61,201 nucleotides of DNA from contig CANFPJ010000007.1 in assembly GCA_947448885.1 (NCBI GenBank), positions 1-61,201 on the forward strand, written 5' to 3'. Below are positions 1 to 61,201 of the stretch, one piece after another; the stretch's first letter is position 1, and the number at the start of each line of letters is the position of its first letter. This DNA is from Comamonadaceae bacterium (GTDB lineage: Bacteria > Pseudomonadota > Gammaproteobacteria > Burkholderiales > Burkholderiaceae_C). The notes under the pieces were generated by a model, which was not told the DNA's origin, searched no databases, and was given only the letters and a program-made list of their open reading frames with translations. A program made the position numbers and the translations under genes.

Positions 1-1131
1 ACCGGTGACGGTTTGGGCATGGCGGCACGTGCTGGCATTCCGCTGGAAGACATGGAGTTTTGGCAATTCCACCCCACCGGTGTGGCCGGTGCCGGTGTGC
101 TCTTGACCGAAGGCTGCCGAGGCGAAGGCGCGATTTTGCTCAACAGCAATGGCGAGCGTTTCATGGAACGCTATGCGCCCACCTTGAAAGACTTGGCACC
201 GCGTGACTTTGTGTCGCGTTGCATGGACCAAGAGATCAAAGAAGGACGAGGTTGCGGCCCGAACAAAGATTACGTGCACTTGAAACTCGATCACCTCGGT
301 GCCGAGACCATCATGAAACGCCTGCCATCCGTCTACGAGATTGGCCACAACTTTGCCAACGTCGACATCACCAAAGAGCCGATTCCCGTGGTGCCCACCA
401 TCCATTACCAAATGGGCGGTATTCCCACCAACATCCACGGCCAAGTGGTCACGCAAACCGCCACCGACCACAACGCGGTGGTGAATGGCTTGTACGCGGT
501 GGGTGAGTGCTCTTGCGTGTCGGTGCATGGCGCCAATCGCTTGGGCACCAACTCGCTGCTCGATTTGCTGGTGTTTGGCAAAGCGGCCGGCAACCACATC
601 GTGGATTTCCACCAGAAAAACAAAACCCACAAACCGCTGCCTGCGAATGCTGCCGATTTGTCGCTGTCTCGCTTGGCGCGGCTGAACGGCAACACCGATG
701 GCGAATATGCCCAGGACGTGGCCAACGACATCCGCGCCAGCATGCAATTGCACGCCGGTGTGTTCCGCACCCAAGCCAGCATGGACGAAGGCGTGAAAAA
801 AATCGCCGACTTGCGCGAGCGCGTCAAGCACATTGGCCTCAAAGACAAGTCCAATGTGTTCAACACCGCCCGCATCGAGGCCTTGGAAGTGGAAAACCTC
901 ATCGAGTGCGCCCAGTCCACCATGGAGTCAGCGGCCGCACGCCATGAAAGCCGTGGCGCCCACACCGTCAACGATTACGGTGACACCCCTGAGCATGCCG
1001 CCGGCCGCAACGATGCCGAATGGCTCAAGCACAGCCTGTGGCACAGCGCCAGCAACAGCCTGACCTACAAGCCGGTCAAGCTCACCCCGTTGACCGTTGA
1101 CAGCGTGCCGCCCAAAGTGCGCACCTTCTGA
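1..1131 (+). CDS. sdhA: Succinate dehydrogenase flavoprotein subunit (5' end outside window)
   Basis: Catalytic FAD subunit of respiratory complex II, oxidising succinate to fumarate at the inner face of the cytoplasmic membrane. The frame is open to the first base, so the N-terminal FAD-binding part lies upstream and 376 residues are visible. Seen here are the HPTG motif of the active site, the APRDFVSR segment with the catalytic arginine, the PTIHYQMGG histidine segment, the HGANRLGTNSLLDLLVFG FAD-contact block, and the C-terminal helical region ending TYKPVKLTPLTVDSVPPKVRTF-like, as in proteobacterial SdhA. sdhB follows 44 bp downstream, then sdhE and gltA, the usual betaproteobacterial order. 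Identification is secure; only the start is missing. Confidence 0.97.
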   Translation, partial: TGDGLGMAARAGIPLEDMEFWQFHPTGVAGAGVLLTEGCRGEGAILLNSNGERFMERYAPTLKDLAPRDFVSRCMDQEIKEGRGCGPNKDYVHLKLDHLGAETIMKRLPSVYEIGHNFANVDITKEPIPVVPTIHYQMGGIPTNIHGQVVTQTATDHNAVVNGLYAVGECSCVSVHGANRLGTNSLLDLLVFGKAAGNHIVDFHQKNKTHKPLPANAADLSLSRLARLNGNTDGEYAQDVANDIRASMQLHAGVFRTQASMDEGVKKIADLRERVKHIGLKDKSNVFNTARIEALEVENLIECAQSTMESAAARHESRGAHTVNDYGDTPEHAAGRNDAEWLKHSLWHSASNSLTYKPVKLTPLTVDSVPPKVRTF

Positions 1132-1175
1132 CCCAGTCCCTCCATCCCGGCAACCCTCTTCGCAGCAAATACACC

Positions 1176-1877
1176 ATGAAACGCACGTTCAAAATTTACC
1201 GCTATGACCCTGAGCGCGATGCCAAGCCGTACATGCAAACCATCGAGGTAGAACTCGACGGACACGAGCGCATGCTGCTCGATGCCTTGATGAAAATCAA
1301 AGCCCAAGACCCCACGTTTTCGTTCCGCCGCTCGTGCCGCGAAGGTGTCTGCGGCTCTGACGCCATGAACATCAATGGCAAAAATGGTTTGGCCTGCTTG
1401 ACCAACATGCTCAGCCTGCCGGGCGAGATTGTGCTCAAGCCCTTGCCCGGTCTGCCCGTCATCCGCGATCTGATCGTCGACATGACGCAATTTTTCAAAC
1501 AATACAACTCGATCAAGCCGTATTTGGTCAACGAGACCATGCCGCCTGAAAAAGAGCGTTTGCAGTCCCCAGAGGAACGCGATGAGCTCAACGGTTTGTA
1601 CGAGTGCATTTTGTGCGCCAGTTGTTCCACCAGCTGCCCCTCTTTTTGGTGGAACCCGGATAAATTTGTCGGTCCTGCGGGTCTGTTGCAAGCCTATCGC
1701 TTCATCGCTGACAGCCGCGACCACGCCACGGCTGAGCGACTCGATAACCTCGAAGACCCTTACCGCTTGTTCCGTTGCCACACCATCATGAACTGCGTCG
1801 ATGTGTGCCCCAAAGGCTTGAACCCGACCCGCGCGATTGGCAAGATCAAAGAGTTGATGGTCAGCCGCACCGTCTGA
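1176..1877 (+). CDS. sdhB: Succinate dehydrogenase iron-sulfur subunit
   Basis: Electron-transfer subunit of complex II, passing electrons from the SdhA flavin to quinone. At 233 residues it is the normal length. The N-terminal ferredoxin domain has C54, C59, D62 and C74 for the [2Fe-2S] centre, with Asp as the third ligand as in enterobacterial SdhB. The C-terminal domain has CILCASCSTSC (C143, C146, C149, C153) and CHTIMNCVDVCP (C200, C206, C210), which supply the [4Fe-4S] and [3Fe-4S] clusters. It sits between sdhA and sdhE and must be cotranscribed with them. The ATG at 1176 agrees with the conserved N-terminus. Confidence 0.98.
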   Translation: MKRTFKIYRYDPERDAKPYMQTIEVELDGHERMLLDALMKIKAQDPTFSFRRSCREGVCGSDAMNINGKNGLACLTNMLSLPGEIVLKPLPGLPVIRDLIVDMTQFFKQYNSIKPYLVNETMPPEKERLQSPEERDELNGLYECILCASCSTSCPSFWWNPDKFVGPAGLLQAYRFIADSRDHATAERLDNLEDPYRLFRCHTIMNCVDVCPKGLNPTRAIGKIKELMVSRTV

Positions 1878-1886
1878 TCCGGCGAC

Positions 1887-2210
1887 ATGAGCACCGTTGT
1901 CCACCCCCCTGTGGCCGACCCTGATTGGATCGGTGAACGGGCATTGAGCAAGCTGCGCTGGCGCTGTCGCCGGGGCTTGTTGGAGAACGATTTGTTTGTC
2001 GAACGCTTTTTTCAGCGCCACGCTGACAGCTTGACCGCCTTTCAGGCCGAAGGCTTGTCATTGCTGATGGACCTGTCTGACAACGACTTGCTTGACCTGT
2101 TGCTCGGGCGCACCTCAGCGCCCAGTGATGTGTCGGCTGAATTCACGGCTGTGTTGCAAATGATGCGCGCCACGGCCATACCTGCCACTTCCGTTCCCTC
2201 CCCTGCCTAG
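1887..2210 (+). CDS. sdhE: FAD assembly factor SdhE
   Basis: Small helical protein that promotes covalent attachment of FAD to SdhA. The 107-residue product contains the [15 protein letters not shown] segment, which holds the RGxxE motif that defines the SdhE/YgfY family. An N-terminal extension of about 18 residues and a short C-terminal tail lie outside the core of about 80 residues. It starts 9 bp after the sdhB stop and ends 10 bp before gltA, so it is translated as part of the sdh-gltA operon. The stop is TAG. Confidence 0.93.
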
Positions 2211-2220
2211 GAATAACACC

Positions 2221-3531
2221 ATGAAAATTGCAGATTACAAAGCCACCCTGTCTTTCAGCAACGGTCAACCCGGCATTGAAATGCCGGTCTACAAAGGCAG
2301 CATCGGTCCCGATGTGGTCGATATCCGCAAGCTGTACGGCCAGACCGGCATGTTCACCTATGACCCGGGCTTTTTGTCCACCGCGTCTTGCCAATCAGCC
2401 ATCACCTACATCGATGGCGACAAAGGCGAGTTGCTGTACCGGGGCCACCCCATCGAGCAACTGGCGACCCAATGCGACTTTTTGGAAACCTGCCACCTGC
2501 TGCTGTACGGCGAGTTGCCCAACGCCCAAAAGAAAGCCGACTTCACCCACTTGGTCACCAACCACACCATGGTGCACGAGCAAATGCAATTTTTCCTGCG
2601 CGGATTCCGTCGCGACGCGCACCCCATGGCGGTGCTCACCGGTTTGATCGGCGGCTTGTCGGCCTTCTACCATGACAGCACCGACATCAACAACGCCGAA
2701 CACCGTGAAATCGCCGCCATTCGGTTGATCGCCAAAATGCCCACCTTGGTGGCCATGGCCTACAAATACAGCATTGGCCAGCCGTTCATGTACCCCAAGA
2801 ACGACTTGAAATACGCCGGCAACTTTTTGCGCATGATGTTTGGCAACCCCTGTGAAGAGTACAAGGTCAACCCGGTGCTCGAGCGTGCCCTGGACCGCAT
2901 CTTCATCTTGCATGCCGACCACGAACAAAATGCCTCGACCTCCACGGTGCGTTTGTGCGGCTCCTCAGGCACCAACCCGTTCGCGGCCATTGCTGCTGGT
3001 GTGGCCTGCTTGTGGGGCCCGGCCCACGGCGGCGCCAACGAGGCCTGCTTGAACATGCTTGAAGACATTCAAAAAATGGGGGGCGTGGCCAAGGTCGGCG
3101 AGTTCATGAACCAGGTCAAGGACAAAAACTCCAACGTCAAGCTCATGGGCTTTGGCCACCGCGTTTACAAAAATTACGATCCCCGCGCCAAGCTCATGCA
3201 GGAGACCTGCAACGAGGTGTTGCAAGAGTTGGGTTTGGAAAACGACCCGCTGTTCAAGCTGGCCAAGGCCTTGGAAAAAATTGCCCTGGAAGACGATTAC
3301 TTTGTCTCGCGCAAGCTCTACCCCAATGTGGACTTTTATTCCGGCATCGTGCAGCGCGCCATTGGCATTCCCGTGAATTTGTTCACCGGCATATTTGCCC
3401 TGGCCCGCACCGTGGGCTGGATTGCCCAGCTCAACGAAATGATTGGCGACCCCGAATACAAAATTGGCCGCCCGCGCCAGTTGTTCACGGGTGCCGAACG
3501 CCGCGACGTTTTGCCATTGGCCAAGCGCTGA
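2221..3531 (+). CDS. gltA: Citrate synthase (type II)
   Basis: Condenses oxaloacetate with acetyl-CoA to form citrate, the entry step of the TCA cycle. The 436-residue length fits the hexameric, NADH-sensitive type II enzymes of Gram-negative bacteria. Visible signatures include [11 protein letters not shown] near the N-terminus, the [10 protein letters not shown] active-site histidine segment, and [14 protein letters not shown], which holds the second catalytic histidine and substrate-binding arginine, followed by the DFYSG aspartate region. An AGGA element lies upstream of the ATG at 2221. It is the last gene of the sdh operon and is followed by a hairpin terminator. Confidence 0.98.
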
Positions 3532-3538
3532 ATCCCCA

Positions 3539-3560
3539 CCCCGCTGCGGCGGGGTTTTTT
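3539..3560 (+). terminator. Rho-independent terminator after gltA
   Basis: A perfect 6-bp stem, CCCCGC and GCGGGG, encloses the loop TGCG and is followed directly by six T residues. It begins 8 bp after the gltA stop and closes the sdh-gltA transcript before the next gene. Confidence 0.93.
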
Positions 3561-3588
3561 GTGCCCTCCATTTGCCGCCAGGATCACC

Positions 3589-4281
3589 ATGACCGACTAT
3601 GTCCCTTCTGCCGATTTGCAAGCCCGCGTGATCGCCCGCCGTGGTCAACTGCATGCCTTCAGTCACATGGCGCCGCAACGCACTGCCTTGGTGGTGGTCG
3701 ATATGCAAAACGCCTTTGTCAAAAAAGGGGCTGGCCACGCCTGGGTCCCGGCAGCGGCAGCCACTTGCGGCGCGATCAACCGATTAGCCGAGGCCTTGCG
3801 GCACAAAGGCGGCACGGTGGTGTGGATCCTCAACACCTTCACCGAAGAGTCTTTGCACAGCTGGTCGCACTTTCACGAAAACCTGTCGTCTCCTGCGGGC
3901 TTGAAGCTGCGCAGTGAAACCATGTCCGCTGGCCACGATGGCCACGCTTTGTACGCTGATCTGCAACCCCAAGCCGGCGATTGGCACGTGCCCAAAACCC
4001 GCTACAGCGCCTTCATCCAAGGTGCCAGCGACTTGCATGAGCGTTTGCAAAAAGAAGGCATTGACACGGTGTTGATTGCCGGCACCGCCACCAATGTGTG
4101 CTGCGAATCCACCGCCCGCGACGCCATGATGCTCAACTACAAAACCGTGATGGTCTCGGACGCGTGCTCAGCCTTCACGCCGCAAGAGCATGCGGCCAGC
4201 TTGGACTCGTTTTTGTTGAACTTCGGCGATGTGCAAACCACCGAAGAAGTGATGACGCTGCTGCGCGCCAGCCAACACTGA
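3589..4281 (+). CDS. Isochorismatase-family cysteine hydrolase
   Basis: Alpha/beta hydrolase of the isochorismatase-like family, whose members hydrolyse ureides, nicotinamide or related amides or vinyl ethers. The 230-residue product carries the expected triad: D38 in VVVDMQN, K136 in VPKTRYSAF and C171 in TATNVCCEST, preceded by the conserved GTAT turn. The ATG at 3589 is preceded by AGGA; an upstream TTG in frame at 3559 would overlap the gltA terminator. The gene ends exactly where the convergent flavoprotein gene ends (TGA and TCA abut). Substrate is unknown. A biuret, ureidoacrylate or N-carbamoyl amidase-type role is possible but cannot be chosen from sequence. Confidence 0.88.
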   Translation: MTDYVPSADLQARVIARRGQLHAFSHMAPQRTALVVVDMQNAFVKKGAGHAWVPAAAATCGAINRLAEALRHKGGTVVWILNTFTEESLHSWSHFHENLSSPAGLKLRSETMSAGHDGHALYADLQPQAGDWHVPKTRYSAFIQGASDLHERLQKEGIDTVLIAGTATNVCCESTARDAMMLNYKTVMVSDACSAFTPQEHAASLDSFLLNFGDVQTTEEVMTLLRASQH

Positions 4282-5670
4282 TCAGCGCACCAGCGCAGCG
4301 GACTGATTGGCGCAGATCCAACCGCTGGCAAAGGCACTGAGCAGGCCGTTGCCCGACAAATAGCCCCACACGGCATTGCCGGACACGCCACGGGCCGCAC
4401 CACCGCCAGCGAACAAATTGGGCCAAGCTTGGCCTTGTTGCGACAACACCTGGCATTGGGCATTGATGTCCAAACCCCCTTGGGTGTGGAACAGCGCACC
4501 CGTCACCTTGATCAAGTGGTAGGGGGCTTGCAGCACCCGCTCAATGCGCCGACCCCAGGCATCGACTTGGCCAGGGACCATGGCCGCCAAAGTGGCCGCC
4601 AAACGCGCAGGGTCACAGCCCACCCATTGGGCCATTTGCCCCACATCGGCGCTGGAGCGCACCGCACCAGCGGCCTGGGCATCGCGGAAATCAGGGAAGT
4701 CTTGGGCAAAGCGCAAGATCGGGTCATCAAACACACACCACGCCATGCCACCGGGCTGGGCCAAGACTTGGGTGGCGGCCTCGGAATAACCTTGGTTTTC
4801 ATCGTGGAACCGATCACCCCATTGGTTGACCTGGATGCCCCCCTCCATCATCAAACCCCACGAGACCAAGGCGCCTTGCGGCATGGCCCACGAGCCATGG
4901 CCTTGGTACGCCCCCATGTCGGCGAGTCGGGCGCCCATTTGCTGGCCCCAAGCGATGGCGCTGCCGTCGTTGCCGGTGTGCCCGGCAAACACCGCATCGG
5001 CCATCTCGGGCAGCCATTCGCGCAACATGGCGGGGTTGCCACCAAAACCATTGCAGGCCAAGACCAGGGCTTGGCATGCCAAAAATTCCATTTGCCCATC
5101 GGGCCGTTCATAGCCGACCCCCAGCGCATGGCCTTGCGGATGCAGCCACAACTCGCGCACCGTGGCCTGGGTCAGCACATCCACGCCCTCGCGCTGCGAG
5201 ATGTTTTGCAACTGGGCCATCAAGGCTTCTCCTGAGCGCTCGGGGGTGGAATGCATGCGCAAAGCCGAGTGCCCGGGATAGCGAAAACCGGTCAACACCT
5301 CCAGCGTCAAGCCCGCATCGACCAAGCCATCGATGGCTTGCGCCACGGCTTGGGCATAGGCCTGCACCAAATGGGGGGCCGCGTCACCATGGGCCTTGGC
5401 CTGAATGTCTTGTTCAAACAGCGCCACCGAATCTTCAATGCCTTGAGACCGTTGCACCTGTGTCGCCGCAGCTGGAATAAAGCCCGAAGACAAGGCCGTG
5501 GAGCCGGTGGGCTGGTCATCGCGCTCGAGCACCACCACATCCACGCCCAGTTGGCGCAAGCGGATGGCACACACCTGGCCGCAGGCACCACCGCCCACCA
5601 CCACCACAGCCACCTCTGGGCAACCATCCGGCATGCGATCTGCCTTTATCACGCGCACTGGGTTTGCCAT
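4282..5670 (-). CDS. FAD-dependent oxidoreductase, fumarate reductase/succinate dehydrogenase flavoprotein type
   Basis: A 462-residue flavoprotein of the FAD-binding-2 family (fumarate reductase, 3-ketosteroid dehydrogenase, tricarballylate dehydrogenase relatives). The N-terminal Rossmann motif VVVGGGACGQVCAIRL is followed by VVVLERDDQPTGSTALSSG, and the C-terminus has LFAGGGAARGVSG and GYLSGNGLLSAFASG, the second FAD-contact block. There is no signal peptide or heme domain, so it is probably cytoplasmic. The ATG at 5670 has a GGAGAC ribosome-binding site; an upstream start at 5697 would overlap livF. It lies 23 bp downstream of livF and is probably cotranscribed with livHMGF, so its substrate may be what that transporter imports. 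Confidence 0.82.
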   Translation of the reverse strand: MANPVRVIKADRMPDGCPEVAVVVVGGGACGQVCAIRLRQLGVDVVVLERDDQPTGSTALSSGFIPAAATQVQRSQGIEDSVALFEQDIQAKAHGDAAPHLVQAYAQAVAQAIDGLVDAGLTLEVLTGFRYPGHSALRMHSTPERSGEALMAQLQNISQREGVDVLTQATVRELWLHPQGHALGVGYERPDGQMEFLACQALVLACNGFGGNPAMLREWLPEMADAVFAGHTGNDGSAIAWGQQMGARLADMGAYQGHGSWAMPQGALVSWGLMMEGGIQVNQWGDRFHDENQGYSEAATQVLAQPGGMAWCVFDDPILRFAQDFPDFRDAQAAGAVRSSADVGQMAQWVGCDPARLAATLAAMVPGQVDAWGRRIERVLQAPYHLIKVTGALFHTQGGLDINAQCQVLSQQGQAWPNLFAGGGAARGVSGNAVWGYLSGNGLLSAFASGWICANQSAALVR

Positions 5671-5693
5671 CAAAGTCTCCAAGAAAGGGGGGC

Positions 5694-6395
5694 TCAAAGC
5701 CCGAGGTAGCGGCGCTTGAGCTCGGGGTCCAGCGCCAAGTCTTGGGCCGCGCCTTGCAAGGCGACCATGCCGTTTTCGATGATGTAGGCGCGGTGCGCAA
5801 TCGCCAAGGTTTGAACCGCGTTTTGCTCCATCAACAAAATGGCTTGCCCCGCCTGGTTCATGCGTTGGATCAGGGCAAACATTTCCTCCACCAGCAAGGG
5901 CGACAGGCCCAAGGATGGCTCGTCCATGATCAACAGCTCAGGCTCAGCCATCAGGCCACGGCCAATGGCCAACATTTGCTGCTCGCCCCCGGACAAAGTG
6001 CCCGCCGCTTGCTTGAAGCGTTCTTGCAAACGCGGAAAAATCGCCACCACTTTGTCGATGTTTTGTTGCCGCCGTGCACGGCCGCGCACTTGCCCGCCCA
6101 CGGTCAGGTTTTCCAACACGTTCATGTTGGGGAAGATGCGTCGACCTTCAGGCACATGGATCAAGCCCCGCTGCACCACTTGGGTCGAGGTCATGTCGGT
6201 GATGTCTTCGCCCAAGAAATGGATGCGCCCCGCAAACGGCCGGTACAAGGCCGACAAATTGTTGTTCAAGGTGGATTTGCCCACCCCGTTGCTGCCCAAC
6301 ACCGCCACAATTTCGCCACGGGCCACATCCAAATCGATGCCGCGCAAAACCTCGACTTCGCCATAACCCGCCCGCAAACCGCGCACCTCAAGCAT
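5694..6395 (-). CDS. livF: Branched-chain amino-acid-type ABC transporter ATPase
   Basis: Second ATPase of a HAAT-family importer. The 233-residue product has Walker A GSNGVGKST, the signature LSGGEQQMLAIGRGL and Walker B LLIMDEPSLGLSP. The ATG at 6395 is preceded by GGGGGAG on the coding strand and lies inside the last codons of livG, giving an 8-nt overlap. It is the last of four livHMGF genes. The substrate may be a branched-chain amino acid, but these systems also carry amides, urea or aromatic acids in this family, and no binding protein lies in the operon. Confidence 0.93.
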   Translation of the reverse strand: MLEVRGLRAGYGEVEVLRGIDLDVARGEIVAVLGSNGVGKSTLNNNLSALYRPFAGRIHFLGEDITDMTSTQVVQRGLIHVPEGRRIFPNMNVLENLTVGGQVRGRARRQQNIDKVVAIFPRLQERFKQAAGTLSGGEQQMLAIGRGLMAEPELLIMDEPSLGLSPLLVEEMFALIQRMNQAGQAILLMEQNAVQTLAIAHRAYIIENGMVALQGAAQDLALDPELKRRYLGL

Positions 6396-7131
6396 GGGCC
6401 ACTCCCCCATGGATGGCGGCGGCACCGCGACCCAAATAAGCCTCGATCACCGCCGGGTCTGACACCACATCGCGCGGCGCACCTTGGGCGATCACCCGGC
6501 CATGCGACAGCACATAAATGTGCTCGGACAAACTCATCACCGCTTGCATCACATGCTCGATGAGCAACACCGTGACGCCCATGTCGCGGATCGTGCGCAC
6601 GATGCCCACCATTTCGACAATTTCAGAGGGGTTCAGGCCAGCCATCACCTCATCGAGCAACAGCAGCTGGGGATTGGTGGCCAAGGCCCGGGCCAACTCC
6701 AGGCGCTTGCGGCCAGCCACCGTCAACTCCATCGCGGGCTGAGCCAACAGCGGCGCCATGCCCACCTTTTGGGCCACAGCGATGGCATGGGCGCGGGCAT
6801 CGGCGTCGTGTGCATGCAGTTGATAAGCGCCCACCATGATGTTGTCGAGCACCGACAACTTGGCAAAGGGTTGGGTGATTTGGAACGTGCGCACCATGCC
6901 GCGGCGCGCAATCAGGTGCGGGGCCATGCCAGTGATGTCTTGGCCGTTGAAATGCACGCGACCAGCGTCTGGCCGGTGAAAGCCCGCCACACAGGCGAAG
7001 AAAGTGGTTTTGCCCGCGCCATTGGGTCCGATCAAGGCCACGATGCGGCCTGGGTCCACCGACAAACTGGCGTCATCCACCGCGCGCAAGCCACCGAAAA
7101 TTTTGCTCAAACCCTGGACTTGCAACATCAT
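6388..7131 (-). CDS. livG: Branched-chain amino-acid-type ABC transporter ATPase
   Basis: First ATPase of the HAAT importer, 247 residues. Walker A is GPNGAGKTT and Walker B is LLLLDEVMAGLNP. The signature region reads ELTVAGRKRLELARAL rather than LSGGQ; this degenerate form is common in one LivG subfamily, so it is not a sign of decay. Start at tandem ATG codons (7131 and 7128) overlapping the livM stop. An in-frame upstream extension to 7437 covers livM coding sequence and is rejected. Confidence 0.93.
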   Translation of the reverse strand: MMLQVQGLSKIFGGLRAVDDASLSVDPGRIVALIGPNGAGKTTFFACVAGFHRPDAGRVHFNGQDITGMAPHLIARRGMVRTFQITQPFAKLSVLDNIMVGAYQLHAHDADARAHAIAVAQKVGMAPLLAQPAMELTVAGRKRLELARALATNPQLLLLDEVMAGLNPSEIVEMVGIVRTIRDMGVTVLLIEHVMQAVMSLSEHIYVLSHGRVIAQGAPRDVVSDPAVIEAYLGRGAAAIHGGVAHA

Positions 7132-8108
7132 CGCTTGCCCCCTGGTTGGCCGCCTTTGCGGCGAAACAAATCTATCAAGCCATTGGGCAAGTAAGCGATG
7201 ATGATCACCAACAACCCGCCGTAAATCACCAAGGACAGGCCTTGGATTTGGGTCATCACCCGCGTGATGTCGCTGATGGAGGCCAACAACAAGGCACCAA
7301 TCAAAGGCCCATACACCGTGCCTGCACCGCCAATCATGCTGACCAAGAGCATCTCGACCGACTTGTCGACGCCAAACACAATGGTCGGGTCGATGTACAA
7401 AAAGTACTGGGCGAAAAAGCAGCCACCCATGCCACACATGGCGCCAGAGAGCACCAAGACCTTGATTTTTTCGCTCAGCACATCGATGCCCAAGGCTTTG
7501 GCGGCGTCTTCGTTTTCACGGATGGCGGCCAAGCGGGCACCAAAGCGCGACCGGCGCAACCATTCGGCCAAGGCCACCGATGCGGCAGCCAGCAGCAAAA
7601 TCAAAAAGTAAAACCCGCTGCGCTCTTCAAATTGAAAATTGGCCACGCTGCGCTTCATCGGGATGAGCATCCCCAGCCCCCCACCGGTGATGTCCACTGA
7701 ATTGCTGATGATGCGCAAGACCTCGCCAAAGGCCAGGGTGATCAGGGCAAAGTAAGACCCTTTGAGACCCGCGCGAAACGACACCGCCGCCACAAAACCA
7801 GCCACCAAGGCGCCGGCCAAGGCCGCACCCGGCAAGCCCCACCAGGGCGAAAACCCAAAGCGCATTTGCATCACCGAACTGGCATAAGCACCGACGCCAA
7901 AAAAAGCCACATGGCCAAACGACATTTGGCCGGCAAAGCCACCCGAGATGTTCCAGGCCTGGCCAATGAAGGCGTAAAACAAGGCCATGACACCGAAATT
8001 GACCATGAAGTTGGACGGGAACACGAAGGGAAACGCCAGGGCCAAGGCCAACAAGGACAGGTGCATCACCCAGGGGATGGGTCGCGCAGCGTGCAGGTGG
8101 TCACTCAT
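7128..8108 (-). CDS. livM: Branched-chain amino-acid-type ABC transporter permease
   Basis: Inner-membrane permease of the HAAT family, 326 residues with about ten hydrophobic segments. It contains the family segment GYAGQMSFGH-like (here GGFAGQMSFGHVAFFGVGAY) and the EAA-like loop RLAAIRENEDAAKALGID that contacts the ATPase. The ATG at 8108 forms an ATGA overlap with the livH stop, which fixes this start over a much longer open frame extending into livH. It pairs with LivH to form the translocation channel. Confidence 0.94.
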   Translation of the reverse strand: MSDHLHAARPIPWVMHLSLLALALAFPFVFPSNFMVNFGVMALFYAFIGQAWNISGGFAGQMSFGHVAFFGVGAYASSVMQMRFGFSPWWGLPGAALAGALVAGFVAAVSFRAGLKGSYFALITLAFGEVLRIISNSVDITGGGLGMLIPMKRSVANFQFEERSGFYFLILLLAAASVALAEWLRRSRFGARLAAIRENEDAAKALGIDVLSEKIKVLVLSGAMCGMGGCFFAQYFLYIDPTIVFGVDKSVEMLLVSMIGGAGTVYGPLIGALLLASISDITRVMTQIQGLSLVIYGGLLVIIIAYLPNGLIDLFRRKGGQPGGKR

Positions 8109-8974
8109 GCTTTGGCCCCAAACAAGCCCGATGGGCGCAGCAACAAAATCAAAATAAAGATCAGGGAGATGCCAATTTGTCCCAGGCTTTCGCCCAAGAA
8201 CAAGCCGCCAAAGGATTCGGTCAAGCCCACAATCAAGCCCCCCAACACCGCGCCCAAAAAGCTGCCCATGCCGCCCAGCACCACCACGGTGAAGGCCACC
8301 AACACAAACACATGGCCAATGGTGGGGGAAACATAAAAGATGGGCATCAACAAACACGCCGCAGCGCCCAAGGTGGCCAGCCCCAAACCAAAGGAAATGG
8401 CATACACCTTGTCCACATCCAAGCCCACCAAACGGGCGCCCATGCGCTCCTTGGCCACCGCGCGGATGGCGCGACCGGTATCGGTGCGTTGGATCAGCCA
8501 GCCCAGGGCCACACACAACACCATGGCCACGGCAAAAGAAATCAATTTCGGCAAGGGCACCAATGTGGGGCCCAGTTCGATCATGGTGTCTGAATACGCC
8601 ACCGTGATGGTGCGCGAGTCGCCTTTGAAAAACATCAAGGCGATGTTTTCGAGCAGGATGGACAGGCCCAAGGTGATGAGCAAAATGTTTTCATCCTTGC
8701 CACTGGAAAAGCGCCCGATCAATCCCTTGTACAAGGCATAACCCAGCACAAACATGGCGGGCACCATGATGAGCAAGGACACATAGGGGTCAATTTTGAA
8801 AACAGTGAGCAAATAGTAAACACCAAACATGGCGACCATGAGCAAACTGCCATGGGCAAAATTGATGATGTGCAACACCCCATAGATGAGGGTGAGGCCA
8901 CACGCCACCAAGGTGTAAATACCGCCCAACAGCAGGCCATTGATGGCGGCTGCGGTCAATATGGAAAGATCCAA
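8105..8974 (-). CDS. livH: Branched-chain amino-acid-type ABC transporter permease
   Basis: Partner permease, about 289 residues, strongly hydrophobic, with the LivH hallmark LIYGVLHIINFAHGSLLM near the N-terminus and the cytoplasmic loop GRAIRAVAKERMGARLVGLD. No ATG fits the family N-terminus. A TTG at 8974 preceded by AGGAG with 5-nt spacing is the best start (protein begins M/L-DLSILTAAAINGLL). A further in-frame ATG at 9109 would read across the divergent MmgE/PrpD start and is rejected. It is the first gene of livHMGF. Confidence 0.92.
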   Translation of the reverse strand: MDLSILTAAAINGLLLGGIYTLVACGLTLIYGVLHIINFAHGSLLMVAMFGVYYLLTVFKIDPYVSLLIMVPAMFVLGYALYKGLIGRFSSGKDENILLITLGLSILLENIALMFFKGDSRTITVAYSDTMIELGPTLVPLPKLISFAVAMVLCVALGWLIQRTDTGRAIRAVAKERMGARLVGLDVDKVYAISFGLGLATLGAAACLLMPIFYVSPTIGHVFVLVAFTVVVLGGMGSFLGAVLGGLIVGLTESFGGLFLGESLGQIGISLIFILILLLRPSGLFGAKA

Positions 8975-9096
8975 ACCAACTCCTGTGTGCAAAACGGTGC
9001 ATCCGAGACTGGCGGACTTTACACCAGCACAAACCCAAGCAAAGAACCGGCCAGCAACGGCACAATCACAGCCCTCAACCCACCTGCGGAGCACAC
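8975..9096. promoter_or_regulatory. Divergent promoter region between livH and the MmgE/PrpD gene
   Basis: A 122-bp gap between divergently transcribed genes must hold promoters for both. The ribosome-binding sites are visible: AGGAG at 8980-8984 (minus strand, for the livH TTG start) and GGAG at 9088-9091 (plus strand). I could not assign convincing -35/-10 boxes and saw no strong inverted repeat. Confidence 0.5.
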
Positions 9097-10479
9097 ATGT
9101 CCCATGCAACCCAAGACCTGAGCCAGTTTGCGGCCCACGTGGATGTGGCGCAAGCGCCCATCGACATCCAGCACCAACTCAACCGGGTGATTGCCGACAC
9201 CTTGGCCGCGGTGGTGGGGGGATCGGTCGAACCCGAACTGCGCGCCATGGCGCAGCGCTTGGCCCACAGCAGCGGGCCGGCGGTGTTGCCCGGCCTGGGC
9301 CGCCATGTGGCCGCCGATGCCGCGGCCATGGTCAACGGCAGCGGCGGCACTTTTTTGGAAATGGACGAGGGCAACCGGTTTTCCCGCGGTCACCCGGCCG
9401 TGCATGTGCTGCCCGCCGTGCTCGCCCTGTGCCAAGAGCGGCAACTGGGCCTGCGCGCCTTTCTCAATGGGGTGCTGGCCGGTTATGAAGTGGGCTCACG
9501 CATTGGCGCGGCCGCCCAATTGCGCGCCAGCATGCACCCGCACGGCACCTGGGGCACGGTGGGTGCGGCGGCGGGCTGCGCACGTGCGCTGGGGCTGGAC
9601 AGCCCAGCCATGCATGAGGTGATCAACATCAGCACGTCTTTGACGACCGCGTCCTCGAAAAAAACCATGCTCGAAGGTGGCTTGGTGCGCAATGTCTATG
9701 CAGGCTTGAGCAACCGCAACGGGCTGCTGGCTGTGCAGTTGTTTGAAAGCGGCTTTGGCGGTGAGCGCCATGGCATTGAGTCCATCTTTGGCGAAGTGGT
9801 GTCAGAGCACATCGACCTCGTCGCCTTGGTGCGCGGCCTGGGCAGCGAATGGCACATCGCCCAAAACTACTTCAAACTGCACGCTTGTTGCCGTTACAAC
9901 CATGGCACCTTGGACGCGGTGGATGCCATCGCCGCCGGCCCAGGCCTGCCCGATGTGGATCAAATTGAGCGCATCGAGGTGGCCACCTACAACATCGCCT
10001 CCGAGTTGATCGACCCGGCACCGCGCAACACCTTGGCGGCCAAATTTTCGGTGCCGTTTGCCGTGGCCACCCGCTTGGTGCACGGCCACAGCAGGTTGCC
10101 CAGCTTCACCTGGGAAGCGGTGCGCAACCCAGCGGTGTTGGCCTTGGCGCAAAAAGTGGTGGTGCGCGAAGACAAAGCCATGAATGCGCGCCTGCCCCAC
10201 GAGCGCCCGGCCCATGTGCGCATTCGGCTCAACGACGGCAGCGTGCGAGAAGCCGCCGTGGGCGTCAACCGGGGCGACGATGCCTCACCCTATACCGATG
10301 CCGAGTTGCACGGCAAATTCATGTCTTTGTGCACCCGGGTGTGGTCGCCGGAACAGGCCCAATCGCTGTACCAAGCCACGGTGGCCCTGTCGGCCCAGGG
10401 CCCTGACCAGGACCGCGATTGGTCCGCGTGGTGCCAGATGCTGGCCCAAGCACCCCTGGACGCACCAGTCACCGCCTGA
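9097..10479 (+). CDS. MmgE/PrpD family protein
   Basis: A 460-residue member of the 2-methylcitrate dehydratase/cis-aconitate decarboxylase fold family. Family features are the helical N-terminal domain with ADTLAAVVGGS, the conserved NGSGGTFLEMDEGNRFSRGHPAVHVLPA segment (lid region with the histidine), KKTMLEGGLVRNVYAGLSN, and YFKLHACCRYNHGTLDA, where lysine and histidine face the active site. No prpB or prpC lies nearby, so it is unlikely to be the propionate-pathway PrpD. Next to a Liv-type transporter and other putative catabolic genes it may dehydrate or isomerise an unidentified hydroxy-diacid. GGAG precedes the ATG. Confidence 0.88.
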   Translation: MSHATQDLSQFAAHVDVAQAPIDIQHQLNRVIADTLAAVVGGSVEPELRAMAQRLAHSSGPAVLPGLGRHVAADAAAMVNGSGGTFLEMDEGNRFSRGHPAVHVLPAVLALCQERQLGLRAFLNGVLAGYEVGSRIGAAAQLRASMHPHGTWGTVGAAAGCARALGLDSPAMHEVINISTSLTTASSKKTMLEGGLVRNVYAGLSNRNGLLAVQLFESGFGGERHGIESIFGEVVSEHIDLVALVRGLGSEWHIAQNYFKLHACCRYNHGTLDAVDAIAAGPGLPDVDQIERIEVATYNIASELIDPAPRNTLAAKFSVPFAVATRLVHGHSRLPSFTWEAVRNPAVLALAQKVVVREDKAMNARLPHERPAHVRIRLNDGSVREAAVGVNRGDDASPYTDAELHGKFMSLCTRVWSPEQAQSLYQATVALSAQGPDQDRDWSAWCQMLAQAPLDAPVTA

Positions 10480-10483
10480 ACCT

Positions 10484-10503
10484 CCATGCCGAATTCGGCA
10501 TGG
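10484..10503. terminator. 20-bp perfect palindrome between convergent genes, possible bidirectional terminator
   Basis: CCATGCCGAATTCGGCATGG is fully self-complementary and lies in the 28-bp gap between two convergent stop codons. It could form a 10-bp stem (hairpin of about 8 bp after a tetraloop opens). There is no T-run on either side, so it is not a textbook terminator. A second short inverted repeat, CTCCA-AGG-TGGAG, follows at about 10514-10526 inside the end of the convergent gene. Confidence 0.5.
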
Positions 10504-10507
10504 GCGC

Positions 10508-11503
10508 TCACACCTCCAAGGTGGAGGGCGCAAACATTGCTTCGACTTGGACCACGCGGTCTGTCAAGCCTTGCTCGTGGACATACCGCGCAATGGTTTC
10601 CACCACCGTGCGCGACGACTTCATGCCATACGACTTGGGATCGAGCTTCATGGCCGATGCCCCTGCGGGGTCCATCAAACCGGTGTCGAAATAGTCTTTC
10701 AAAGTATCAGCCGTCTCGTGCTCCACCTCATTTTTGGCCGCCATGAAGCAATGGAACAAATTGAGTGCCAGCCACGGGTGCTTTTCGTACACCTCGCGCT
10801 TGATCACCACCGTGTGGTTGATGGGGTAAATGCCCGTCTTGGCAAAGTAGCGCCGGCCCTCGGCCCGTGGATCGGGAAACAAAGGCTGGATGATGGGGTG
10901 TGTGTCCAAATCAATGGTGCTGCGGTCCACCAGGTTGCGGCTGGTCAGGTACAGCAAGGTCGCATCCAATTGGTCGTTGAGCAGCATCTCGCCGATATTG
11001 GTTTGGGGGTCGATGGTGTTCAATCGCACGCCAGGCGGCGGCTTGAAACCGGTGACACCGCCGTGGCTTTTCTCGGGGCCGCGCTCCATGAACCACTCGA
11101 TGTCTTGCGCTTGCACACCAAACTCGTGGGCCAACACACCGCGCGACCACAGTGCAGCCGTTTGCTGGTACTCGGGCACGCCCACACGCTTGCCGCGCAG
11201 GTCTTGCGGGGTGTAAATGCCTTTGTCGGCACGGATCAAGATGTTGGTGTGGAAAAACTTGCGCGATGTGTAGATGGGCAAGGCCACCCAACTGTGGTCG
11301 CCCCGGGCGGTGGCAATGATCAAGGACGACAGCGACATCTCCGACACATCAAAGTCGCGGTATTTCAGTTGGCGCCAAAACATTTCGGAAGGGTGGACCA
11401 CCGTGGGGATCAGGTTCACGCCTTGCGGGTGGTGCCGCCCTTGGGCGATGGGGCGGGTGCGCTCATTGTCTGAAAACGCAATGCTCAGGGTGAGTTTGTC
11501 CAT
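10508..11503 (-). CDS. 4,5-dihydroxyphthalate decarboxylase-like protein (periplasmic-binding-protein fold)
   Basis: A 331-residue protein matching the Pht5/OphC-type 4,5-dihydroxyphthalate decarboxylases in length and motif order: DVSEMSLSSLIIATARGD, ADKGIYTPQDLRGKRVGVPEYQQTA, YFAKTGIYPINHTVVIKREVY, and a C-terminal YVHEQGLTDR...EAMFAPSTLE. The fold is that of type II periplasmic-binding proteins, but there is no signal peptide, so it is cytoplasmic and more likely an enzyme than a transport receptor. The ATG at 11503 is preceded by AGAGG; longer upstream frames lack family similarity. The actual substrate may be a related aromatic diacid. It is the last of three minus-strand genes. Confidence 0.8.
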   Translation of the reverse strand: MDKLTLSIAFSDNERTRPIAQGRHHPQGVNLIPTVVHPSEMFWRQLKYRDFDVSEMSLSSLIIATARGDHSWVALPIYTSRKFFHTNILIRADKGIYTPQDLRGKRVGVPEYQQTAALWSRGVLAHEFGVQAQDIEWFMERGPEKSHGGVTGFKPPPGVRLNTIDPQTNIGEMLLNDQLDATLLYLTSRNLVDRSTIDLDTHPIIQPLFPDPRAEGRRYFAKTGIYPINHTVVIKREVYEKHPWLALNLFHCFMAAKNEVEHETADTLKDYFDTGLMDPAGASAMKLDPKSYGMKSSRTVVETIARYVHEQGLTDRVVQVEAMFAPSTLEV

Positions 11504-11607
11504 GGTGTTGGCCTCTGTGGGTGGTCCTGCGCCGACGGCATGGTCGGGGTGTGGCCGCATGATAGCGGCGTGATCACAGCGCAGCCACGCGCTGGCCAAC
11601 CAAGGCA

Positions 11608-11985
11608 TCAGGTCAGCGAATTTTCGCCCGCCATGTAGACGCTCACGTCCTCCAACAAGTCACCGCGCAAGCGAAAAAAGTTGCAGTTGTGCTTGGTCCA
11701 ACGCTCGCCTTGGTGGCCGGTGTTTTCCACCCTGAACTGGCTGGCAATGCGCTGGGGCGCTTGCACCACATGCACAAAGTCGCCGTGCCAAACCTGGGCA
11801 TAACGGTCAAACAAGCGCTGGTACATGCCGGCAATTTCGCCATCGCGGCCTTTGAAATGCAGGCCATGGGTGGGGATGTGGAACTGTGCATCGGGCACAA
11901 ACAAGGCCAAGGTGTCGGTCAGGTGTTTGCGGTCGACGGCATCGAAGTAGGCCTCGACCAGATCGGTCATTTGCTGCGGTGTCAT
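11608..11985 (-). CDS. SnoaL-like / NTF2-fold protein
   Basis: A 125-residue alpha+beta-barrel protein of the NTF2/SnoaL superfamily, with the N-terminal helix MTPQQMTDLVEAYFDAVDRK, the LFVPDAQFHIPTHG strand-turn and a FRVENTGHQG strand region. Proteins of this fold act as small hydrolases, isomerases, dehydratases or ligand-binding subunits. The specific role here is unknown. Its ATG overlaps the racemase-fold gene stop (ATGA at 11982-11985), so translation is coupled. Confidence 0.75.
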   Translation of the reverse strand: MTPQQMTDLVEAYFDAVDRKHLTDTLALFVPDAQFHIPTHGLHFKGRDGEIAGMYQRLFDRYAQVWHGDFVHVVQAPQRIASQFRVENTGHQGERWTKHNCNFFRLRGDLLEDVSVYMAGENSLT

Positions 11986-12767
11986 GGGTTTCCTTGTGGG
12001 TTTGGCATCACCTGGTTTTGGGCCGCTGTGAGCATGGCTTGCAGCATGTCCAAGCGCGGGTGCAAGGGGGGCGGGTAAGCGCGCGCGCTGTGGCTCAGGC
12101 CCAAGCCCAACAAGCCCAAGGCCGTTTGGTAGCTCAAGGGGCCGGGGTTGATGATCGGCACCGGCAAACGCGGTTGCAAATAGGCGTGGGCCTGGTGCAT
12201 GGTGGTCGAGCCCAAAATCAGCACCTGGGCCCCGTCTTCGTCGATCGCACGTAGGGCGGCCTGCTCCAGCAAGGGAAACACCAATTCCTCTTTGCCACCC
12301 AACAAGCCCAGGTTGTCGGCCGGCATTTCAATCGCCCGCACCGAAACGCATTGGCGGTGCAAACCCAACTCGTCCAGAGCCTTCTTGTACAACGGCTTCC
12401 AGCGGCTGGCCATGGTGATGATGGAGAAGTTCTCGCCCAGCATCAAGGCGCTGAGCATCGACACCTTGCCCGGCCCCACCACCGGGATGCGCAGCACCGA
12501 GCGCAGGGCCGCGACGCCCGAGTCGCTCATGGTGTCGATACACACGGCATCAAAGCCCTCTTGCTCGGCGCGGCAGCCCGCTTCAAAAATCGACACGTCG
12601 GCCAACACAAAATCATGGTGGCTGGCGTAGTTGACCGGGCCGGCTTTGACAGAGCGGTATTCAAATTGCACATCAGGGGGCAGAGACAGGCTGCCCAACT
12701 GCTGGCGGCGCAGTTGGCGGTTGTCCTCGGACATGGCAAAGGGAACGATGACCAAGATTTTTTTCAT
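11982..12767 (-). CDS. Asp/Glu/hydantoin racemase-fold protein lacking both usual cysteines
   Basis: A 261-residue protein of the Asp/Glu racemase superfamily (hydantoin racemase, arylmalonate decarboxylase, maleate isomerase). Family landmarks are present: MKKILVIVPFAMS at the N-terminus, DAVCIDTMSDSGVAALR, VVGPGKVSMLSALMLG and VLILGSTTMH. By ungapped comparison with the family pattern DAIVIACFGDPGL, the first catalytic Cys is T79, and the second (family GC, here GS) is S187. C76 lies three residues earlier. The usual two-cysteine racemisation is therefore unlikely; a decarboxylase, an isomerase with another mechanism or a binding function is possible. The start at 12767 fits the conserved N-terminus. 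Confidence 0.75.
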   Translation of the reverse strand: MKKILVIVPFAMSEDNRQLRRQQLGSLSLPPDVQFEYRSVKAGPVNYASHHDFVLADVSIFEAGCRAEQEGFDAVCIDTMSDSGVAALRSVLRIPVVGPGKVSMLSALMLGENFSIITMASRWKPLYKKALDELGLHRQCVSVRAIEMPADNLGLLGGKEELVFPLLEQAALRAIDEDGAQVLILGSTTMHQAHAYLQPRLPVPIINPGPLSYQTALGLLGLGLSHSARAYPPPLHPRLDMLQAMLTAAQNQVMPNPQGNP

Positions 12768-12885
12768 GCAAGCGACCTGGCTGGGGGTTGAAGGGCGTGT
12801 GACTGAGCCATTTTCACCCATGGCTTGGCCACCCTCGGTGGCTGTACATTTGCTCCCCATCGATTGAACCACCCCATTGCACACC

Positions 12886-13986
12886 ATGACGCAGTTTCAC
12901 GACGCCATCGCCCATGCCCAAGCCCACGAGGTGGCGTGGACCCGCGACCCCCATGCAGAGCCGCTGCGCTATGGCGTGCACCACGACGACCCGCCGCCAT
13001 GGAACCGGCTGCATGGCCCGGTGCATGCACGCGGGCCGGTGTCGGGGCAAGTGTGGGTGGGTGGTGAACTGCGCCAATCCTGGGGCGAGCCCGAACGCGC
13101 CGATCAAACCTTCAGCGTGGCCAAAACCTACTTGGCACTGCTCGCTGGCGTGGCCCACGGGCGGGGCTTGTTGCCCGACGCCGATGAGCCGGTGGTGCGC
13201 CGCTTGCCCGGCATTGGCTTTGACAGCCAACACAACCGATCCATCACCTGGGCCCATTTGCTGAGCCAAACCAGCGAATGGGAAGGCACTTGTTTTGGCA
13301 TTCCCGACCAGGTTGACCGCTACCGCAAACTGGTGCTCGACCCCAAACCGGTGCAAGGCCAAAAGGGCGACGCTCGACCCTTGCAGGCCCCAGGGACTTA
13401 TTGGGAGTACAACGATGTGCGCATCAACCAGTTGTCGCTGGCCTTGCTGCATTTGTTTGGCCAAGCCCTGCCCCAGGTGTTTGAGCAAAGCATTCTTCAC
13501 CCCATCGGGGGCGGCCAAGGCTTTCGCTGGGAGGGCTATGAACAGTCATGGGTGGATTTGCCCGACGTCAATGGCCAAGGCCCGCAGCGAGTGGCCTCGG
13601 TGCCCGGGGGCAGCCACTGGGGCGGTGGGGTGTGCATCAGCAGCAGCGACCAAGCGCGCATTGCCCAATTGGTGCTCAACCAAGGCCAATGGCCCATCGG
13701 TGGTCAACAGCGCGCCTTGATGCCCTCGGACTGGATCGAGCGAATGCGCCAGCCCCAAGCCCTGGCCCCGTTTTACGGTTGGCTCAATTGGCTCAACCCC
13801 CAAGGCAAGGCGTTTCCGGGTGCCAGCGAGGACAGCCAATTCATGTTCGGTGCAGGTGGCAACTATGTGTGGATCGAGCCCGCCCACCAAGCGGTGGTGG
13901 TGGTGCGCTGGATCGACCCCGCCCATTTCCCAGGCTTTGTCAGCCGCATGGCGCGTGCCCTGGCCGACTTCAGCGGTGGGCGTTGA
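12886..13986 (+). CDS. Serine hydrolase, beta-lactamase-related family
   Basis: A 366-residue protein of the class C beta-lactamase/esterase fold (Pfam Beta-lactamase type). The nucleophile motif SxxK is S77-V-A-K80 in TFSVAKTYLALL, and the second motif PGTYWEYND places Y175 where YxN is usual (here Y-N-D). The C-terminal GAGGNYVWIEP corresponds to the HxG/KTG-type strand. There is no signal peptide, which points to an intracellular esterase or amidase rather than a true beta-lactamase. ATG at 12886 was preferred to an upstream TTG at 12877. Its last 17 bases overlap the end of the convergent sulP gene. Confidence 0.82.
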   Translation: MTQFHDAIAHAQAHEVAWTRDPHAEPLRYGVHHDDPPPWNRLHGPVHARGPVSGQVWVGGELRQSWGEPERADQTFSVAKTYLALLAGVAHGRGLLPDADEPVVRRLPGIGFDSQHNRSITWAHLLSQTSEWEGTCFGIPDQVDRYRKLVLDPKPVQGQKGDARPLQAPGTYWEYNDVRINQLSLALLHLFGQALPQVFEQSILHPIGGGQGFRWEGYEQSWVDLPDVNGQGPQRVASVPGGSHWGGGVCISSSDQARIAQLVLNQGQWPIGGQQRALMPSDWIERMRQPQALAPFYGWLNWLNPQGKAFPGASEDSQFMFGAGGNYVWIEPAHQAVVVVRWIDPAHFPGFVSRMARALADFSGGR

Positions 13987-15667
13987 AGGCTTCGTTGGTG
14001 CTGAGGTAAATGCGGCTGGCCAAGCGCCGGCCCAAGTCGGTCTGACCCAAGCGGTCCATCACCGGGCCCTTGACCTCGGCCATGCTCAAGCGCACGCCTT
14101 GGAGGGACAGGCTGCGCTCCAACTCGTCAAGCATGATCAAAGCGGTGGTGTCGATGCGGTTAACGGCCGACAAGATCAACAACAGGCTGCGGGTGTCGCT
14201 GTGTTTGGACAGCAAATCGGCGACCTTTTCCTCCAAGGCGGCGGCATTGGCAAAAAACAAACTTTCATCCACCCGCAAGGCGATCAACCCAGGCAAGGTT
14301 TGCACCTGGTGGCGCTCGATGTTGCGAAAGTGTTCGGTGCCCGCGATGCGCCCCACCACCGCCATGTGCGGCCGGCTGCTGCGCCACACCAGCACGGCCA
14401 GTGACAAGACCACGCCCAAACCAATGCCCCACTCCACCCCCACCACCAACACCCCCGCAAAGGTGGCCAACCAGCTCCAAGCGTCTGCCTGGTCGTAGCG
14501 CCAAGCTTGGCGCAGGGTTTGCGCATCGAACAAGGTCAACACCGAAACCAAAATGGACGCCGACAACACGGCCACGGGCAAGACCTCAAAGGCCTGCGAA
14601 AAGCCCAGCATCACCCCGGCCATCAACAAGGCCGCCACCACGCTGGCCATGGGCGTTTGGGCCCCGGCAGAGGCATTGATCACCGTGCGCGAAAAGCCCC
14701 CCGCGACACTGTAGCCCCCCGTGAAACCACTGAGCACATTGGCCACGCCCAGGCCCACCAATTCGCGATTCGGTGCCAAGCGTTGCTGTCGCTGCAGGGC
14801 ATAGGCTTGCGCCAGCGAAACGCTTTCCACGAAACCGATCAAGGCAATGAGCAAAGCAGGCAAGCACAAGGACAACCATTGCGCGCTGTCCAAAGACACC
14901 GCTTGCCATTGCGGCAAGCCCGGCTCGATGGGGCCCACCACCGCCACCCCCAGCGATGGCGCACCACCGGAGGCAAGCACGATGAGGGTGGCGACCAACA
15001 CCACCACCAATGGGGCCATGCGCGCCATCCAAGCACCCACCACCGGCGCGCCGAACCAGCGCCCCCACAGGCGCGCCAAGTGCGCACGCGCCCACCACAA
15101 CACCACCACAGCACCCACCCCCAAAACGGCAGTCGGTGCATGGATGAGGTGCGCGTTTTGCCACACCCCCACCAGCGTTTGCGCCACACCCCGTCCGGGG
15201 ACCGTGATGCCCAAGATGCCTGGCAACTGGCCGATGGCGATCAAGATGGCCACGCCCGACACAAAACCACTGATCACCGGTTGGCTTAAAAAATATGCCA
15301 AGAAACCCAAGCGCAGCACGCCTGCCAGGGTGAGCATGAGCCCTGACAACAAGGCCAAGCCCATGGCCAAAGCCACGTATTCGGGCGAAGCCGCCACCGC
15401 CAAAGGCAACAAGGCACTGGCGGTCATCAACGAGGTGACGGCCACGGGTCCGACCGCCAACACCTGGCTGCTGCCCAAAAAAGCATAGGCCAAGACCGGC
15501 CAGACGCTGGCATACAAGCCCATGGTGGGTGGCAGCCCTGCCAACATGGCGTAGGCCAGGCTTTGGGGGATGACCAGCACCGTCACCACCGCACCGGCCA
15601 CCGCATCGCCAGTCCAGTGGCGCCGCTGATCAGCCCGCCACCAGGTCGGCCCGCGCAGCCAGCCCAT
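13970..15667 (-). CDS. SulP family anion transporter with STAS domain
   Basis: A 565-residue inner-membrane anion carrier. The N-terminal part has 10 to 14 hydrophobic segments with the SulP motif VLVIPQSLAYAMLAGLPPTMGLYASVWP and QPVISGFVSGVAILIAIGQLPGILG. The cytoplasmic C-terminus (about residues 440-560) is a STAS domain with LILSAVNRIDTTALIMLDELE. SulP proteins move sulfate, bicarbonate or dicarboxylates; no carbonic anhydrase is fused or adjacent, so the substrate is open. ATG at 15667 (preceded by an in-frame TTG). It follows the DUF442 gene by about 30 bp. Confidence 0.93.
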   Translation of the reverse strand: MGWLRGPTWWRADQRRHWTGDAVAGAVVTVLVIPQSLAYAMLAGLPPTMGLYASVWPVLAYAFLGSSQVLAVGPVAVTSLMTASALLPLAVAASPEYVALAMGLALLSGLMLTLAGVLRLGFLAYFLSQPVISGFVSGVAILIAIGQLPGILGITVPGRGVAQTLVGVWQNAHLIHAPTAVLGVGAVVVLWWARAHLARLWGRWFGAPVVGAWMARMAPLVVVLVATLIVLASGGAPSLGVAVVGPIEPGLPQWQAVSLDSAQWLSLCLPALLIALIGFVESVSLAQAYALQRQQRLAPNRELVGLGVANVLSGFTGGYSVAGGFSRTVINASAGAQTPMASVVAALLMAGVMLGFSQAFEVLPVAVLSASILVSVLTLFDAQTLRQAWRYDQADAWSWLATFAGVLVVGVEWGIGLGVVLSLAVLVWRSSRPHMAVVGRIAGTEHFRNIERHQVQTLPGLIALRVDESLFFANAAALEEKVADLLSKHSDTRSLLLILSAVNRIDTTALIMLDELERSLSLQGVRLSMAEVKGPVMDRLGQTDLGRRLASRIYLSTNEAFNAHR

Positions 15668-15698
15668 CAAACGTTTAACCCGGGGTTGTGCCGAAGGG

Positions 15699-16043
15699 TC
15701 ATTCGAAAGCGCGGGCCATGTCGCGCAATTGGGTGGAGCGCGCGCCCGAGCGGCAAAACGCCAGCACCGGTCCAGGTTGATCGCCTAACCACTGGGCAAA
15801 AGCACGCGCTTGATCGGCGGTGATCATGCCCGCCACCACGGGCAAATAGGCATAAGTGAGCCCCGCAGCCTGTGCCGCTTGGGCCATTTGGGCGCTGGTG
15901 GGTTGGTCGGGGCCGCCTTCGCCGTCGGGGCGGTTGTTGATCACGCTTTGAAAGCCCATGGCGGCCACACCGGCCATGTCGGCGGGCATGAGTTGGCCAA
16001 TGGTGGCGAATGTGTCGCTGTGCTGGGTAACGGGCAATGACAT
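15699..16043 (-). CDS. DUF442 / TIGR01244 phosphatase-like protein
   Basis: A 114-residue protein of the beta-lactamase-hydrolase-like phosphatase family (DUF442), related to dual-specificity phosphatases. The signature CX5R loop is C97-RSGA-R102-ST in VLAFCRSGARSTQL, preceded by the conserved FQSVINNRPDGE segment. Fusions of this domain occur with the Blh sulfide-detoxifying metallo-hydrolase, but here it stands alone. The ATG at 16043 has a GGAAAAC leader. It lies between the acyl-CoA ligase and sulP genes on the same strand. Confidence 0.88.
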   Translation of the reverse strand: MSLPVTQHSDTFATIGQLMPADMAGVAAMGFQSVINNRPDGEGGPDQPTSAQMAQAAQAAGLTYAYLPVVAGMITADQARAFAQWLGDQPGPVLAFCRSGARSTQLRDMARAFE

Positions 16044-16095
16044 GGTTTTCCTTTTGATCGGGGATGGATACAAGCGGTCAATTTAACCCATGGGG

Positions 16096-17745
16096 TCAGT
16101 CGAAGGCCTGGGTGGAATGGGCGCGTTCGCGCAACACGAATTTTTGGATTTTGCCAGTCGAGGTTTTGGGGATGGCCTCAAAGCGCACCTCGCGCGGCAC
16201 TTTATAGCCCGCCAGCAAACTGCGGCAGTGCGCCACCAGGTCTTCGGCCTTGACCGCCGCGCCGGCCTTGAGTTCGACAAAGGCCAACGGCGTCTCACCC
16301 CATTTGGAGTCGGGCTTGGCCACCACCGCACAGGCCATCACGGCCGGGTGTCGGTACAAGGCGTCTTCCACCTCCAAGGAGCTGATGTTCTCGCCGCCCG
16401 AGATGATGATGTCTTTGCTGCGGTCACGAATCTTCACATAGCGGTCCGGCTCCATCACCGCCAAGTCGCCGGTGTGAAACCAACCGCTTTCAAACGCCTT
16501 TTGCGTGGCGCCTGGGTTTTTCAAGTAACCCTTCATCACGATGTTGCCGCGAAACATGATCTCGCCCATGGTTTGTCCATCGGCGGGCACTTCCTGCATG
16601 GTGACAGGGTCCATCACCGTCATGCCCTCTTGCAACTCATAGCGCACCCCTTGGCGGCCATTGAGGCGCGCTTGCTCGGACACATCGGCCTGGGCCCAGG
16701 CATCGCGCTTGACCGCACCTGCTGCGGGTCCATACACCTCGGTCAAACCATAAACATGGGTGATGTCAAAACCAATCTGGGCCATGCCCTCGATCATGGC
16801 CGCTGGCGGCGCAGCCCCTGCCACCATGCCGCGCACCCCACGCGGCACGCCCTCGCGCAAGACAGGGTCGGCTTGGATGATCAGGTTGTGCACGATGGGC
16901 GCGGCACAGTAATGGTTGACATCGTGCTCGCGCATGGCTTGCAAGATTGACGGGGCATCCACTTTGCGCAAGCACACATGGGTACCGCCCAGCATCGCCA
17001 CCGTCCACGGAAAACACCAGCCATTGCAATGGAACATGGGCAAGGTCCACAGGTAACGCGGGAAGTGCGGCATGGTCCAAGTGGCCGCATTGCACACCGC
17101 GTTCAAGTAGGCGCCGCGGTGGTGGGTGACCACGCCCTTGGGGTCGCCAGTGGTGCCCGATGTGTAGGAAACCGCAATCGCGTCCCATTCGTCGGTCGGC
17201 CCGTGCAACTGGGCCAAAGGCGGGTGGGCCGCCAGCCACTCTTCGTAGTGCAAACTGCCCACGCACTCACCGGCGCCGGTGTACTCGGAATCGCTCACAT
17301 CGATCACCGTGACTTGACGCCCGTGCACCTCGCGGAGTTTTTTCAATGCCGCGCCCATGGTGGGCGAAAACTCGGTGTCGGTGATCAGCACCATGGCCTC
17401 GCAATGGTTCATTTGCCAAGCGATCAAGTCGGCATCGAGCCGGGTGTTCAAGGCGTTGAGCACGGCGTTGAGCGCGGGCACGGCGTAATGCACCTCGACC
17501 ATTTCCGGGGTGTTGGGCAGCATCACGCTGACCGTGCTGCCACGCCCCACGCCCAGGCTTTGCAAGGCGGCGGCCAATCGGGCCGAGCGCTCACGCAGCT
17601 GGGCCCAGGTGTAACGGCGCTGGCCATGGATGACAGCGGGCAAATCGCCAAACACCTCGGCGCTGCGCTCGACAAAACTCACCGGCGAAAGCGGCACGTG
17701 GTTGGCCGTGTTTTTGTCCAGGTGTTGTTCATAAATGGATGCCAT
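16096..17745 (-). CDS. Acyl-CoA synthetase (AMP-binding, medium/long-chain type)
   Basis: A 549-residue adenylate-forming enzyme that activates a carboxylic acid to its CoA thioester. Motifs: P-loop-like YTSGTTGDPKGVV, THVYGLTEVYGP (A5-type), the ESGWFHTGDLAV aspartate, and C-terminal PKTSTGKIQKFVLRE with the adenylation lysine. The overall layout (MASIYEQHLDKNTANHVPLSPVSFVERSAEVF) matches the AlkK/medium-chain ligase-like group of Burkholderiales. Acid specificity cannot be read from sequence. It starts 34 bp after the metY stop on the same strand. Confidence 0.93.
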   Translation of the reverse strand: MASIYEQHLDKNTANHVPLSPVSFVERSAEVFGDLPAVIHGQRRYTWAQLRERSARLAAALQSLGVGRGSTVSVMLPNTPEMVEVHYAVPALNAVLNALNTRLDADLIAWQMNHCEAMVLITDTEFSPTMGAALKKLREVHGRQVTVIDVSDSEYTGAGECVGSLHYEEWLAAHPPLAQLHGPTDEWDAIAVSYTSGTTGDPKGVVTHHRGAYLNAVCNAATWTMPHFPRYLWTLPMFHCNGWCFPWTVAMLGGTHVCLRKVDAPSILQAMREHDVNHYCAAPIVHNLIIQADPVLREGVPRGVRGMVAGAAPPAAMIEGMAQIGFDITHVYGLTEVYGPAAGAVKRDAWAQADVSEQARLNGRQGVRYELQEGMTVMDPVTMQEVPADGQTMGEIMFRGNIVMKGYLKNPGATQKAFESGWFHTGDLAVMEPDRYVKIRDRSKDIIISGGENISSLEVEDALYRHPAVMACAVVAKPDSKWGETPLAFVELKAGAAVKAEDLVAHCRSLLAGYKVPREVRFEAIPKTSTGKIQKFVLRERAHSTQAFD

Positions 17746-17778
17746 GGGTGTCTCCTGCTTTTTATTGTCGGGTTCGGA

Positions 17779-19074
17779 TCAAGACCGGTCCAGGGCTTGA
17801 TCAATGTCCCACAAGATGTCGTCGATGTGCTCCAAGCCCACCGACATGCGCACCATGTCGGGCAGCACACCAGCTTTGACCTGTTGCGCCTCGTCGAGTT
17901 GGCGGTGGGTGGTGGAAGCGGGGTGAATGATCAAGGTGCGGGTGTCGCCAATGTTGGCCAAATGGCTCATGAAGCGCGCCGACTCGATGAAGCGCACGCC
18001 CGCAGGCATACCCCCTTTGACGCCAAACACCAACAAGCCCGAACCGCCAGCCACGCCATCCACGCTGCGCATTTGCTTTTGCACCAAGGCGTGTTGTGGG
18101 TGATCGGGCAAGCCCGGGTAATGCACCCAACTGACCTTGGGGTGGTTTTGCAAATGCCGGGCCACCGCCAGCGCATTGCGGCAGTGGCGCTCCATGCGCA
18201 ACGGCAAGGTTTCAATGCCTTGCAAAATTTGCCAAGCACTGGTGGGCGCCAAGGTGGCGCCAAACACGCGCAGATTTTCCATGCGCGCACGCATGGTGAA
18301 AGCAAAGTCGCCAAAGGTTTCCCAAAACTTCACCCCGTGGTAGCCCAACGAAGGCTCGGTCATGCCCGGAAATTTGCCGTTGTCCCAGGGGAAACGCCCC
18401 GACTCCACGATCACGCCTGCCAAGGTGGTGCCATGCCCACCCAGGTATTTGGTCGCCGAGTGGATGACCACATCCGCACCCCAATCGATGGGGTTGCACA
18501 AAAAAGGTGAAGCCACGGTGTTGTCGACCATCAAGGGCACCCCATGGGCATGGGCGACCTCCGCCACCGCTGCGATGTCGAGCACTTGCAAACTCGGGTT
18601 GCCCAGCGACTCGGCAAACACCGCCCGCGTGTTGGCTTGCATGGCGGCGGCCACGGCGCTCAGGTCACTGGCATCGACAAAGGTGCATTCAATGCCAAAT
18701 TTGCGCAAGTTCACCGCCAGCAAGCTCACCGTGCCCCCATACAAGGCGGATGCGGCGACCACATGGTCACCGGCTTGCAGCAAAGTGGTCAGGGCCATGG
18801 TTTCTGCCGCCATGCCACTGGCCGAAGCCAGGCCGGCGCGACCGCCCTCCAAGGCCGCCACCCGTTCTTCCAGGGCGGCCACCGTGGGGTTGGACAGGCG
18901 CGAATACACATTGCCAAAGGTTTGCAAGTTGAACAAGGCGGCCGCGTGCTCGGCGCTGTCAAACACAAAGCTGGTGGTTTGGTAAATGGGCAAGGCCCGC
19001 GCCCCCGTGGCGGCGTCCGGAATTTGTCCGGCATGGATGGCCAAGGTTTCGGCTTGAAAACGGTGCTCGGCCAT
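17779..19074 (-). CDS. metY: O-acetylhomoserine sulfhydrylase (aminocarboxypropyltransferase)
   Basis: PLP enzyme making homocysteine from O-acetylhomoserine and sulfide, in methionine synthesis. The 431-residue length and motifs fit MetY rather than MetB/MetC: FETLAIHAGQ-type start, NVYSRLSNPT, ASASGMAAE, VDNTVASPFLCNPIDWGAD, the SATKYLGGHG lysine for PLP and the long FIESARFMSHLANIGDTRTLIIHP segment. The ATG at 19074 lies 4 bp after the stop of the CoA-binding gene, so both are cotranscribed. An upstream in-frame ATG at 19152 is inside that gene. Confidence 0.94.
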   Translation of the reverse strand: MAEHRFQAETLAIHAGQIPDAATGARALPIYQTTSFVFDSAEHAAALFNLQTFGNVYSRLSNPTVAALEERVAALEGGRAGLASASGMAAETMALTTLLQAGDHVVAASALYGGTVSLLAVNLRKFGIECTFVDASDLSAVAAAMQANTRAVFAESLGNPSLQVLDIAAVAEVAHAHGVPLMVDNTVASPFLCNPIDWGADVVIHSATKYLGGHGTTLAGVIVESGRFPWDNGKFPGMTEPSLGYHGVKFWETFGDFAFTMRARMENLRVFGATLAPTSAWQILQGIETLPLRMERHCRNALAVARHLQNHPKVSWVHYPGLPDHPQHALVQKQMRSVDGVAGGSGLLVFGVKGGMPAGVRFIESARFMSHLANIGDTRTLIIHPASTTHRQLDEAQQVKAGVLPDMVRMSVGLEHIDDILWDIDQALDRS

Positions 19075-19078
19075 GGTG

Positions 19079-19540
19079 TCAGTGGGGCCGCTGCGCTGAA
19101 ATGACCTGGGTGTTGACACCCGCCCAGTGCAGGCCACCAAAAAGCCGCGCATGTTCGATCTTGACGCAGCGGTTCATCACCGAGTCACGCCCAGCTTGTT
19201 GCCACAGCGCGTCGGCTTCCATGTTGGCCACCCCCAGTTGCTGCCACAAACAGCGCACCCCCATGGCCAGTGCTTGCTCGGCAATCGGCAACACGTCTTC
19301 GCTGCGGCGAAACACATCGACCATGTCGATGGGCACGTCGATCGACGCCAGGTCGGGAAAGCAACGCTGGCCCAAAACCTCGGTGTAGCGCGGGTTCACC
19401 GGCACCACCGTGTAGCCCGCGGTTTGCATGTACTTGGCCGCAAAGTAACTGGGGCGGTTCCAGTCGGCGGACAGCCCCACCACAGCAATGGTGCGGCAGC
19501 TTTGCAAGATGCGGCGCAGTTCGGCGTTGGTGTGGTCCAT
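19079..19540 (-). CDS. CoA-binding domain protein (YccU type)
   Basis: A 153-residue Rossmann-fold protein of the CoA-binding family. Seen are RTIAVVGLSADWNRPSYFAAKYMQTAGYTVVPVNPRY, the typical nucleotide-binding start, and CLWQQLGVANMEADALWQQAG, followed by VMNRCVKIEHARLFGG. The function of stand-alone members is not settled. The ATG at 19540 was selected because the family starts at this helix. It is immediately upstream of metY, and divergent from the EamA exporter gene. Confidence 0.88.
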   Translation of the reverse strand: MDHTNAELRRILQSCRTIAVVGLSADWNRPSYFAAKYMQTAGYTVVPVNPRYTEVLGQRCFPDLASIDVPIDMVDVFRRSEDVLPIAEQALAMGVRCLWQQLGVANMEADALWQQAGRDSVMNRCVKIEHARLFGGLHWAGVNTQVISAQRPH

Positions 19541-19567
19541 GGTGGCTGTGAGTTTATGGGATTTATC

Positions 19568-20494
19568 ATGCCCCACCCCTTGCCTTGTGATGGACCCCAT
19601 TTGCCGCCCCAAACCACCCCCTTGTCACAGGCCGTGATCAATCGCCAAGGCATTGCGGCCATGTGCTTGGCCATGGCTTTCTTTTTGACCAATGACGCCT
19701 TGGTCAAAATGGCCAGCGTTCAAATCGGCATCTTTCAGTCCTTGTTTTTGCGCGGTGCGCTGGCATCCCTGATCTTGAGTGTGGTGGCATGGCGCCTGGG
19801 GGCGTTTCGACTGCGACCAGGGTGGCGCCACCCCACCGTGCTGTGGCGCGCGGGCATTGATGCCGTGGCCTCGATGGTTTACATGGCCGGTCTGGTGCAA
19901 TTGCCCTTGGCCAATGCCACGGCGATCAATTTGGCAGCCCCTTTTTTCATCACGGTGTTGGCGGTCGGGGTGCTCCATGAACGCGTGGACGCTTTGCGCT
20001 GGGGCCTGATCGTCAGCGGCTTTGTCGGCGTGCTGCTGGTGGTGCAACCCCAGATCGATGGTTTCAATGGCCATGCGTGGCTGTGCGTGTTGGGCACCTT
20101 TTTGCATGCGGTGCGCGACCTCATCACCCGGCGCATTCCGGCGGGCATCCCTTCGGCGTTGGTGACCCAAACCAATGCGGTGGCCGCGATGGCATTGGGT
20201 GGCGTGATGTGCATGGGCCAACCTTGGCAACCGGTGGCGGGCCAGCCCGCCCTGTGCTTGGCCTTGGCCGCCCTGTGCCTGTGCCTGGCTTACTCGCTGA
20301 TGGTGCGCGCCACGCGCCAAAGCGAGTTGAGTGTGGTGGCGCCGTTTCGTTACACCGGCTTGCTCTATGCGTTGATCGCTGGCTACTGGGTGTGGGGCGA
20401 AATCCCCAACACCTGGGCGTGGTGCGGCATCGCCTTGCTGGTGACCTCTGGCCTGGTGATGCTGCAACGCGAGCGCGTGCGCACAGCGGCGTGA
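19568..20494 (+). CDS. EamA/DMT-family transporter
   Basis: A drug/metabolite-transporter superfamily permease of about 308 residues with ten hydrophobic segments in two EamA repeats. The first repeat starts at about residue 20 (INRQGIAAMCLAMAFFLTNDALVKM) and contains RAGIDAVASMVYMAGLVQLPLANATAINLAAPFFI; the second ends VWGEIPNTWAWCGIALLVTSGLVM. Members export amino acids and other metabolites. The start is uncertain: ATG at 19568 or a nearby in-frame ATG at 19556. The stop abuts the convergent aceE stop. Confidence 0.88.
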   Translation: MPHPLPCDGPHLPPQTTPLSQAVINRQGIAAMCLAMAFFLTNDALVKMASVQIGIFQSLFLRGALASLILSVVAWRLGAFRLRPGWRHPTVLWRAGIDAVASMVYMAGLVQLPLANATAINLAAPFFITVLAVGVLHERVDALRWGLIVSGFVGVLLVVQPQIDGFNGHAWLCVLGTFLHAVRDLITRRIPAGIPSALVTQTNAVAAMALGGVMCMGQPWQPVAGQPALCLALAALCLCLAYSLMVRATRQSELSVVAPFRYTGLLYALIAGYWVWGEIPNTWAWCGIALLVTSGLVMLQRERVRTAA

Positions 20495-23173
20495 TCAGCC
20501 CAAGCGGCGCAACGCCACCGCCGCAATGCTGGCCGCGTCCACTTTGAAGAACTGGCGCAACTGGCTGCGCGTGTCACTGCGGCCAAAACCATCGGTACCC
20601 AAGGTGGTGTAGCTGCGCCCAGCCGGCACAAACGCACGAATGCTTTCAGGCACGGCGCGCACGTAGTCGGTGGCCGCAATGATGGGCCCGGCAGCCAGCG
20701 CCAATTGCTGGGTGATGAATGGCGTGTTGGCCGAGGCGGCACCAGCCAACTCAGCGGCCTCGCAGGCCTGGCCTTGGCGCGCCAACTCGCTCCAACTGGT
20801 GACACTGAACACATCCACCCCAATGCCCTGGGCCAGCAGCATTTCGGCGGCCTTGATGACCTCCGACAAAATCGCCCCCGAGCCCAACAAACTGACCCGA
20901 CGCGCCGGGTCCTGTGCTTTGGCGGGGGTGCCTTTGCCACCTTTGACTTCCGCCCTGGGTGACCAACTGGCAAAACGGTAGCAGCCGCGCAGCAAATCTG
21001 CCGACACGCCCTCGGGCAGATCGGGCTGGGCGTGGTTTTCATTCATCAAGGTGATGTAGTAGAAAACATCTTGCTGCTCGATCAGCATCTCGCGCATGCC
21101 CTGGTCCAGGATGACAGCGAGCTCTCCGGCAAAGGCGGGGTCCCAGGCTTTGCAGTTGGGGATGGTGGCGGCCACGACATGGCTGGAGCCGTCTTGGTGC
21201 TGCAAGCCTTCGCCACCCAAAGTGGTTCGCCCTGAAGTGGCCCCGAGCAAAAACCCCCGCGCGCGCTGATCGGCAGCGGCCCAAATTTGATCGCCCACGC
21301 GCTGGAAGCCAAACATCGAGTAATAAATGTAGAACGGCAGCATGGCCAAGCCATGCACGCTGTAGCTGGTGGCCGCAGCCGTCCAACTGGCCATGGCACC
21401 GGCCTCAGAGATGCCCTCCTCCAAAATTTGACCGTCCATCGCTTCGCGGTAACTGAGCACCGAACCAATGTCCTCGGGCGCGTATTTTTGGCCCACGCTG
21501 GAATAAATGCCCACTTGTTTGAACAAATTGGCCATGCCAAAGGTGCGTGCCTCGTCGGCCACAATGGGCACCACGCGGGGGCCCAGTTGTGTGTCTTTGA
21601 GCAGTGCGCCCAGCAAGCGCACAAAGGCCATGGTGGTGCTCATCTCTTTGCCCCCCGCTTGGGTGGCAAAGCTGGCGTAACTGGCCAAATCGGGCACCGG
21701 CACCACCGCGCAGGTGGTCATGCGCCTTGGCAAGTAGCCGCCCAGGCTTTGGCGGCGCTGGTGCAAGTAGCGCATTTCTGCGCTGTCGGCGTCGGGCTTT
21801 AAAAAGGCCAGCCCTTTGGCTTGCTCATCGCTCAAGGGCAGCTGAAAGCGGTTGCGAAACTCGATCAAATCGCTGTCGTCAAATTTCTTTTGGCTGTGGG
21901 TGGTCATCTTGCCCTGACCGGCACTGCCCATGCCGTAACCCTTTTTGGTGTGGGCCAAGATCACGGTGGGCTGGCCGGTGTGCGCCGCCGCCGCTTGGTA
22001 AGCGGCATGGATCTTCACCATGTCGTGGCCACCGCGCTTCAAGCGGTCGATTTGCTCATCGGTCATGCCCTGCGCCAAGCGCGCCAGATCGGGGTTTTGG
22101 CCAAAGAAAGTGTCGCGGTTGTAGCGTCCGTCTTTGGCCGCAAAGGTTTGCATTTGCCCGTCCACGGTGTTGGCAAAAGCCCGCGGCAAAGCCCCCGTGG
22201 TGTCGCGTGCGAACAAGCCATCCCAATCGCTGCCCCAAATGAGCTTGACCACATTCCAGCCGGCACCACTGAAGAGTTTTTCCAACTCGTCGATGATGCG
22301 GCCATTGCCGCGCACCGGCCCGTCCAAGCGCTGCAAATTGCAGTTGACCACCCACACCAGGTTGTCCAACCCCTCGCGGGCGGCCAAGGTGAGCGCGCTC
22401 ATCGATTCGGGCTCGTCCATCTCCCCATCGCCAAACACACCCCACACCTTGCGCTCCGCACCGGTCAGCAACTGGCGGTGCGCCATGTAGCGCATGAAGC
22501 GGGCGTGGTATATCGAGCTGATCGGACCAATGCCCATGGAACCGGTGGGGAACTGCCAAAAATCCGGCATCAAGTAGGGGTGCGGGTAGCTCGACAAGCC
22601 GCGTGCGCCCTCGCCCGTGCGGGCGTGTGGCGCACAAATTTCTTGCCGGTAATGCAGCAAATCGGCTTCTTCCAAACGGCCTTCCAAAAAGGCACGGGCA
22701 TAAACGCCGGGCGCACTGTGCGGCTGGAAAAACACCAGGTCACCCAGGTCGGTGTCACTGCGGGCGCGAAAGAAATGGTTGAAACCGGTTTCAAACAAAT
22801 CGGCCGCACTGGCGTAACTGGCAATGTGCCCCCCCAGCTCGCCATAGGCCTGGTTGGCCCGCACCACCATGGCCAAGGCGTTCCAGCGCATGTAAGAGGC
22901 CAATCGCTCCTCCATGGCCAAGTCACCAGGAAAAACGGGCTGGCGATCGACCGAAATGGTGTTGACATAGGGCGTGACCAGTTCAGGCTGCCAGCCAATG
23001 CGCTCTGTGCGCGCCAGTTGCGCCAATTCATCCAAGATGAAACGCGCGCGCTGTGGGCCATGGATTTGGACCAGCGCGTTGAAGGCGTCGCGCCACTCGG
23101 CGGTTTCGCTTGGATCGGTGTCACCCACCGGGGTGGGCCAGGTGTTCATGTTCAGGGGGATGGGCGCGTTCAT
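20495..23173 (-). CDS. aceE: Pyruvate dehydrogenase E1 component, homodimeric type
   Basis: Thiamine-diphosphate-dependent decarboxylating subunit of the pyruvate dehydrogenase complex. The 892 residues match gammaproteobacterial-type AceE. The ThDP/Mg motif is VFGDGEMDEPESMSALTLA through VNCNLQRLDGPVRGNGRI, with GPISSIYHARFMRYMAHR upstream, and the transketolase-like C-terminal half contains TSGRTTLGGEGLQHQDGSSH. The usual partner genes aceF and lpdA are not adjacent. The gene is divergent from an Lrp/AsnC regulator across an AT-rich gap. The ATG at 23173 has only a weak ribosome-binding site. Confidence 0.97.
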   Translation of the reverse strand: MNAPIPLNMNTWPTPVGDTDPSETAEWRDAFNALVQIHGPQRARFILDELAQLARTERIGWQPELVTPYVNTISVDRQPVFPGDLAMEERLASYMRWNALAMVVRANQAYGELGGHIASYASAADLFETGFNHFFRARSDTDLGDLVFFQPHSAPGVYARAFLEGRLEEADLLHYRQEICAPHARTGEGARGLSSYPHPYLMPDFWQFPTGSMGIGPISSIYHARFMRYMAHRQLLTGAERKVWGVFGDGEMDEPESMSALTLAAREGLDNLVWVVNCNLQRLDGPVRGNGRIIDELEKLFSGAGWNVVKLIWGSDWDGLFARDTTGALPRAFANTVDGQMQTFAAKDGRYNRDTFFGQNPDLARLAQGMTDEQIDRLKRGGHDMVKIHAAYQAAAAHTGQPTVILAHTKKGYGMGSAGQGKMTTHSQKKFDDSDLIEFRNRFQLPLSDEQAKGLAFLKPDADSAEMRYLHQRRQSLGGYLPRRMTTCAVVPVPDLASYASFATQAGGKEMSTTMAFVRLLGALLKDTQLGPRVVPIVADEARTFGMANLFKQVGIYSSVGQKYAPEDIGSVLSYREAMDGQILEEGISEAGAMASWTAAATSYSVHGLAMLPFYIYYSMFGFQRVGDQIWAAADQRARGFLLGATSGRTTLGGEGLQHQDGSSHVVAATIPNCKAWDPAFAGELAVILDQGMREMLIEQQDVFYYITLMNENHAQPDLPEGVSADLLRGCYRFASWSPRAEVKGGKGTPAKAQDPARRVSLLGSGAILSEVIKAAEMLLAQGIGVDVFSVTSWSELARQGQACEAAELAGAASANTPFITQQLALAAGPIIAATDYVRAVPESIRAFVPAGRSYTTLGTDGFGRSDTRSQLRQFFKVDAASIAAVALRRLG

Positions 23174-23275
23174 GGCCGAGATGTTAGGCCCATGGGTGAA
23201 AAATTTTGTATTGAATTAAGGGTTTATTGATTTATTTTCGGCATTTAATGCTTTAAATTTTGTATTATTTGGCAC
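23174..23275. promoter_or_regulatory. Divergent aceE / Lrp-family regulator control region with 12-bp direct repeat
   Basis: A strikingly AT-rich 102-bp gap in a GC-rich region. The 12-mer AAATTTTGTATT occurs exactly twice, at 23201-23212 and 23255-23266, 54 bp apart start to start (about five helical turns). The gap also holds ATTTAATGC and TTTATTGATTTATTTT. Lrp-type regulators typically bind phased AT-rich sites beside their own gene, so these are candidate operators for the adjacent regulator controlling both genes. Confidence 0.65.
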
Positions 23276-23743
23276 ATGAAGCTCGATACCACCGATATAC
23301 GCATACTCGCCGAACTGCAAAACAATGGCGCTTTGTCCAATGTGGCGTTGGCGCGCCGGGTGCATTTGTCACCCTCGCCCTGCCTGGCGCGGGTCAAAGC
23401 CTTGGAGCAAAACGGCGTGATCGATCGCTATGTGGCCCTGACCAACGCGAGCGCTTTGGGCCTGGGGCTGAATGTGTTCATCAGCATCAGCCTCAAAGAG
23501 CAAAGCAAGGCCGCCCTGGCCGAGTTTGAACAGCGCATCGCCGAGCACGACGAAGTGATGGAGTGCTACTTGATGACCGGCGACTCCGACTACCTGATGC
23601 GGGTCGCCCTGCCCGACATCGCAGCGCTGGAGAAATTCATCCTCGAGCAACTGACGCCCATTTCGGGCATTGAGAAAATTCGCTCGAGCTTTGCGCTCAA
23701 GCAAGTGCGCTACAAAACCGCTTTGCCCTTGCCGGTGGCGTGA
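23276..23743 (+). CDS. Lrp/AsnC family transcriptional regulator
   Basis: A 155-residue feast/famine regulator. The N-terminal winged helix-turn-helix is [48 protein letters not shown]. The C-terminal RAM/AsnC ligand domain (about residues 65-145) includes [21 protein letters not shown] and [24 protein letters not shown], the usual C-terminus. It is divergent from aceE, so the likely job is control of pyruvate dehydrogenase in response to an amino acid or 2-oxo acid; this is inferred from position. Confidence 0.93.
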
Positions 23744-23776
23744 AGCCATGTGGCGGCTGGAACGGCGGCCGCCGAT

Positions 23777-24745
23777 TCACAAATCCAGCGTCAGCTCAGC
23801 ACCTTTGCAGCCTGAGCAGCAAATCATCATGGTTTTGTTTTGCGCTTGCTCCGCGGGGGTCAGGATCAGGTCTTTGTGATCCACCTCGCCGCTGATGACG
23901 CGGGTTTCGCAAGCGCCACACACGCCCTCCATGCACGAGTAAGACACGCTCACGCCGTTGTCGAGCAAGGTGTCCAAAATGCTGGCACCCGGGGCCACGG
24001 TGAAGCTGCGGGCACTGCGCGCCAAGTGGACCTGAAAGCCACCAGCCGGTGGCGCTGCTGGGGCCGCTGAAAAGTGTTCCCAGTGCACCTGCTCAGCCGG
24101 TCTTTGGCTGGCGGCGGCTTGATAAGCCGCCAACATGGGTGCGGGTCCACAGGCGTAAAAATGGGCGTCAACCGGTGCGGCGTTGACGATGGCAGCCAAG
24201 TCCAGCATTTTCCCGCCAGGTTCTTGGTCAAAGTTCAGGTGCAATTGACCCAAGCCCCCAGAGGCGGCTTGCAAATTTTGCAAATGGTCAATGAAGGCCG
24301 CCCGCGCACGGGTGCGGGCGCTGTAGTGCATCACCCAAGGGGTTTGGCGCTGGTTGAGTTGCGCGGCCATGGCCACCAAGGGGGTCACGCCAATGCCGCC
24401 GGCGATCAAGACCACCGGCGCTGGGCTGTCCACCAAGGCAAAGTGGTTGCGTGGGGCTTGCACCTGCACACGATCGCCCACCTTGAGTTGTTGATGGATC
24501 CAGGCCGAACCGCCCCGGCTTTGCGGGTCTTTTTGCACCGCCACCCAGTAGCGGCGGGTCTCACCCGGGGCATTCAGCAAGGAATAGCTGCGGGTCAGGC
24601 CTTGGGGCAACACCAGGTCAATGTGGGCCCCGGCACTGGCCGGGGGCAAAGGCGACAGGTCGGGGGCACGCAGGTCGTAAGAGTGGACGCCTTCGGCCTC
24701 CCAGGTGACCGATTTGACAAAAAGATCAAGCATAAGAATAAGCAT
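23777..24745 (-). CDS. Phthalate-dioxygenase-type reductase (FMN/NAD domain with C-terminal 2Fe-2S)
   Basis: A 322-residue electron-transfer reductase that feeds the adjacent Rieske oxygenase. Domain order is FMN-binding barrel (RSYS at 52-55), NAD-binding domain (LIAGGIGVTPLVAMA at 113-127, ACGPAPM at 198-204) and a C-terminal plant-type ferredoxin with C271, C276, C279 and C309/C310. This order is the class IA phthalate dioxygenase reductase/VanB type. Start at 24745 (MLILML) has GGA upstream; 24733 is an alternative. It is the last gene of the Rieske operon. Confidence 0.93.
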   Translation of the reverse strand: MLILMLDLFVKSVTWEAEGVHSYDLRAPDLSPLPPASAGAHIDLVLPQGLTRSYSLLNAPGETRRYWVAVQKDPQSRGGSAWIHQQLKVGDRVQVQAPRNHFALVDSPAPVVLIAGGIGVTPLVAMAAQLNQRQTPWVMHYSARTRARAAFIDHLQNLQAASGGLGQLHLNFDQEPGGKMLDLAAIVNAAPVDAHFYACGPAPMLAAYQAAASQRPAEQVHWEHFSAAPAAPPAGGFQVHLARSARSFTVAPGASILDTLLDNGVSVSYSCMEGVCGACETRVISGEVDHKDLILTPAEQAQNKTMMICCSGCKGAELTLDL

Positions 24746-24807
24746 AACAAGTCCGCCCTTGACACAGGGCACGGACCCACAAAAACAACTGTGACAGGGA
24801 GGGCTCT

Positions 24808-25122
24808 TTAGCCCGCTTTCACGGCCGGGGCCACCGAGCGCAGCCAACGGGTGGCGGCTTGGCGGGTGATCAAGGGCTTGGCCGCCGCCAAAAAGGTCTG
24901 GGTGTGGGCCCAGCCCATGTGCACCTTGAAAGCTTCTTCGCTGGCGTACACCTCGTAGAGCAATATTTTGCTCGGGTCTTCCATGCCGCGCACCACATCA
25001 AATTGGTAGCAACCAGCTTCATTCGCCACCGAGGCATGGGCGTTGATGTCGATCAAGCGGTTGAACTCTTCGAGGCACTCGGGCTTGACATCGAACTCCA
25101 CCACCAAAACAAATTTATTCAC
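24808..25122 (-). CDS. Antibiotic-biosynthesis-monooxygenase-fold protein (YgiN-like)
   Basis: A 104-residue dimeric alpha+beta barrel protein. Conserved features are FVLVVEFDVKPECLEEFNRLI, the ANEAGCYQFDVVRGMEDPSKILLYEVYASEEAFKVHM stretch with the ExYxs motif and a histidine, and TQTFLAAAKPLI. Relatives are quinol monooxygenase YgiN, LsrG and small aromatic-ring oxidases acting without cofactors. Between the Rieske oxygenase and its reductase, it may oxidise a hydroxylated product of the pathway. Spacing to both neighbours is short (29 and 62 bp). Confidence 0.88.
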   Translation of the reverse strand: MNKFVLVVEFDVKPECLEEFNRLIDINAHASVANEAGCYQFDVVRGMEDPSKILLYEVYASEEAFKVHMGWAHTQTFLAAAKPLITRQAATRWLRSVAPAVKAG

Positions 25123-25151
25123 GTTGCGCTTCCTTTATGAACTGAGAATTT

Positions 25152-25544
25152 TCATGAACCCACGTGGACCACAAAGTCCATTGCCACCAAAGCCTCCCGG
25201 GGCAACTCCGCCACACCCACCAACGAGCGGGTGGGCATGTGGGGCGCCTCAAAAAACCCGGCGTAAACCTTTTCAAACCGTCCCGCAAAACGGTTCATTT
25301 GGCGCAAATGCACGGCCACAGCCACCACCTGTTGGCGGGCCAACCCTTGGGCTGACAACAGTTGATCGAGGTTGCGCATGATTTGGCGCGACTGCTCTTC
25401 CACCGACTCGGCCAAAGCCTTGCCGGGGTTTTCCAAGTCAATGGGCAAGACCCCGTTGACCCATGCCAAGCCAGCGGCCACCACCAGGGCGGCACCCACC
25501 GGTGCGCCCGGAACATTCCCGTGGGGAACAACTTTGCGGTTCAT
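25152..25544 (-). CDS. RidA/YjgF/YER057c-family protein
   Basis: A 130-residue RidA-fold protein. It contains AALVVAAGLAWVNGVLPID, EEQSRQIMRNLDQLLSAQGLARQQVVAVAVHL, and MPTRSLVGVAELPREALVAMDFVVHV, where the conserved arginine of the family occupies the SxxxR-type position (TRSLVGV). RidA proteins deaminate reactive enamines or imines, but in catabolic operons close relatives act on ring-cleavage or acylated intermediates. Start ATG at 25544. It lies 19 bp after the Rieske oxygenase stop. Confidence 0.88.
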   Translation of the reverse strand: MNRKVVPHGNVPGAPVGAALVVAAGLAWVNGVLPIDLENPGKALAESVEEQSRQIMRNLDQLLSAQGLARQQVVAVAVHLRQMNRFAGRFEKVYAGFFEAPHMPTRSLVGVAELPREALVAMDFVVHVGS

Positions 25545-25563
25545 GTCATGGTCTCCGGTGTTT

Positions 25564-26943
25564 TTATTTGGCAGCCACGTGGGCCATGGATTGCAAAATG
25601 ACGCGCACCTTTTTCTCCACAGCGCGTTCGCGCTCGAGGGGGGGCAAATGGTCAAACTCGACAAAGCTCAGCGCTGCCGCGCGGCCAAATTGGGCCAAGC
25701 GTTGCGGGTCATCCAAGTCCACGTCGGCGGGTACGCGCATCACCACTTCGTGGGCATAGGTGCTCACCGGCTGATCGCTCGTCAATCGCGGTTGCGCAGG
25801 CACTTGGCCTTCGGCTGTGGCGCGAATCGCATTGGCCAACAAACGGCGAAACAGCACCACACCGCGGTCGGTGCTGCCCAGGTGCTCGGCTTTGCGATTG
25901 GCCACCGCGCCTTGGGTCACCACCGCATCAAAGTCACCCGGCTCGCGCTGGCGCTCGGCATAGGGGCGGTCTTGGGTTTGGCCAATGAACGGGATTTGAT
26001 CGACCCCAAAATCGTCCCGGCTCATTTTGCGCACGCCGGCGTTGTAGCTGTTGAGGTGGGCAAAGCCCATGTAGAACGAGTTGTGGTCATCGACCGCCAC
26101 CGCCCAGCGGGTCAAAAACGGGCGCAAGCCCACGCTTTCAGAATCAACGCGGTTGGCCCCATTGGGAAACTGGCCCATGTTGGGCAAGATGATGTCGCTG
26201 GAACGCACAAACACATAGTCGCCCACCTTGCGCGTCGCCATGGACAAAAAGCCCAGCGGCGTTTCGGGGAAGTCCAATTGCGGCAACACCTTGAAGGCGG
26301 CAGAAAACTGCTGCCCCGCCACAATGGCGTGCAAATAAGCGTTGTGGATGGGGTCAGAGCCGTTCTCCACAATTTGCACCCAATTGCAGGGCAAGTTCAT
26401 GCGAAATGGCACCACCTCGTTATCGCTGGGGTTGTCCACACAGTCATAGGTGGGAAACTCGGGCACGTTGTCGACCGGCCCCATGTACGCAAACAACAAA
26501 CCCTTCCACTCGTGCACCCGGTAAGCGCCCTGCACAAAGTGGGACTTGATGCGGCTGGTGGGTGGCTCGGCGGGGGTGTCCAGCACCGTGCCGTCCACAT
26601 CAAAGTGCCAACCGTGGTAGCAGCAGCGAATGCCGCGCTCGGCCACGATGCCATATTCCAGCGAGGTGCCACGGTGGATGCAATGGCGGTGCAGCAAACC
26701 CAATTGGCCCGAACCATCGCGAAACACCACCAGGTCTTCGCCCAACAAACGCACGGGCACGGGCAAGTCTTTGAGTTCAGAAGCCAGCAAAAAAGGGTGC
26801 CAATAGCGGCGCAGGTATTCGCCACCGGGGGTGCCGGGGCCAACCTGGGTGATGAAACTGTCGTCGTTGGGCACAGGGCGGTTGTGGTAACCGCTGAAGG
26901 GTCTCAACTCGCGCGCCGATGCCGATTTGGTGGGTTCTGTCAT
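25564..26943 (-). CDS. Rieske non-heme iron oxygenase, phthalate 4,5-dioxygenase-like alpha subunit
   Basis: A 459-residue ring-hydroxylating oxygenase. The Rieske centre ligands are C88, H90, C107 and H110 in CIHRGTSLEYG and RCCYHGWHFDVDG. The catalytic domain has NGSDPIHNAYLH: D197 bridges, and H200 and H205 bind the mononuclear iron. The N-terminal VGPGTPGGEYLRRYWHPFLLASEL and RLLGEDLVVFRDGSGQLGLL are typical of the phthalate dioxygenase group, which uses a single alpha subunit with a two-component reductase. The substrate is probably an aromatic or heterocyclic acid but is not determined. First gene of a four-gene operon, divergent from a TetR regulator. Confidence 0.92.
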   Translation of the reverse strand: MTEPTKSASARELRPFSGYHNRPVPNDDSFITQVGPGTPGGEYLRRYWHPFLLASELKDLPVPVRLLGEDLVVFRDGSGQLGLLHRHCIHRGTSLEYGIVAERGIRCCYHGWHFDVDGTVLDTPAEPPTSRIKSHFVQGAYRVHEWKGLLFAYMGPVDNVPEFPTYDCVDNPSDNEVVPFRMNLPCNWVQIVENGSDPIHNAYLHAIVAGQQFSAAFKVLPQLDFPETPLGFLSMATRKVGDYVFVRSSDIILPNMGQFPNGANRVDSESVGLRPFLTRWAVAVDDHNSFYMGFAHLNSYNAGVRKMSRDDFGVDQIPFIGQTQDRPYAERQREPGDFDAVVTQGAVANRKAEHLGSTDRGVVLFRRLLANAIRATAEGQVPAQPRLTSDQPVSTYAHEVVMRVPADVDLDDPQRLAQFGRAAALSFVEFDHLPPLERERAVEKKVRVILQSMAHVAAK

Positions 26944-26981
26944 GCGCTGTCTCCTTTGCGCGGCGATGCTATGCCAGGCGC

Positions 26982-27004
26982 TTGATTAAGTCAATCAATT
27001 GATT
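26982..27004. promoter_or_regulatory. Candidate TetR operator with three half-sites
   Basis: In the 73-bp gap between the Rieske operon and the divergent TetR gene, TTGATT (26982-26987) and AATCAA (26993-26998) form an inverted repeat with a 5-bp spacer. AATCAATTGATT (26993-27004) is a perfect 12-bp palindrome. The middle half-site is shared. Its position over both likely promoters suits repression by the adjacent regulator, but binding is inferred. Confidence 0.7.
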
Positions 27005-27016
27005 TAGAGTCCGCGC

Positions 27017-27727
27017 ATGATTTCAACCCCATCCACGCTGGACCCTGTGGCGCCCCATGAATTGGGTCGCGGCCCACTGGCCCGTGCGGCCTTGATCCGC
27101 GCCGGGGTGCAGGTGTTTGGTGAAAACAGTTTGGCCAGCGCCACCACCCGCGAAATCGCCCAACTGGCCGGACAAAACATTTCGGCCATCGCCTATTACT
27201 TCGGCAACAAAGAGGGCTTGTACTTTGCGGTGGCCCATCACATTTGCGACACCTTGGTGGAACGCTTGGGCCCTCTCCTTGACGAGATCGAAGCACAGCT
27301 CCGCCAAGGCAACTGCGAGCCTGAAGTTTGCTTGCAACTTTTTGGCCGCTTGATCGGCGCCAGCCTATCCACCCACCAAGAGATGTTGACCGTGACCAGC
27401 ATCGTGGTCAAAGAGCAAATGCACCCAACCCAGGCCTTTGACATCTTGTACGAAGGTTGCCTGGAGCGCTTGCACCAAGTGGGCGCGCGCTTGATTGAGG
27501 CCTACACCGGCGAGCCCCCGGGTCAGCAAGAAACGGTGTTGCGCTTTCATGCCTTGCTGGGTCAAAGTTTGGCCTTTCGCTTTGCCCGCGAAACCATTGT
27601 GCGGCGCGCTGGGTGGAGCGACATCGGCCCAGAGCAGGTGGCGCTGATCGAGCGCGTGGTCACCGAGCAAGTGTGTGACGCCTTGCGCGGCCTGCGCTGG
27701 CGCCGCCAAGGTGCCGATCCGCGCTAA
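27017..27727 (+). CDS. TetR/AcrR family regulator (CecR-type C-terminal domain)
   Basis: A 236-residue repressor. The N-terminal helix-turn-helix is seen in ATTREIAQLAGQNISAIAYYFGNKEGLYFAV at about residues 42-72. The C-terminal ligand domain resembles the DUF1956/CecR group (FGRLIGASLSTHQEMLTVTSIVVKEQMHPTQAFDILYEG). It is divergent from the Rieske oxygenase operon and upstream of the Bug receptor genes, so it may control both arms. The candidate operator lies directly upstream of its start. Confidence 0.93.
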   Translation: MISTPSTLDPVAPHELGRGPLARAALIRAGVQVFGENSLASATTREIAQLAGQNISAIAYYFGNKEGLYFAVAHHICDTLVERLGPLLDEIEAQLRQGNCEPEVCLQLFGRLIGASLSTHQEMLTVTSIVVKEQMHPTQAFDILYEGCLERLHQVGARLIEAYTGEPPGQQETVLRFHALLGQSLAFRFARETIVRRAGWSDIGPEQVALIERVVTEQVCDALRGLRWRRQGADPR

Positions 27728-27784
27728 CGCGTCGGCAAGCGCCTGAACGATTCATTCAAAAAACCTTTCACTGGAGACACCCCC

Positions 27785-28747
27785 ATGATCCGACGCCGCC
27801 TCACCCTGCTGGCCCTGCTGTGCGCGCCCCTGATGGCCTGGTCCCAGGCTTACCCCAACAAACCCATCCGCTTGGTCGTGCCCTACGCACCTGGCGGTGC
27901 GGTGGATGCGCTGGCGCGCCCGGTGGCGCAAAAACTCAGTGAGATATTGGGTCAACCGGTGATCGTCGACAACCGACCTGGCGCCAACGCCACCTTGGGC
28001 GCCGACAACGTGGCGCGCTCCAGCCCCGATGGCTATTCCATCGTGCTGACCTCCATCGTGCATTACCTGGTGCCGTTTTTTTCGAAGAACGTGCCCTATG
28101 ACACGATGAAAGACTTCACCCCGATTGCCCAAGTGGCGATCACGCCCAACATCTTGGCGGTGCACCCATCGCTGCCGGTCAACTCGGTCAAAGAGTTGAT
28201 CGATCACGCCAAAAAGAACCCCGGCAAAATGTTTTATGGCACCACTGGCGTGGGCTCCACCCACCACTTGGGCGGTGTGCTGTTGGCGCAAATGGCCAAC
28301 ATCAGCTTGGAGCACCTGCCCTACAAAGGCGGCAGCCCCACCATCAACGACGCCCTGGGTGGGCAAATTCCGGTCGTCATCCTCACCTCGCCCACCATCT
28401 TGCCCCATGCCAAAGCCGGTCGCTTGCGCGCACTGGGCGTGATCGAAGGCAAGCGCGCCCGCTCCTCACCCGACGTGCCCTCGATTGGCGAGACAGTGCC
28501 CGGCTATGCCGTGCCCGACACCTGGTTTGGCGTGCTGGGACCGGCCAACATGCCCAAGCCCATCGTGGACAAGCTCAATGCGGCATTCCGCCAGGCCATC
28601 AACACGCCCGAGATCAAGCAGCGCTTGGAAGCCGGTGGCTATGAAATCACCGGCACCACCAGCGCCGATGAATTTGCCCAATCGATCAAGGCCGACACCG
28701 AGGTGTTTCGCAAGATCGTGGTCTCCGCCGGAATCAAGCCCGAATGA
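27785..28747 (+). CDS. Bug-family tripartite tricarboxylate transporter solute receptor
   Basis: A 320-residue periplasmic binding protein. A signal peptide (MIRRRLTLLALLCAPLMAWSQ) precedes the Bug hallmark AYPNKPIRLVVPYAPGGAVDALARPVAQKL. GANATLGADNVARSSPDGY and LPYKGGSPTINDALGGQIPVVI are further family blocks. Bug receptors bind mono- or dicarboxylates, aromatic acids or amides and deliver them to TctAB-type membrane proteins, which are not in this window. TGGAGAC precedes the ATG. The next gene overlaps by four bases and encodes a paralog. Confidence 0.93.
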   Translation: MIRRRLTLLALLCAPLMAWSQAYPNKPIRLVVPYAPGGAVDALARPVAQKLSEILGQPVIVDNRPGANATLGADNVARSSPDGYSIVLTSIVHYLVPFFSKNVPYDTMKDFTPIAQVAITPNILAVHPSLPVNSVKELIDHAKKNPGKMFYGTTGVGSTHHLGGVLLAQMANISLEHLPYKGGSPTINDALGGQIPVVILTSPTILPHAKAGRLRALGVIEGKRARSSPDVPSIGETVPGYAVPDTWFGVLGPANMPKPIVDKLNAAFRQAINTPEIKQRLEAGGYEITGTTSADEFAQSIKADTEVFRKIVVSAGIKPE

Positions 28748-29709
28748 AGCGCCGCCATCTGCTGGCCAGCGCGGCAGCACTGGGTTTGAGCGGTCCCAGC
28801 TGGGCCCAAAGCTACCCCAGCAAAGCGGTGCGTTTGGTGGTGCCCTATGCACCCGGTGGTGGGCTCGATGTGTTCAACCGACCCATGTCAATCAAGCTGG
28901 CTGAACTGATGGGCCAATCGGTGGTGATCGAAAACCGTGCCGGTGCGTCTGGCGTGATCGGTGCCGACGTGGTGGCCAAGTCAGCCCCCGATGGGCACAC
29001 CCTGTTGAGCGCGTTTTCATCGCAAATTTTGCAGCCCCATGTGCTCAAAAACGTGCCCTTTGACAACCAGCGCGACTTCACCCCGATTTTGGAAGCGGCG
29101 CGTGCACCCATCGCCATCGTGGTCAACCCGGCGCTGCCGGTGCAGTCGATGAAAGAGCTCATTGCCTACGCCAAGGCCAACCCCGGCAAAGTGGGCTATG
29201 TGACCGCAGGGTCCAACACCTCGCAACACCTCACGGGCTTGATGCTGGAAAAAGTCACCGGTGCGCAACTGATCCACGTGTCCTACAAAGGCGGAGGCCC
29301 AGCCCTCACCGATTTGTTGGGCGGACAAGTGCAAATGGGCATTTTGGTGCTCGGCCCCATCATGCAGCATGTGCAAAGCGGCAAGTTGCGCGCGCTGGCC
29401 GTGATCGAGTCCAGCCGCGCCAAGGCTGCGCCGCAAATCCCCACCCTGGAAGAAGCGGGTTTTGGCGGTGCCACCATGCCCGACACCTGGATTGGTTACT
29501 TTGGCCCGCGCGGCCTCAGTGCGCCCATCACGCGACAGATCAATGGCTGGATTCAACAGGCCGCTCAGGCCAACGACGTGCGCCCGCGCCTGGAAGCCGC
29601 GGGTTATGAGGTGGGCGGCGGCACGCCCGAACAATTTGCCGACAAAATCCGCCAAACCAACGACAACTACCGCCGCATCGTGGCGGCCGCCGACATCAAA
29701 CCCGAATAA
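28744..29709 (+). CDS. Bug-family tripartite tricarboxylate transporter solute receptor, second copy
   Basis: A 321-residue paralog of the preceding receptor. The signal sequence is MKRRHLLASAAALGLSGPSWA, followed by SYPSKAVRLVVPYAPGGGLDVFNRPMSIKL and the VSYKGGGPALTDLLGGQVQMGI block. The ATGA overlap with the upstream gene indicates coupled translation. The two receptors differ throughout the ligand lobes, so they may bind different but related acids. The FAH-family gene follows 15 bp downstream. Confidence 0.93.
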   Translation: MKRRHLLASAAALGLSGPSWAQSYPSKAVRLVVPYAPGGGLDVFNRPMSIKLAELMGQSVVIENRAGASGVIGADVVAKSAPDGHTLLSAFSSQILQPHVLKNVPFDNQRDFTPILEAARAPIAIVVNPALPVQSMKELIAYAKANPGKVGYVTAGSNTSQHLTGLMLEKVTGAQLIHVSYKGGGPALTDLLGGQVQMGILVLGPIMQHVQSGKLRALAVIESSRAKAAPQIPTLEEAGFGGATMPDTWIGYFGPRGLSAPITRQINGWIQQAAQANDVRPRLEAAGYEVGGGTPEQFADKIRQTNDNYRRIVAAADIKPE

Positions 29710-29724
29710 GCCCCAAGGAACACC

Positions 29725-30729
29725 ATGAAACTCGCCACCTTTATCGACCCCGCACAACACACCGTCATTGGCGCTGTTGACACCGCCAGCCACACCGTAT
29801 TGGCACTGCAAGCTGCGCACCGCCAACACAAGGGCAGTGACAGCCCACATTTGGTGGACATGCTGGCCCTGATGGACGGCGCCGAGCCCGCCTTGGCGCT
29901 CGCCCGTGACATCGAACGCCTGGGTGCCGGTGCAGGCCCGCATCGCCATGCGCTGGCCAGCGTCAAACTGCTCGCCCCCGTGCCCGTGCCACGTCAAATT
30001 CGCGACTTCAACAACGCCGAGGACCACATGCGCAATGCCCCGGCCGGCATGCAAATGCTGGTGGCCCGCATGAAAGGCCAGCCCGTGCCGGCGCGCAGCG
30101 ATGTGCAAGTGAGCATCCCTGATGTGAACTTTTCCCAACCCATTTTTTACATCAGCAACCGCTTCAATGTGGTCGGCACCGAGGCCACTGTTGAGTGGCC
30201 CAGCTACAGCGAATGGTTTGACTACGAAGGCGAGTTTGGTTTCTTCATTGGCAAGGGCGGCAAAAACATCAGCAAAGCCGATGCACCGAAGCACATTTTT
30301 GGCTACACGGTGTTCAATGATTTTTCGGCGCGCGACAAACAAATCCGCGAAATGGAAGGCCGCATGGGCCCGACCAAAGGCAAAAGCTTTGACACCGGCA
30401 ATGCCATGGGCCCGTGGATCGTGACGGCCGATGAAATCCCCAACGCGCGCGACCTGAAAGTCCAAGTGCGCGTCAATGGCGAGGTCTGGGGCAACAGCTC
30501 AACCAGCAGCATGATCCACAGCTTTGAGGACATGATCGCCTACATCTCTGAATGCGAAACCCTGCACGTGGGCGAGTTTTTTGGCAGCGGCACCATGGCA
30601 GGTTGTTGCAGCCTGGAATGCGACCGCTGGATGAAAGACGGCGATGTGATCGAAGTCGAGTTCGAGCGCATTGGCGTCTTGCGCAACCCGGTCAAGCGGG
30701 TGAAGCCATCAGATCAGGCGCGAGCCTGA
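29725..30729 (+). CDS. Fumarylacetoacetate hydrolase family protein
   Basis: A 334-residue member of the FAH superfamily, which hydrolyses or decarboxylates 2-oxo acids from ring cleavage. The metal-binding acidic residues are in WFDYEGEFGFFIGKGG, and the NDFSARD motif follows (residues about 192-198). The N-terminal domain is longer than in minimal family members. Its place after TetR and two Bug receptors, opposite a Rieske oxygenase operon, suggests hydrolysis of a ring-fission product; substrate not determined. Confidence 0.9.
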   Translation: MKLATFIDPAQHTVIGAVDTASHTVLALQAAHRQHKGSDSPHLVDMLALMDGAEPALALARDIERLGAGAGPHRHALASVKLLAPVPVPRQIRDFNNAEDHMRNAPAGMQMLVARMKGQPVPARSDVQVSIPDVNFSQPIFYISNRFNVVGTEATVEWPSYSEWFDYEGEFGFFIGKGGKNISKADAPKHIFGYTVFNDFSARDKQIREMEGRMGPTKGKSFDTGNAMGPWIVTADEIPNARDLKVQVRVNGEVWGNSSTSSMIHSFEDMIAYISECETLHVGEFFGSGTMAGCCSLECDRWMKDGDVIEVEFERIGVLRNPVKRVKPSDQARA

Positions 30730-30822
30730 CGACCATCCCCATGATCAGCCACAAACCATGGTCTTCCAGATGAGTGATGGCGCCTCGCCTCGGGGCTGCC
30801 GCATTCACCTGAACCCAACCTT

Positions 30823-31569
30823 TCAAACCCCGCCCGAGACATCCACCACCGCGCCGGTGGAATAAGAAGACGCATCCGACACCAGCCAAGCGATCGCTTG
30901 GGCCACTTCTTCGGCGCGGCCAGCGCGTTTCATGGGCACAAAGTCTTTGGCCTTGCTGGCGCGATCGGCGTCGCCCGCAGCGGCGTGGATTTCGGTGTCG
31001 ATCAGACCGGGGCGAACGGCGTTGACGCGCACGCCCTCGGCGGCGACCTCGCGGGCCAGGCCGATGGTGAAAGTTTCAATGGCCGACTTGGACGCCGCAT
31101 AGTCCACCGCCATGCCTGGCGCACCGGTTTTGACAAATGCCGTGGACAGGTTGACGATGCTGCCGCCCGCGCCACCCTGGCGGGTGGACAGACGCGCCAC
31201 CGCCGCTTGCGCGCACATGAAAGTGCCCATCACATTGGTGGCAAACACCCGCTGAAAGCGCGCCGCATCCATGCCCTCCACCCGCGCATAAGGCGCGACG
31301 ATGCCCGCGTTGTTGACCAGCGCATGCAGGGGTGGGCATTCGCGGTCCACAAAGTCAAACAGGGCGTGCACTTGGTCAGGTTGCGACACATCAGCGGCCA
31401 CGCACCAAGCTTGGCCACCGGCGGCTTGGATGTCTTTCACCACCGCTTGGGCGGTGGCTTGGTTGCTGGCGTAGTTGATGCAAATGGCATGCCCTTGCTG
31501 GGCCAATAACCGAGCAGTGGCCGCGCCGATGCCGCGGCCGCCGCCGGTGATGAGAATGGTTTTCTTCAT
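30823..31569 (-). CDS. Short-chain dehydrogenase/reductase
   Basis: A 248-residue classical SDR. The cofactor motif TGGGRGIG is at residues 8-15, NNAG follows at about 88, the catalytic Ser lies in IVNLSTA and the Tyr-Lys pair in YAASK. The region after the first strand (INYASNQATAQAVVKDI) has no acidic residue directly after beta-2, which favours NADP. The substrate is unknown; relatives are annotated as 3-oxoacyl-ACP or glucose dehydrogenase-like. It overlaps the upstream gene by an ATGA, so it is the last gene of the tautomerase-SoxXA operon. Confidence 0.92.
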   Translation of the reverse strand: MKKTILITGGGRGIGAATARLLAQQGHAICINYASNQATAQAVVKDIQAAGGQAWCVAADVSQPDQVHALFDFVDRECPPLHALVNNAGIVAPYARVEGMDAARFQRVFATNVMGTFMCAQAAVARLSTRQGGAGGSIVNLSTAFVKTGAPGMAVDYAASKSAIETFTIGLAREVAAEGVRVNAVRPGLIDTEIHAAAGDADRASKAKDFVPMKRAGRAEEVAQAIAWLVSDASSYSTGAVVDVSGGV

Positions 31570-32303
31570 GCGGCCGGACCCGCCACGGTGACGCCGCGCA
31601 CGCCGTTGCGTTCGATGATTTGCGCGACCAAGCCCGATGCCTTGGCCTTCTCCACAAATTGGTGCAAATAGGCCGCAGCGGCCGTGCCGCCTTTGGGCAC
31701 CCCAATGGCTTGGCCAATGGCCGTGAAGCGACCCGCCAAAATGCGCGAGCCCGGCAGCTTGGCCTGCTCTTGCACCAAGCGTGGGCGCAGGCCCGACAGC
31801 GCCTCCAGGCCTTGGGCCACAAATTGGGCAAACGAGTCGTCCATGCTGGCCAGTTGCACCAACTGCGCGTGCTTCAAGCTGCGGCTCAAATACAAGTCGT
31901 AAGCACTTTTGTGCATGACCGCGATGCGCACACCGGCACGGTCGACATCTTCGATGCGCTGCAAGGGCGAGTTGGCCGGCACCAAATAGGTGGCCTCAAT
32001 CTCCAAATAGGGGGCCGAGAAATCAATCACGTTTTGGCGCGCCGGCTCGACCGCCAACAATGCCATGTGCCACACGCCGCTTTGCGCCGCATCGGCCATT
32101 TCACCGGGTGTGGCATAAGGGAGAAATTCAATCGGCACACCGATGTCTCGGGCCACTTCGCGCGCCAAATCGGGCGCGATGCCGGTGGGGGCAAGGTTTG
32201 GGTCTTTCATGCTGACCAATAAAAAATTGGCCAGGTTCAAGCCCACTTTCAAGGTGCCTTGGGGGGCGAGTTCTGCGCGCACGCTGTCCATTGAGGGGGT
32301 CAT
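31566..32303 (-). CDS. Type II periplasmic-binding-fold protein without signal peptide
   Basis: A 245-residue protein resembling amino-acid ABC receptors: GTLKVGLNLANFLLVS, APTGIAPDLAREVARDIGVPIEFLPYATPGEMADAAQSGVWHMALL and FSAPYLEIEATYLV are typical of lobe 1. No hydrophobic leader is present from the ATG at 32303, and extending upstream to 32387 does not add one. No ABC permease or ATPase lies near it. It may be a cytoplasmic enzyme or sensor with this fold, or a receptor whose export route is not obvious. It overlaps the SDR gene by 4 nt and starts 40 bp after the SoxXA stop. Confidence 0.78.
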   Translation of the reverse strand: MTPSMDSVRAELAPQGTLKVGLNLANFLLVSMKDPNLAPTGIAPDLAREVARDIGVPIEFLPYATPGEMADAAQSGVWHMALLAVEPARQNVIDFSAPYLEIEATYLVPANSPLQRIEDVDRAGVRIAVMHKSAYDLYLSRSLKHAQLVQLASMDDSFAQFVAQGLEALSGLRPRLVQEQAKLPGSRILAGRFTAIGQAIGVPKGGTAAAAYLHQFVEKAKASGLVAQIIERNGVRGVTVAGPAA

Positions 32304-32343
32304 GGTCGGTTCTTTCTGTGAACGAGGGAGTGAATCAAAAAAA

Positions 32344-33534
32344 TCAGCGCCGCACCGAAGGCCCCTCCAGGGGCATGCCGTTGGCACGGACTTTCAAATA
32401 CAGCTCCAGGCTGCGCAAAATGGCGCTGCCGGGCTCGGGCATGGCGGACTGTACGCCAGAGTAACAAGCGCGCAAGCGTCGGTCCATGCCCCCGGCTTGT
32501 TGCCATGACAAGCGATAAATGGGAAAGCCCGTGGGGTGACCCGGGCTGATGGTGTCGCCGCGCATTTGCGCGCCCACACGGTCATCGTGGCAATGGGCAC
32601 AGGAGAGGTTCATGCGTCCCTGCCGACTTTGGTATTGATCGGCACCGGCTTGCCACTGGGCTTGCCAAACCGATTGCCGAGCCACTGGTGCTTGCACCGC
32701 GATGGGTTCGCCACGTGCCGCGTGGTGCAGGGCTGCACTCAATGCCAACACCGTGTCGTCGGGCTGGGCACTGGATGCACCCTGGCGCTGTCGACACACA
32801 CCAATTTGGTCCTCCAGGTTGCGCAAGGACCGCCCATCAGGGCTTAGCTTGGGGTGCTGGGCCACGGCTTTGCGCATGTCAGCCACGGGTCCGTGGCAGG
32901 ACTGGCAAGTGGGGCCTGGCTTGCTTTGGCCCCAAGCCGCCAAGCCGCGCTCGACCCACAGGCTCATGGGGTTGGCCATGTCATCGTCGTTCATTTGGCG
33001 CAAGCTGGGCGACAAAAAAGCCAAGCCACTGATGCGCCCTTGGGTGTCTGGCGTCGGGTTCTTGGGTGCAAGGGTCAAGGGCGCTGATGTGGATGCGGAT
33101 GGCGAAAAAGCGGGCGGCGCAGAAGGTGTCTGCGCAATGACCGTTCGCTGCTGCAAGGCCAAAACCACCGCGTCAATTTGTTCGGTGCTCAACACCGCTT
33201 GGGCAGGTGCGGGTTGGCGCAAGCCACTCAAGCTGCCAAAAACCGGCATCAAGGTGTCGGGCCGCAGGTGGCGTGGATCGACCACCCATTGCCGCAACTG
33301 CGCCGCGTTGTAGCGCTGCGCCACCCCATCCAATGAAGGCGCAAAGGTGCTGGTGGATGCAGGAGCCGCCTGCCAAGCATGGCAGGCGCCGCAATTGCCC
33401 AGGCTGCGCTCGGTGATGATGCGCCAACCGAGATCGGCATTGGCCTGTGCCAACCCGGCCCAAAGGGCCAAGCCCAAGGGGCCCGCCCATGCCCTGACCC
33501 CTGAGCGAAATGCCCGCAGGAACGCCCGGGTCAC
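32344..33534 (-). CDS. SoxX-SoxA fusion, triheme cytochrome c of thiosulfate oxidation
   Basis: A 396-residue exported cytochrome in which SoxX- and SoxA-like domains are joined. A signal peptide (about residues 1-33) is followed by a SoxX-type domain with heme motif C48-GA-C51-H52 and PDTLMPVFG, where M96 would be the axial ligand. After a Ser/Pro/Ala linker (about 130-165) comes a SoxA-type domain: NPMSLWVERGLAAW, heme motif C210-QS-C213-H214, C247 as likely axial Cys, heme motif C312-AH-C315-H316 and RACYSG with C357 at the place of the SoxA active-site cysteine. SoxXA normally links thiosulfate to SoxYZ. No soxYZ, soxB or soxCD is in the window. A GTG start overlapping the upstream stop (GTGA) fits the signal peptide better than ATG 33567. 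Confidence 0.87.
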   Translation of the reverse strand: MTRAFLRAFRSGVRAWAGPLGLALWAGLAQANADLGWRIITERSLGNCGACHAWQAAPASTSTFAPSLDGVAQRYNAAQLRQWVVDPRHLRPDTLMPVFGSLSGLRQPAPAQAVLSTEQIDAVVLALQQRTVIAQTPSAPPAFSPSASTSAPLTLAPKNPTPDTQGRISGLAFLSPSLRQMNDDDMANPMSLWVERGLAAWGQSKPGPTCQSCHGPVADMRKAVAQHPKLSPDGRSLRNLEDQIGVCRQRQGASSAQPDDTVLALSAALHHAARGEPIAVQAPVARQSVWQAQWQAGADQYQSRQGRMNLSCAHCHDDRVGAQMRGDTISPGHPTGFPIYRLSWQQAGGMDRRLRACYSGVQSAMPEPGSAILRSLELYLKVRANGMPLEGPSVRR

Positions 33535-34091
33535 GCCGCCCTCTGGGTCTCGGCCAAATCGTTCCAAACCTCTTGCCGGGTGAACTGGCCGTTGACCACT
33601 TCAAAGCGGTCGATGAAGCGGATGCCTTCAAACGCAGTGCCATCGTTCCACACGCCAAACAAGGTGCCGCTGCAATACACCACGGTGGTGTCGCCTTGCC
33701 AACATTCGTCAAAGCGTTCGTAGCGTTTGGCCACCGAGCGGTAGCGCGGCTTGGCCCAATCCATCAACTGCTCCAAGCGGTGCATCACGAACGGGCCCGG
33801 AAAAACCATTTCAAAGCCTGGCGCCAAAAACGCTTGGGCCTCGGTCAGTTTGCGCGCGGCCATGGTTTCCAAAAAGCTTTGCACCCGCGCACTCGCATCG
33901 GGCACCACGGCCGCCCCAGCGGAATAGACCTTGCCATCGCGCCGATAGGTGCTGGCCTCGTTGATGAACACCGTGGTCCCCGCATCGCTGGCGGAGATCA
34001 CCGAACGGGCGGTGTCGGCCAAGCGTTGCACCAAGCGGTGCTGGGCCTCAGGCGGATAGCCCGGCAACAAAGTCACAGTGATCACAGGCAT
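33531..34091 (-). CDS. Tautomerase-NTF2/SnoaL fusion protein
   Basis: A 186-residue two-domain protein. Residues 1-65 resemble the 4-oxalocrotonate tautomerase family, with Pro directly after Met (MPVITVTLLPGYPPEAQHRLVQRLADTA...), the residue that acts as general base in that family. Residues 68-180 have an NTF2/SnoaL pattern (VQSFLETMAARKLTEAQAFLAPGFEMVFPG, WNDGTAFEGIRFIDRFEVVNGQFTRQEVW). The combination suggests a bifunctional isomerase or a tautomerase with a binding domain; no reaction can be named. First gene of the operon with SoxXA, the binding-fold protein and the SDR. Confidence 0.72.
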   Translation of the reverse strand: MPVITVTLLPGYPPEAQHRLVQRLADTARSVISASDAGTTVFINEASTYRRDGKVYSAGAAVVPDASARVQSFLETMAARKLTEAQAFLAPGFEMVFPGPFVMHRLEQLMDWAKPRYRSVAKRYERFDECWQGDTTVVYCSGTLFGVWNDGTAFEGIRFIDRFEVVNGQFTRQEVWNDLAETQRAA

Positions 34092-34116
34092 GAAACAAAT
34101 CTCCCAACAACAAACA

Positions 34117-34698
34117 TCACAAACCCAGGGGGCTCACGCCCACCAACCAGGCATGGGCTTTGAACAAAAACACCGCATACAGCACCACACCACCCATCAC
34201 CGCCACCAAAGTGGCCCGCATTTGCGGCACCACCGGTGCCAAGTTGGCTGCGCGGTCACGGGCCCGGGCAGCGCGAAAACACAGCACCGCCCAGAGCAAA
34301 AAAGTACCGAACAAAATCACATCTTCCAAGTTGCCGTTGGCCAGCAAATGGGCCAGTGCCCACACCTTGACGCTGAGCACCATGGGGTGACGCATGCGGG
34401 CTTTGAGGTGGTTGCCCGGCACATAAGCTGCCACCAGCAACACCGAGGCCAACAGCATCAACAAGGCCGCACCATGGCGCGTGGCCACAGGTGGCACCCA
34501 CAGCACCGTGGGTGTGCTTCGGGCCAGGTCGTAGCCCCAGCACAACAACACAAAGCCCGCCAAAGACACCAAAGCGTAAAGCCCTTTGAAGGTTTTTTCG
34601 CCCCAGCGCTCGATTTGCTGGCTGCGCCAGCCCTCGGCAAACACCCGCACGGAATGCGCACCCAAAAACAAAACCAAGCCCAGCAGCAGCCATGTCAT
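34117..34698 (-). CDS. NnrU family membrane protein
   Basis: A 193-residue inner-membrane protein with about six hydrophobic segments. The family signature is HLKARMRHPMVLSVKVWALAHLLANGNLEDVILFGTFLLWAV, near mevalonate-pathway-like methyltransferase membrane folds and ZDS/15-cis-zeta-carotene isomerase relatives. NnrU was named from nitrogen-oxide metabolism loci, but no denitrification genes are present here. The role is unknown. AGGAG lies upstream of its start, directly after a 7-bp hairpin. Confidence 0.9.
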   Translation of the reverse strand: MTWLLLGLVLFLGAHSVRVFAEGWRSQQIERWGEKTFKGLYALVSLAGFVLLCWGYDLARSTPTVLWVPPVATRHGAALLMLLASVLLVAAYVPGNHLKARMRHPMVLSVKVWALAHLLANGNLEDVILFGTFLLWAVLCFRAARARDRAANLAPVVPQMRATLVAVMGGVVLYAVFLFKAHAWLVGVSPLGL

Positions 34699-34709
34699 GG
34701 CGTTTCTCC

Positions 34710-34728
34710 TGCCCCGACCGCCGGGGCA
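34710..34728. other. GC-rich hairpin between the Nudix and NnrU genes
   Basis: TGCCCCG and CGGGGCA form a 7-bp perfect stem around ACCGC. It sits just upstream of the NnrU ribosome-binding site and downstream of the Nudix stop on the minus strand. No T-run follows, so attenuation or mRNA-end stabilisation is as likely as termination. Confidence 0.5.
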
Positions 34729-34774
34729 CAGCGGCCCATGATACGCAAGCGCCCATCAGACCCGACCATGGGCT

Positions 34775-35653
34775 TCAAACGCCAAAGGCGGCCAAGCCGC
34801 CATCGGGCTCGAATCGCTGGTTCACGAAGCGCAGCCGGGTGGGGCCGGGCATGTGTTGCTGGGCCACACTGTGACGTGGGTCACCGGGGTAACAAATCAC
34901 CCGGGTGCCGTTGTCGTCATGGGGCTGAGGTTCAACCAGGTGCGGCCCGCGCTGGGCGGCATCTTGCAACACCGCTTCCACATCCCCAAACCGCGACAAA
35001 TGCGCCAAGCTCATGATTTGCGGTGGCGCCATCTCCATCTGCCCGGCCCAGTAGCGGTGCAAGGCGTCACGCGGGGTCATCCACACGCTCTCAGTGGCCT
35101 CCACATTGTCGTGACCCGCCTGTTGCCCTGCGGGTGCGCGGGCGACAAAAAAGCGGGTGTCAAAGCGCTTGTTGGTGACCGAGGGCACGCGTGGGGTGAT
35201 CCAACGCGACCACGGCCACAAGGCCTCACACTGCAATTGCAAGTCGTGGCGCTGGATCAGGTCGCCAAAGGCCCCTTCTTCATGCCGCAAGCCATCCCAA
35301 TGCAAGCCTTGGTCACCGCCTTTCGCAAACAGCACGCCACACTCTTCAAACGATTCGCGCAGGGCCGCCACCCACAGGCTGGCGGCGGTATCTGTGCTCA
35401 CATCGCTCTCGCGCAAACGCTGGTGCAACACATCGGGGGCATGGTCCAAGCGGGCATGCAAGCCAGGGTCTGCGTCCAGGCGGTCCAACTTGCCACCAGG
35501 AAAGACAAAAACACCCCCCAACACGGCCGAGGCACTGTGGCGGCGCAATAAAAAAACCTCCATGCCCGCAGTGCCATCGCGCAGCATCACCACGGTGGCA
35601 GCAGGGATCGGGGGGGCGGTGACTTCGATCGAATTGATGTCCATGCGATCCAT
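34775..35653 (-). CDS. Nudix hydrolase, NUDT19-like
   Basis: A 292-residue phosphohydrolase. The Nudix box is split: GGVFVFPGGKLDRLDADP is separated by about 45 residues from AALRESFEECGVLF, which carries the REx2EE-type metal-binding helix. Such an insertion is typical of the NUDT19 group, whose studied members act on CoA or acyl-CoA. RWITPRVPSVTNKRFDTRFFVARAP is also conserved there. Substrate here is not known. Start at 35653 or 35644; divergent from the ABC exporter gene. Confidence 0.88.
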   Translation of the reverse strand: MDRMDINSIEVTAPPIPAATVVMLRDGTAGMEVFLLRRHSASAVLGGVFVFPGGKLDRLDADPGLHARLDHAPDVLHQRLRESDVSTDTAASLWVAALRESFEECGVLFAKGGDQGLHWDGLRHEEGAFGDLIQRHDLQLQCEALWPWSRWITPRVPSVTNKRFDTRFFVARAPAGQQAGHDNVEATESVWMTPRDALHRYWAGQMEMAPPQIMSLAHLSRFGDVEAVLQDAAQRGPHLVEPQPHDDNGTRVICYPGDPRHSVAQQHMPGPTRLRFVNQRFEPDGGLAAFGV

Positions 35654-35735
35654 TCTGTCATGGCCTGGGTGCAGCGGCTGTCACCTGCGCGAGTGGGCAC
35701 GGGCACAATGGCGGGCCTTGTCACTGCACCCCACC

Positions 35736-37520
35736 ATGGCCACCCACACCCCCGATCGCCCCAAAGCCGCCAGCCCCCAATCGCTGTCGGGTTTGAAACC
35801 ATTTTTGCGCCCCTACACAACCGTGATTGCCGCAGCGGCCTTGTTTTTATTGCTGGCCGCGGGGGCGACACTGGCCTTCCCATGGGCGCTGCGCCAGCTC
35901 ATCGACGGCGGCCTGGCCAATGGCGCCCAAGGCCACGCCGAGGGCTTGGCAGCCGACTTTGTCTGGTTGTTTGCCGTGGCCGTGGCCTTGTCGGTGTTTT
36001 CGGCGGCGCGCTTTTATGTGGTCAGTTGGTTGGGCGAGCGCATCACCGCCGATGTGCGCCAAGCCGTCTACGCCCATGTGTTGCAACAAAGCCCCTCTTT
36101 TTTTGAAACCACCCAAACCGGCGAAGTGCTGTCGCGCCTGAGCGCCGACACCACCTTGGTGCAAACCGTGGTCGGCTCATCGCTGTCCATGGGCTTGCGC
36201 AATGCGGTGATGGGCTCGGGCGCTTTGCTCATGCTGGTGTGGATGCGGCCTTGGCTGATGGTCCAAGTCATCGCGGTGCTGGTGCTGATTGTGTTGCCCA
36301 GTGTGTGGTTTGGGCGTCGGGTGCGGCGCTTGTCGCGTGCCAGCCAAGACCGCGTGGCCGACACCAGCGCCATGGCGTCCGAGGTGCTCAACGCCATCAG
36401 CGTGGTGCAAAGCCATGGCGCTGAAGCGCGCGAGGCGCGCCGCTACGAGGTCTCGACCTTGAACGCCTTCACCACGGCCGTGCGCCGGGTGCGCGCCCGC
36501 GCCATGCTGGTGGGCTTCATCATTTTGGCCAGCAGCGCAGCCCTGTTGTGGGGCCTGTACCAAGGCACCCTGGCGGTGTATGCGGGCAGCTTGAGCGCGG
36601 GCGAGTTGGGCCAAATCATTGTGTATGTGATCTTGCTGGCCAGTGCCTTTGCAGTGCTGGGCGAGGTGTATGGCGACTTGTTGCGCGCTGCGGGCGCCAC
36701 CGAGCGTTTGATGGAGTTGCTGCACACCCAGTCTGCGGTGGCCTCTCCGGCCCAACCGCAACACGCCCCCTGGCCCGAGGCCGGGTCCACCTTGGCCTTG
36801 CAAGGCGTAGGCTTTCATTACGCCTCGCGCCCCCTGACACCGGCGATTGACCAACTCAGCGCCCAAGTCCACAGCGGACAAACCGTGGCGGTGGTCGGGC
36901 CCAGTGGCGCGGGCAAAACCACGCTGTTCGATTTATTGCTGCGCTTTCACGACCCGCAGCAAGGCCAGATTGAGATCGATGGCGTGCCCATCCACCGCAT
37001 GGGCTTGCACGACTTGCGCGCACGCATTGGCATCGTGCCGCAAGAGCCAGTGATTTTTTCGGGCACGGCGTGGGACAACATCCGCTACGGCAGACCGGAA
37101 GCCAGCGACGCCGAGGTCATCGCCGCCGCCCAAGCGGCCTATGCGCACGAATTTTTGTCAGAGTTGCCCGAGGGCTATGACAGCTTTTTGGGCGAACGCG
37201 GTGTGCGTTTGTCGGGGGGTCAGCGCCAGCGCTTGGCCATCGCCCGCGCCATCTTGAAAAACCCGCCGCTGCTGCTGCTCGATGAAGCCACCAGCGCCTT
37301 GGACGCACAAAGCGAGCGCATGGTGCAAGCCGCGCTCGAGCGCGCCATGACCAACCGCACCACCTTGGTCATCGCCCACCGTTTGGCCACGGTGCAAAAG
37401 GCCGATGTGATTTGGGTGCTCGATCGCGGCCGCTTGATCGAGCAAGGCACACACGCCCAGCTCATCGCCCAAGGCGGGCTGTATGCCAGCTTGGCGGCCT
37501 TGCAATTTCAAAGCAGTTGA
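35736..37520 (+). CDS. ABC transporter, fused permease-ATPase exporter (MsbA/LmrA type)
   Basis: A 594-residue half-transporter. The membrane domain (about residues 25-320) has six hydrophobic segments with FVWLFAVAVALSVFSAARFY and the SPSFFETTQTGEVLSRLSADTTLVQ coupling region. The ATPase domain has Walker A VGPSGAGKTT, signature LSGGQRQRLAIARAIL, Walker B LLLLDEATSALD and the switch VIAHRLATV. It exports lipids, drugs or similar compounds; specificity is unknown. The long in-frame extension upstream overlaps the Nudix gene and lacks homology, so ATG 35736 was chosen. Confidence 0.93.
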   Translation: MATHTPDRPKAASPQSLSGLKPFLRPYTTVIAAAALFLLLAAGATLAFPWALRQLIDGGLANGAQGHAEGLAADFVWLFAVAVALSVFSAARFYVVSWLGERITADVRQAVYAHVLQQSPSFFETTQTGEVLSRLSADTTLVQTVVGSSLSMGLRNAVMGSGALLMLVWMRPWLMVQVIAVLVLIVLPSVWFGRRVRRLSRASQDRVADTSAMASEVLNAISVVQSHGAEAREARRYEVSTLNAFTTAVRRVRARAMLVGFIILASSAALLWGLYQGTLAVYAGSLSAGELGQIIVYVILLASAFAVLGEVYGDLLRAAGATERLMELLHTQSAVASPAQPQHAPWPEAGSTLALQGVGFHYASRPLTPAIDQLSAQVHSGQTVAVVGPSGAGKTTLFDLLLRFHDPQQGQIEIDGVPIHRMGLHDLRARIGIVPQEPVIFSGTAWDNIRYGRPEASDAEVIAAAQAAYAHEFLSELPEGYDSFLGERGVRLSGGQRQRLAIARAILKNPPLLLLDEATSALDAQSERMVQAALERAMTNRTTLVIAHRLATVQKADVIWVLDRGRLIEQGTHAQLIAQGGLYASLAALQFQSS

Positions 37521-37550
37521 TCGCCCCCGCAGCCTGGCGTGGGCACTGGG

Positions 37551-38735
37551 TCAAGGTGCGGCTTGGCGAGCACCGGCTTGGAGTTGCGCTTGCGTTGGCA
37601 GCCACAGCACAATCAAGGCGCTGACACAGGCAATGGCCGACATGGTCAGCATCAAACTGGTGAAGCCCGACGCCTTGATGAAGGGCCCCAGCAAATACAC
37701 CGCCAGCGAGCTGATGCCAAAAGACACGGCGATGCGCACGCCACTCACGCGCGAGCGCATCGAGTTGTCGATGTAGTGCACCACCATGGTTTCGTTGAAC
37801 GGGATGGACGCGAACACCGACACCATGTACACAATGGCCGCCACATACCACAGCCAACCCGTGGTGTGGGCAGCCGCATAAAACACCACGATTTGCATGG
37901 CCAAAATGCCCAAAAACAAGGGCTTGACCGCCACCTTGTCGAGCAAGCGACCCACCACCAATTGGGCCAGCGAAGCCACCGCATAAATACCGGCCAACAA
38001 AAAGCCCAGCTGGGCCGGGTCGGTCACCAAGCCATCCAAACGCTCGACCATCAACTGGGCATTGCCATTGGTGGTGAAGTTGAACAACAAGCTGCCGGTG
38101 GTGGCGCTGGCGACCATGACCACAAAGGTGCGGATGGCCAGGTTCCTGGGCAAATGCACCTGGGTGGCGGCTTTGCGTGCTGGTGCCGCATGCTCAGGCG
38201 GCGCACAACGGGCAAACCAAAAACCGCAAGCGATGGACACCAACCCCGGCACCACAAAAGCCATGCGCCAGCCAAAGTACTTGACCAACAAACCCGTGGA
38301 CAACGCCGCCAAGGCAATGCCCAAATTGCCCGCCAAACCATTGATGCCAATGGTGCGACCAGGGGTGGGCGAGTTTTGCACCAACAGCGGTATGCCCACC
38401 GGGTGGTAGATGGCCGAAAAAGCGCCCAAGACCGTCAAGGCCACGCCCATTTGCCATGGGCTTTGGGTCAGCGCCACGCCAATGGCACTCCAACCAATGC
38501 CATGGAAAAAAATCAACATCATGCGCCGCCGCCCCCACAGGTCGCCCCAACGGCCAGCGGGCACCGAGGCCAGGCCAAACATCACAAATGCGCCGGTGGT
38601 GTAAGGCATCAAGTCTTCCCATCGCGCCACGCCAAAGTCAGCGGCAATGGCTGCCACAGCAGTGGCGAAGATCAACAAAAACAAGTGATCCAAGGCATGG
38701 GCGAAGTTCAATAGAAAAGCGGGGGTGCGGTTCAT
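37551..38735 (-). CDS. MFS transporter
   Basis: A 394-residue major-facilitator carrier with twelve hydrophobic segments. The loop 2-3 motif reads ASVPAGRWGDLWGRRRMM, the usual A-type signature, and GINGLAGNLGIALAALSTGLLV and FNETMVVHYIDNSMRSRVSGVRIAVSFG are in the membrane domains. The substrate is unknown. Several starts are possible (38750, 38744, 38735), none with a strong ribosome-binding site. It lies a few bases after the metallophosphoesterase stop, and the two genes are probably cotranscribed. Confidence 0.88.
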   Translation of the reverse strand: MNRTPAFLLNFAHALDHLFLLIFATAVAAIAADFGVARWEDLMPYTTGAFVMFGLASVPAGRWGDLWGRRRMMLIFFHGIGWSAIGVALTQSPWQMGVALTVLGAFSAIYHPVGIPLLVQNSPTPGRTIGINGLAGNLGIALAALSTGLLVKYFGWRMAFVVPGLVSIACGFWFARCAPPEHAAPARKAATQVHLPRNLAIRTFVVMVASATTGSLLFNFTTNGNAQLMVERLDGLVTDPAQLGFLLAGIYAVASLAQLVVGRLLDKVAVKPLFLGILAMQIVVFYAAAHTTGWLWYVAAIVYMVSVFASIPFNETMVVHYIDNSMRSRVSGVRIAVSFGISSLAVYLLGPFIKASGFTSLMLTMSAIACVSALIVLWLPTQAQLQAGARQAAP

Positions 38736-38755
38736 GCGGGCCATTGTCATGCAAA

Positions 38756-39565
38756 TCAAAGGGCCAAATCGACCCATCGCGACGCCACAAAGTCTGGGTT
38801 TTCAAAACCACCTTGTCGGCGCAGTGGATAACCACGCGGATTGCACACCACACGCGTGCCGTTGAGCACATAGTCAAAGCTGCTGTGGGTGTGCCCATGC
38901 ACCCACAGCGCGGCGCGGCCCATCCAGTGCGCCAAATCAGAGCCAAACGCTGCACTGCCCAAGTCTTGTTGGTACATGGGGGCCGTGGATTGGAAACTGG
39001 GGTAATGGTGGGTGATGACCACCGTTTGCGCTGGCTCGGCGTGCTGCAGCGCTTGGTCAAGCCACACCCTGCTGATGCGGTGACGCTCCAAAGTGTCCAT
39101 GGGCTGCAAGCACCGCGTGCTCGCCGTGGCGGTGGTGTCCGGGCTGGAATCGATGGCAATGGCGCGGTAATCCACCATGGTTCGTTTCGCCGCTGCCATG
39201 GCAGCGTCCCGGGTATGGGCGCCAAACAGCTCAAAATCAGTCCACAAGGTGGTGCCCAAAAACTGCACACCCCCAACAAAAACACCATCGTTTTCTAACA
39301 AGTGAACATCCTGAATGCGGGCTTGTTCGCGCATGAGATCAAGGGTGTTGCACCAATGCCCGTCATACAGTTCATGGTTACCCGACGCATAAACAATGGG
39401 TTTATCGGGGAAAGTTTGTCTTGCCCACACCAGGCCTTGCGTGCCCACGTGGATGTCACCTGCCAAGATCACCACATCCACGCCCTGGTCGATGCGCTGC
39501 TGGCCCTGGACAGCTTGAAACGGGGCAAATTCGACATGCAAATCAGATAACACCAACAAACGCAT
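38756..39565 (-). CDS. Calcineurin-like metallophosphoesterase
   Basis: A 269-residue dinuclear-metal phosphoesterase. The five family motifs are in order: SDLHVEF, LAGDIHVG, SGNHELYDG, ITHHYPSF and VHGHTHSSFDY. No signal peptide is present, so it acts in the cytoplasm. Candidate substrates are nucleotides or phosphodiesters. A GGAG element precedes the ATG at 39565, and the leader contains a structured-RNA-like sequence described separately. Confidence 0.92.
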   Translation of the reverse strand: MRLLVLSDLHVEFAPFQAVQGQQRIDQGVDVVILAGDIHVGTQGLVWARQTFPDKPIVYASGNHELYDGHWCNTLDLMREQARIQDVHLLENDGVFVGGVQFLGTTLWTDFELFGAHTRDAAMAAAKRTMVDYRAIAIDSSPDTTATASTRCLQPMDTLERHRISRVWLDQALQHAEPAQTVVITHHYPSFQSTAPMYQQDLGSAAFGSDLAHWMGRAALWVHGHTHSSFDYVLNGTRVVCNPRGYPLRRQGGFENPDFVASRWVDLAL

Positions 39566-39593
39566 ACCAACTCCATCCTTTCAACGCTGAAAA

Positions 39594-39692
39594 CCCATGC
39601 TCTGTCGCCTTGTTGGAACCTGAGAGACGACCGCCGCGTTTGACCCGGGCGAATCCCCATGTTCATCGGCATGGGCCATGCTACCCTTTTGC
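39594..39692 (-). promoter_or_regulatory. Structured leader with glycine-riboswitch-like core (tentative)
   Basis: On the minus strand, upstream of the phosphoesterase, CTCTCAGG (39626-39619) is followed by an AACAAGG turn and GACAGAG (39606-39600), an order also found in the 3' half of glycine aptamers. CCCATGC/GCATGGG (39669-39675 with 39594-39600) could form a closing stem, and another CATG-containing hairpin follows upstream. The 5' half of the aptamer consensus (GGAGAG, CCGAAGG) is not clearly present, so the call is weak. No alternative riboswitch class matched better. Confidence 0.35.
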
Positions 39693-40934
39693 ATGCCCCA
39701 CACACCCGCACCTGCCGCCTGGATTGACTCGCGTCACGCTGTCCACCGCTTGGTGATGACCTTGATCATCACCACCTTGGGCTGCAGCCCCATGTATGTG
39801 GTCTCGGTGGTCCTGCCGGCGGTTCAAACCGAGTTTGGTGTGGGCCGTGCCGATGCCTCTTTGCCCTACACCGTGATGATGGTTTGTTTTGGTTTGGGTG
39901 GCATTGCGATGGGCCGCTTGGCCGATCGCATCGGGATCCAAAAGGTCTTGTGGCTGGGCTCGGTGGGCATCGTTCTGGGTTTTGTGGCGGCGGGCATGGC
40001 ACCCAATATTTGGCTGTTCATCGTGGCGCATGGCTTGTTGCTGGGTTTGCTCGGCAGCTCAACCACCTTTGCCCCCTTGCTGGCCGATACCTCGCTGTGG
40101 TGGGACAAACGCCGAGGGGTGGCCGTGGCCGTGTGTGCCAGCGGCAATTACCTGGCGGGCAGCATTTGGCCCACACTGACCCAATGGGGTGTGGAGAATT
40201 GGGGCTGGCGCAGTGCTTACATCGTGCTGGGCTTGGTCTGCGGTTTGGGCATGGCCGCACTGGCCTTTGGCATGCGCCAGCGCCCCCCGCTGCTCGGTCC
40301 AACGGTGGTGACCGCCAGTGGCCAATCCTTGACATCCGAGCGCCCATTTGGGATGAGCGTGGGGGCAGCCCAAGCCTGGCTGTTCTTGGCGGGGTTGGCG
40401 TGTTGCGTGGCCATGGCCATGCCCCAGGTGCACATCGTGGCTTATTGCGCCGACCTGGGTTTTGGGGCGGCTCGCGGGGCAGAGATGCTCTCGCTCATGC
40501 TCGCTTGTGGAATTGCCAGCCGTTTGGTATCGGGGGCGATTTGCGACCGCATTGGCGGCATGCGCACCTTGATGCTGGGCTCGGCTTTGCAAGGCATTGC
40601 CTTGTTGATGTTCATTCCGTTTGACGGGCTGGTGTCGCTCTACGTCATATCGGCTTTGTTTGGTTTGTTCCAAGGCGGCATCGTGCCGTCCTACGCCATC
40701 ATCGTGCGCGAATACTTCCCCCCTGCACAGGCTGGTCAGCGGGTGGGCGCGGTGATCATGGCCACCATGCTGGGCATGGCATTGGGCGGCTGGATGTCGG
40801 GCATGGTGTATGACCTGACCGGCTCCTACCGTGCCGCCTTCATCAACGGCGCGGCCTGGAACCTGCTCAACGGGGCGATTGCCTGGGTGCTGTTCATGCG
40901 GGTGCGCGCCCTCCAACGACCCGTGCATACTTGA
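39693..40934 (+). CDS. MFS transporter, monocarboxylate/OFA-like
   Basis: A carrier of about 413 residues with twelve hydrophobic segments. The loop 2-3 signature is GIAMGRLADRIGIQKVLWLG, and LVSGAICDRIGGMRTLMLG is its equivalent in the second half. TFAPLLADTSLWWDKRRGVAVAVCASGNYLAGSIWP is typical of the monocarboxylate/oxalate-formate-like MFS group in Burkholderiales. A carboxylate substrate is likely but not proven. The start may be 39693 or 39678; neither has a good ribosome-binding site. A glyoxalase-fold gene follows 36 bp downstream. Confidence 0.88.
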   Translation: MPHTPAPAAWIDSRHAVHRLVMTLIITTLGCSPMYVVSVVLPAVQTEFGVGRADASLPYTVMMVCFGLGGIAMGRLADRIGIQKVLWLGSVGIVLGFVAAGMAPNIWLFIVAHGLLLGLLGSSTTFAPLLADTSLWWDKRRGVAVAVCASGNYLAGSIWPTLTQWGVENWGWRSAYIVLGLVCGLGMAALAFGMRQRPPLLGPTVVTASGQSLTSERPFGMSVGAAQAWLFLAGLACCVAMAMPQVHIVAYCADLGFGAARGAEMLSLMLACGIASRLVSGAICDRIGGMRTLMLGSALQGIALLMFIPFDGLVSLYVISALFGLFQGGIVPSYAIIVREYFPPAQAGQRVGAVIMATMLGMALGGWMSGMVYDLTGSYRAAFINGAAWNLLNGAIAWVLFMRVRALQRPVHT

Positions 40935-40970
40935 CGGTCTGAGAACTTGCACCCCCTGAATTGATACACC

Positions 40971-41390
40971 ATGATTCCTGAACACCCCCCTTTTGCCATT
41001 CTGCGACTGGACCACGTGGTCTTGGCCGTGAGCGACTTGCAGCGCGCTGAAAACTTCTACACCCAGCTGCTGGGTGTTCAAGTGGAGCGCCGTTTGGAAA
41101 AACCCAAGCTGGTACAACTGCGTGTGGGTGAAAGCTTGCTCGACCTGGTACCGGGATCTCCCCACCCGACCCAGCGCAACATGGCGCACTATTGCTTTCG
41201 CATCGAACCTTTTGACGCCAATGCCATCACCGCTCACTTGAGCAGCTTAGGGATTGCCGTGGCCGCCAGTGGTGAGCGGTATGGGGCCGATGGCCACGGC
41301 CAGTCCATCTACTTGCGCGACCCCGATGGCAACGAGTTGGAACTCAAAGGACCGCCGGTGCGGCGCCTGGACGGCACGCCCATCCCCTGA
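40971..41390 (+). CDS. VOC superfamily (glyoxalase/ring-cleavage dioxygenase fold) protein
   Basis: A 139-residue single-module VOC protein. It starts LRLDHVVLAVSDLQRAENFYTQLLGVQVE, includes HYCFRIEPFDANAI and ends IYLRDPDGNELELKGPP. The two histidines and the C-terminal glutamate are at the expected metal-ligand positions. The family covers glyoxalase I, fosfomycin resistance proteins, epimerases and dioxygenases; no specific function can be assigned. Probably cotranscribed with the MFS carrier. Confidence 0.9.
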   Translation: MIPEHPPFAILRLDHVVLAVSDLQRAENFYTQLLGVQVERRLEKPKLVQLRVGESLLDLVPGSPHPTQRNMAHYCFRIEPFDANAITAHLSSLGIAVAASGERYGADGHGQSIYLRDPDGNELELKGPPVRRLDGTPIP

Positions 41391-41414
41391 ACGTGCCCCA
41401 TCTACCGACAGTTT

Positions 41415-42275
41415 TTATTTGGACGATCGGACCGCCACGGTCATGTCACCAATGCCCACAAAAGAGGTGGTGATGACATCACCCGGGTGCACCTGGGCCA
41501 CGCCCTCGGGTGTGCCGGTGTAGAGCAAATCGCCCGTTCTCAAGGTGTAAAAAGAAGAGGCAAACTCAATCAAGTGGGGGATGTCCAAAATCAGGTCGCG
41601 GGTGTTGGCCTTTTGGCGCAACTCGCCATTGACATGCAAGCTGAAATCCATTTGATCGGGGTGGGGGATCTCATCGGCCGTCACCAGCCAAGGGCCGAGC
41701 ACGCTGTATGAGTCCACCGATTTGCGCAGGCTGCGCTCTTCAGGGCCGCGCACCGTCATGTCCAGGCCACTGGTGTAGGCCGCCACATGGCGCATGGCGT
41801 TGGCGCGGCTGATGTTGCGCCCGCCTTGGCCAATGATGACCACCAATTCAGCCTCGTGGTCGTTGCGCCGATCCAAGTGCTCAATGGCCACGCCCGCGCT
41901 GGGCCCCACCAAGGAGCTGGTGGCTTTGAGGAACAAACCAATTTTTTGGATCTCGATGACTTGGTTGTTGTGGTGGATCTCCACTTGCTCACGCGCCTCG
42001 TCCAGGTGCTTTTGGTAGTTGACCGGTGCGGCCACAATTTTTCCGGGGTTGGCCACGGGGGCCAGCCAGGTGCGCCCGGCCAGCGGCAGGGCTTGGGCGT
42101 TGGGGGCCAAGCGGCGGATTTCGGCGCACACCGCATCGAGGTGGGCGATCAAGGGGTCGTGCAGCGGCAAGGGGTAACCGACGCGGGGCAAGATGTCCAG
42201 CGCAGCGGTCACATCTTTGACCTGGTCGCCTTCGACCAAGCCCAAACGGTTGTCATCAAAACGGGCAATTTTCAC
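41415..42275 (-). CDS. Fumarylacetoacetate hydrolase family protein, second locus
   Basis: A 286-residue FAH-superfamily hydrolase or isomerase. The GKIVAAPVNYQKHLDE segment starts the catalytic domain, the acidic metal-binding residues are in NDHEAELVVIIGQGGRNIS, and LLYTGTPEGVAQVHPGDV is the C-terminal signature. It differs from the copy at 29725 in length and N-terminal domain. It follows a Liv-type receptor gene but is separated from it by a terminator, so it is likely transcribed on its own or by read-through. Confidence 0.9.
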   Translation of the reverse strand: MKIARFDDNRLGLVEGDQVKDVTAALDILPRVGYPLPLHDPLIAHLDAVCAEIRRLAPNAQALPLAGRTWLAPVANPGKIVAAPVNYQKHLDEAREQVEIHHNNQVIEIQKIGLFLKATSSLVGPSAGVAIEHLDRRNDHEAELVVIIGQGGRNISRANAMRHVAAYTSGLDMTVRGPEERSLRKSVDSYSVLGPWLVTADEIPHPDQMDFSLHVNGELRQKANTRDLILDIPHLIEFASSFYTLRTGDLLYTGTPEGVAQVHPGDVITTSFVGIGDMTVAVRSSK

Positions 42276-42311
42276 AATGTGTTCCTGTCGTGGTGTGTGG
42301 TCTGCTCAATG

Positions 42312-42337
42312 AAAAGGGGCTGTTCGCACAGCCCCTT
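42312..42337 (-). terminator. Rho-independent terminator after the Liv-type receptor gene
   Basis: AAGGGGCTGT and ACAGCCCCTT form a perfect 10-bp stem around a four-base loop (42324-42327). On the minus strand the stem runs into TTTTC. It is 58 bp past the receptor stop. A second hairpin, GCCGCT-AACC-AGCGGC, lies at 42363-42378 in the same gap. Confidence 0.88.
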
Positions 42338-42394
42338 GGCAGGATTCAGTTCCAGGCCGGTTGCCGCTAACCAGCGGCTCGCGGCCTGTGGCCT

Positions 42395-43615
42395 TCAAGA
42401 CATTTTGGGGCGTGGGAACACCGCTTTGGTGGAAGCGAATTCGTTCGGCCACACCACTTCGATGTCGGTCTTGGTGGCTTGCTGCAAAGTGCCACGACCA
42501 CCTTGGTTTTGGCCATTGACAAACTTGGTCGGGCCATAGGGCAAAAAGTGGTCGGAAAAGGTGCTGCTCTCCAAAGCGGCAATGACCTTTTCTTTGTCGG
42601 CCGTGGCGGCGCGTTGCAAGGCGTCAGCGTACAAACGAACCGTGCTGTAGGCCATGTACACCTCGAAGGTGAACAAGGAGCCTTTGGCTTCCACGCGCTT
42701 TTTCATGTCTTGGGCGCGTGCACTGCGGGGGTTGAACCACAGGTTGAAGTCCATCATGTTTTGTGCCACATCGGGCAACTCTTGCACCAACTTGTAGTTG
42801 AAGCCCCCACCGAGCACGCTGTACATGGCGGCCAGATCGACCTTTTGTTGGTGCAAGGTGCGGGCCAGCAACACATACTCATTTTGGTAATTCGACATGA
42901 TGACCAAGTCGGGCTTGAGGCCTTTGATGCGCAAGGCCACGTTGGAGAAGTCACGCGTGGGGTTGGCATGCTTGATCATCTCGGCCACCGTGATGTTGAT
43001 GCCAGGCAATTTGCCCGCCAGCAACTTGGCAGTGCCAGTGCCGAACTCGGACTCTTCGTGCACCAACACCGCGGTTTTGGCCACGTTGTTGGCCGCCTTG
43101 TTGATTTCGCCCAAGGCCACGATGGCGTCGTCCACCGATTTGTTGAAACCGGGCATCAAGCGAAACACGTTTTTCAAACCGCGGTTGACGATGGTGTCGG
43201 ATGCGCCCACATCGATCAAAAACGGGGTGTTGTATTTGGCCGCTGCTTGGGTGGCGGGCAAGGCGATGCCGCTGGCAAAACAACCAATGTAGGCAGACAC
43301 GCCCTCTTGCTGCAAGCGTTCGACCTCGCTCACACCCACTTCAGGGCGCGACTGCGAATCGCTGAGCAGGCCTTCGAGCTTGGCGCCGCCCATGGCCTTG
43401 ATGCCGCCAGCGGCATTGATTTCGTCGATGGCCATGACCGCACCCAAACGCGCTTGGGCACCGCTGTAAGCCAAACCACCGCTGACCGGATGGACCAAGC
43501 CGATTTTCACGGGCTTGGCCTGGGCCAACAACAAACCAGGTGCGCCCAAAACGGCGGTGGCGGCAGCGCCAGCTTTGACCAAGCTGCGGCGGGAGATATC
43601 ACGGGATGCGGTCAT
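42395..43615 (-). CDS. Branched-chain amino-acid-type ABC receptor with Tat-like signal
   Basis: A 406-residue type I periplasmic binding protein of the LivJ/LivK group. The leader ISRRSLVKAGAAATAVLGAPGLLLAQA contains a twin-arginine motif (SRRSLVK), suggesting folded export. The mature part starts VKIGLVHPVSGGLAYSGAQARLGAVMAIDEINAAGGI, the family pattern. No permease or ATPase genes are adjacent; the only Liv permeases in the window are at 5.7-9.0 kb, and a pairing with them is speculative. Upstream on the same strand are psiE and the hydroxypyruvate-isomerase-like gene. Confidence 0.92.
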   Translation of the reverse strand: MTASRDISRRSLVKAGAAATAVLGAPGLLLAQAKPVKIGLVHPVSGGLAYSGAQARLGAVMAIDEINAAGGIKAMGGAKLEGLLSDSQSRPEVGVSEVERLQQEGVSAYIGCFASGIALPATQAAAKYNTPFLIDVGASDTIVNRGLKNVFRLMPGFNKSVDDAIVALGEINKAANNVAKTAVLVHEESEFGTGTAKLLAGKLPGINITVAEMIKHANPTRDFSNVALRIKGLKPDLVIMSNYQNEYVLLARTLHQQKVDLAAMYSVLGGGFNYKLVQELPDVAQNMMDFNLWFNPRSARAQDMKKRVEAKGSLFTFEVYMAYSTVRLYADALQRAATADKEKVIAALESSTFSDHFLPYGPTKFVNGQNQGGRGTLQQATKTDIEVVWPNEFASTKAVFPRPKMS

Positions 43616-43671
43616 GGGGGATTACCTTTCAAAAAAGTGGAACAACTTCAAAAATCAGAAACGATCAGCGC

Positions 43672-44088
43672 TCAGCCAATGTCCAGGTGCGAACCCGAGG
43701 GGAACTTGTGGCTGGCCATGCGAATGACATACACACTCAAGGCCAGCAAAAAAGTGGTCGCGCCCATGATGGCGATTTCCCACACCGTGTCGCCCGTGTG
43801 GGTGACCAAATCGACCGTGTGGCGGGTCAAGGCGGTGATGGCGATGTAGATCAAAAACCGTATCGGCATGTGGTTGGTCTTGAAATAAATGCCCACCATG
43901 GCACCGATTTCCAAAAAGATAAACAACAACAGCAAGTCCTGGATGGAGGCATGGCGTTTGCTCATGAAAACATCAAACACGGTGAAGCCAGCGGCCCACA
44001 CCGTGGCAGCGCCAATGGCGAACAAAGTGAGGCGGTGAAACACACCCACCAGCATGTCACCGTATTGATCCCATTTTTGAAAATTCAT
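43672..44088 (-). CDS. PsiE-family membrane protein
   Basis: A 138-residue protein with four hydrophobic segments. LLLLFIFLEIGAMVGIYFKTNHMPIRFLIYIAITALTRHTVDL is the family core, and TTFLLALSVYVIRM forms the last segment. PsiE was named for phosphate-starvation induction in E. coli, but its function is unknown. The ATG at 44088 has GGAAAAG upstream; an in-frame ATG at 44121 overlaps the preceding stop and is less likely. Confidence 0.85.
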   Translation of the reverse strand: MNFQKWDQYGDMLVGVFHRLTLFAIGAATVWAAGFTVFDVFMSKRHASIQDLLLLFIFLEIGAMVGIYFKTNHMPIRFLIYIAITALTRHTVDLVTHTGDTVWEIAIMGATTFLLALSVYVIRMASHKFPSGSHLDIG

Positions 44089-44120
44089 TTGCTTTTCCAA
44101 GCCTGGCTGAGAAGCCCGCA

Positions 44121-45032
44121 TCATATATCGGCCGGGTGTGTGGCGCGCCAGCGGCGCAACCATTCCAATCCCTGATGGGTGGCACCAAGTTGTTCGCCAC
44201 GCACAGGTCGGTATTCGCAACCCACCCAACCTGGCCAGTCGCAAGCCTGGGACACCTCGTCAATCACCTCCAACAAATAGGTGTAATTTTGCTCACCCGC
44301 ATCGGGCTCTTGGCGCTGAGGCGCGCCTGCAATTTGGAAATGCCCCACCCGCCCCGTGGGCAAATAGGCGCGCACTTTGGCCGCCACATCGCCTTCCACC
44401 ACCTGGCAGTGGTAGAGGTCCATTTGCACCTTGAGGTTGGGCTCGCCGACTTCGGCCACGATGGCATGGGCATCGGCTTGGCGATTTAAAAAGTAATGCG
44501 CGATGTCGCGGGTGTTGATGGGTTCAATCAGCACATCGCAGCCCTGTTGAGCGGCCAAACGCGCTGCCCAGCGCAGGTTGGTTAAAAACGTATCGCGCAA
44601 CGGTCCGCTCTCGCGGGCCAGCGGGCCGTGGGTGTCACATGCTTCGTCGGCGCGGGGTGCGCGGCGAAACGCCGGGGGAACCAAACCGGCCAAGATGTGG
44701 ATGCGTGGGCAGCCCAAGCGCTGCGCATAGTCCAAGGCCATCTCGATGCCACGCTGAAACTCTGCTTCTTGCCCGGGCTGGCAAGCTCGGCCTCGTTCAC
44801 CTGCCTCCCAAGCCCGCGCCATGCCGACGCGCTCCAAGCCACCGGCAGGGGTATTGAACAGCACTTGCGCCAAGCCATGGGCCTTCAAGCGGGCAACAAT
44901 CTCGCTGGCCTCATGCTCATAAGGCGACATGAACTCCACCCCTGTGAAGCCGTCGCTGGCAGCGGCTTCAAACCGATCCAAAAACGGCAACTCGGCGTAG
45001 AGAAAAGACAGGTTGGCAGCGAATCGGGGCAT
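44121..45032 (-). CDS. Hydroxypyruvate isomerase-like TIM-barrel protein
   Basis: A 303-residue xylose-isomerase-like barrel. It has [67 protein letters not shown] and [15 protein letters not shown], the motif series of the Hyi/OtnI group. Two insertions, at about residues 68-94 and 120-146, make it about 40 residues longer than the usual family length of about 260. It may isomerise hydroxypyruvate/tartronate semialdehyde or a four-carbon oxo-acid, since OtnI-type enzymes are similar; no gcl or glxR gene is nearby. Confidence 0.82.
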
Positions 45033-45103
45033 GTTTTATCCGTGGGAACGTGACCAGCCGCCGATTGTGCCGCCTGAGGCCACGGGCCAGCGGGGATGGC
45101 GCG

Positions 45104-45910
45104 TCAGGTGAGCACGCTGCGCAAAATTTCGCGCTTTTTGTCAATGCCCATGCCGGCATCAAAAAAGCTCGCGAAGTGCCGCGCCGAACGCAAAAACAAA
45201 CGCGTGGGCACGCCATTTTGGTAGGGCAAAACAAACTGGGTGCGGAACTGCGGCAGGGGGGTGGCTGCGACCGCTTCAAACTTGAGGCTGGGCACTTTTT
45301 CGTTGGCTTGGCCCACCAGCTTCTTCAACTCATCCATGTTGCTCCACTCTTGGATGTCGGCCGTGGCAAAAAACATGATTTGCTGGGTCTCGCGCAGGAT
45401 GCGGGTCCAAAACGGGTAAGCGTAGCCCCGGGTGGCATAGATGTCGTTGTTGGCCTCTAAACGGGCGTCGCCGCGCTGCTTGTTGTAAAAGCGCAGGATG
45501 TTGTCGGGCGTGATGTCCACCGGCTTCCAGGTGGTGATGACCACATCTTCGGCCTGGGCCCGCGACTCTTCAACGATCTCCACAATTTGGGTCGACATGC
45601 GGGGCACAAAGTCGCGGTGCACGCCCGATTCGGTGAGGATTTTGCGCAGCACCACCATGACCTCGTCAAACACCCCACTGCCCACCTGCACATCCAAGGG
45701 TGCCGATTGATAAGGCGACTCGCGGTAAATGCGGTCAGGCTGGCGCATGATGAAGGCCATGTAATTGATTTGGTCTTTCATCAAAATTTCAGGCGTGACA
45801 TTGATGAAATAGTGCCGGATGTCTCGCTCTTCCACCACCGCTTCGTGCCAAGCCGTGATGACCTTTTTCAGAAATGGCAATCCGCCATACTGGTTCAAAA
45901 GTGTCAACAT
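45104..45910 (-). CDS. Two-domain protein with N-terminal truncated-globin-like domain
   Basis: A 268-residue protein I do not recognise as a named family. Residues 3-120 follow the group I truncated-globin pattern: LLNQYGGLPFLKKVITAWHEAVVEERDIRHYF, then MKDQINYMAFIMRQPDRIY, SAPLDVQVGSGVFDEVMVVLRKILTESGVHRD and IVEIVEESR. S69 lies at the position of the proximal heme histidine in my alignment, so heme binding is doubtful. Residues 135-268 form a second domain (FPFWTRI-, DIQEWSNMDEL- and RTQFVLPYQNG-like strands) with no clear match. The gene has its own leader with nested inverted repeats and follows the formate cassette terminator. Confidence 0.62.
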   Translation of the reverse strand: MLTLLNQYGGLPFLKKVITAWHEAVVEERDIRHYFINVTPEILMKDQINYMAFIMRQPDRIYRESPYQSAPLDVQVGSGVFDEVMVVLRKILTESGVHRDFVPRMSTQIVEIVEESRAQAEDVVITTWKPVDITPDNILRFYNKQRGDARLEANNDIYATRGYAYPFWTRILRETQQIMFFATADIQEWSNMDELKKLVGQANEKVPSLKFEAVAATPLPQFRTQFVLPYQNGVPTRLFLRSARHFASFFDAGMGIDKKREILRSVLT

Positions 45911-45943
45911 TCGCGTTCCCTATCCAATTCCTGAAATTTCTCA

Positions 45944-45984
45944 AATCATGGGCATCAGAGACCCATGATTACAGACTTGTAATC
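45944..45984. promoter_or_regulatory. Nested inverted repeats upstream of the globin-like gene
   Basis: AATCATGGG (45944-45952) and CCCATGATT (45962-45970) form a 9-bp perfect inverted repeat with a 9-bp spacer. GATTACA (45967-45973) and TGTAATC (45978-45984) form a second 7-bp repeat with a 4-bp spacer, overlapping the first by four bases. They lie 34-74 bp upstream of the start codon and lack a T-run, which fits operator sites better than terminators. Confidence 0.6.
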
Positions 45985-45991
45985 TTACTGT

Positions 45992-46022
45992 CAAAAACAA
46001 AAAGCCCATTGAGAAATGGGCT
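45992..46022 (-). terminator. Rho-independent terminator closing the formate dehydrogenase operon
   Basis: AGCCCATT (46003-46010) and AATGGGCT (46015-46022) form an 8-bp perfect stem around GAGA. On the minus strand the stem is followed by TTTTTGTTTTTG. It starts 23 bp after the last formate-cassette gene. Confidence 0.94.
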
Positions 46023-46045
46023 GGTGTTGACTTGGGGCAAAGCCA

Positions 46046-46363
46046 TCAAGACTTTTTGGCGGGGCTGGGTACCGGTGCAGCGGTGGCCGTCGCTGGATTG
46101 GGGTTGTACTCAAACTTGCCAGGGTCGGCGCAAGCCGGTGTGGCCACAGGCTTACCCGCTTTGGCCTTGTTGGTGCGCTGCACATGCGCAGCCACCTTGT
46201 CTTGGGATTTGCACAACTGGAAGCCATCGACCTTGCCAGCATGGGCGGTCTTGGCAGCCGCCTCGGCCGCTTTGGCCTTGGCCTCATCGCTGGGGGCGGG
46301 CAACTTGGCCCAAGCCGAAGTGGTCAAAACGCTGGCCAAAAACCAAGCACCTATTTTGTTCAT
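46046..46363 (-). CDS. Small exported two-cysteine protein of the formate dehydrogenase operon
   Basis: A 105-residue protein with signal peptide MNKIGAWFLASVLTTSAWA, then an Ala/Lys-rich helical stretch (SDEAKAKAAEAAAKTAHAGKVDG), C51 and C78, and a Pro/Ala-rich tail. No CxxCH heme motif is present. AGGAG precedes the ATG at 46363, 13 bp after the cytochrome b gene. I do not recognise a family. A periplasmic accessory or maturation role in the formate dehydrogenase complex is inferred from position only; the two cysteines could form a disulfide. Confidence 0.75.
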   Translation of the reverse strand: MNKIGAWFLASVLTTSAWAKLPAPSDEAKAKAAEAAAKTAHAGKVDGFQLCKSQDKVAAHVQRTNKAKAGKPVATPACADPGKFEYNPNPATATAAPVPSPAKKS

Positions 46364-46376
46364 GCTGCTCTCCTGT

Positions 46377-47486
46377 TCATGCTTGCACCGGCCCTGTGGT
46401 GGGCGCTGGACTGCGGTGGGCCGGGATCTTGCCCGCTTGGATATCGTCATGCCAGAGTTCGTGGTGTTCCTTGGCCCAGGTTTCGTCAACATACCCGGTG
46501 CGCATGGCTTGGTATGCGCCCGCCATGCCCACGGTGCCCATGTAAATGTGGCCCAAGAACATGGCCATCATCAAGACCGTGGCCACGGCATGCACCATGT
46601 GGGCGATTTGCATCTCACCCCGGGTGTAAACGAAACTGGGCAGCAACTTGTCCAGAAACAAGCCGGAGACCACCACCACCGCGCCCAAGGCAAACACACC
46701 GCCCCAGAATAAGACTTTTTCGCCGGCATTGAAACGGTGCGACGGCACTTCCTGGCCGCCAAACATGCCGCCGCCTTTGAGCAACCAAGTCAGGTCACCT
46801 TTGCTGGGGAAGTTGTCTTTCACAAAGGTGAAAAACACCACCACCAGGGAGACGGCAAACAAGGGGCCGGCAAAGTTGTGGGCGTTTTTCAGGGCATAGG
46901 TGAGCCAACCAAACAAGCTGCTGCCCATGATGGGCAACAGAAAAAATTTGCCAAAGGCCATGACCACACCGGACACCGCCAAGATACAAAAAGCAATGGC
47001 ATTGGCCCAATGGGCGCTGCGCTCAAACGGTGTGAAGCGTTCGATCTTGCGACCCGTGGTCTGCCCGTGCAAAGCCATGGTGCCACGGCGCCAGTAAAAG
47101 ATGGCCAAGGCGCCCAGCACCATCACCAGCAGCGACCCGCCGTAAGGAATGATCCAGTGGTTGCGCACCTGACGCCATGCCTCGCCTGCATTGGTCAAAG
47201 GCGCGCCGGGGTATTGGGCAAAAGGCTGAACCAAATTCCCCGCTTCGGGCGCCTGGCTCAGGGGCAGGCTGCTGTAACCCGTGGTGCCTTGCCCCACTTG
47301 GCGCCACACCGGCGCGTTGTTGCCCGGCTGCACCTGGGCCCGCTCGGCATTGCTTTGTTGCAAGTATTGGGGGTCGGCCGATGCCTCGACAGCCGCGGGA
47401 GGCGTGGCGGGCTTGTCTTGGGCGGCCACACCGCTGCACAGCCAGGGCAAGGTCCAAGCGATGGCCCAAATCATGGTGCGTTTCAT
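46377..47486 (-). CDS. fdhC: Formate dehydrogenase gamma subunit, cytochrome b
   Basis: Membrane anchor that passes formate electrons from the iron-sulfur subunit to quinone. The 369-residue product has a signal peptide (MKRTMIWAIAWTLPWLCSGVAA), a periplasmic domain to about residue 115 and hydrophobic segments beginning WIIPYGGSLLVMVLGALAIFYW. The cytochrome b part has ERSAHWANAIAF, NAHNFAGPLF, HMVHAVATVLMM and GHIYMGTVG, which supply histidines for heme b. The start at 47486 fits the signal peptide; an upstream extension is rejected. The periplasmic N-terminal extension is long for FdnI but usual in Fdh3-type enzymes. Confidence 0.92.
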   Translation of the reverse strand: MKRTMIWAIAWTLPWLCSGVAAQDKPATPPAAVEASADPQYLQQSNAERAQVQPGNNAPVWRQVGQGTTGYSSLPLSQAPEAGNLVQPFAQYPGAPLTNAGEAWRQVRNHWIIPYGGSLLVMVLGALAIFYWRRGTMALHGQTTGRKIERFTPFERSAHWANAIAFCILAVSGVVMAFGKFFLLPIMGSSLFGWLTYALKNAHNFAGPLFAVSLVVVFFTFVKDNFPSKGDLTWLLKGGGMFGGQEVPSHRFNAGEKVLFWGGVFALGAVVVVSGLFLDKLLPSFVYTRGEMQIAHMVHAVATVLMMAMFLGHIYMGTVGMAGAYQAMRTGYVDETWAKEHHELWHDDIQAGKIPAHRSPAPTTGPVQA

Positions 47487-47502
47487 GGTGTTTGGCCTTT
47501 GC

Positions 47503-47736
47503 TCAGTTGGATTTGGCGTAATCGTTTTGCCCATCCTGGGCACGGGTGCGCAAAGCTTGCTCCCAACTGGTTTTGTCACCCGCCTTCCAGCCGCCATTGA
47601 CAAAAGCAGTTGGTGCATTGCCGGTGCCAGTGAACGGCGCAGCATCCGACTTGGTGCCCAAGGTCTGGGGTTTTTCCATGCAAGCACTCAAGCCCAAGCT
47701 GGCCACCAAAGCCACGGACAAAAGGGATTTGCTCAT
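47503..47736 (-). CDS. Small lipoprotein of the formate dehydrogenase operon
   Basis: A 77-residue predicted lipoprotein. The lipobox is LSAC in MSKSLLSVALVASLGLSAC, so the mature protein would begin at the cysteine. The mature part is polar (NGGWKAGDKTSWEQALRTRAQDGQNDY). Its ATG overlaps the fdhB stop (ATGA), which ties its expression to the catalytic subunits, and fdhC follows 16 bp later. No family was recognised; a role in complex assembly or membrane attachment is a guess. Confidence 0.8.
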   Translation of the reverse strand: MSKSLLSVALVASLGLSACMEKPQTLGTKSDAAPFTGTGNAPTAFVNGGWKAGDKTSWEQALRTRAQDGQNDYAKSN

Positions 47737-48359
47737 GATTTGCCGCCTTCCTTGGCCGGTGCGGTGCCGGCTTTGCTGCTGCCGTAAGCCGTGCCCCAAC
47801 CCCACACCTCAGCGCCCTTGTTGCGCTTGAGCACGCGGTTGCGGAAGATGTCGGCCACCACGTCACCGTCACCAGCGAGCAAGGCCTTGGTCGAACACAT
47901 TTCAGCGCAAGCGGGCAATTTGCCTTCGGCCAAGCGGTTGCGACCATATTTTTCAAACTCAGCCTGGCTGCCATTGGCTTCTGGGCCGCCTGCACAGAAG
48001 GTGCATTTGTCCATCTTGCCGCGCACACCAAACGTGCCTTGAGCGGGGAACTGCGGCGCCCCAAATGGGCAGGCGTAAGAGCAGTAGCCGCAGCCGATGC
48101 AGACGTCTTTGTCATGCAACACAACGCCTTCGTCGGTTTTGTAAAAACAGTTGACCGGGCACACCGCCATGCAAGGTGCGTCCGAGCAATGCATGCACGC
48201 GACCGAAATGGACTTCTCGCCGGGCACGCCGTCATTCAAGGTGACCACCCGGCGGCGGTTCACGCCCCAGGGAACTTCGTGTTCGTTTTTGCAAGCGGTG
48301 ACGCAACCATTGCATTCGATGCAACGCTCGGCATCACAGATGAACTTCATGCGGGCCAT
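47733..48359 (-). CDS. fdhB: Formate dehydrogenase beta subunit, four-cluster ferredoxin
   Basis: Electron-transfer subunit of the membrane-bound formate dehydrogenase, 208 residues. The [4Fe-4S] motifs are CIECNGCVTACK, CMHCSDAPCMAVCP, CIGCGYCSYACP and CTFC...CAEMCS, the standard four-cluster arrangement of the FdnH/DmsB family. No C-terminal membrane helix is seen, unlike FdnH. GGAG lies upstream of the ATG at 48359, 31 bp after fdhA. Confidence 0.96.
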   Translation of the reverse strand: MARMKFICDAERCIECNGCVTACKNEHEVPWGVNRRRVVTLNDGVPGEKSISVACMHCSDAPCMAVCPVNCFYKTDEGVVLHDKDVCIGCGYCSYACPFGAPQFPAQGTFGVRGKMDKCTFCAGGPEANGSQAEFEKYGRNRLAEGKLPACAEMCSTKALLAGDGDVVADIFRNRVLKRNKGAEVWGWGTAYGSSKAGTAPAKEGGKS

Positions 48360-48390
48360 GGGAATCTCCTATTCGGGTGTGGGGTGCAGC

Positions 48391-51348
48391 TCACGCCCGC
48401 TCGATGTTGCACACAGTGGTCTTGGTCTCTTGCATCATGGTGACGCTGTCGTAGCCATAGGTGGTGGCGGTGTTGATCGCCTCGCCCCGCACCACCGGTG
48501 CCGCGCCAGTGGGGTAATGCGCCAACATGTCAGCGCCTTGCCAACGGCCCGAGAAGTGAAACGGCAAAAACACCGTGTCGGGTCCCACCCGTTCGGTGAC
48601 CATGGCCATGACCTTGATGCGCGCCCCGGTGGGGGTGCTGACCCAAACTTGCTCGCCATTGCGCACACCGCGATCGGCGGCGGCTTTGGGGTTGAGCTCG
48701 ACAAACATGTCTTGCTGCAATTCGGCCAACCAGGGGTTGGAGCGGGTTTCTTCGCCGCCACCCTCGTACTCCACCAAACGGCCAGAAGTCATGATGAGCG
48801 GGTACTTTTCGTGCACCTTGTCGGCGATGTTCTTGTCTTGCACGGTTTTGTACAAGGTGGGCAAACGCCAGAAGGCCTTTTTATCGTCGTGGGTCGGGTA
48901 CTTGGCCATCAGATCAGGCCGGTTGCCATACAAGGGCTCGCGGTGCTGGGGGATGGCGTCGGGGAAGTTCCACACCACGGCCCGTGCTTTGGCATTGCCA
49001 AACGGGTGGCAGCCGTGGTTTTGCATGAACACGCGGATCATGCCGCCAGAGCTGTCGGTCTTCCAGTTTTTGCCTTCGGCGGCGGCTTTTTCGGCGTCAT
49101 TGAGTTCGTCCCACCAACCCAGCTTTTTGAGCAGCACATGGTCCAACTCGGGGTAGCCGGTGGTGATGTCGGCGCCCAAGGAGTGCGAGCCGTCTTCGGC
49201 CAACAGGCTCTTGCCCTCACGCTCCACACCAAAGTTGGCACGGAAGTTACCGCCGCCCTCCATGACGTGTTTGGAGGTGTCGTACAAATTGGGTGAGCCT
49301 GGGTGCTTGAGCGCCGGGGTGCCCCAACACGGCCAGGGCAAACCGAAGTAATCGCCGGTGAAGTCGTAACCCGTGGCGGCGTCTTTGCCGCCTTTGGCCT
49401 TGAGCGTTTTGACATCGAACAAATGCATGTTGCGCATGTGCGCTTGCAGCCGCTCAGGGCTTTGGCCGGTGTAGCCAATGGTCCACACGCACTTGTTGAT
49501 TTCGCGCAAGATGTCATCGGGCACGGGTTCGTCCATGCCTTTGACTTTTTGCATCTTGTAGTTTTTGACCAGCTCTTTGTCAAAGCCCAGCTTTTGCGCC
49601 AGTTGGTACATGATCATGTGGTCAGAGCGGCTCTCCCACAAGGGCTCAATGACTTTTTCGCGCCATTGAATGGAGCGGTTGGACGCGGTGCATGAACCGC
49701 TGGTTTCAAACTGTGTGGCCGCCGGCAACAGGTAAACCGCGCGGTTGGGGTTTTTGTCTTCGGCCTTGCCCGGCATGGCGGCCATGGCCGCGGTGGCCGA
49801 TGGGTAGGGATCGACCACCACCAACAAGTCCAGCTTGTCCATGGCGCGCTTCATCTCCAGGCCACGGGTTTGCGAGTTGGGTGCATGGCCCCAGAAGAAC
49901 ACACCGCGCAGATTGCTGTCTTGGTCGATGAACTCGTTTTTCTCCATCACGCCGTCAATCCAGCGCGATACCGTGATGCCCGGCTTGCTCATCATGCCAG
50001 GGGCTGAAAAGCGGCCCTTGATCCATTCAAAATCCACGCCCCAGGTCTTGGCGAAATGCTTCCACGAGCCCTCGACCAAACCGTAATAACCGGGCAATGA
50101 GTCGGGGTTGGGGCCGACATCGGTGGCGCCTTGCACGTTGTCGTGGCCACGGAAGATATTGGTGCCACCACCGGACTTGCCCACATTGCCCAAGGCCAAT
50201 TGCAAAATGCAAGAGGCGCGCACCATGGCGTTGCCTATGGTGTGTTGGGTTTGGCCCATGCACCAAACGATGGTGCCAGGTCGGTTTTCATGCAGCCAAG
50301 TGGCCACTTTGATCATTTGTTCGGGCTTGACGCCACAGGCCTCTTCGACCTTGTCGAGCGTCCATTTGGCCATCACATCTTCTTTGACCTTGTCCATGCC
50401 ATAGACCCGGTCGTTGATGTATTTTTTGTCTTCCCAACCGTTTTTGAAGATGATGTGCAGCAAGCCAAACAAGAACGGAATGTCGGAGCCTGAGCGGATG
50501 CGCACATACTCGTCGGCCTTGGCCGCCGTGCGGGTGAAGCGCGGGTCAACCACGATCATCTTGGTGCCGGTTTCTTTGGCATGCAGCATGTGCAGCAAGC
50601 TCACCGGGTGCGCCTCGGCCGCGTTGGAGCCGATGTACAAAGCGACCTTGCTGTTTTGCATGTCGTTGTACGAGTTGGTCATGGCCCCGTAACCCCAGGT
50701 GTTGGCCACGCCAGCCACGGTGGTGGAGTGGCAAATGCGCGCTTGGTGGTCGCAGTTGTTGCTGCCCCAAAAACTCACAAACTTGCGCAGCAAATAGGCT
50801 TGCTCGTTGTTGTGCTTGCTCGAACCCACCCAGTAGATAGAGTCTGGGCCACTGGTCTTGCGCAGCTCGAGCAATTTCTCGGAAATTTCATTCAGTGCTT
50901 GGTCCCAGCTGATGCGCTGGTATTTGCCGTCGACCAACTTCATCGGGTGGCGCAAGCGGAACTCACCATGGCCGTGCTCGCGCAAAGCCGCACCCTTGGC
51001 GCAATGTGCGCCCAGGTTGATGGGCGAGTCAAACACCGGTTCTTGGCGCACCCACACGCCGTTTTCCACCACCGCATCGACCGCACAACCGACCGAGCAA
51101 TGGGTGCAGACGGTGCGCTTGACTTCCACCTTGCCAGAACCGTCACCTTGGTTGGGGCCAGCAGCTTGGGACTTTTTCACCAAGGTCAGTTGGCTGGCGG
51201 CCAAGCCCACGCCCACGCCCAAGCCCGAACGGCGCAAAAAAGCGCGTCGGTCCATGGTGGGAATGGCCTGGGCCAAGCCCCGCTGCAGGCGGTGAACAAA
51301 CGGTGAGCCTGCGCGAGGGGTGCTGTCGGATTTTTTGGTCAGTAGCAT
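48391..51348 (-). CDS. fdhA: Formate dehydrogenase alpha subunit, molybdopterin enzyme with cysteine ligand
   Basis: Catalytic subunit, 985 residues, oxidising formate to CO2 in the periplasm. The long N-terminus has a twin-arginine signal (D33-RRAFLRRSGLG) preceded by 32 residues. C81, C84, C88 and C116 bind the proximal [4Fe-4S] cluster. The metal ligand is C206 in HQARICHSTTVAG, encoded TGC, so the enzyme is Cys- not Sec-type. NMQNSKVALYIGSNAAEAHP and the C-terminal MTSGRLVEYEGGGEETRSNPWLAELQQDMFVELNP region bind the bis-MGD cofactor. GAGGA precedes ATG 51348. It resembles Fdh3-type respiratory enzymes. Confidence 0.96.
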   Translation of the reverse strand: MLLTKKSDSTPRAGSPFVHRLQRGLAQAIPTMDRRAFLRRSGLGVGVGLAASQLTLVKKSQAAGPNQGDGSGKVEVKRTVCTHCSVGCAVDAVVENGVWVRQEPVFDSPINLGAHCAKGAALREHGHGEFRLRHPMKLVDGKYQRISWDQALNEISEKLLELRKTSGPDSIYWVGSSKHNNEQAYLLRKFVSFWGSNNCDHQARICHSTTVAGVANTWGYGAMTNSYNDMQNSKVALYIGSNAAEAHPVSLLHMLHAKETGTKMIVVDPRFTRTAAKADEYVRIRSGSDIPFLFGLLHIIFKNGWEDKKYINDRVYGMDKVKEDVMAKWTLDKVEEACGVKPEQMIKVATWLHENRPGTIVWCMGQTQHTIGNAMVRASCILQLALGNVGKSGGGTNIFRGHDNVQGATDVGPNPDSLPGYYGLVEGSWKHFAKTWGVDFEWIKGRFSAPGMMSKPGITVSRWIDGVMEKNEFIDQDSNLRGVFFWGHAPNSQTRGLEMKRAMDKLDLLVVVDPYPSATAAMAAMPGKAEDKNPNRAVYLLPAATQFETSGSCTASNRSIQWREKVIEPLWESRSDHMIMYQLAQKLGFDKELVKNYKMQKVKGMDEPVPDDILREINKCVWTIGYTGQSPERLQAHMRNMHLFDVKTLKAKGGKDAATGYDFTGDYFGLPWPCWGTPALKHPGSPNLYDTSKHVMEGGGNFRANFGVEREGKSLLAEDGSHSLGADITTGYPELDHVLLKKLGWWDELNDAEKAAAEGKNWKTDSSGGMIRVFMQNHGCHPFGNAKARAVVWNFPDAIPQHREPLYGNRPDLMAKYPTHDDKKAFWRLPTLYKTVQDKNIADKVHEKYPLIMTSGRLVEYEGGGEETRSNPWLAELQQDMFVELNPKAAADRGVRNGEQVWVSTPTGARIKVMAMVTERVGPDTVFLPFHFSGRWQGADMLAHYPTGAAPVVRGEAINTATTYGYDSVTMMQETKTTVCNIERA

Positions 51349-51361
51349 GGGAGGTCCTCGA

Positions 51362-51571
51362 TCAGACACGGGTGGTTTGGTAGTAACGCTTGACGTGTTC
51401 GCTCAAGCTGTAACCGCCGCCCTTGGCCGGCGCGGCTGGCAAACTTTCTGAGGGGATTGCGGCCCCTGTGTCAACGGCCTTGACACTGGCCACCGTGGCC
51501 ACAGCCGCGCCTGCGGCAGCGGCACCCCAGAAGAATCCCCGGCGTGAGGTAGGTGCTGATTGGTTGTTCAT
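51362..51571 (-). CDS. Small Tat-signal protein of formate dehydrogenase loci
   Basis: A 69-residue protein known as the formate dehydrogenase region Tat target (TIGR02811-type). It has a twin-arginine-like start, SRRGFFWGAAAAGAAVATVASV, and a conserved tail YSLSEHVKRYYQTTRV. It lies 13 bp upstream of fdhA and is likely needed for assembly or export of the complex; its exact function is unknown. The ATG at 51571 is preceded by GGAG; a longer upstream frame is rejected. Confidence 0.9.
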   Translation of the reverse strand: MNNQSAPTSRRGFFWGAAAAGAAVATVASVKAVDTGAAIPSESLPAAPAKGGGYSLSEHVKRYYQTTRV

Positions 51572-51763
51572 GCAGATATCTCCAAGATAAATTGCTTTCC
51601 CAAAAGGTAAAAATTCACCAGAAAACCTGCGCACAGAGCGCACATAAACTTCATTGCAATTTTCAGGTGTTTATCAGTTTAAAGAGCAAGGGTTTTTCCT
51701 TATAAGAAGAAATATATATTTTTTAAATGACTGTGCATCACTCCGCATGACCAATGCATGGGA
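51572..51763 (-). promoter_or_regulatory. AT-rich leader, probable promoter of the respiratory formate dehydrogenase genes
   Basis: The longest non-coding stretch in the window (192 bp) and markedly AT-rich around 51660-51730. It separates the TorD-like gene from the Tat-signal gene and fdhABC, all on the minus strand. CTTATAAG (centred at about 51704) is palindromic and could hold a -10 box. A short inverted repeat TGCGC-ACAGA-GCGCA is at 51628-51642. No terminator was found after the chaperone gene, so read-through from upstream is possible too. Confidence 0.5.
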
Positions 51764-52396
51764 TCAACCCCCATCCAACATGTCAAAACCCTGGGTCTCG
51801 ACCTCAGCAAAGGCCCTCAGCAACCCTGCCAAAGCCGCATAAAACTGAGCGCGCGGGTGGGCCTGCAAGGCGTCACACACCAGGTGCACCCAGGGCTGCA
51901 GGTGGCGTGCAAAGAATTCTTTTTGGCGACTCAAGTTGGCCACGGCCACATCGTCCCCAGCGATCAAATAGCGCATGACCTCGCACAAATAGGACACATG
52001 GTCCTCGGTTTCGGGCAAGCTTTCATCGCGGCCCAAGCCCAACTCGGCCAAATCGGTGCGCAAGGCCGCCAAGGGTTTTTCGTTCAAAAAGCCACTCAGG
52101 TGGTGTGAAGCAAACAAATACACCTCGGGCTGACCCAAGCCACCAAACAGGGCATCGTGTTCGGCGGCAATCTGGCTTGGGTTGGCGCTTCTGGAGACGC
52201 TCACCAACTGGCGCCATGGTTCTTCCAAAAAGCCCCCTGAAGCGGGGGCCTCGGTCACCGCCACGCGCAGTTGGCCCAGCAAAGCGTCATCCGGGGGGGC
52301 GTAAAACAAGCCCGCGATCAAGCCATATAACTCGGCGCGGGCGGTTTCTTCGTCCAAGGCCGACGATGTGGGGGGTGGGGTCAAAGGCAGGTTCAT
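51764..52396 (-). CDS. TorD/DmsD-like molecular chaperone
   Basis: A 210-residue all-helical chaperone of the TorD family. RAELYGLIAGLFYAPPDDALLGQL opens the fold, AAEHDALFGGLGQPEVYLFASHHLSGFL is the hinge region (family ExxxLF...P..S), and EDHVSYLCEVMRYLIAG and FFARHLQPWV follow. These proteins bind the Tat leader of a molybdoenzyme and help insert the cofactor. Here the client is most likely FdhA, 0.4 kb downstream. It follows the multi-cluster ferredoxin gene by about 35 bp. Confidence 0.9.
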   Translation of the reverse strand: MNLPLTPPPTSSALDEETARAELYGLIAGLFYAPPDDALLGQLRVAVTEAPASGGFLEEPWRQLVSVSRSANPSQIAAEHDALFGGLGQPEVYLFASHHLSGFLNEKPLAALRTDLAELGLGRDESLPETEDHVSYLCEVMRYLIAGDDVAVANLSRQKEFFARHLQPWVHLVCDALQAHPRAQFYAALAGLLRAFAEVETQGFDMLDGG

Positions 52397-52431
52397 GGAT
52401 TTGGCTGGCGGTGGATCAGGGCAAGGACCCG

Positions 52432-54522
52432 CTAAACGATGCGCTGCTCGTCACCCGCCGAGTAAATGTCGATCACCCGGCAATCGCTGCACATCTTGAG
52501 TCGCTCGGCAGCCGCCCCTTGAAACATGGCGTGACCGCTGAGCTTGCCCAGCATCGCCTCAATGGCTTTCAAGGTGCCAAACGGCTTGCTGCAACGCACA
52601 CAGCTGTAAGGCTGGCTTTGGTTGAGCACCTGGCGCTCTAGGCGCGCGGGGGTGAGCAACAAACGCGGCATGGTTTGGATGGCGTTTTCAGGGCAGGTCG
52701 TGACGCACAAACCGCACTGCACACAATTCTTTTCGATGATGGCCAGCTCCGGCTTTTCCGGGTTGTCTTGCAAGGCGATGGCCGGACAAGCGCTGACGCA
52801 GCTCAGGCACAAGGTACACGCGGCCGCATCGACTTGCACGCCACCCCAAAAAGCCCCAGCGGCGGGCAGCGCAATGGCTTCGGGCCGCGATGCAGCCGCC
52901 GGGGCATGGCTCATCCAATGGTTCAAGGCCATCTCCAACGAGCTGCGTTTGTCCCGGGTCAGGGCAAATTTGGCCGCTGGCGGCCGTTGGGCAGGCGCTG
53001 GGGGCAAGGCTTGGAGTTGCGCATCCAAATCACGCTCGTGCAATGCGTGGATGCCCAGGATGTGCTGACCTGGGTACCCCAACCCATGCAACACCGTTTG
53101 CACTTGGTCCATTTGGGCCTGCACCGCTTGCAGGTACTGAGGCGCCTCTTCATCGGTGGTCAACACCAGCACTTGGGCAGCCCCAAAAGCCAGCATGGAC
53201 ATCCACACATCGGCACCCACACTCGCGGTGTGCCACATGGGCATGGGGATCACGCGTGCAGGCAAGCCATGGGCGCGCTTCAAAGCGGCCGCTCGCCCCA
53301 GCGCATGGACCAGCGCCTGACCCTGGCCTTGGCTGTGCAGCAACAAAATCGCATCGCGGCCACCCGCCTTGGCATAGGTGCTGAGCAGCGTTTTGGCGGT
53401 GACACCCCAATGGCTGACGTCGGGATAGGCATAGGTCAGCGCACCCGTGGGGCACACGGTGGTGCAAGCCCCACAGCCCACACACAAGTGCGGGTTGACC
53501 TTGATTTGCTGGCGGCTGGCATCGCTGGAGATGGCCTGGGCTGAGCACACATCGATGCAAGCATGACAACCGATTTGGGTGTTGCGGCTGTGCGCACAAA
53601 CGCTGGCCTTGTACTGAAAGAACTTGGGCTTTTCAAACTCACCCACCAGCTCGCGCAAGCGCAGCAAAGTCGCCATGTCGTCTTGGCGAAAGTAGCCCTG
53701 CGGCAGGGCGTGGCGGTCAAAGGCCGGGGTGCTGCGCAAGTCCAACACCACATCAAACTCGGCGCTTTCGACCAGGGGCTCGCGCTGAAAATCAATCGCA
53801 CCGGCAACACCACAGGCCTTCACGCAATCGCGGTGCGATTGACAGGCCGCCAAATTGACCTGGTAGTCCAAGCCAATCGCTTGCTCAGGGCAAGCAGCCA
53901 CACAGGCATTGCAGCGGGTGCACAAATCCAAATCGATGGGGTTGCTGCGCCGCCATTGCAAGTTGAACGCACCCAACCAACCGTTCAAGCCCACCCATTC
54001 ACCCGCGATGACCGGGTAGCGGCGGTCTTGCGCCGGCACGCCACTGAGCGGGCCATCGGCCATCAAGGTGATTTCCAGGGCATCGCCCAAGCTATCGGCC
54101 AAGGCCTGGGCGCGGCCCAATTCGGCGACGATGAGCAATCGACCCGCGCTTTTGTAAGTGACCGAGGGCACGGGCTCGGCATCGGGCATTTGCGCCTGGG
54201 CCAACAGGGCAGCCATTTTGGGCATGGCCTGGGCCGACTCTCGCCCCCACCCTGCCGTCTCGCGGATGTTGACAAACTTCATCGGCACCCAAGGCAAGGC
54301 CGGGTTTGATTCACGGGCTTGCTGCGCCAAGTCTTCAAACAAACGTTTTTCTTGGGTACAAGCCACCACCAGCGGTTCGCCACCCTGGAGGGCATTCAAA
54401 AAGCCCTGGGCTTCGCGCCGACACAAACTGCTGTGCACATGCAGCGATTCATTCAGGCTTTGACCCAGCGCCTTTGCATCCAAGGGCATGGTCTGGTTGC
54501 AATCACAAATCAGGGTGGTCAT
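52432..54522 (-). CDS. Multi-cluster 4Fe-4S ferredoxin of formate dehydrogenase maturation loci
   Basis: A 696-residue iron-sulfur protein with at least six ferredoxin-type motifs. They include CTRCNACVAACP, CQSHRDCVKACG, CHACIDVCS, CVGCGACTTVCP, CTLCLSCVSACP and CVQCGLCVTTCP. A final CVRC and CSDC pair may bind metal or another cluster. The N-terminal about 150 residues carry two further Cys-containing strands (LICDCNQ, VVACTQEKRLFEDLAQQA), and the middle has a Rossmann-like stretch. It is cytoplasmic. Position with DUF3305, DUF3306 and a TorD-like chaperone suggests electron delivery or maturation for formate dehydrogenase; the exact role is unknown. Confidence 0.85.
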   Translation of the reverse strand: MTTLICDCNQTMPLDAKALGQSLNESLHVHSSLCRREAQGFLNALQGGEPLVVACTQEKRLFEDLAQQARESNPALPWVPMKFVNIRETAGWGRESAQAMPKMAALLAQAQMPDAEPVPSVTYKSAGRLLIVAELGRAQALADSLGDALEITLMADGPLSGVPAQDRRYPVIAGEWVGLNGWLGAFNLQWRRSNPIDLDLCTRCNACVAACPEQAIGLDYQVNLAACQSHRDCVKACGVAGAIDFQREPLVESAEFDVVLDLRSTPAFDRHALPQGYFRQDDMATLLRLRELVGEFEKPKFFQYKASVCAHSRNTQIGCHACIDVCSAQAISSDASRQQIKVNPHLCVGCGACTTVCPTGALTYAYPDVSHWGVTAKTLLSTYAKAGGRDAILLLHSQGQGQALVHALGRAAALKRAHGLPARVIPMPMWHTASVGADVWMSMLAFGAAQVLVLTTDEEAPQYLQAVQAQMDQVQTVLHGLGYPGQHILGIHALHERDLDAQLQALPPAPAQRPPAAKFALTRDKRSSLEMALNHWMSHAPAAASRPEAIALPAAGAFWGGVQVDAAACTLCLSCVSACPAIALQDNPEKPELAIIEKNCVQCGLCVTTCPENAIQTMPRLLLTPARLERQVLNQSQPYSCVRCSKPFGTLKAIEAMLGKLSGHAMFQGAAAERLKMCSDCRVIDIYSAGDEQRIV

Positions 54523-54564
54523 GGCAGCGGATTGTGCATGACAGTGGTATGGCCACCGGCCGGT

Positions 54565-55236
54565 CTAGGCCTTGGGTACAGGCAGGGTGGTGGCGTGGGG
54601 GCCAGTGTCACCCGCGGGTTGGCAACTGGCAATTGAGGTCTCGGTCGCATCGGATGCTTGCGCGCTCAAAGGCGCTTGACCCATGTCCTCATCGGGCGCG
54701 CCAGCCCATGCGGCTTTGTCTTTGTCCTGTTCTTCATCTTCAAACAAGTTCAAAAACTTCGCCCCGTTCATTTGCCGCAGCATGGCCAGGGGCAAAGGGT
54801 CGGGCTGGCTGTAGTCGTCAATGTAGATGTCCATGCGGTCCATCACATTGAAGTGCGGATCGGCAAAGAGTTTCTTCATGGCGGCGTTTTTCACCTCAGG
54901 GGCCACGCCCTGCGCCATGAAGGGACGAAAGTCTGATGCGGGGGTGAGGGCTTGGGCATCGGCCATTTGCGGCGCAGGCACTGGGTCGCTGAGTGGCGCA
55001 TGGGGTGCCAAAGGCGGAGCGGGCGAATCAGGTGCAGGCGCAGCAACGGTTTGCGCGAGGCGGCGTTGCGAGGTTTCCCCATGTGCGGGGCTGGCGCCCG
55101 GGGTTGGCGTGGTGCCTTCTGGTTGGGCTGACCCCACCACCGGCAAGGTGTTGGGTTTGTGGTTTGCCTCTGACGTGCCAAGCCCTTGCAATGATTTGCG
55201 TTTGGACCAGCGCTGCAAAAAACCGTCATCAGCCAT
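54565..55236 (-). CDS. DUF3306 domain protein
   Basis: A 223-residue protein of DUF3306, found in formate dehydrogenase gene clusters. The N-terminus FLQRWSKRKS is a family hallmark, and the core PEVKNAAMKKLFADPHFNVMDRMDIYIDDYSQPDPLPLAMLRQM at about residues 130-175 is the conserved block. A long Pro/Ala-rich low-complexity region (residues 25-100) separates them, with an acidic C-terminus. Function is unknown; the context argues for a role in assembly of the enzyme. Confidence 0.88.
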   Translation of the reverse strand: MADDGFLQRWSKRKSLQGLGTSEANHKPNTLPVVGSAQPEGTTPTPGASPAHGETSQRRLAQTVAAPAPDSPAPPLAPHAPLSDPVPAPQMADAQALTPASDFRPFMAQGVAPEVKNAAMKKLFADPHFNVMDRMDIYIDDYSQPDPLPLAMLRQMNGAKFLNLFEDEEQDKDKAAWAGAPDEDMGQAPLSAQASDATETSIASCQPAGDTGPHATTLPVPKA

Positions 55237-55265
55237 GGTGAGATGTTAAGGCCCAGGCCATGCCC

Positions 55266-55811
55266 TCAAAGCTTGCGGTTTTTATCGGTGGTGATCGAAG
55301 CGGGGTTGCCAAAGCGGTCTTGCAGCCCCCGAAAGCTCTCTGGGCGTTGGCGTTTTTTGCCCTCTGCCACCCAATGGGTTTGGGCAAACTCGCTCATCCA
55401 AGCCAGAACTTCTAGCGGCGCGGGCACTTGATCCACGCTTTCTTGGGCATCGAGCCAACGACCCGCGTCGTGGTAACTCAAGCTGACCATGGTGGGCACG
55501 GCCACCGGTTCTTGGGCCAATGCCGCCTCCTCTTCCATGCGCCACAGCACAAACCAACAGGGCTGGGGCGAGGTGGCGTTGAGGTAGTAGCCTTCGGCAT
55601 CGTCTTTGAACAAACCGACTTCAAAGCCCGTGTGCAGCCAAATTTGCACATCTTCGCTGTCGCTCAACAAGCGTGCGGGTCCGCTGTGGCTGGGGTCTTG
55701 CAAAACCACATCGTGCAACACCCAGCGCCAAGTTTGCCATTTGGACATGGCACCAGGCACACGCTCGCGGCGCATCAAAACACTGGTGGTGAGGGGGGTC
55801 CAGTCGGTCAT
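55266..55811 (-). CDS. DUF3305 domain protein
   Basis: A 181-residue protein of DUF3305, normally encoded next to DUF3306. It begins with a strand containing TTSVLMRRERVPGAMSKWQTWRWVLHDVVL. Later blocks are VGLFKDDAEGYYLNATSPQPCWFVLWRMEEE and ARWLD-type VSLSYHDAGRWLDAQESVDQVP, ending ARPLEVLAWMSEFAQTHWV-like. Function is unknown. The ATG at 55811 is 7 bp from the stop of the secreted hydrolase gene. Confidence 0.88.
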   Translation of the reverse strand: MTDWTPLTTSVLMRRERVPGAMSKWQTWRWVLHDVVLQDPSHSGPARLLSDSEDVQIWLHTGFEVGLFKDDAEGYYLNATSPQPCWFVLWRMEEEAALAQEPVAVPTMVSLSYHDAGRWLDAQESVDQVPAPLEVLAWMSEFAQTHWVAEGKKRQRPESFRGLQDRFGNPASITTDKNRKL

Positions 55812-55818
55812 GGGCGGA

Positions 55819-56706
55819 TCAACGCACATCGGCGTTGTTGGCCTGGCCGGTTTTTAAAATTTGGCCGATGTGCTGCATCACCTCGCGCTCTTTGCCCGTG
55901 AAACCATGCTCTGTGAAAGCGCGGCAAGGATGGCCTTGAAAACCGCTGCCCCCATGCACAGTGACCAGGGGAATGTTGAATTTCTGCGCCAATTTGGCTG
56001 CCCCTGAATGGGTGGTGAACGGACACGGATCATTTTGGTGGTGCACAAAGGCCTGCACGCCAGTGATTTGCCCATAGTCAAAACCACCGAGTTCTCGGTA
56101 AGAGTACATGGCATAGGGTTCTGTGATGGCAGCGGTGTGAATCGCCCCGGCATACACCCCCTTGCCATGCATGGGCATGAAAGCGCTGGAGATGCTGCCC
56201 ATGCTGGTGGACACCAGCCACACCTTTTGGATGCTGGGCAGTTGCTGGCGCACCGATTGGATGAGTGCCGACACATCGCTGTGTCGGCCTGCCGACGCTT
56301 GGTATTTGGATGAGCACTCGTCGCCACTGTCGCTGCGGCAGTCGACCAGCAACAAAGCAATGCGCTCATCGGACAAATGGCGCCGCGCGCGCACCAGAAA
56401 GTTGCCCGGCAGGCGCGATGCGCTCATGCGTTGATCGGTCACCACCGGTCGCAACACCGATGGGTGGCCGGGGAGCAACACGGCCAACACATCGGGGCTT
56501 TGGGTGCCGGTGCGCAAAGACAACACACCTTCTTGCCGCACACCCGGCGACAACTCAACGCTCACCAATTGCTCTGTCAAATTTTCCCAAGCGGCGGGCG
56601 TTTGTGCCATCACGCTGGGACTACCCAGCCACAGGGCTGTCCACAGGGCCAAGCCCATCGAAAAAACAAAAGTGAAACGCTGCATGGGTCGGTATTTCAT
56701 GGTCAT
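55819..56706 (-). CDS. Secreted alpha/beta hydrolase inside the formate dehydrogenase operon
   Basis: A 295-residue protein with a signal peptide (MTMKYRPMQRFTFVFSMGLALWTALWLGSPSVMA). The nucleophile elbow is STSMG, the acid may be in HHQNDPCPF and the histidine in GFQGHPCRAFTEHGF, so an esterase/lipase-type triad is available. Four or more cysteines in the mature part (VDCRSDSGDECSS, NDPCPF, GHPCRAF) could form disulfides in the periplasm. It begins just after the fdsA stop and ends 7 bp before DUF3305, so it is embedded in the operon. Its relation to formate metabolism is unexplained. Confidence 0.78.
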   Translation of the reverse strand: MTMKYRPMQRFTFVFSMGLALWTALWLGSPSVMAQTPAAWENLTEQLVSVELSPGVRQEGVLSLRTGTQSPDVLAVLLPGHPSVLRPVVTDQRMSASRLPGNFLVRARRHLSDERIALLLVDCRSDSGDECSSKYQASAGRHSDVSALIQSVRQQLPSIQKVWLVSTSMGSISSAFMPMHGKGVYAGAIHTAAITEPYAMYSYRELGGFDYGQITGVQAFVHHQNDPCPFTTHSGAAKLAQKFNIPLVTVHGGSGFQGHPCRAFTEHGFTGKEREVMQHIGQILKTGQANNADVR

Positions 56707-56714
56707 GGATGGTC

Positions 56715-59546
56715 TCAAAGGGCAGGCACGGGGATGGGCTGTGCAAGCGCCAGCACCTGCACCGCACAAAACTTCAACTCGGGTATTTTGCCCACCGGGT
56801 CCAAGGCAGCGTTGGTGAGCAAATTGGCCGCGGCTTCGCGGTAAGCAAATGGCAAAAACACCGTGCCCTCGGGCGTGCCCTCGTCTTGGCGAACGCGCAC
56901 TTGCAGCTCGCCCCGGCGTGAACGCACCCGCACCAAGTCACCGGCATGCACGCCCATGCGGAGCATATCGGCAGCGCACATCAACAAACTGGCTTCGGGC
57001 TCAATCGCGTCCAGCACCTGCGAGCGCCGGGTCATGCTGCCGGTGTGCCAGTGCTCGAGTTGGCGCCCAGTGATCAGCACAAACGGGTGCTCGGCATCGG
57101 GCAATTCATGGGCCAAAATGAGGTCGGCCGGTACCAAGCGCACCCGACCATCGGGCGTGGGGAAATCGTGTTCAAACACCATGGCTTGGCCTGGGTCTTG
57201 ATCGCTCAAGCAGGGGTAAGTGACGCTGGACGCCGCTGACACACGTTGCCAAGAAATCCCTGAAATCACACCGTGCATGGCTTGGCGCATTTCTTCATAC
57301 ACCGCAGCCACACCGGCGTGCTCGCCCGGGTAATGCCAGTCCAGGCCCATGCGTTGGGCCAATTGCTGAATGATCCACAAATCCATCTGGGCCTGCCCCG
57401 GTGGGGTCAACGCAGGACGGCCCATTTGCACCATGCGATCGGTGTTGGTCACTGTGCCCATTTTTTCAGGCCAGGCACTGGCGGGCAGCACCACATCGGC
57501 CAGCCAAGCGGTCTCGGTCAGAAAAATATCTTGCACCACCAAATGGTCCAGGGCGGCCAAGGCCGCACGGGCATGGTTCAAATCGGGGTCGCTCATGGCC
57601 GGGTTCTCGCCCATGATGTACATGCCCCGCACCTTGTGCGGGTCGCTGTCAGCGGCCAAGGCCTTGTCCATGATTTCCACCACGGTGTAGCCCGGTTGGG
57701 AGTCCAGCGACTGGCCCCAAAAATCCTCAAACCATTTCAAGGCTTGGGGGTCGCTGATCCGTTGGTAGTTGGGCAGCATCATGGGAATCAGGCCCGCATC
57801 GCTGGCGCCTTGCACATTGTTTTGGCCACGCAAGGGGTGCAAGCCGGTGCCGGGCCGACCAATTTGACCGGTGACGCTGGCCAATGCAATCAGGCAGCGC
57901 ACGTTGTCGGTGCCGTGCACATGCTGGCTCACGCCCATGCCCCACAACACCATCGCAGCCGGCGAATGGGCAAAGGCGTGGGCCACTTCGCGCAAGGTGG
58001 CCACATCGATGCCACAAATGGGCGCCATGCGCTCGGGGGTGAAGGCCTGCACATGCAAAGCCAGGGCTTCAAAGTCGCGGGTGCGCTCACGCACAAAGGC
58101 CTGGTTCGTCCACCCTTCGGTGATGATGATGTGCAGCAAGGCGTTGAGCAAAGCCACATCGGTGTCGGGCTTGAACGCCACATGGCGCCAGGCGTGGCGG
58201 GCCAGGTCGGTGCGGCGCGGGTCCATCAACACCAAACGCGCGCCCCGCTCCACCGCGTTTTTGATCCAGGTGGCCGCCACCGGGTGGTTGGCGCTGGGGT
58301 TGGCGCCAATCACCACGATCAACTCGGCCTGGGCCACATCGCGCACCGGGTTGCTCACCGCCCCAGAGCCCACCCCTTCGAGCAATGCCGCCACGCTGGA
58401 GGCGTGGCACAGCCGGGTGCAGTGGTCGACGTTGTTGCTGCCCAAACCGGTGCGCACCAATTTCTGAAACAAATAAGCTTCTTCATTGCTGCCTTTGGCC
58501 GAACCAAAACCGGCCAAGCTCTTGGGCCCGTATTGCTCGCGCAAGCGCATCAAACCCTGAGACGCCAGGTCCAAAGCTTCATCCCAAGTGGCGGGCCTGA
58601 AAACTTCGGCCCATCGCGAAGGCTCGCGGTTGAGGTCCAGCGACTTGGGCATACCCGCTTTGCGCACCAAGGGGGTGGTCAAGCGGTCGGGGTGGTGGGC
58701 GTAATCAAAACCAAAACGGCCTTTGACGCACAGCCGTTCCTCATTGGCGGGTCCAGCCCGACCTTGCACTTTGACAATGCGCTCGTCTTTCACGTGATAG
58801 GTGAGCAAACAACCCACGCCACAAAACGGACACACCGAATCGACTTGGCGGTCCACCTGCTGGTCGCCCAACTGGGTTTTGGTGCTGAGCGCACCGGTGG
58901 GACAGGCTTGCACGCATTCGCCACAGGCCACACAGGTGCTCTCGCCCATGGCATCGGCCAGGTCAAACACGATGCGCGATTCAGCGCCCCGCCCTTGCAC
59001 CCCAATGACTTGGTTGACCTGCACCTCGCCACAGGCACGCACACAACGGTCGCATTGGATACACGCAGACAAATCGACCGCCATCGCAGGGTGCGAATCG
59101 TCGCGCCATGCCACACCTTGTGCGTCATGCGCGTCCTCGCTGCGCAAATCTTGCAAGGCCGGCCGAACGCGCACCCCCATTTGGCGCGCCCACTGGCTGA
59201 GTTCGCCATGGGGCAAGTCGGCATGGCCGTCCACCCATTGCACGCCGCTGTCGGGTCGGTCGGCCAGCAACAACTCCATCACCAGGGCGCGGCTTTTCTG
59301 CGCCCGTTCGCTGTCGGTGTGCACGGCCATGCCAGCGGTCGGTGTGCGACAGCAACTGGCAGCCAAAGTGCGCTCGCCCTTGACCTCGACCACACAGGCG
59401 CGGCAATTGCCATCGGGCCGATAGCCCGGCTTATGGCACAAATGCGGAATCGCCACGCCTTGGCGCTGGGCCACCTCCCACAAGGTTTCACCGGCATGGG
59501 CTTGCACCGGCAGGCCGTTGAGGTGGAAAGCAATCGGCTGGCTCAC
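56715..59546 (-). CDS. fdsA: NAD-linked formate dehydrogenase alpha subunit, molybdopterin
   Basis: Catalytic subunit of the soluble NAD-dependent formate dehydrogenase, 943 residues. The N-terminal NuoG-like part holds a [2Fe-2S] site (C37, C48, C51, C65), CIQCDRCVRACG and CVACGECVQACP clusters. The molybdopterin part starts VCPFCGVGC with C239, C242, C246 and C273 for a [4Fe-4S] cluster, and the Mo ligand is C380 in CTRLCHASSVAAL, followed by H381. It resembles FdsA of Cupriavidus. The start overlaps the beta subunit stop (ATGA), indicating coupled translation. Confidence 0.94.
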   Translation of the reverse strand: MSQPIAFHLNGLPVQAHAGETLWEVAQRQGVAIPHLCHKPGYRPDGNCRACVVEVKGERTLAASCCRTPTAGMAVHTDSERAQKSRALVMELLLADRPDSGVQWVDGHADLPHGELSQWARQMGVRVRPALQDLRSEDAHDAQGVAWRDDSHPAMAVDLSACIQCDRCVRACGEVQVNQVIGVQGRGAESRIVFDLADAMGESTCVACGECVQACPTGALSTKTQLGDQQVDRQVDSVCPFCGVGCLLTYHVKDERIVKVQGRAGPANEERLCVKGRFGFDYAHHPDRLTTPLVRKAGMPKSLDLNREPSRWAEVFRPATWDEALDLASQGLMRLREQYGPKSLAGFGSAKGSNEEAYLFQKLVRTGLGSNNVDHCTRLCHASSVAALLEGVGSGAVSNPVRDVAQAELIVVIGANPSANHPVAATWIKNAVERGARLVLMDPRRTDLARHAWRHVAFKPDTDVALLNALLHIIITEGWTNQAFVRERTRDFEALALHVQAFTPERMAPICGIDVATLREVAHAFAHSPAAMVLWGMGVSQHVHGTDNVRCLIALASVTGQIGRPGTGLHPLRGQNNVQGASDAGLIPMMLPNYQRISDPQALKWFEDFWGQSLDSQPGYTVVEIMDKALAADSDPHKVRGMYIMGENPAMSDPDLNHARAALAALDHLVVQDIFLTETAWLADVVLPASAWPEKMGTVTNTDRMVQMGRPALTPPGQAQMDLWIIQQLAQRMGLDWHYPGEHAGVAAVYEEMRQAMHGVISGISWQRVSAASSVTYPCLSDQDPGQAMVFEHDFPTPDGRVRLVPADLILAHELPDAEHPFVLITGRQLEHWHTGSMTRRSQVLDAIEPEASLLMCAADMLRMGVHAGDLVRVRSRRGELQVRVRQDEGTPEGTVFLPFAYREAAANLLTNAALDPVGKIPELKFCAVQVLALAQPIPVPAL

Positions 59547-61201
59547 GCGGCCTCCTCAGGGCTGGCACCGACTTCATGCGGAAAATACCTCAGCACGCAC
59601 TGAATCGGGTTGGGGGCGGCCTGACCCAAGCCGCAAATCGAAGCGTCGCCCATCACTTGCGCCAAGTCTTGCAAGGTGGCGACGTCCCACACTGGGGCTT
59701 GCATCAAGGCGGCAGCCTTGTCGGTGCCCACCCGGCATGGCGTGCATTGGCCACAGCTTTCGTCGGCGAAAAACTGCATCACGTTCAAGGCCGCATTGCG
59801 GGCCCGGTCGTTGTGACCCAAAACCACGATGGCCGCCGACCCAATGAAACAACCGTGCGCTTGCAGGGTGTCAAAGTCGAGGGGCACATCGGCCAAACGC
59901 GCCGGCAAGATGCCGCCTGAAGCACCGCCCGGCAAATACGCATACAAGGTGTGGCCAGGGGCCATGCCACCGCAATATTCATCGATCAATTCGCGCAGCG
60001 TGATGCCCGCCGGTGCCAACTTGACGCCGGGCTCACGGACACGCCCGCTGACACTGAAAGAGCGCCAACCCGTGCGCCCATGCCGGCCTTGCCGGGAAAA
60101 ATGCGCCGCCCCGCGCTCGACCATGTCGCGCACCCAATACAGCGTTTCAAAGTTGTGCGCCAACGTGGGTTTGCCCCACAAACCCTTTTCGGCAATATAG
60201 GGGGGGCGCAGGCGCGGCTCGCCACGGCGCCCCTCAATGCTCTCCAGCATCGCTGACTCTTCGCCACAAATGTAGGCACCCGCACCGCGGCGCAATTCCA
60301 TGTGGGGCAAAGCACAGGGTGGCTGGGCTTGCAGCTCGGTCATCGCTTGGGTCAAGGTGGTGCGGCAGCCGTGGTATTCATCACGCAGGTAGATATAAAT
60401 GCGCTCGCAGCCCACCACCTGGGCCGCCAAGAGCGCGCCCTCCAAAAAGCGGTGCGGATCACGCTCCAAATACACCCGGTCTTTGAAGGTGCCGGGCTCG
60501 CCCTCGTCGATGTTGACGGCCATGTAACGCGGCCCGGGTTGATCGCGCACGATGCGCCATTTGCGCCCCGCAGGAAAGCCGGCCCCGCCCAAACCGCGCA
60601 AGCCCGAGCTCTCCATGGTGAGCAACACAGACTCGGTGTCGACACGCCCGGCCACCACATCAACCAGCAAACGGTAGCCCCCGTCGGCGCGGTAAGCGTC
60701 CAGCCCCACCGCCTGCGGGTGGGCAGGCTCACACCAAGCTTGCGGCGCTTGGGGCCAAGCTTGTGGGGCCGTGGGTGCCTGCGGAAAAGAACCTGCTGCC
60801 ACACAGGCTTTCACCGCATCCACCGTGGCATGGACCACAGCGCGCTGGTGCACCACCGCCACCGGCGCCGTTTCGCACCGCCCCACACAAGGCGCACGCA
60901 GCACTTGAACACCTGGGTCCATTTGCGCTTGCAATTGATCGAACAAGGCATCAGCCCCGGCCAAGCTGCACGAGAGGCCGTCACACACCCGAAGGGTCAA
61001 GCGCGGGGCGGCTTGGCCTTCATCCAAGATATGGAAGTGGTGGTAAAAACTGGCCACCTCGTAGACCTGTGACAGGCTCAATCGCATGAGCTGGGCCAAG
61101 GCCACCAAATGGCTTTTGTGCAATCCGCCGTGGGCGTCTTGCAACAGATGCAAATGTTCAATCAACCCATCGCGTGGGTACCCATCCTGCGGGGCTTGGC
61201 C
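59543..61201 (-). CDS. fdsB: NAD-linked formate dehydrogenase beta subunit, NuoE-NuoF fusion (5' end outside window)
   Basis: Diaphorase subunit passing electrons from FdsA to NAD+. The visible 552 residues include a NuoE-like domain (EVASFYHHFHI, then C73 and C78 in VCDGLSCSL and C105 and C109 in APCVGRCETAP for a [2Fe-2S] centre) followed by a NuoF-like domain. The latter has the FMN/NAD loop SGLRGLGGAGFPAGRKW, GEPGTFKDR, GAYICGEESAMLESIEG and the C-terminal cluster CGQCTPC. The frame is open to the right edge for 12 codons beyond the first internal TTG, with NuoE-like residues, so it is 5'-truncated. In other genomes NuoE- and NuoF-type parts are encoded as separate fdsG and fdsB. Confidence 0.92.
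   Translation of the reverse strand, partial: GQAPQDGYPRDGLIEHLHLLQDAHGGLHKSHLVALAQLMRLSLSQVYEVASFYHHFHILDEGQAAPRLTLRVCDGLSCSLAGADALFDQLQAQMDPGVQVLRAPCVGRCETAPVAVVHQRAVVHATVDAVKACVAAGSFPQAPTAPQAWPQAPQAWCEPAHPQAVGLDAYRADGGYRLLVDVVAGRVDTESVLLTMESSGLRGLGGAGFPAGRKWRIVRDQPGPRYMAVNIDEGEPGTFKDRVYLERDPHRFLEGALLAAQVVGCERIYIYLRDEYHGCRTTLTQAMTELQAQPPCALPHMELRRGAGAYICGEESAMLESIEGRRGEPRLRPPYIAEKGLWGKPTLAHNFETLYWVRDMVERGAAHFSRQGRHGRTGWRSFSVSGRVREPGVKLAPAGITLRELIDEYCGGMAPGHTLYAYLPGGASGGILPARLADVPLDFDTLQAHGCFIGSAAIVVLGHNDRARNAALNVMQFFADESCGQCTPCRVGTDKAAALMQAPVWDVATLQDLAQVMGDASICGLGQAAPNPIQCVLRYFPHEVGASPEEAA

Follow-up and report, generated by a model that had tools for sequence, protein, structure and literature searches.

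A single-chain SoxX-SoxA cytochrome of a Comamonadaceae bacterium and its possible role beside SoxB-less clusters for a molybdenum hydroxylase and SoxYZ

A gene encoding SoxX and SoxA in one polypeptide was identified in a 61,201-nucleotide stretch of DNA (the whole stretch analysed, termed the window) from a Comamonadaceae bacterium. This soxXA gene (32344..33534, minus strand; GTG start at 33534, stop at 32344) encodes 396 amino acids, and its product is best explained as an exported, single-chain, three-heme SoxXA. It is proposed, with a probability of roughly 60%, that this protein loads an altered SoxYZ carrier in trans, as part of a SoxB-independent pathway coupled to a molybdenum (Mo) hydroxylase. 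The fused protein is a real and conserved variant of SoxXA, notable mainly because it points to a SoxB-less Mo-SoxXYZA system.

The product begins with a likely signal peptide (residues 1-33, 33436..33534, ending in AQANA; read by eye), the sequence of which is little conserved across the three genomes carrying this fusion. The SoxX half (residues 34-127, 33154..33435) contains the heme site CGACH (48-52, 33379..33393) and the Met ligand candidate M96. It is followed by a fast-evolving linker rich in Pro, Ala, Ser and Thr (residues 128-167, 33034..33153), which varies in length between genomes. The diheme SoxA half (residues 168-396, 32347..33033) contains the heme site CQSCH (210-214, 32893..32907) and the active-site heme CAHCH (312-316, 32587..32601). 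C247 (32794..32796) aligns to 1h31_A at the axial-Cys position of the first SoxA heme and is invariant in the three fusions. C357 (32464..32466) is the active-site, persulfide-type Cys and forms the pattern YR-x11-R-x3-C with R341 and R353. All of these features are on the minus strand. The preliminary description, made from the letters of the window, had proposed that SoxX and SoxA are fused, that the chain has three c-type heme sites and that its axial cysteines are of the SoxA type, and it was right: every residue named is present in the 396-aa translation and its coordinates hold, the strand, which it did not give, being minus.

NCBIfam profiles matched residues 189-396 to SoxA (TIGR04484, 164-166 bits, cut-off 110) and residues 45-126 to SoxX (TIGR04485, 55-59 bits; significant at E 9e-15, but below the cut-off of 61). 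The fused protein of genome G010, which belongs to a second group treated below, scores 78.7 bits with the SoxX profile, above this cut-off. A phmmer search of the PDB aligned residues 169-395 with SoxA (1h31_A, E 6.6e-31) and residues 35-112 with SoxX (1h31_B, E 1.1e-12). The preliminary description had named assignment of either half to another cytochrome family as evidence against it; both halves were assigned to SoxX and SoxA, the SoxX half below the family cut-off. PDB entries 1h31-1h33 and 2c1d are presumably SoxXA (SoxAX) of Rhodovulum sulfidophilum and Paracoccus pantotrophus. These share with the window protein the domains, the three heme sites, the axial-Cys positions and the active-site Arg/Cys pattern, but consist of two chains instead of one. 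The two-subunit layout of SoxXA has no match here, since the gene is a single 396-aa frame and the protein is also one chain in two further metagenome-assembled genomes (MAGs). A structure predicted from three sequences (mean pLDDT 33.5, pTM 0.21) was set aside.

These two MAGs (G002, locus L006, and the genome of L007) carry the same fusion with 80-81% identity to the window protein. Over the three genome pairs, dN/dS was 0.07-0.10 in the SoxX half and 0.055-0.12 in the SoxA half, while synonymous change was saturated in the linker and, for two of the three pairs, in the signal region. The ligand residues are all invariant in the three fused proteins. An assembly error joining two neighbouring genes, the other objection raised in the preliminary description, is ruled out because the fusion is intact in three MAGs and both halves are under purifying selection while the linker varies. 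For the same reasons a decaying gene or assembly artefact is extremely improbable, even though the SoxX half scores under its family cut-off.

The window's assembly (G000, 88.5% complete) contains further sox genes, so the description of the fusion as an orphan does not hold at the genome level. A canonical sox cluster on contig C27 comprises soxC (586 bits), a cytochrome gene labelled SoxD-like in this analysis, and soxYZAXB, with SoxB at 838 bits; the genome-wide search for soxYZ, soxB and soxCD that had been suggested thus located soxB, soxC and the SoxD-like gene on C27, and soxYZ on C27, C6 and C58. SoxA is encoded at two loci (C27, 236 bits, and the window), as is SoxX convincingly (C27, 88 bits, and the window; the next matches reach 21 and 18 bits). 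SoxY is encoded at three loci (C27, above the cut-off, C6 and C58), and so is SoxZ (C27, C58 and C6 with 137, 74 and 73 bits, respectively; cut-off 76). The SoxA of C27 has one CxxCH, whereas the window SoxA half has two, and the two sequences are 31% identical. Contigs C6 (L094:5725-9238) and C58 (L095:1336-4812) each carry a cluster in the order [2Fe-2S] subunit, Mo subunit, SoxY and SoxZ. SoxX and SoxA were absent by tblastn from the stretches of 16 and 10 kb read around these clusters. The presence of two SoxX and two SoxA loci against three SoxY and three SoxZ loci in this genome points to a partnership in trans.

The association of this SoxA lineage with Mo clusters was followed in 121 genomes including G000, 90 of which match the fused protein at E 1e-5. 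The divergent SoxA type, defined by a match of E 1e-20 or better to the SoxA half, was found at 65 loci in 64 genomes. For the comparison with these loci the stronger Mo matches were used, down to that of G066; none of the remaining Mo matches shares a contig with an unpaired SoxA. A Mo subunit gene starts within 10 kb of the divergent SoxA in 50 of the 65 loci. Among the misses, G036 and G060 have a Mo gene cut by the contig end beside SoxX, the contig of G034 ends just past SoxX, and in G048, G031, G068, G004, G021, G032 and G008 the contig ends on the relevant side or is shorter than 4 kb; no such cut is evident in G016, G026, G070, G002 or G000 itself. By genome, 59 contain both SoxA and Mo, 5 SoxA only, 15 Mo only and 42 neither (Fisher P 2e-14, kinship ignored), and the corresponding counts within the genus alone are 52, 5, 7 and 9 (P 1e-4, kinship ignored). 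Gene orders were read at 72 loci, chosen for Mo or SoxA matches or as comparisons. Two orders recur: 2Fe2S-Mo-SoxX-SoxY-SoxZ-SoxA, and SoxXYZA facing Mo-2Fe2S. Mo, SoxX, SoxY and SoxA occur together in 22 of these loci, and Mo with SoxY lacking X or A in 21. Genes for TTT-type receptors are present in 15 of the 72, which is weak evidence since such receptors are common in these bacteria.

An order-wide sample of 399 genomes also gave a SoxA match at E 1e-20 in 53 of them, and the 20 best new SoxA loci among these 53 formed a second sample. Mo was present in 16 and SoxX in 19 of the 20. G125, one of the loci without Mo, is cut by its contig, and G242, G204 and G336 have none near. SoxB was found in none of the 20 loci, tblastn included, whereas the control SoxB was found in three of three. 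Because the gene caller discards a gene when a longer frame overlaps it, SoxX in G345 and G254 was missed; claims of absence were therefore repeated by tblastn. The 21 loci lacking SoxX and SoxA still showed neither; of four weak matches, one (45 bits) falls on soxZ of C6 and the other three score about 31 bits. No other match spanning both halves was found among the 399 genomes. A fusion of the second kind would appear in this search only as a long frame, and each of the 11 frames of at least 360 aa, all inspected, has a separate SoxX. As a side observation, at L174, L234 and L213 (G077, G173 and G213, respectively) the SoxA frame measures 355-405 aa and no SoxZ was called separately. The long G077 frame matches soxZ of C6 (34% over 120 aa) and may be a SoxZ-SoxA fusion.

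Among the loci read, Mo-SoxYZ clusters without SoxX and SoxA occur in 19 other genomes, some of them near contig ends, and 16 of these genomes hold a divergent SoxA elsewhere, so sharing in trans looks common. The genomes G088, G101 and G111 have such clusters and no divergent SoxA at E 1e-20, and these clusters may thus use another loader or none. The link between Mo and SoxYZ is not universal, because Mo subunits of the same family were found with no SoxY or SoxZ labelled nearby in G003, G007, G016 (contig C20) and G070 (contig C26), at L134, L149, L153 and L154.

The SoxY carriers of the Mo clusters have an altered C-terminal arm. Four canonical SoxY sequences were seen, all ending in GGCGG. 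This ending occurs in none of 51 SoxY sequences of the Mo-cluster type, a count that concerns the inferred partners of the fusion, whereas all 51 have a Cys within the last 14 residues, 47 of them in the form [AS]C[VLMFTI][DE]. The second sample agrees: each of the 18 SoxY tails found has a Cys and none ends in GGCGG. Neither soxB nor soxYZ, the other mark of canonical Sox when in the same cluster, is present in the window, and soxB is likewise missing from the second sample of the lineage. Among NCBIfam models, TIGR04487, "SoxY-related AACIE arm protein", matches the SoxY of C6 and C58 best (119 and 101 bits, respectively, below its cut-off), and it shows that SoxY paralogues with other arms are already known to curators. 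Like TIGR04487 and TIGR04557 ("quinoprotein dehydrogenase-associated SoxYZ-like carrier"), the C6 and C58 carriers are SoxY-like with a non-GGCGG arm or a tie to a dehydrogenase, but they fall below the cut-offs (172 and 140) and their neighbour is a Mo/[2Fe-2S] enzyme.

The Mo subunits of C6 and C58 match NCBIfam models of the xanthine dehydrogenase type far below the cut-offs, and that of C6 has MoCoBD Pfam domains. In both, RR occurs close to the N-terminus and GVGEP close to the C-terminus; of all 71 Mo sequences longer than 600 aa, 62 have the first motif and 63 the second. We take these motifs to be a Tat signal and the catalytic Glu, and the protein is probably a Tat-exported Mo subunit of the xanthine dehydrogenase family. 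A Mo enzyme adjoining SoxYZ recalls SoxCD, but C27 matches the SoxC/sulfite dehydrogenase model, whereas the C6 Mo subunit, with its MoCoBD domains, has its best matches, below their cut-offs, in the xanthine dehydrogenase family.

A second group of fused SoxX-SoxA proteins (382-383 aa) was found in G010, G001 and G004 (L038:8442-9593, L039:4719-5867 and L040:1-1103, respectively, the last cut by the contig end). Their halves are 44-48% identical to those of the window protein. In G010 and G001 the fusion lies beside a 2Fe2S-Mo-SoxY-SoxZ cluster, on the other strand. A 446-aa protein, presumably a SAF-domain-like dehydrogenase, is encoded next to the fusions of this group. In a quick tree, the C6 Mo subunit falls in a set of seven rows (SH-aLRT 100) with those of G010, G001, G004, G072 (contig C12), G027 (contig C52) and G061 (contig C8). 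Over 564 aa, the C6 Mo subunit is 92% identical to one encoded in the L007 genome; the latter lies at a contig end, so its SoxYZ is beyond reach. In the SoxYZ tree the rows nearest to C6 are those of G010 and G001, and no starred set contains C6. SoxX and SoxA of both fused groups cluster with the type of G065 (support 100/100), while the C6 Mo subunit clusters with the type of G061 and G010; the loader and the Mo enzyme thus do not have one shared history.

The six fused proteins are separated from the rest by a branch with a support of only 76/77, and a single origin of the fusion is favoured over two. A SoxA tree that took canonical SoxA as its root (branch length about 4) was judged unreliable and left out. 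An origin by deletion of soxYZ from an X-Y-Z-A cluster was considered since the closest free SoxX and SoxA flank soxYZ. It was dropped because the second group keeps soxYZ, with the fusion on the other strand, and because SoxXA and the Mo subunits differ in their closest relatives.

The proposed function builds on these associations. The diheme-SoxA lineage would normally work in SoxB-less clusters composed of a [2Fe-2S] subunit, a Mo subunit and SoxX-SoxY-SoxZ-SoxA, unlike canonical SoxXA, which is paired with SoxB and SoxCD. The fused protein lies apart and would act in trans on the SoxYZ of C6 and C58, above all C6. Its active-site heme and Cys would couple a small thiol or sulfane compound oxidatively to the altered SoxY arm, at its C-terminal Cys, with electrons leaving through the SoxX heme. 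The Mo hydroxylase would then act on the SoxY-bound group and so replace SoxB and SoxCD. The pairing of this SoxXA type with Mo-SoxYZ clusters is supported by the association of SoxA with Mo at 50 of the 65 loci, by that in the second sample and by the position of the G010 and G001 fusions; the choice of C6 is supported by the close Mo subunit of the L007 genome and by the grouping of the C6 Mo subunit with those of the second fused group. Against the partnership, the fusion and the Mo-SoxYZ clusters are not directly linked in G000, and free soxX and soxA of this type could be missing from its incomplete assembly. The gene coupled to soxXA by four bases encodes a tautomerase/SnoaL protein and is not a sulfur gene. 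G002, whose fusion is 81% identical, has no close Mo subunit (best 29%), but this genome is only 57% complete.

The weakest step concerns the substrate. The xanthine dehydrogenase family normally hydroxylates carbon, and on this ground an organic thiol is tentatively suggested as the SoxY-bound group. One can then picture, with similar reserve, a widespread periplasmic pathway in which SoxXA loads a thiol on the altered SoxY and the carrier-bound thiol is oxidised by the Mo hydroxylase at the carbon adjoining the sulfur, with release of a carbon product and a SoxY persulfide and without SoxB. Thiol acid degradation with SoxY-like carriers may have been treated in earlier work; it was not found among the open-access literature matches, and nothing here rests on it. 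The accessible part of PMC11582611 describes a SoxYZ fusion near a PQQ-dependent alcohol system in Hyphomicrobium, so SoxYZ may have a non-sulfur role in these clusters too.

Three other functions of the fused protein were weighed, one of them drawn from its neighbours. No other sox gene is present in the window, as the preliminary description had noted: references for SoxA, X, Y, Z and B matched none of the other open reading frames of at least 60 aa, and tblastn with SoxX, SoxA and SoxB returned the fused gene as the sole match. The upstream gene (33531..34091, minus strand) encodes weak tautomerase-like and SnoaL-like domains, both below the Pfam cut-offs, and 4 bases (GTGA) are shared by its stop and the soxXA start, a geometry common to G002 and L007 by their coordinates. 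Downstream on the same strand lie a gene for an SBP_bac_3 domain with no signal peptide evident by eye (31566..32315) and, overlapping it, a gene (30823..31569) whose translation reads as that of a short-chain dehydrogenase (SDR), presumably so; this pair also occurs in G002 and G038. Minus-strand genes at 46400-61201 read like two formate dehydrogenase systems, names which we assume from their N-terminal translations. The fused protein might serve the adjacent catabolic genes (Rieske oxygenase, FAA hydrolase, SDR and tautomerase/SnoaL) as a periplasmic electron acceptor or as a sulfur-removing step on an organic substrate, with no need of SoxYZ. The overlap kept in three genomes and the synteny conserved with G002 speak for such a role. 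It is nevertheless unlikely, since tautomerase/SnoaL relatives occur in 20 of the 121 genomes (E 1e-15, the window genome and G002 included, some with the SnoaL part only), none of the four further loci inspected (L096-L098 and L103) has SoxXA beside the tautomerase/SnoaL gene, and G038 has the SBP_bac_3-SDR pair without the fusion.

A slightly better, still improbable, reading makes the protein a spare SoxXA that loads thiosulfate on the canonical, GGCGG-armed SoxYZ of C27. That cluster is present in the genome and the active-site residues are SoxA-like, but C27 has its own SoxX and SoxA, the identity to its SoxA is low, and the lineage travels with Mo-SoxYZ clusters without SoxB. Formation of tetrathionate by a TsdA-like thiosulfate dehydrogenase, the example given in the preliminary description, is not favoured and is the least probable of the three. 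Pfam domain PF21342 is common to SoxA and TsdA, and according to the accessible part of PMC4423706 TsdA needs no SoxYZ and has a homologous catalytic cytochrome domain and a Cys-ligated heme. The score with the SoxA profile speaks against this function. The window protein also differs from TsdA in its second SoxA heme and its SoxX domain. Of 49 SoxA sequences, among them canonical ones, 48 show the pattern YR-x11-R-x3-C; the remaining one (G068, contig C221) is cut by its contig. R341, aligned with the SoxA-specific Arg, is kept, and position Cys+4, an invariant Ser in TsdA (PMC4423706, accessible part), is V361 here. The same part of PMC4423706 treats the roles of the active-site Arg residues, which were matched to the window protein by our own alignment; taken together, this favours oxidative coupling of the SoxA type to a carrier Cys over TsdA-type chemistry. 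The relatives also sit with SoxYZ, the usual co-substrate of SoxXA. The broader expectation of a partial or altered Sox chemistry fits the SoxB-less Mo-SoxYZ context, and loading of an altered SoxYZ in trans is the preferred reading.

No SoxXA fusion was found in the open-access full-text literature, and the accessible parts of PMC6397845, PMC2147049, PMC4423706, PMC5373536, PMC6370202, PMC11582611, PMC4782131 and PMC8364033 contain none. A SoxXYZA cluster with a Mo enzyme of the xanthine dehydrogenase type was absent from the open-access matches listed, a weak absence. Another incomplete Sox set, soxYZ beside flavocytochrome c with no other sox genes, is described in the accessible part of PMC4782131.

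SoxXA is hard to study mechanistically (PMC4423706, accessible part), and a single-chain SoxXA would be a convenient reagent because one chain fixes the stoichiometry. The occurrence of SoxXYZA with an altered SoxY arm, tied to an enzyme of the xanthine dehydrogenase family and lacking SoxB, implies that genomes with an "incomplete Sox" set, scored as thiosulfate oxidisers, may do something else. The divergent SoxA in 64 of the 121 genomes, and the SoxA matches in 53 of the 399 sampled across the order, give the scale on which this may apply.
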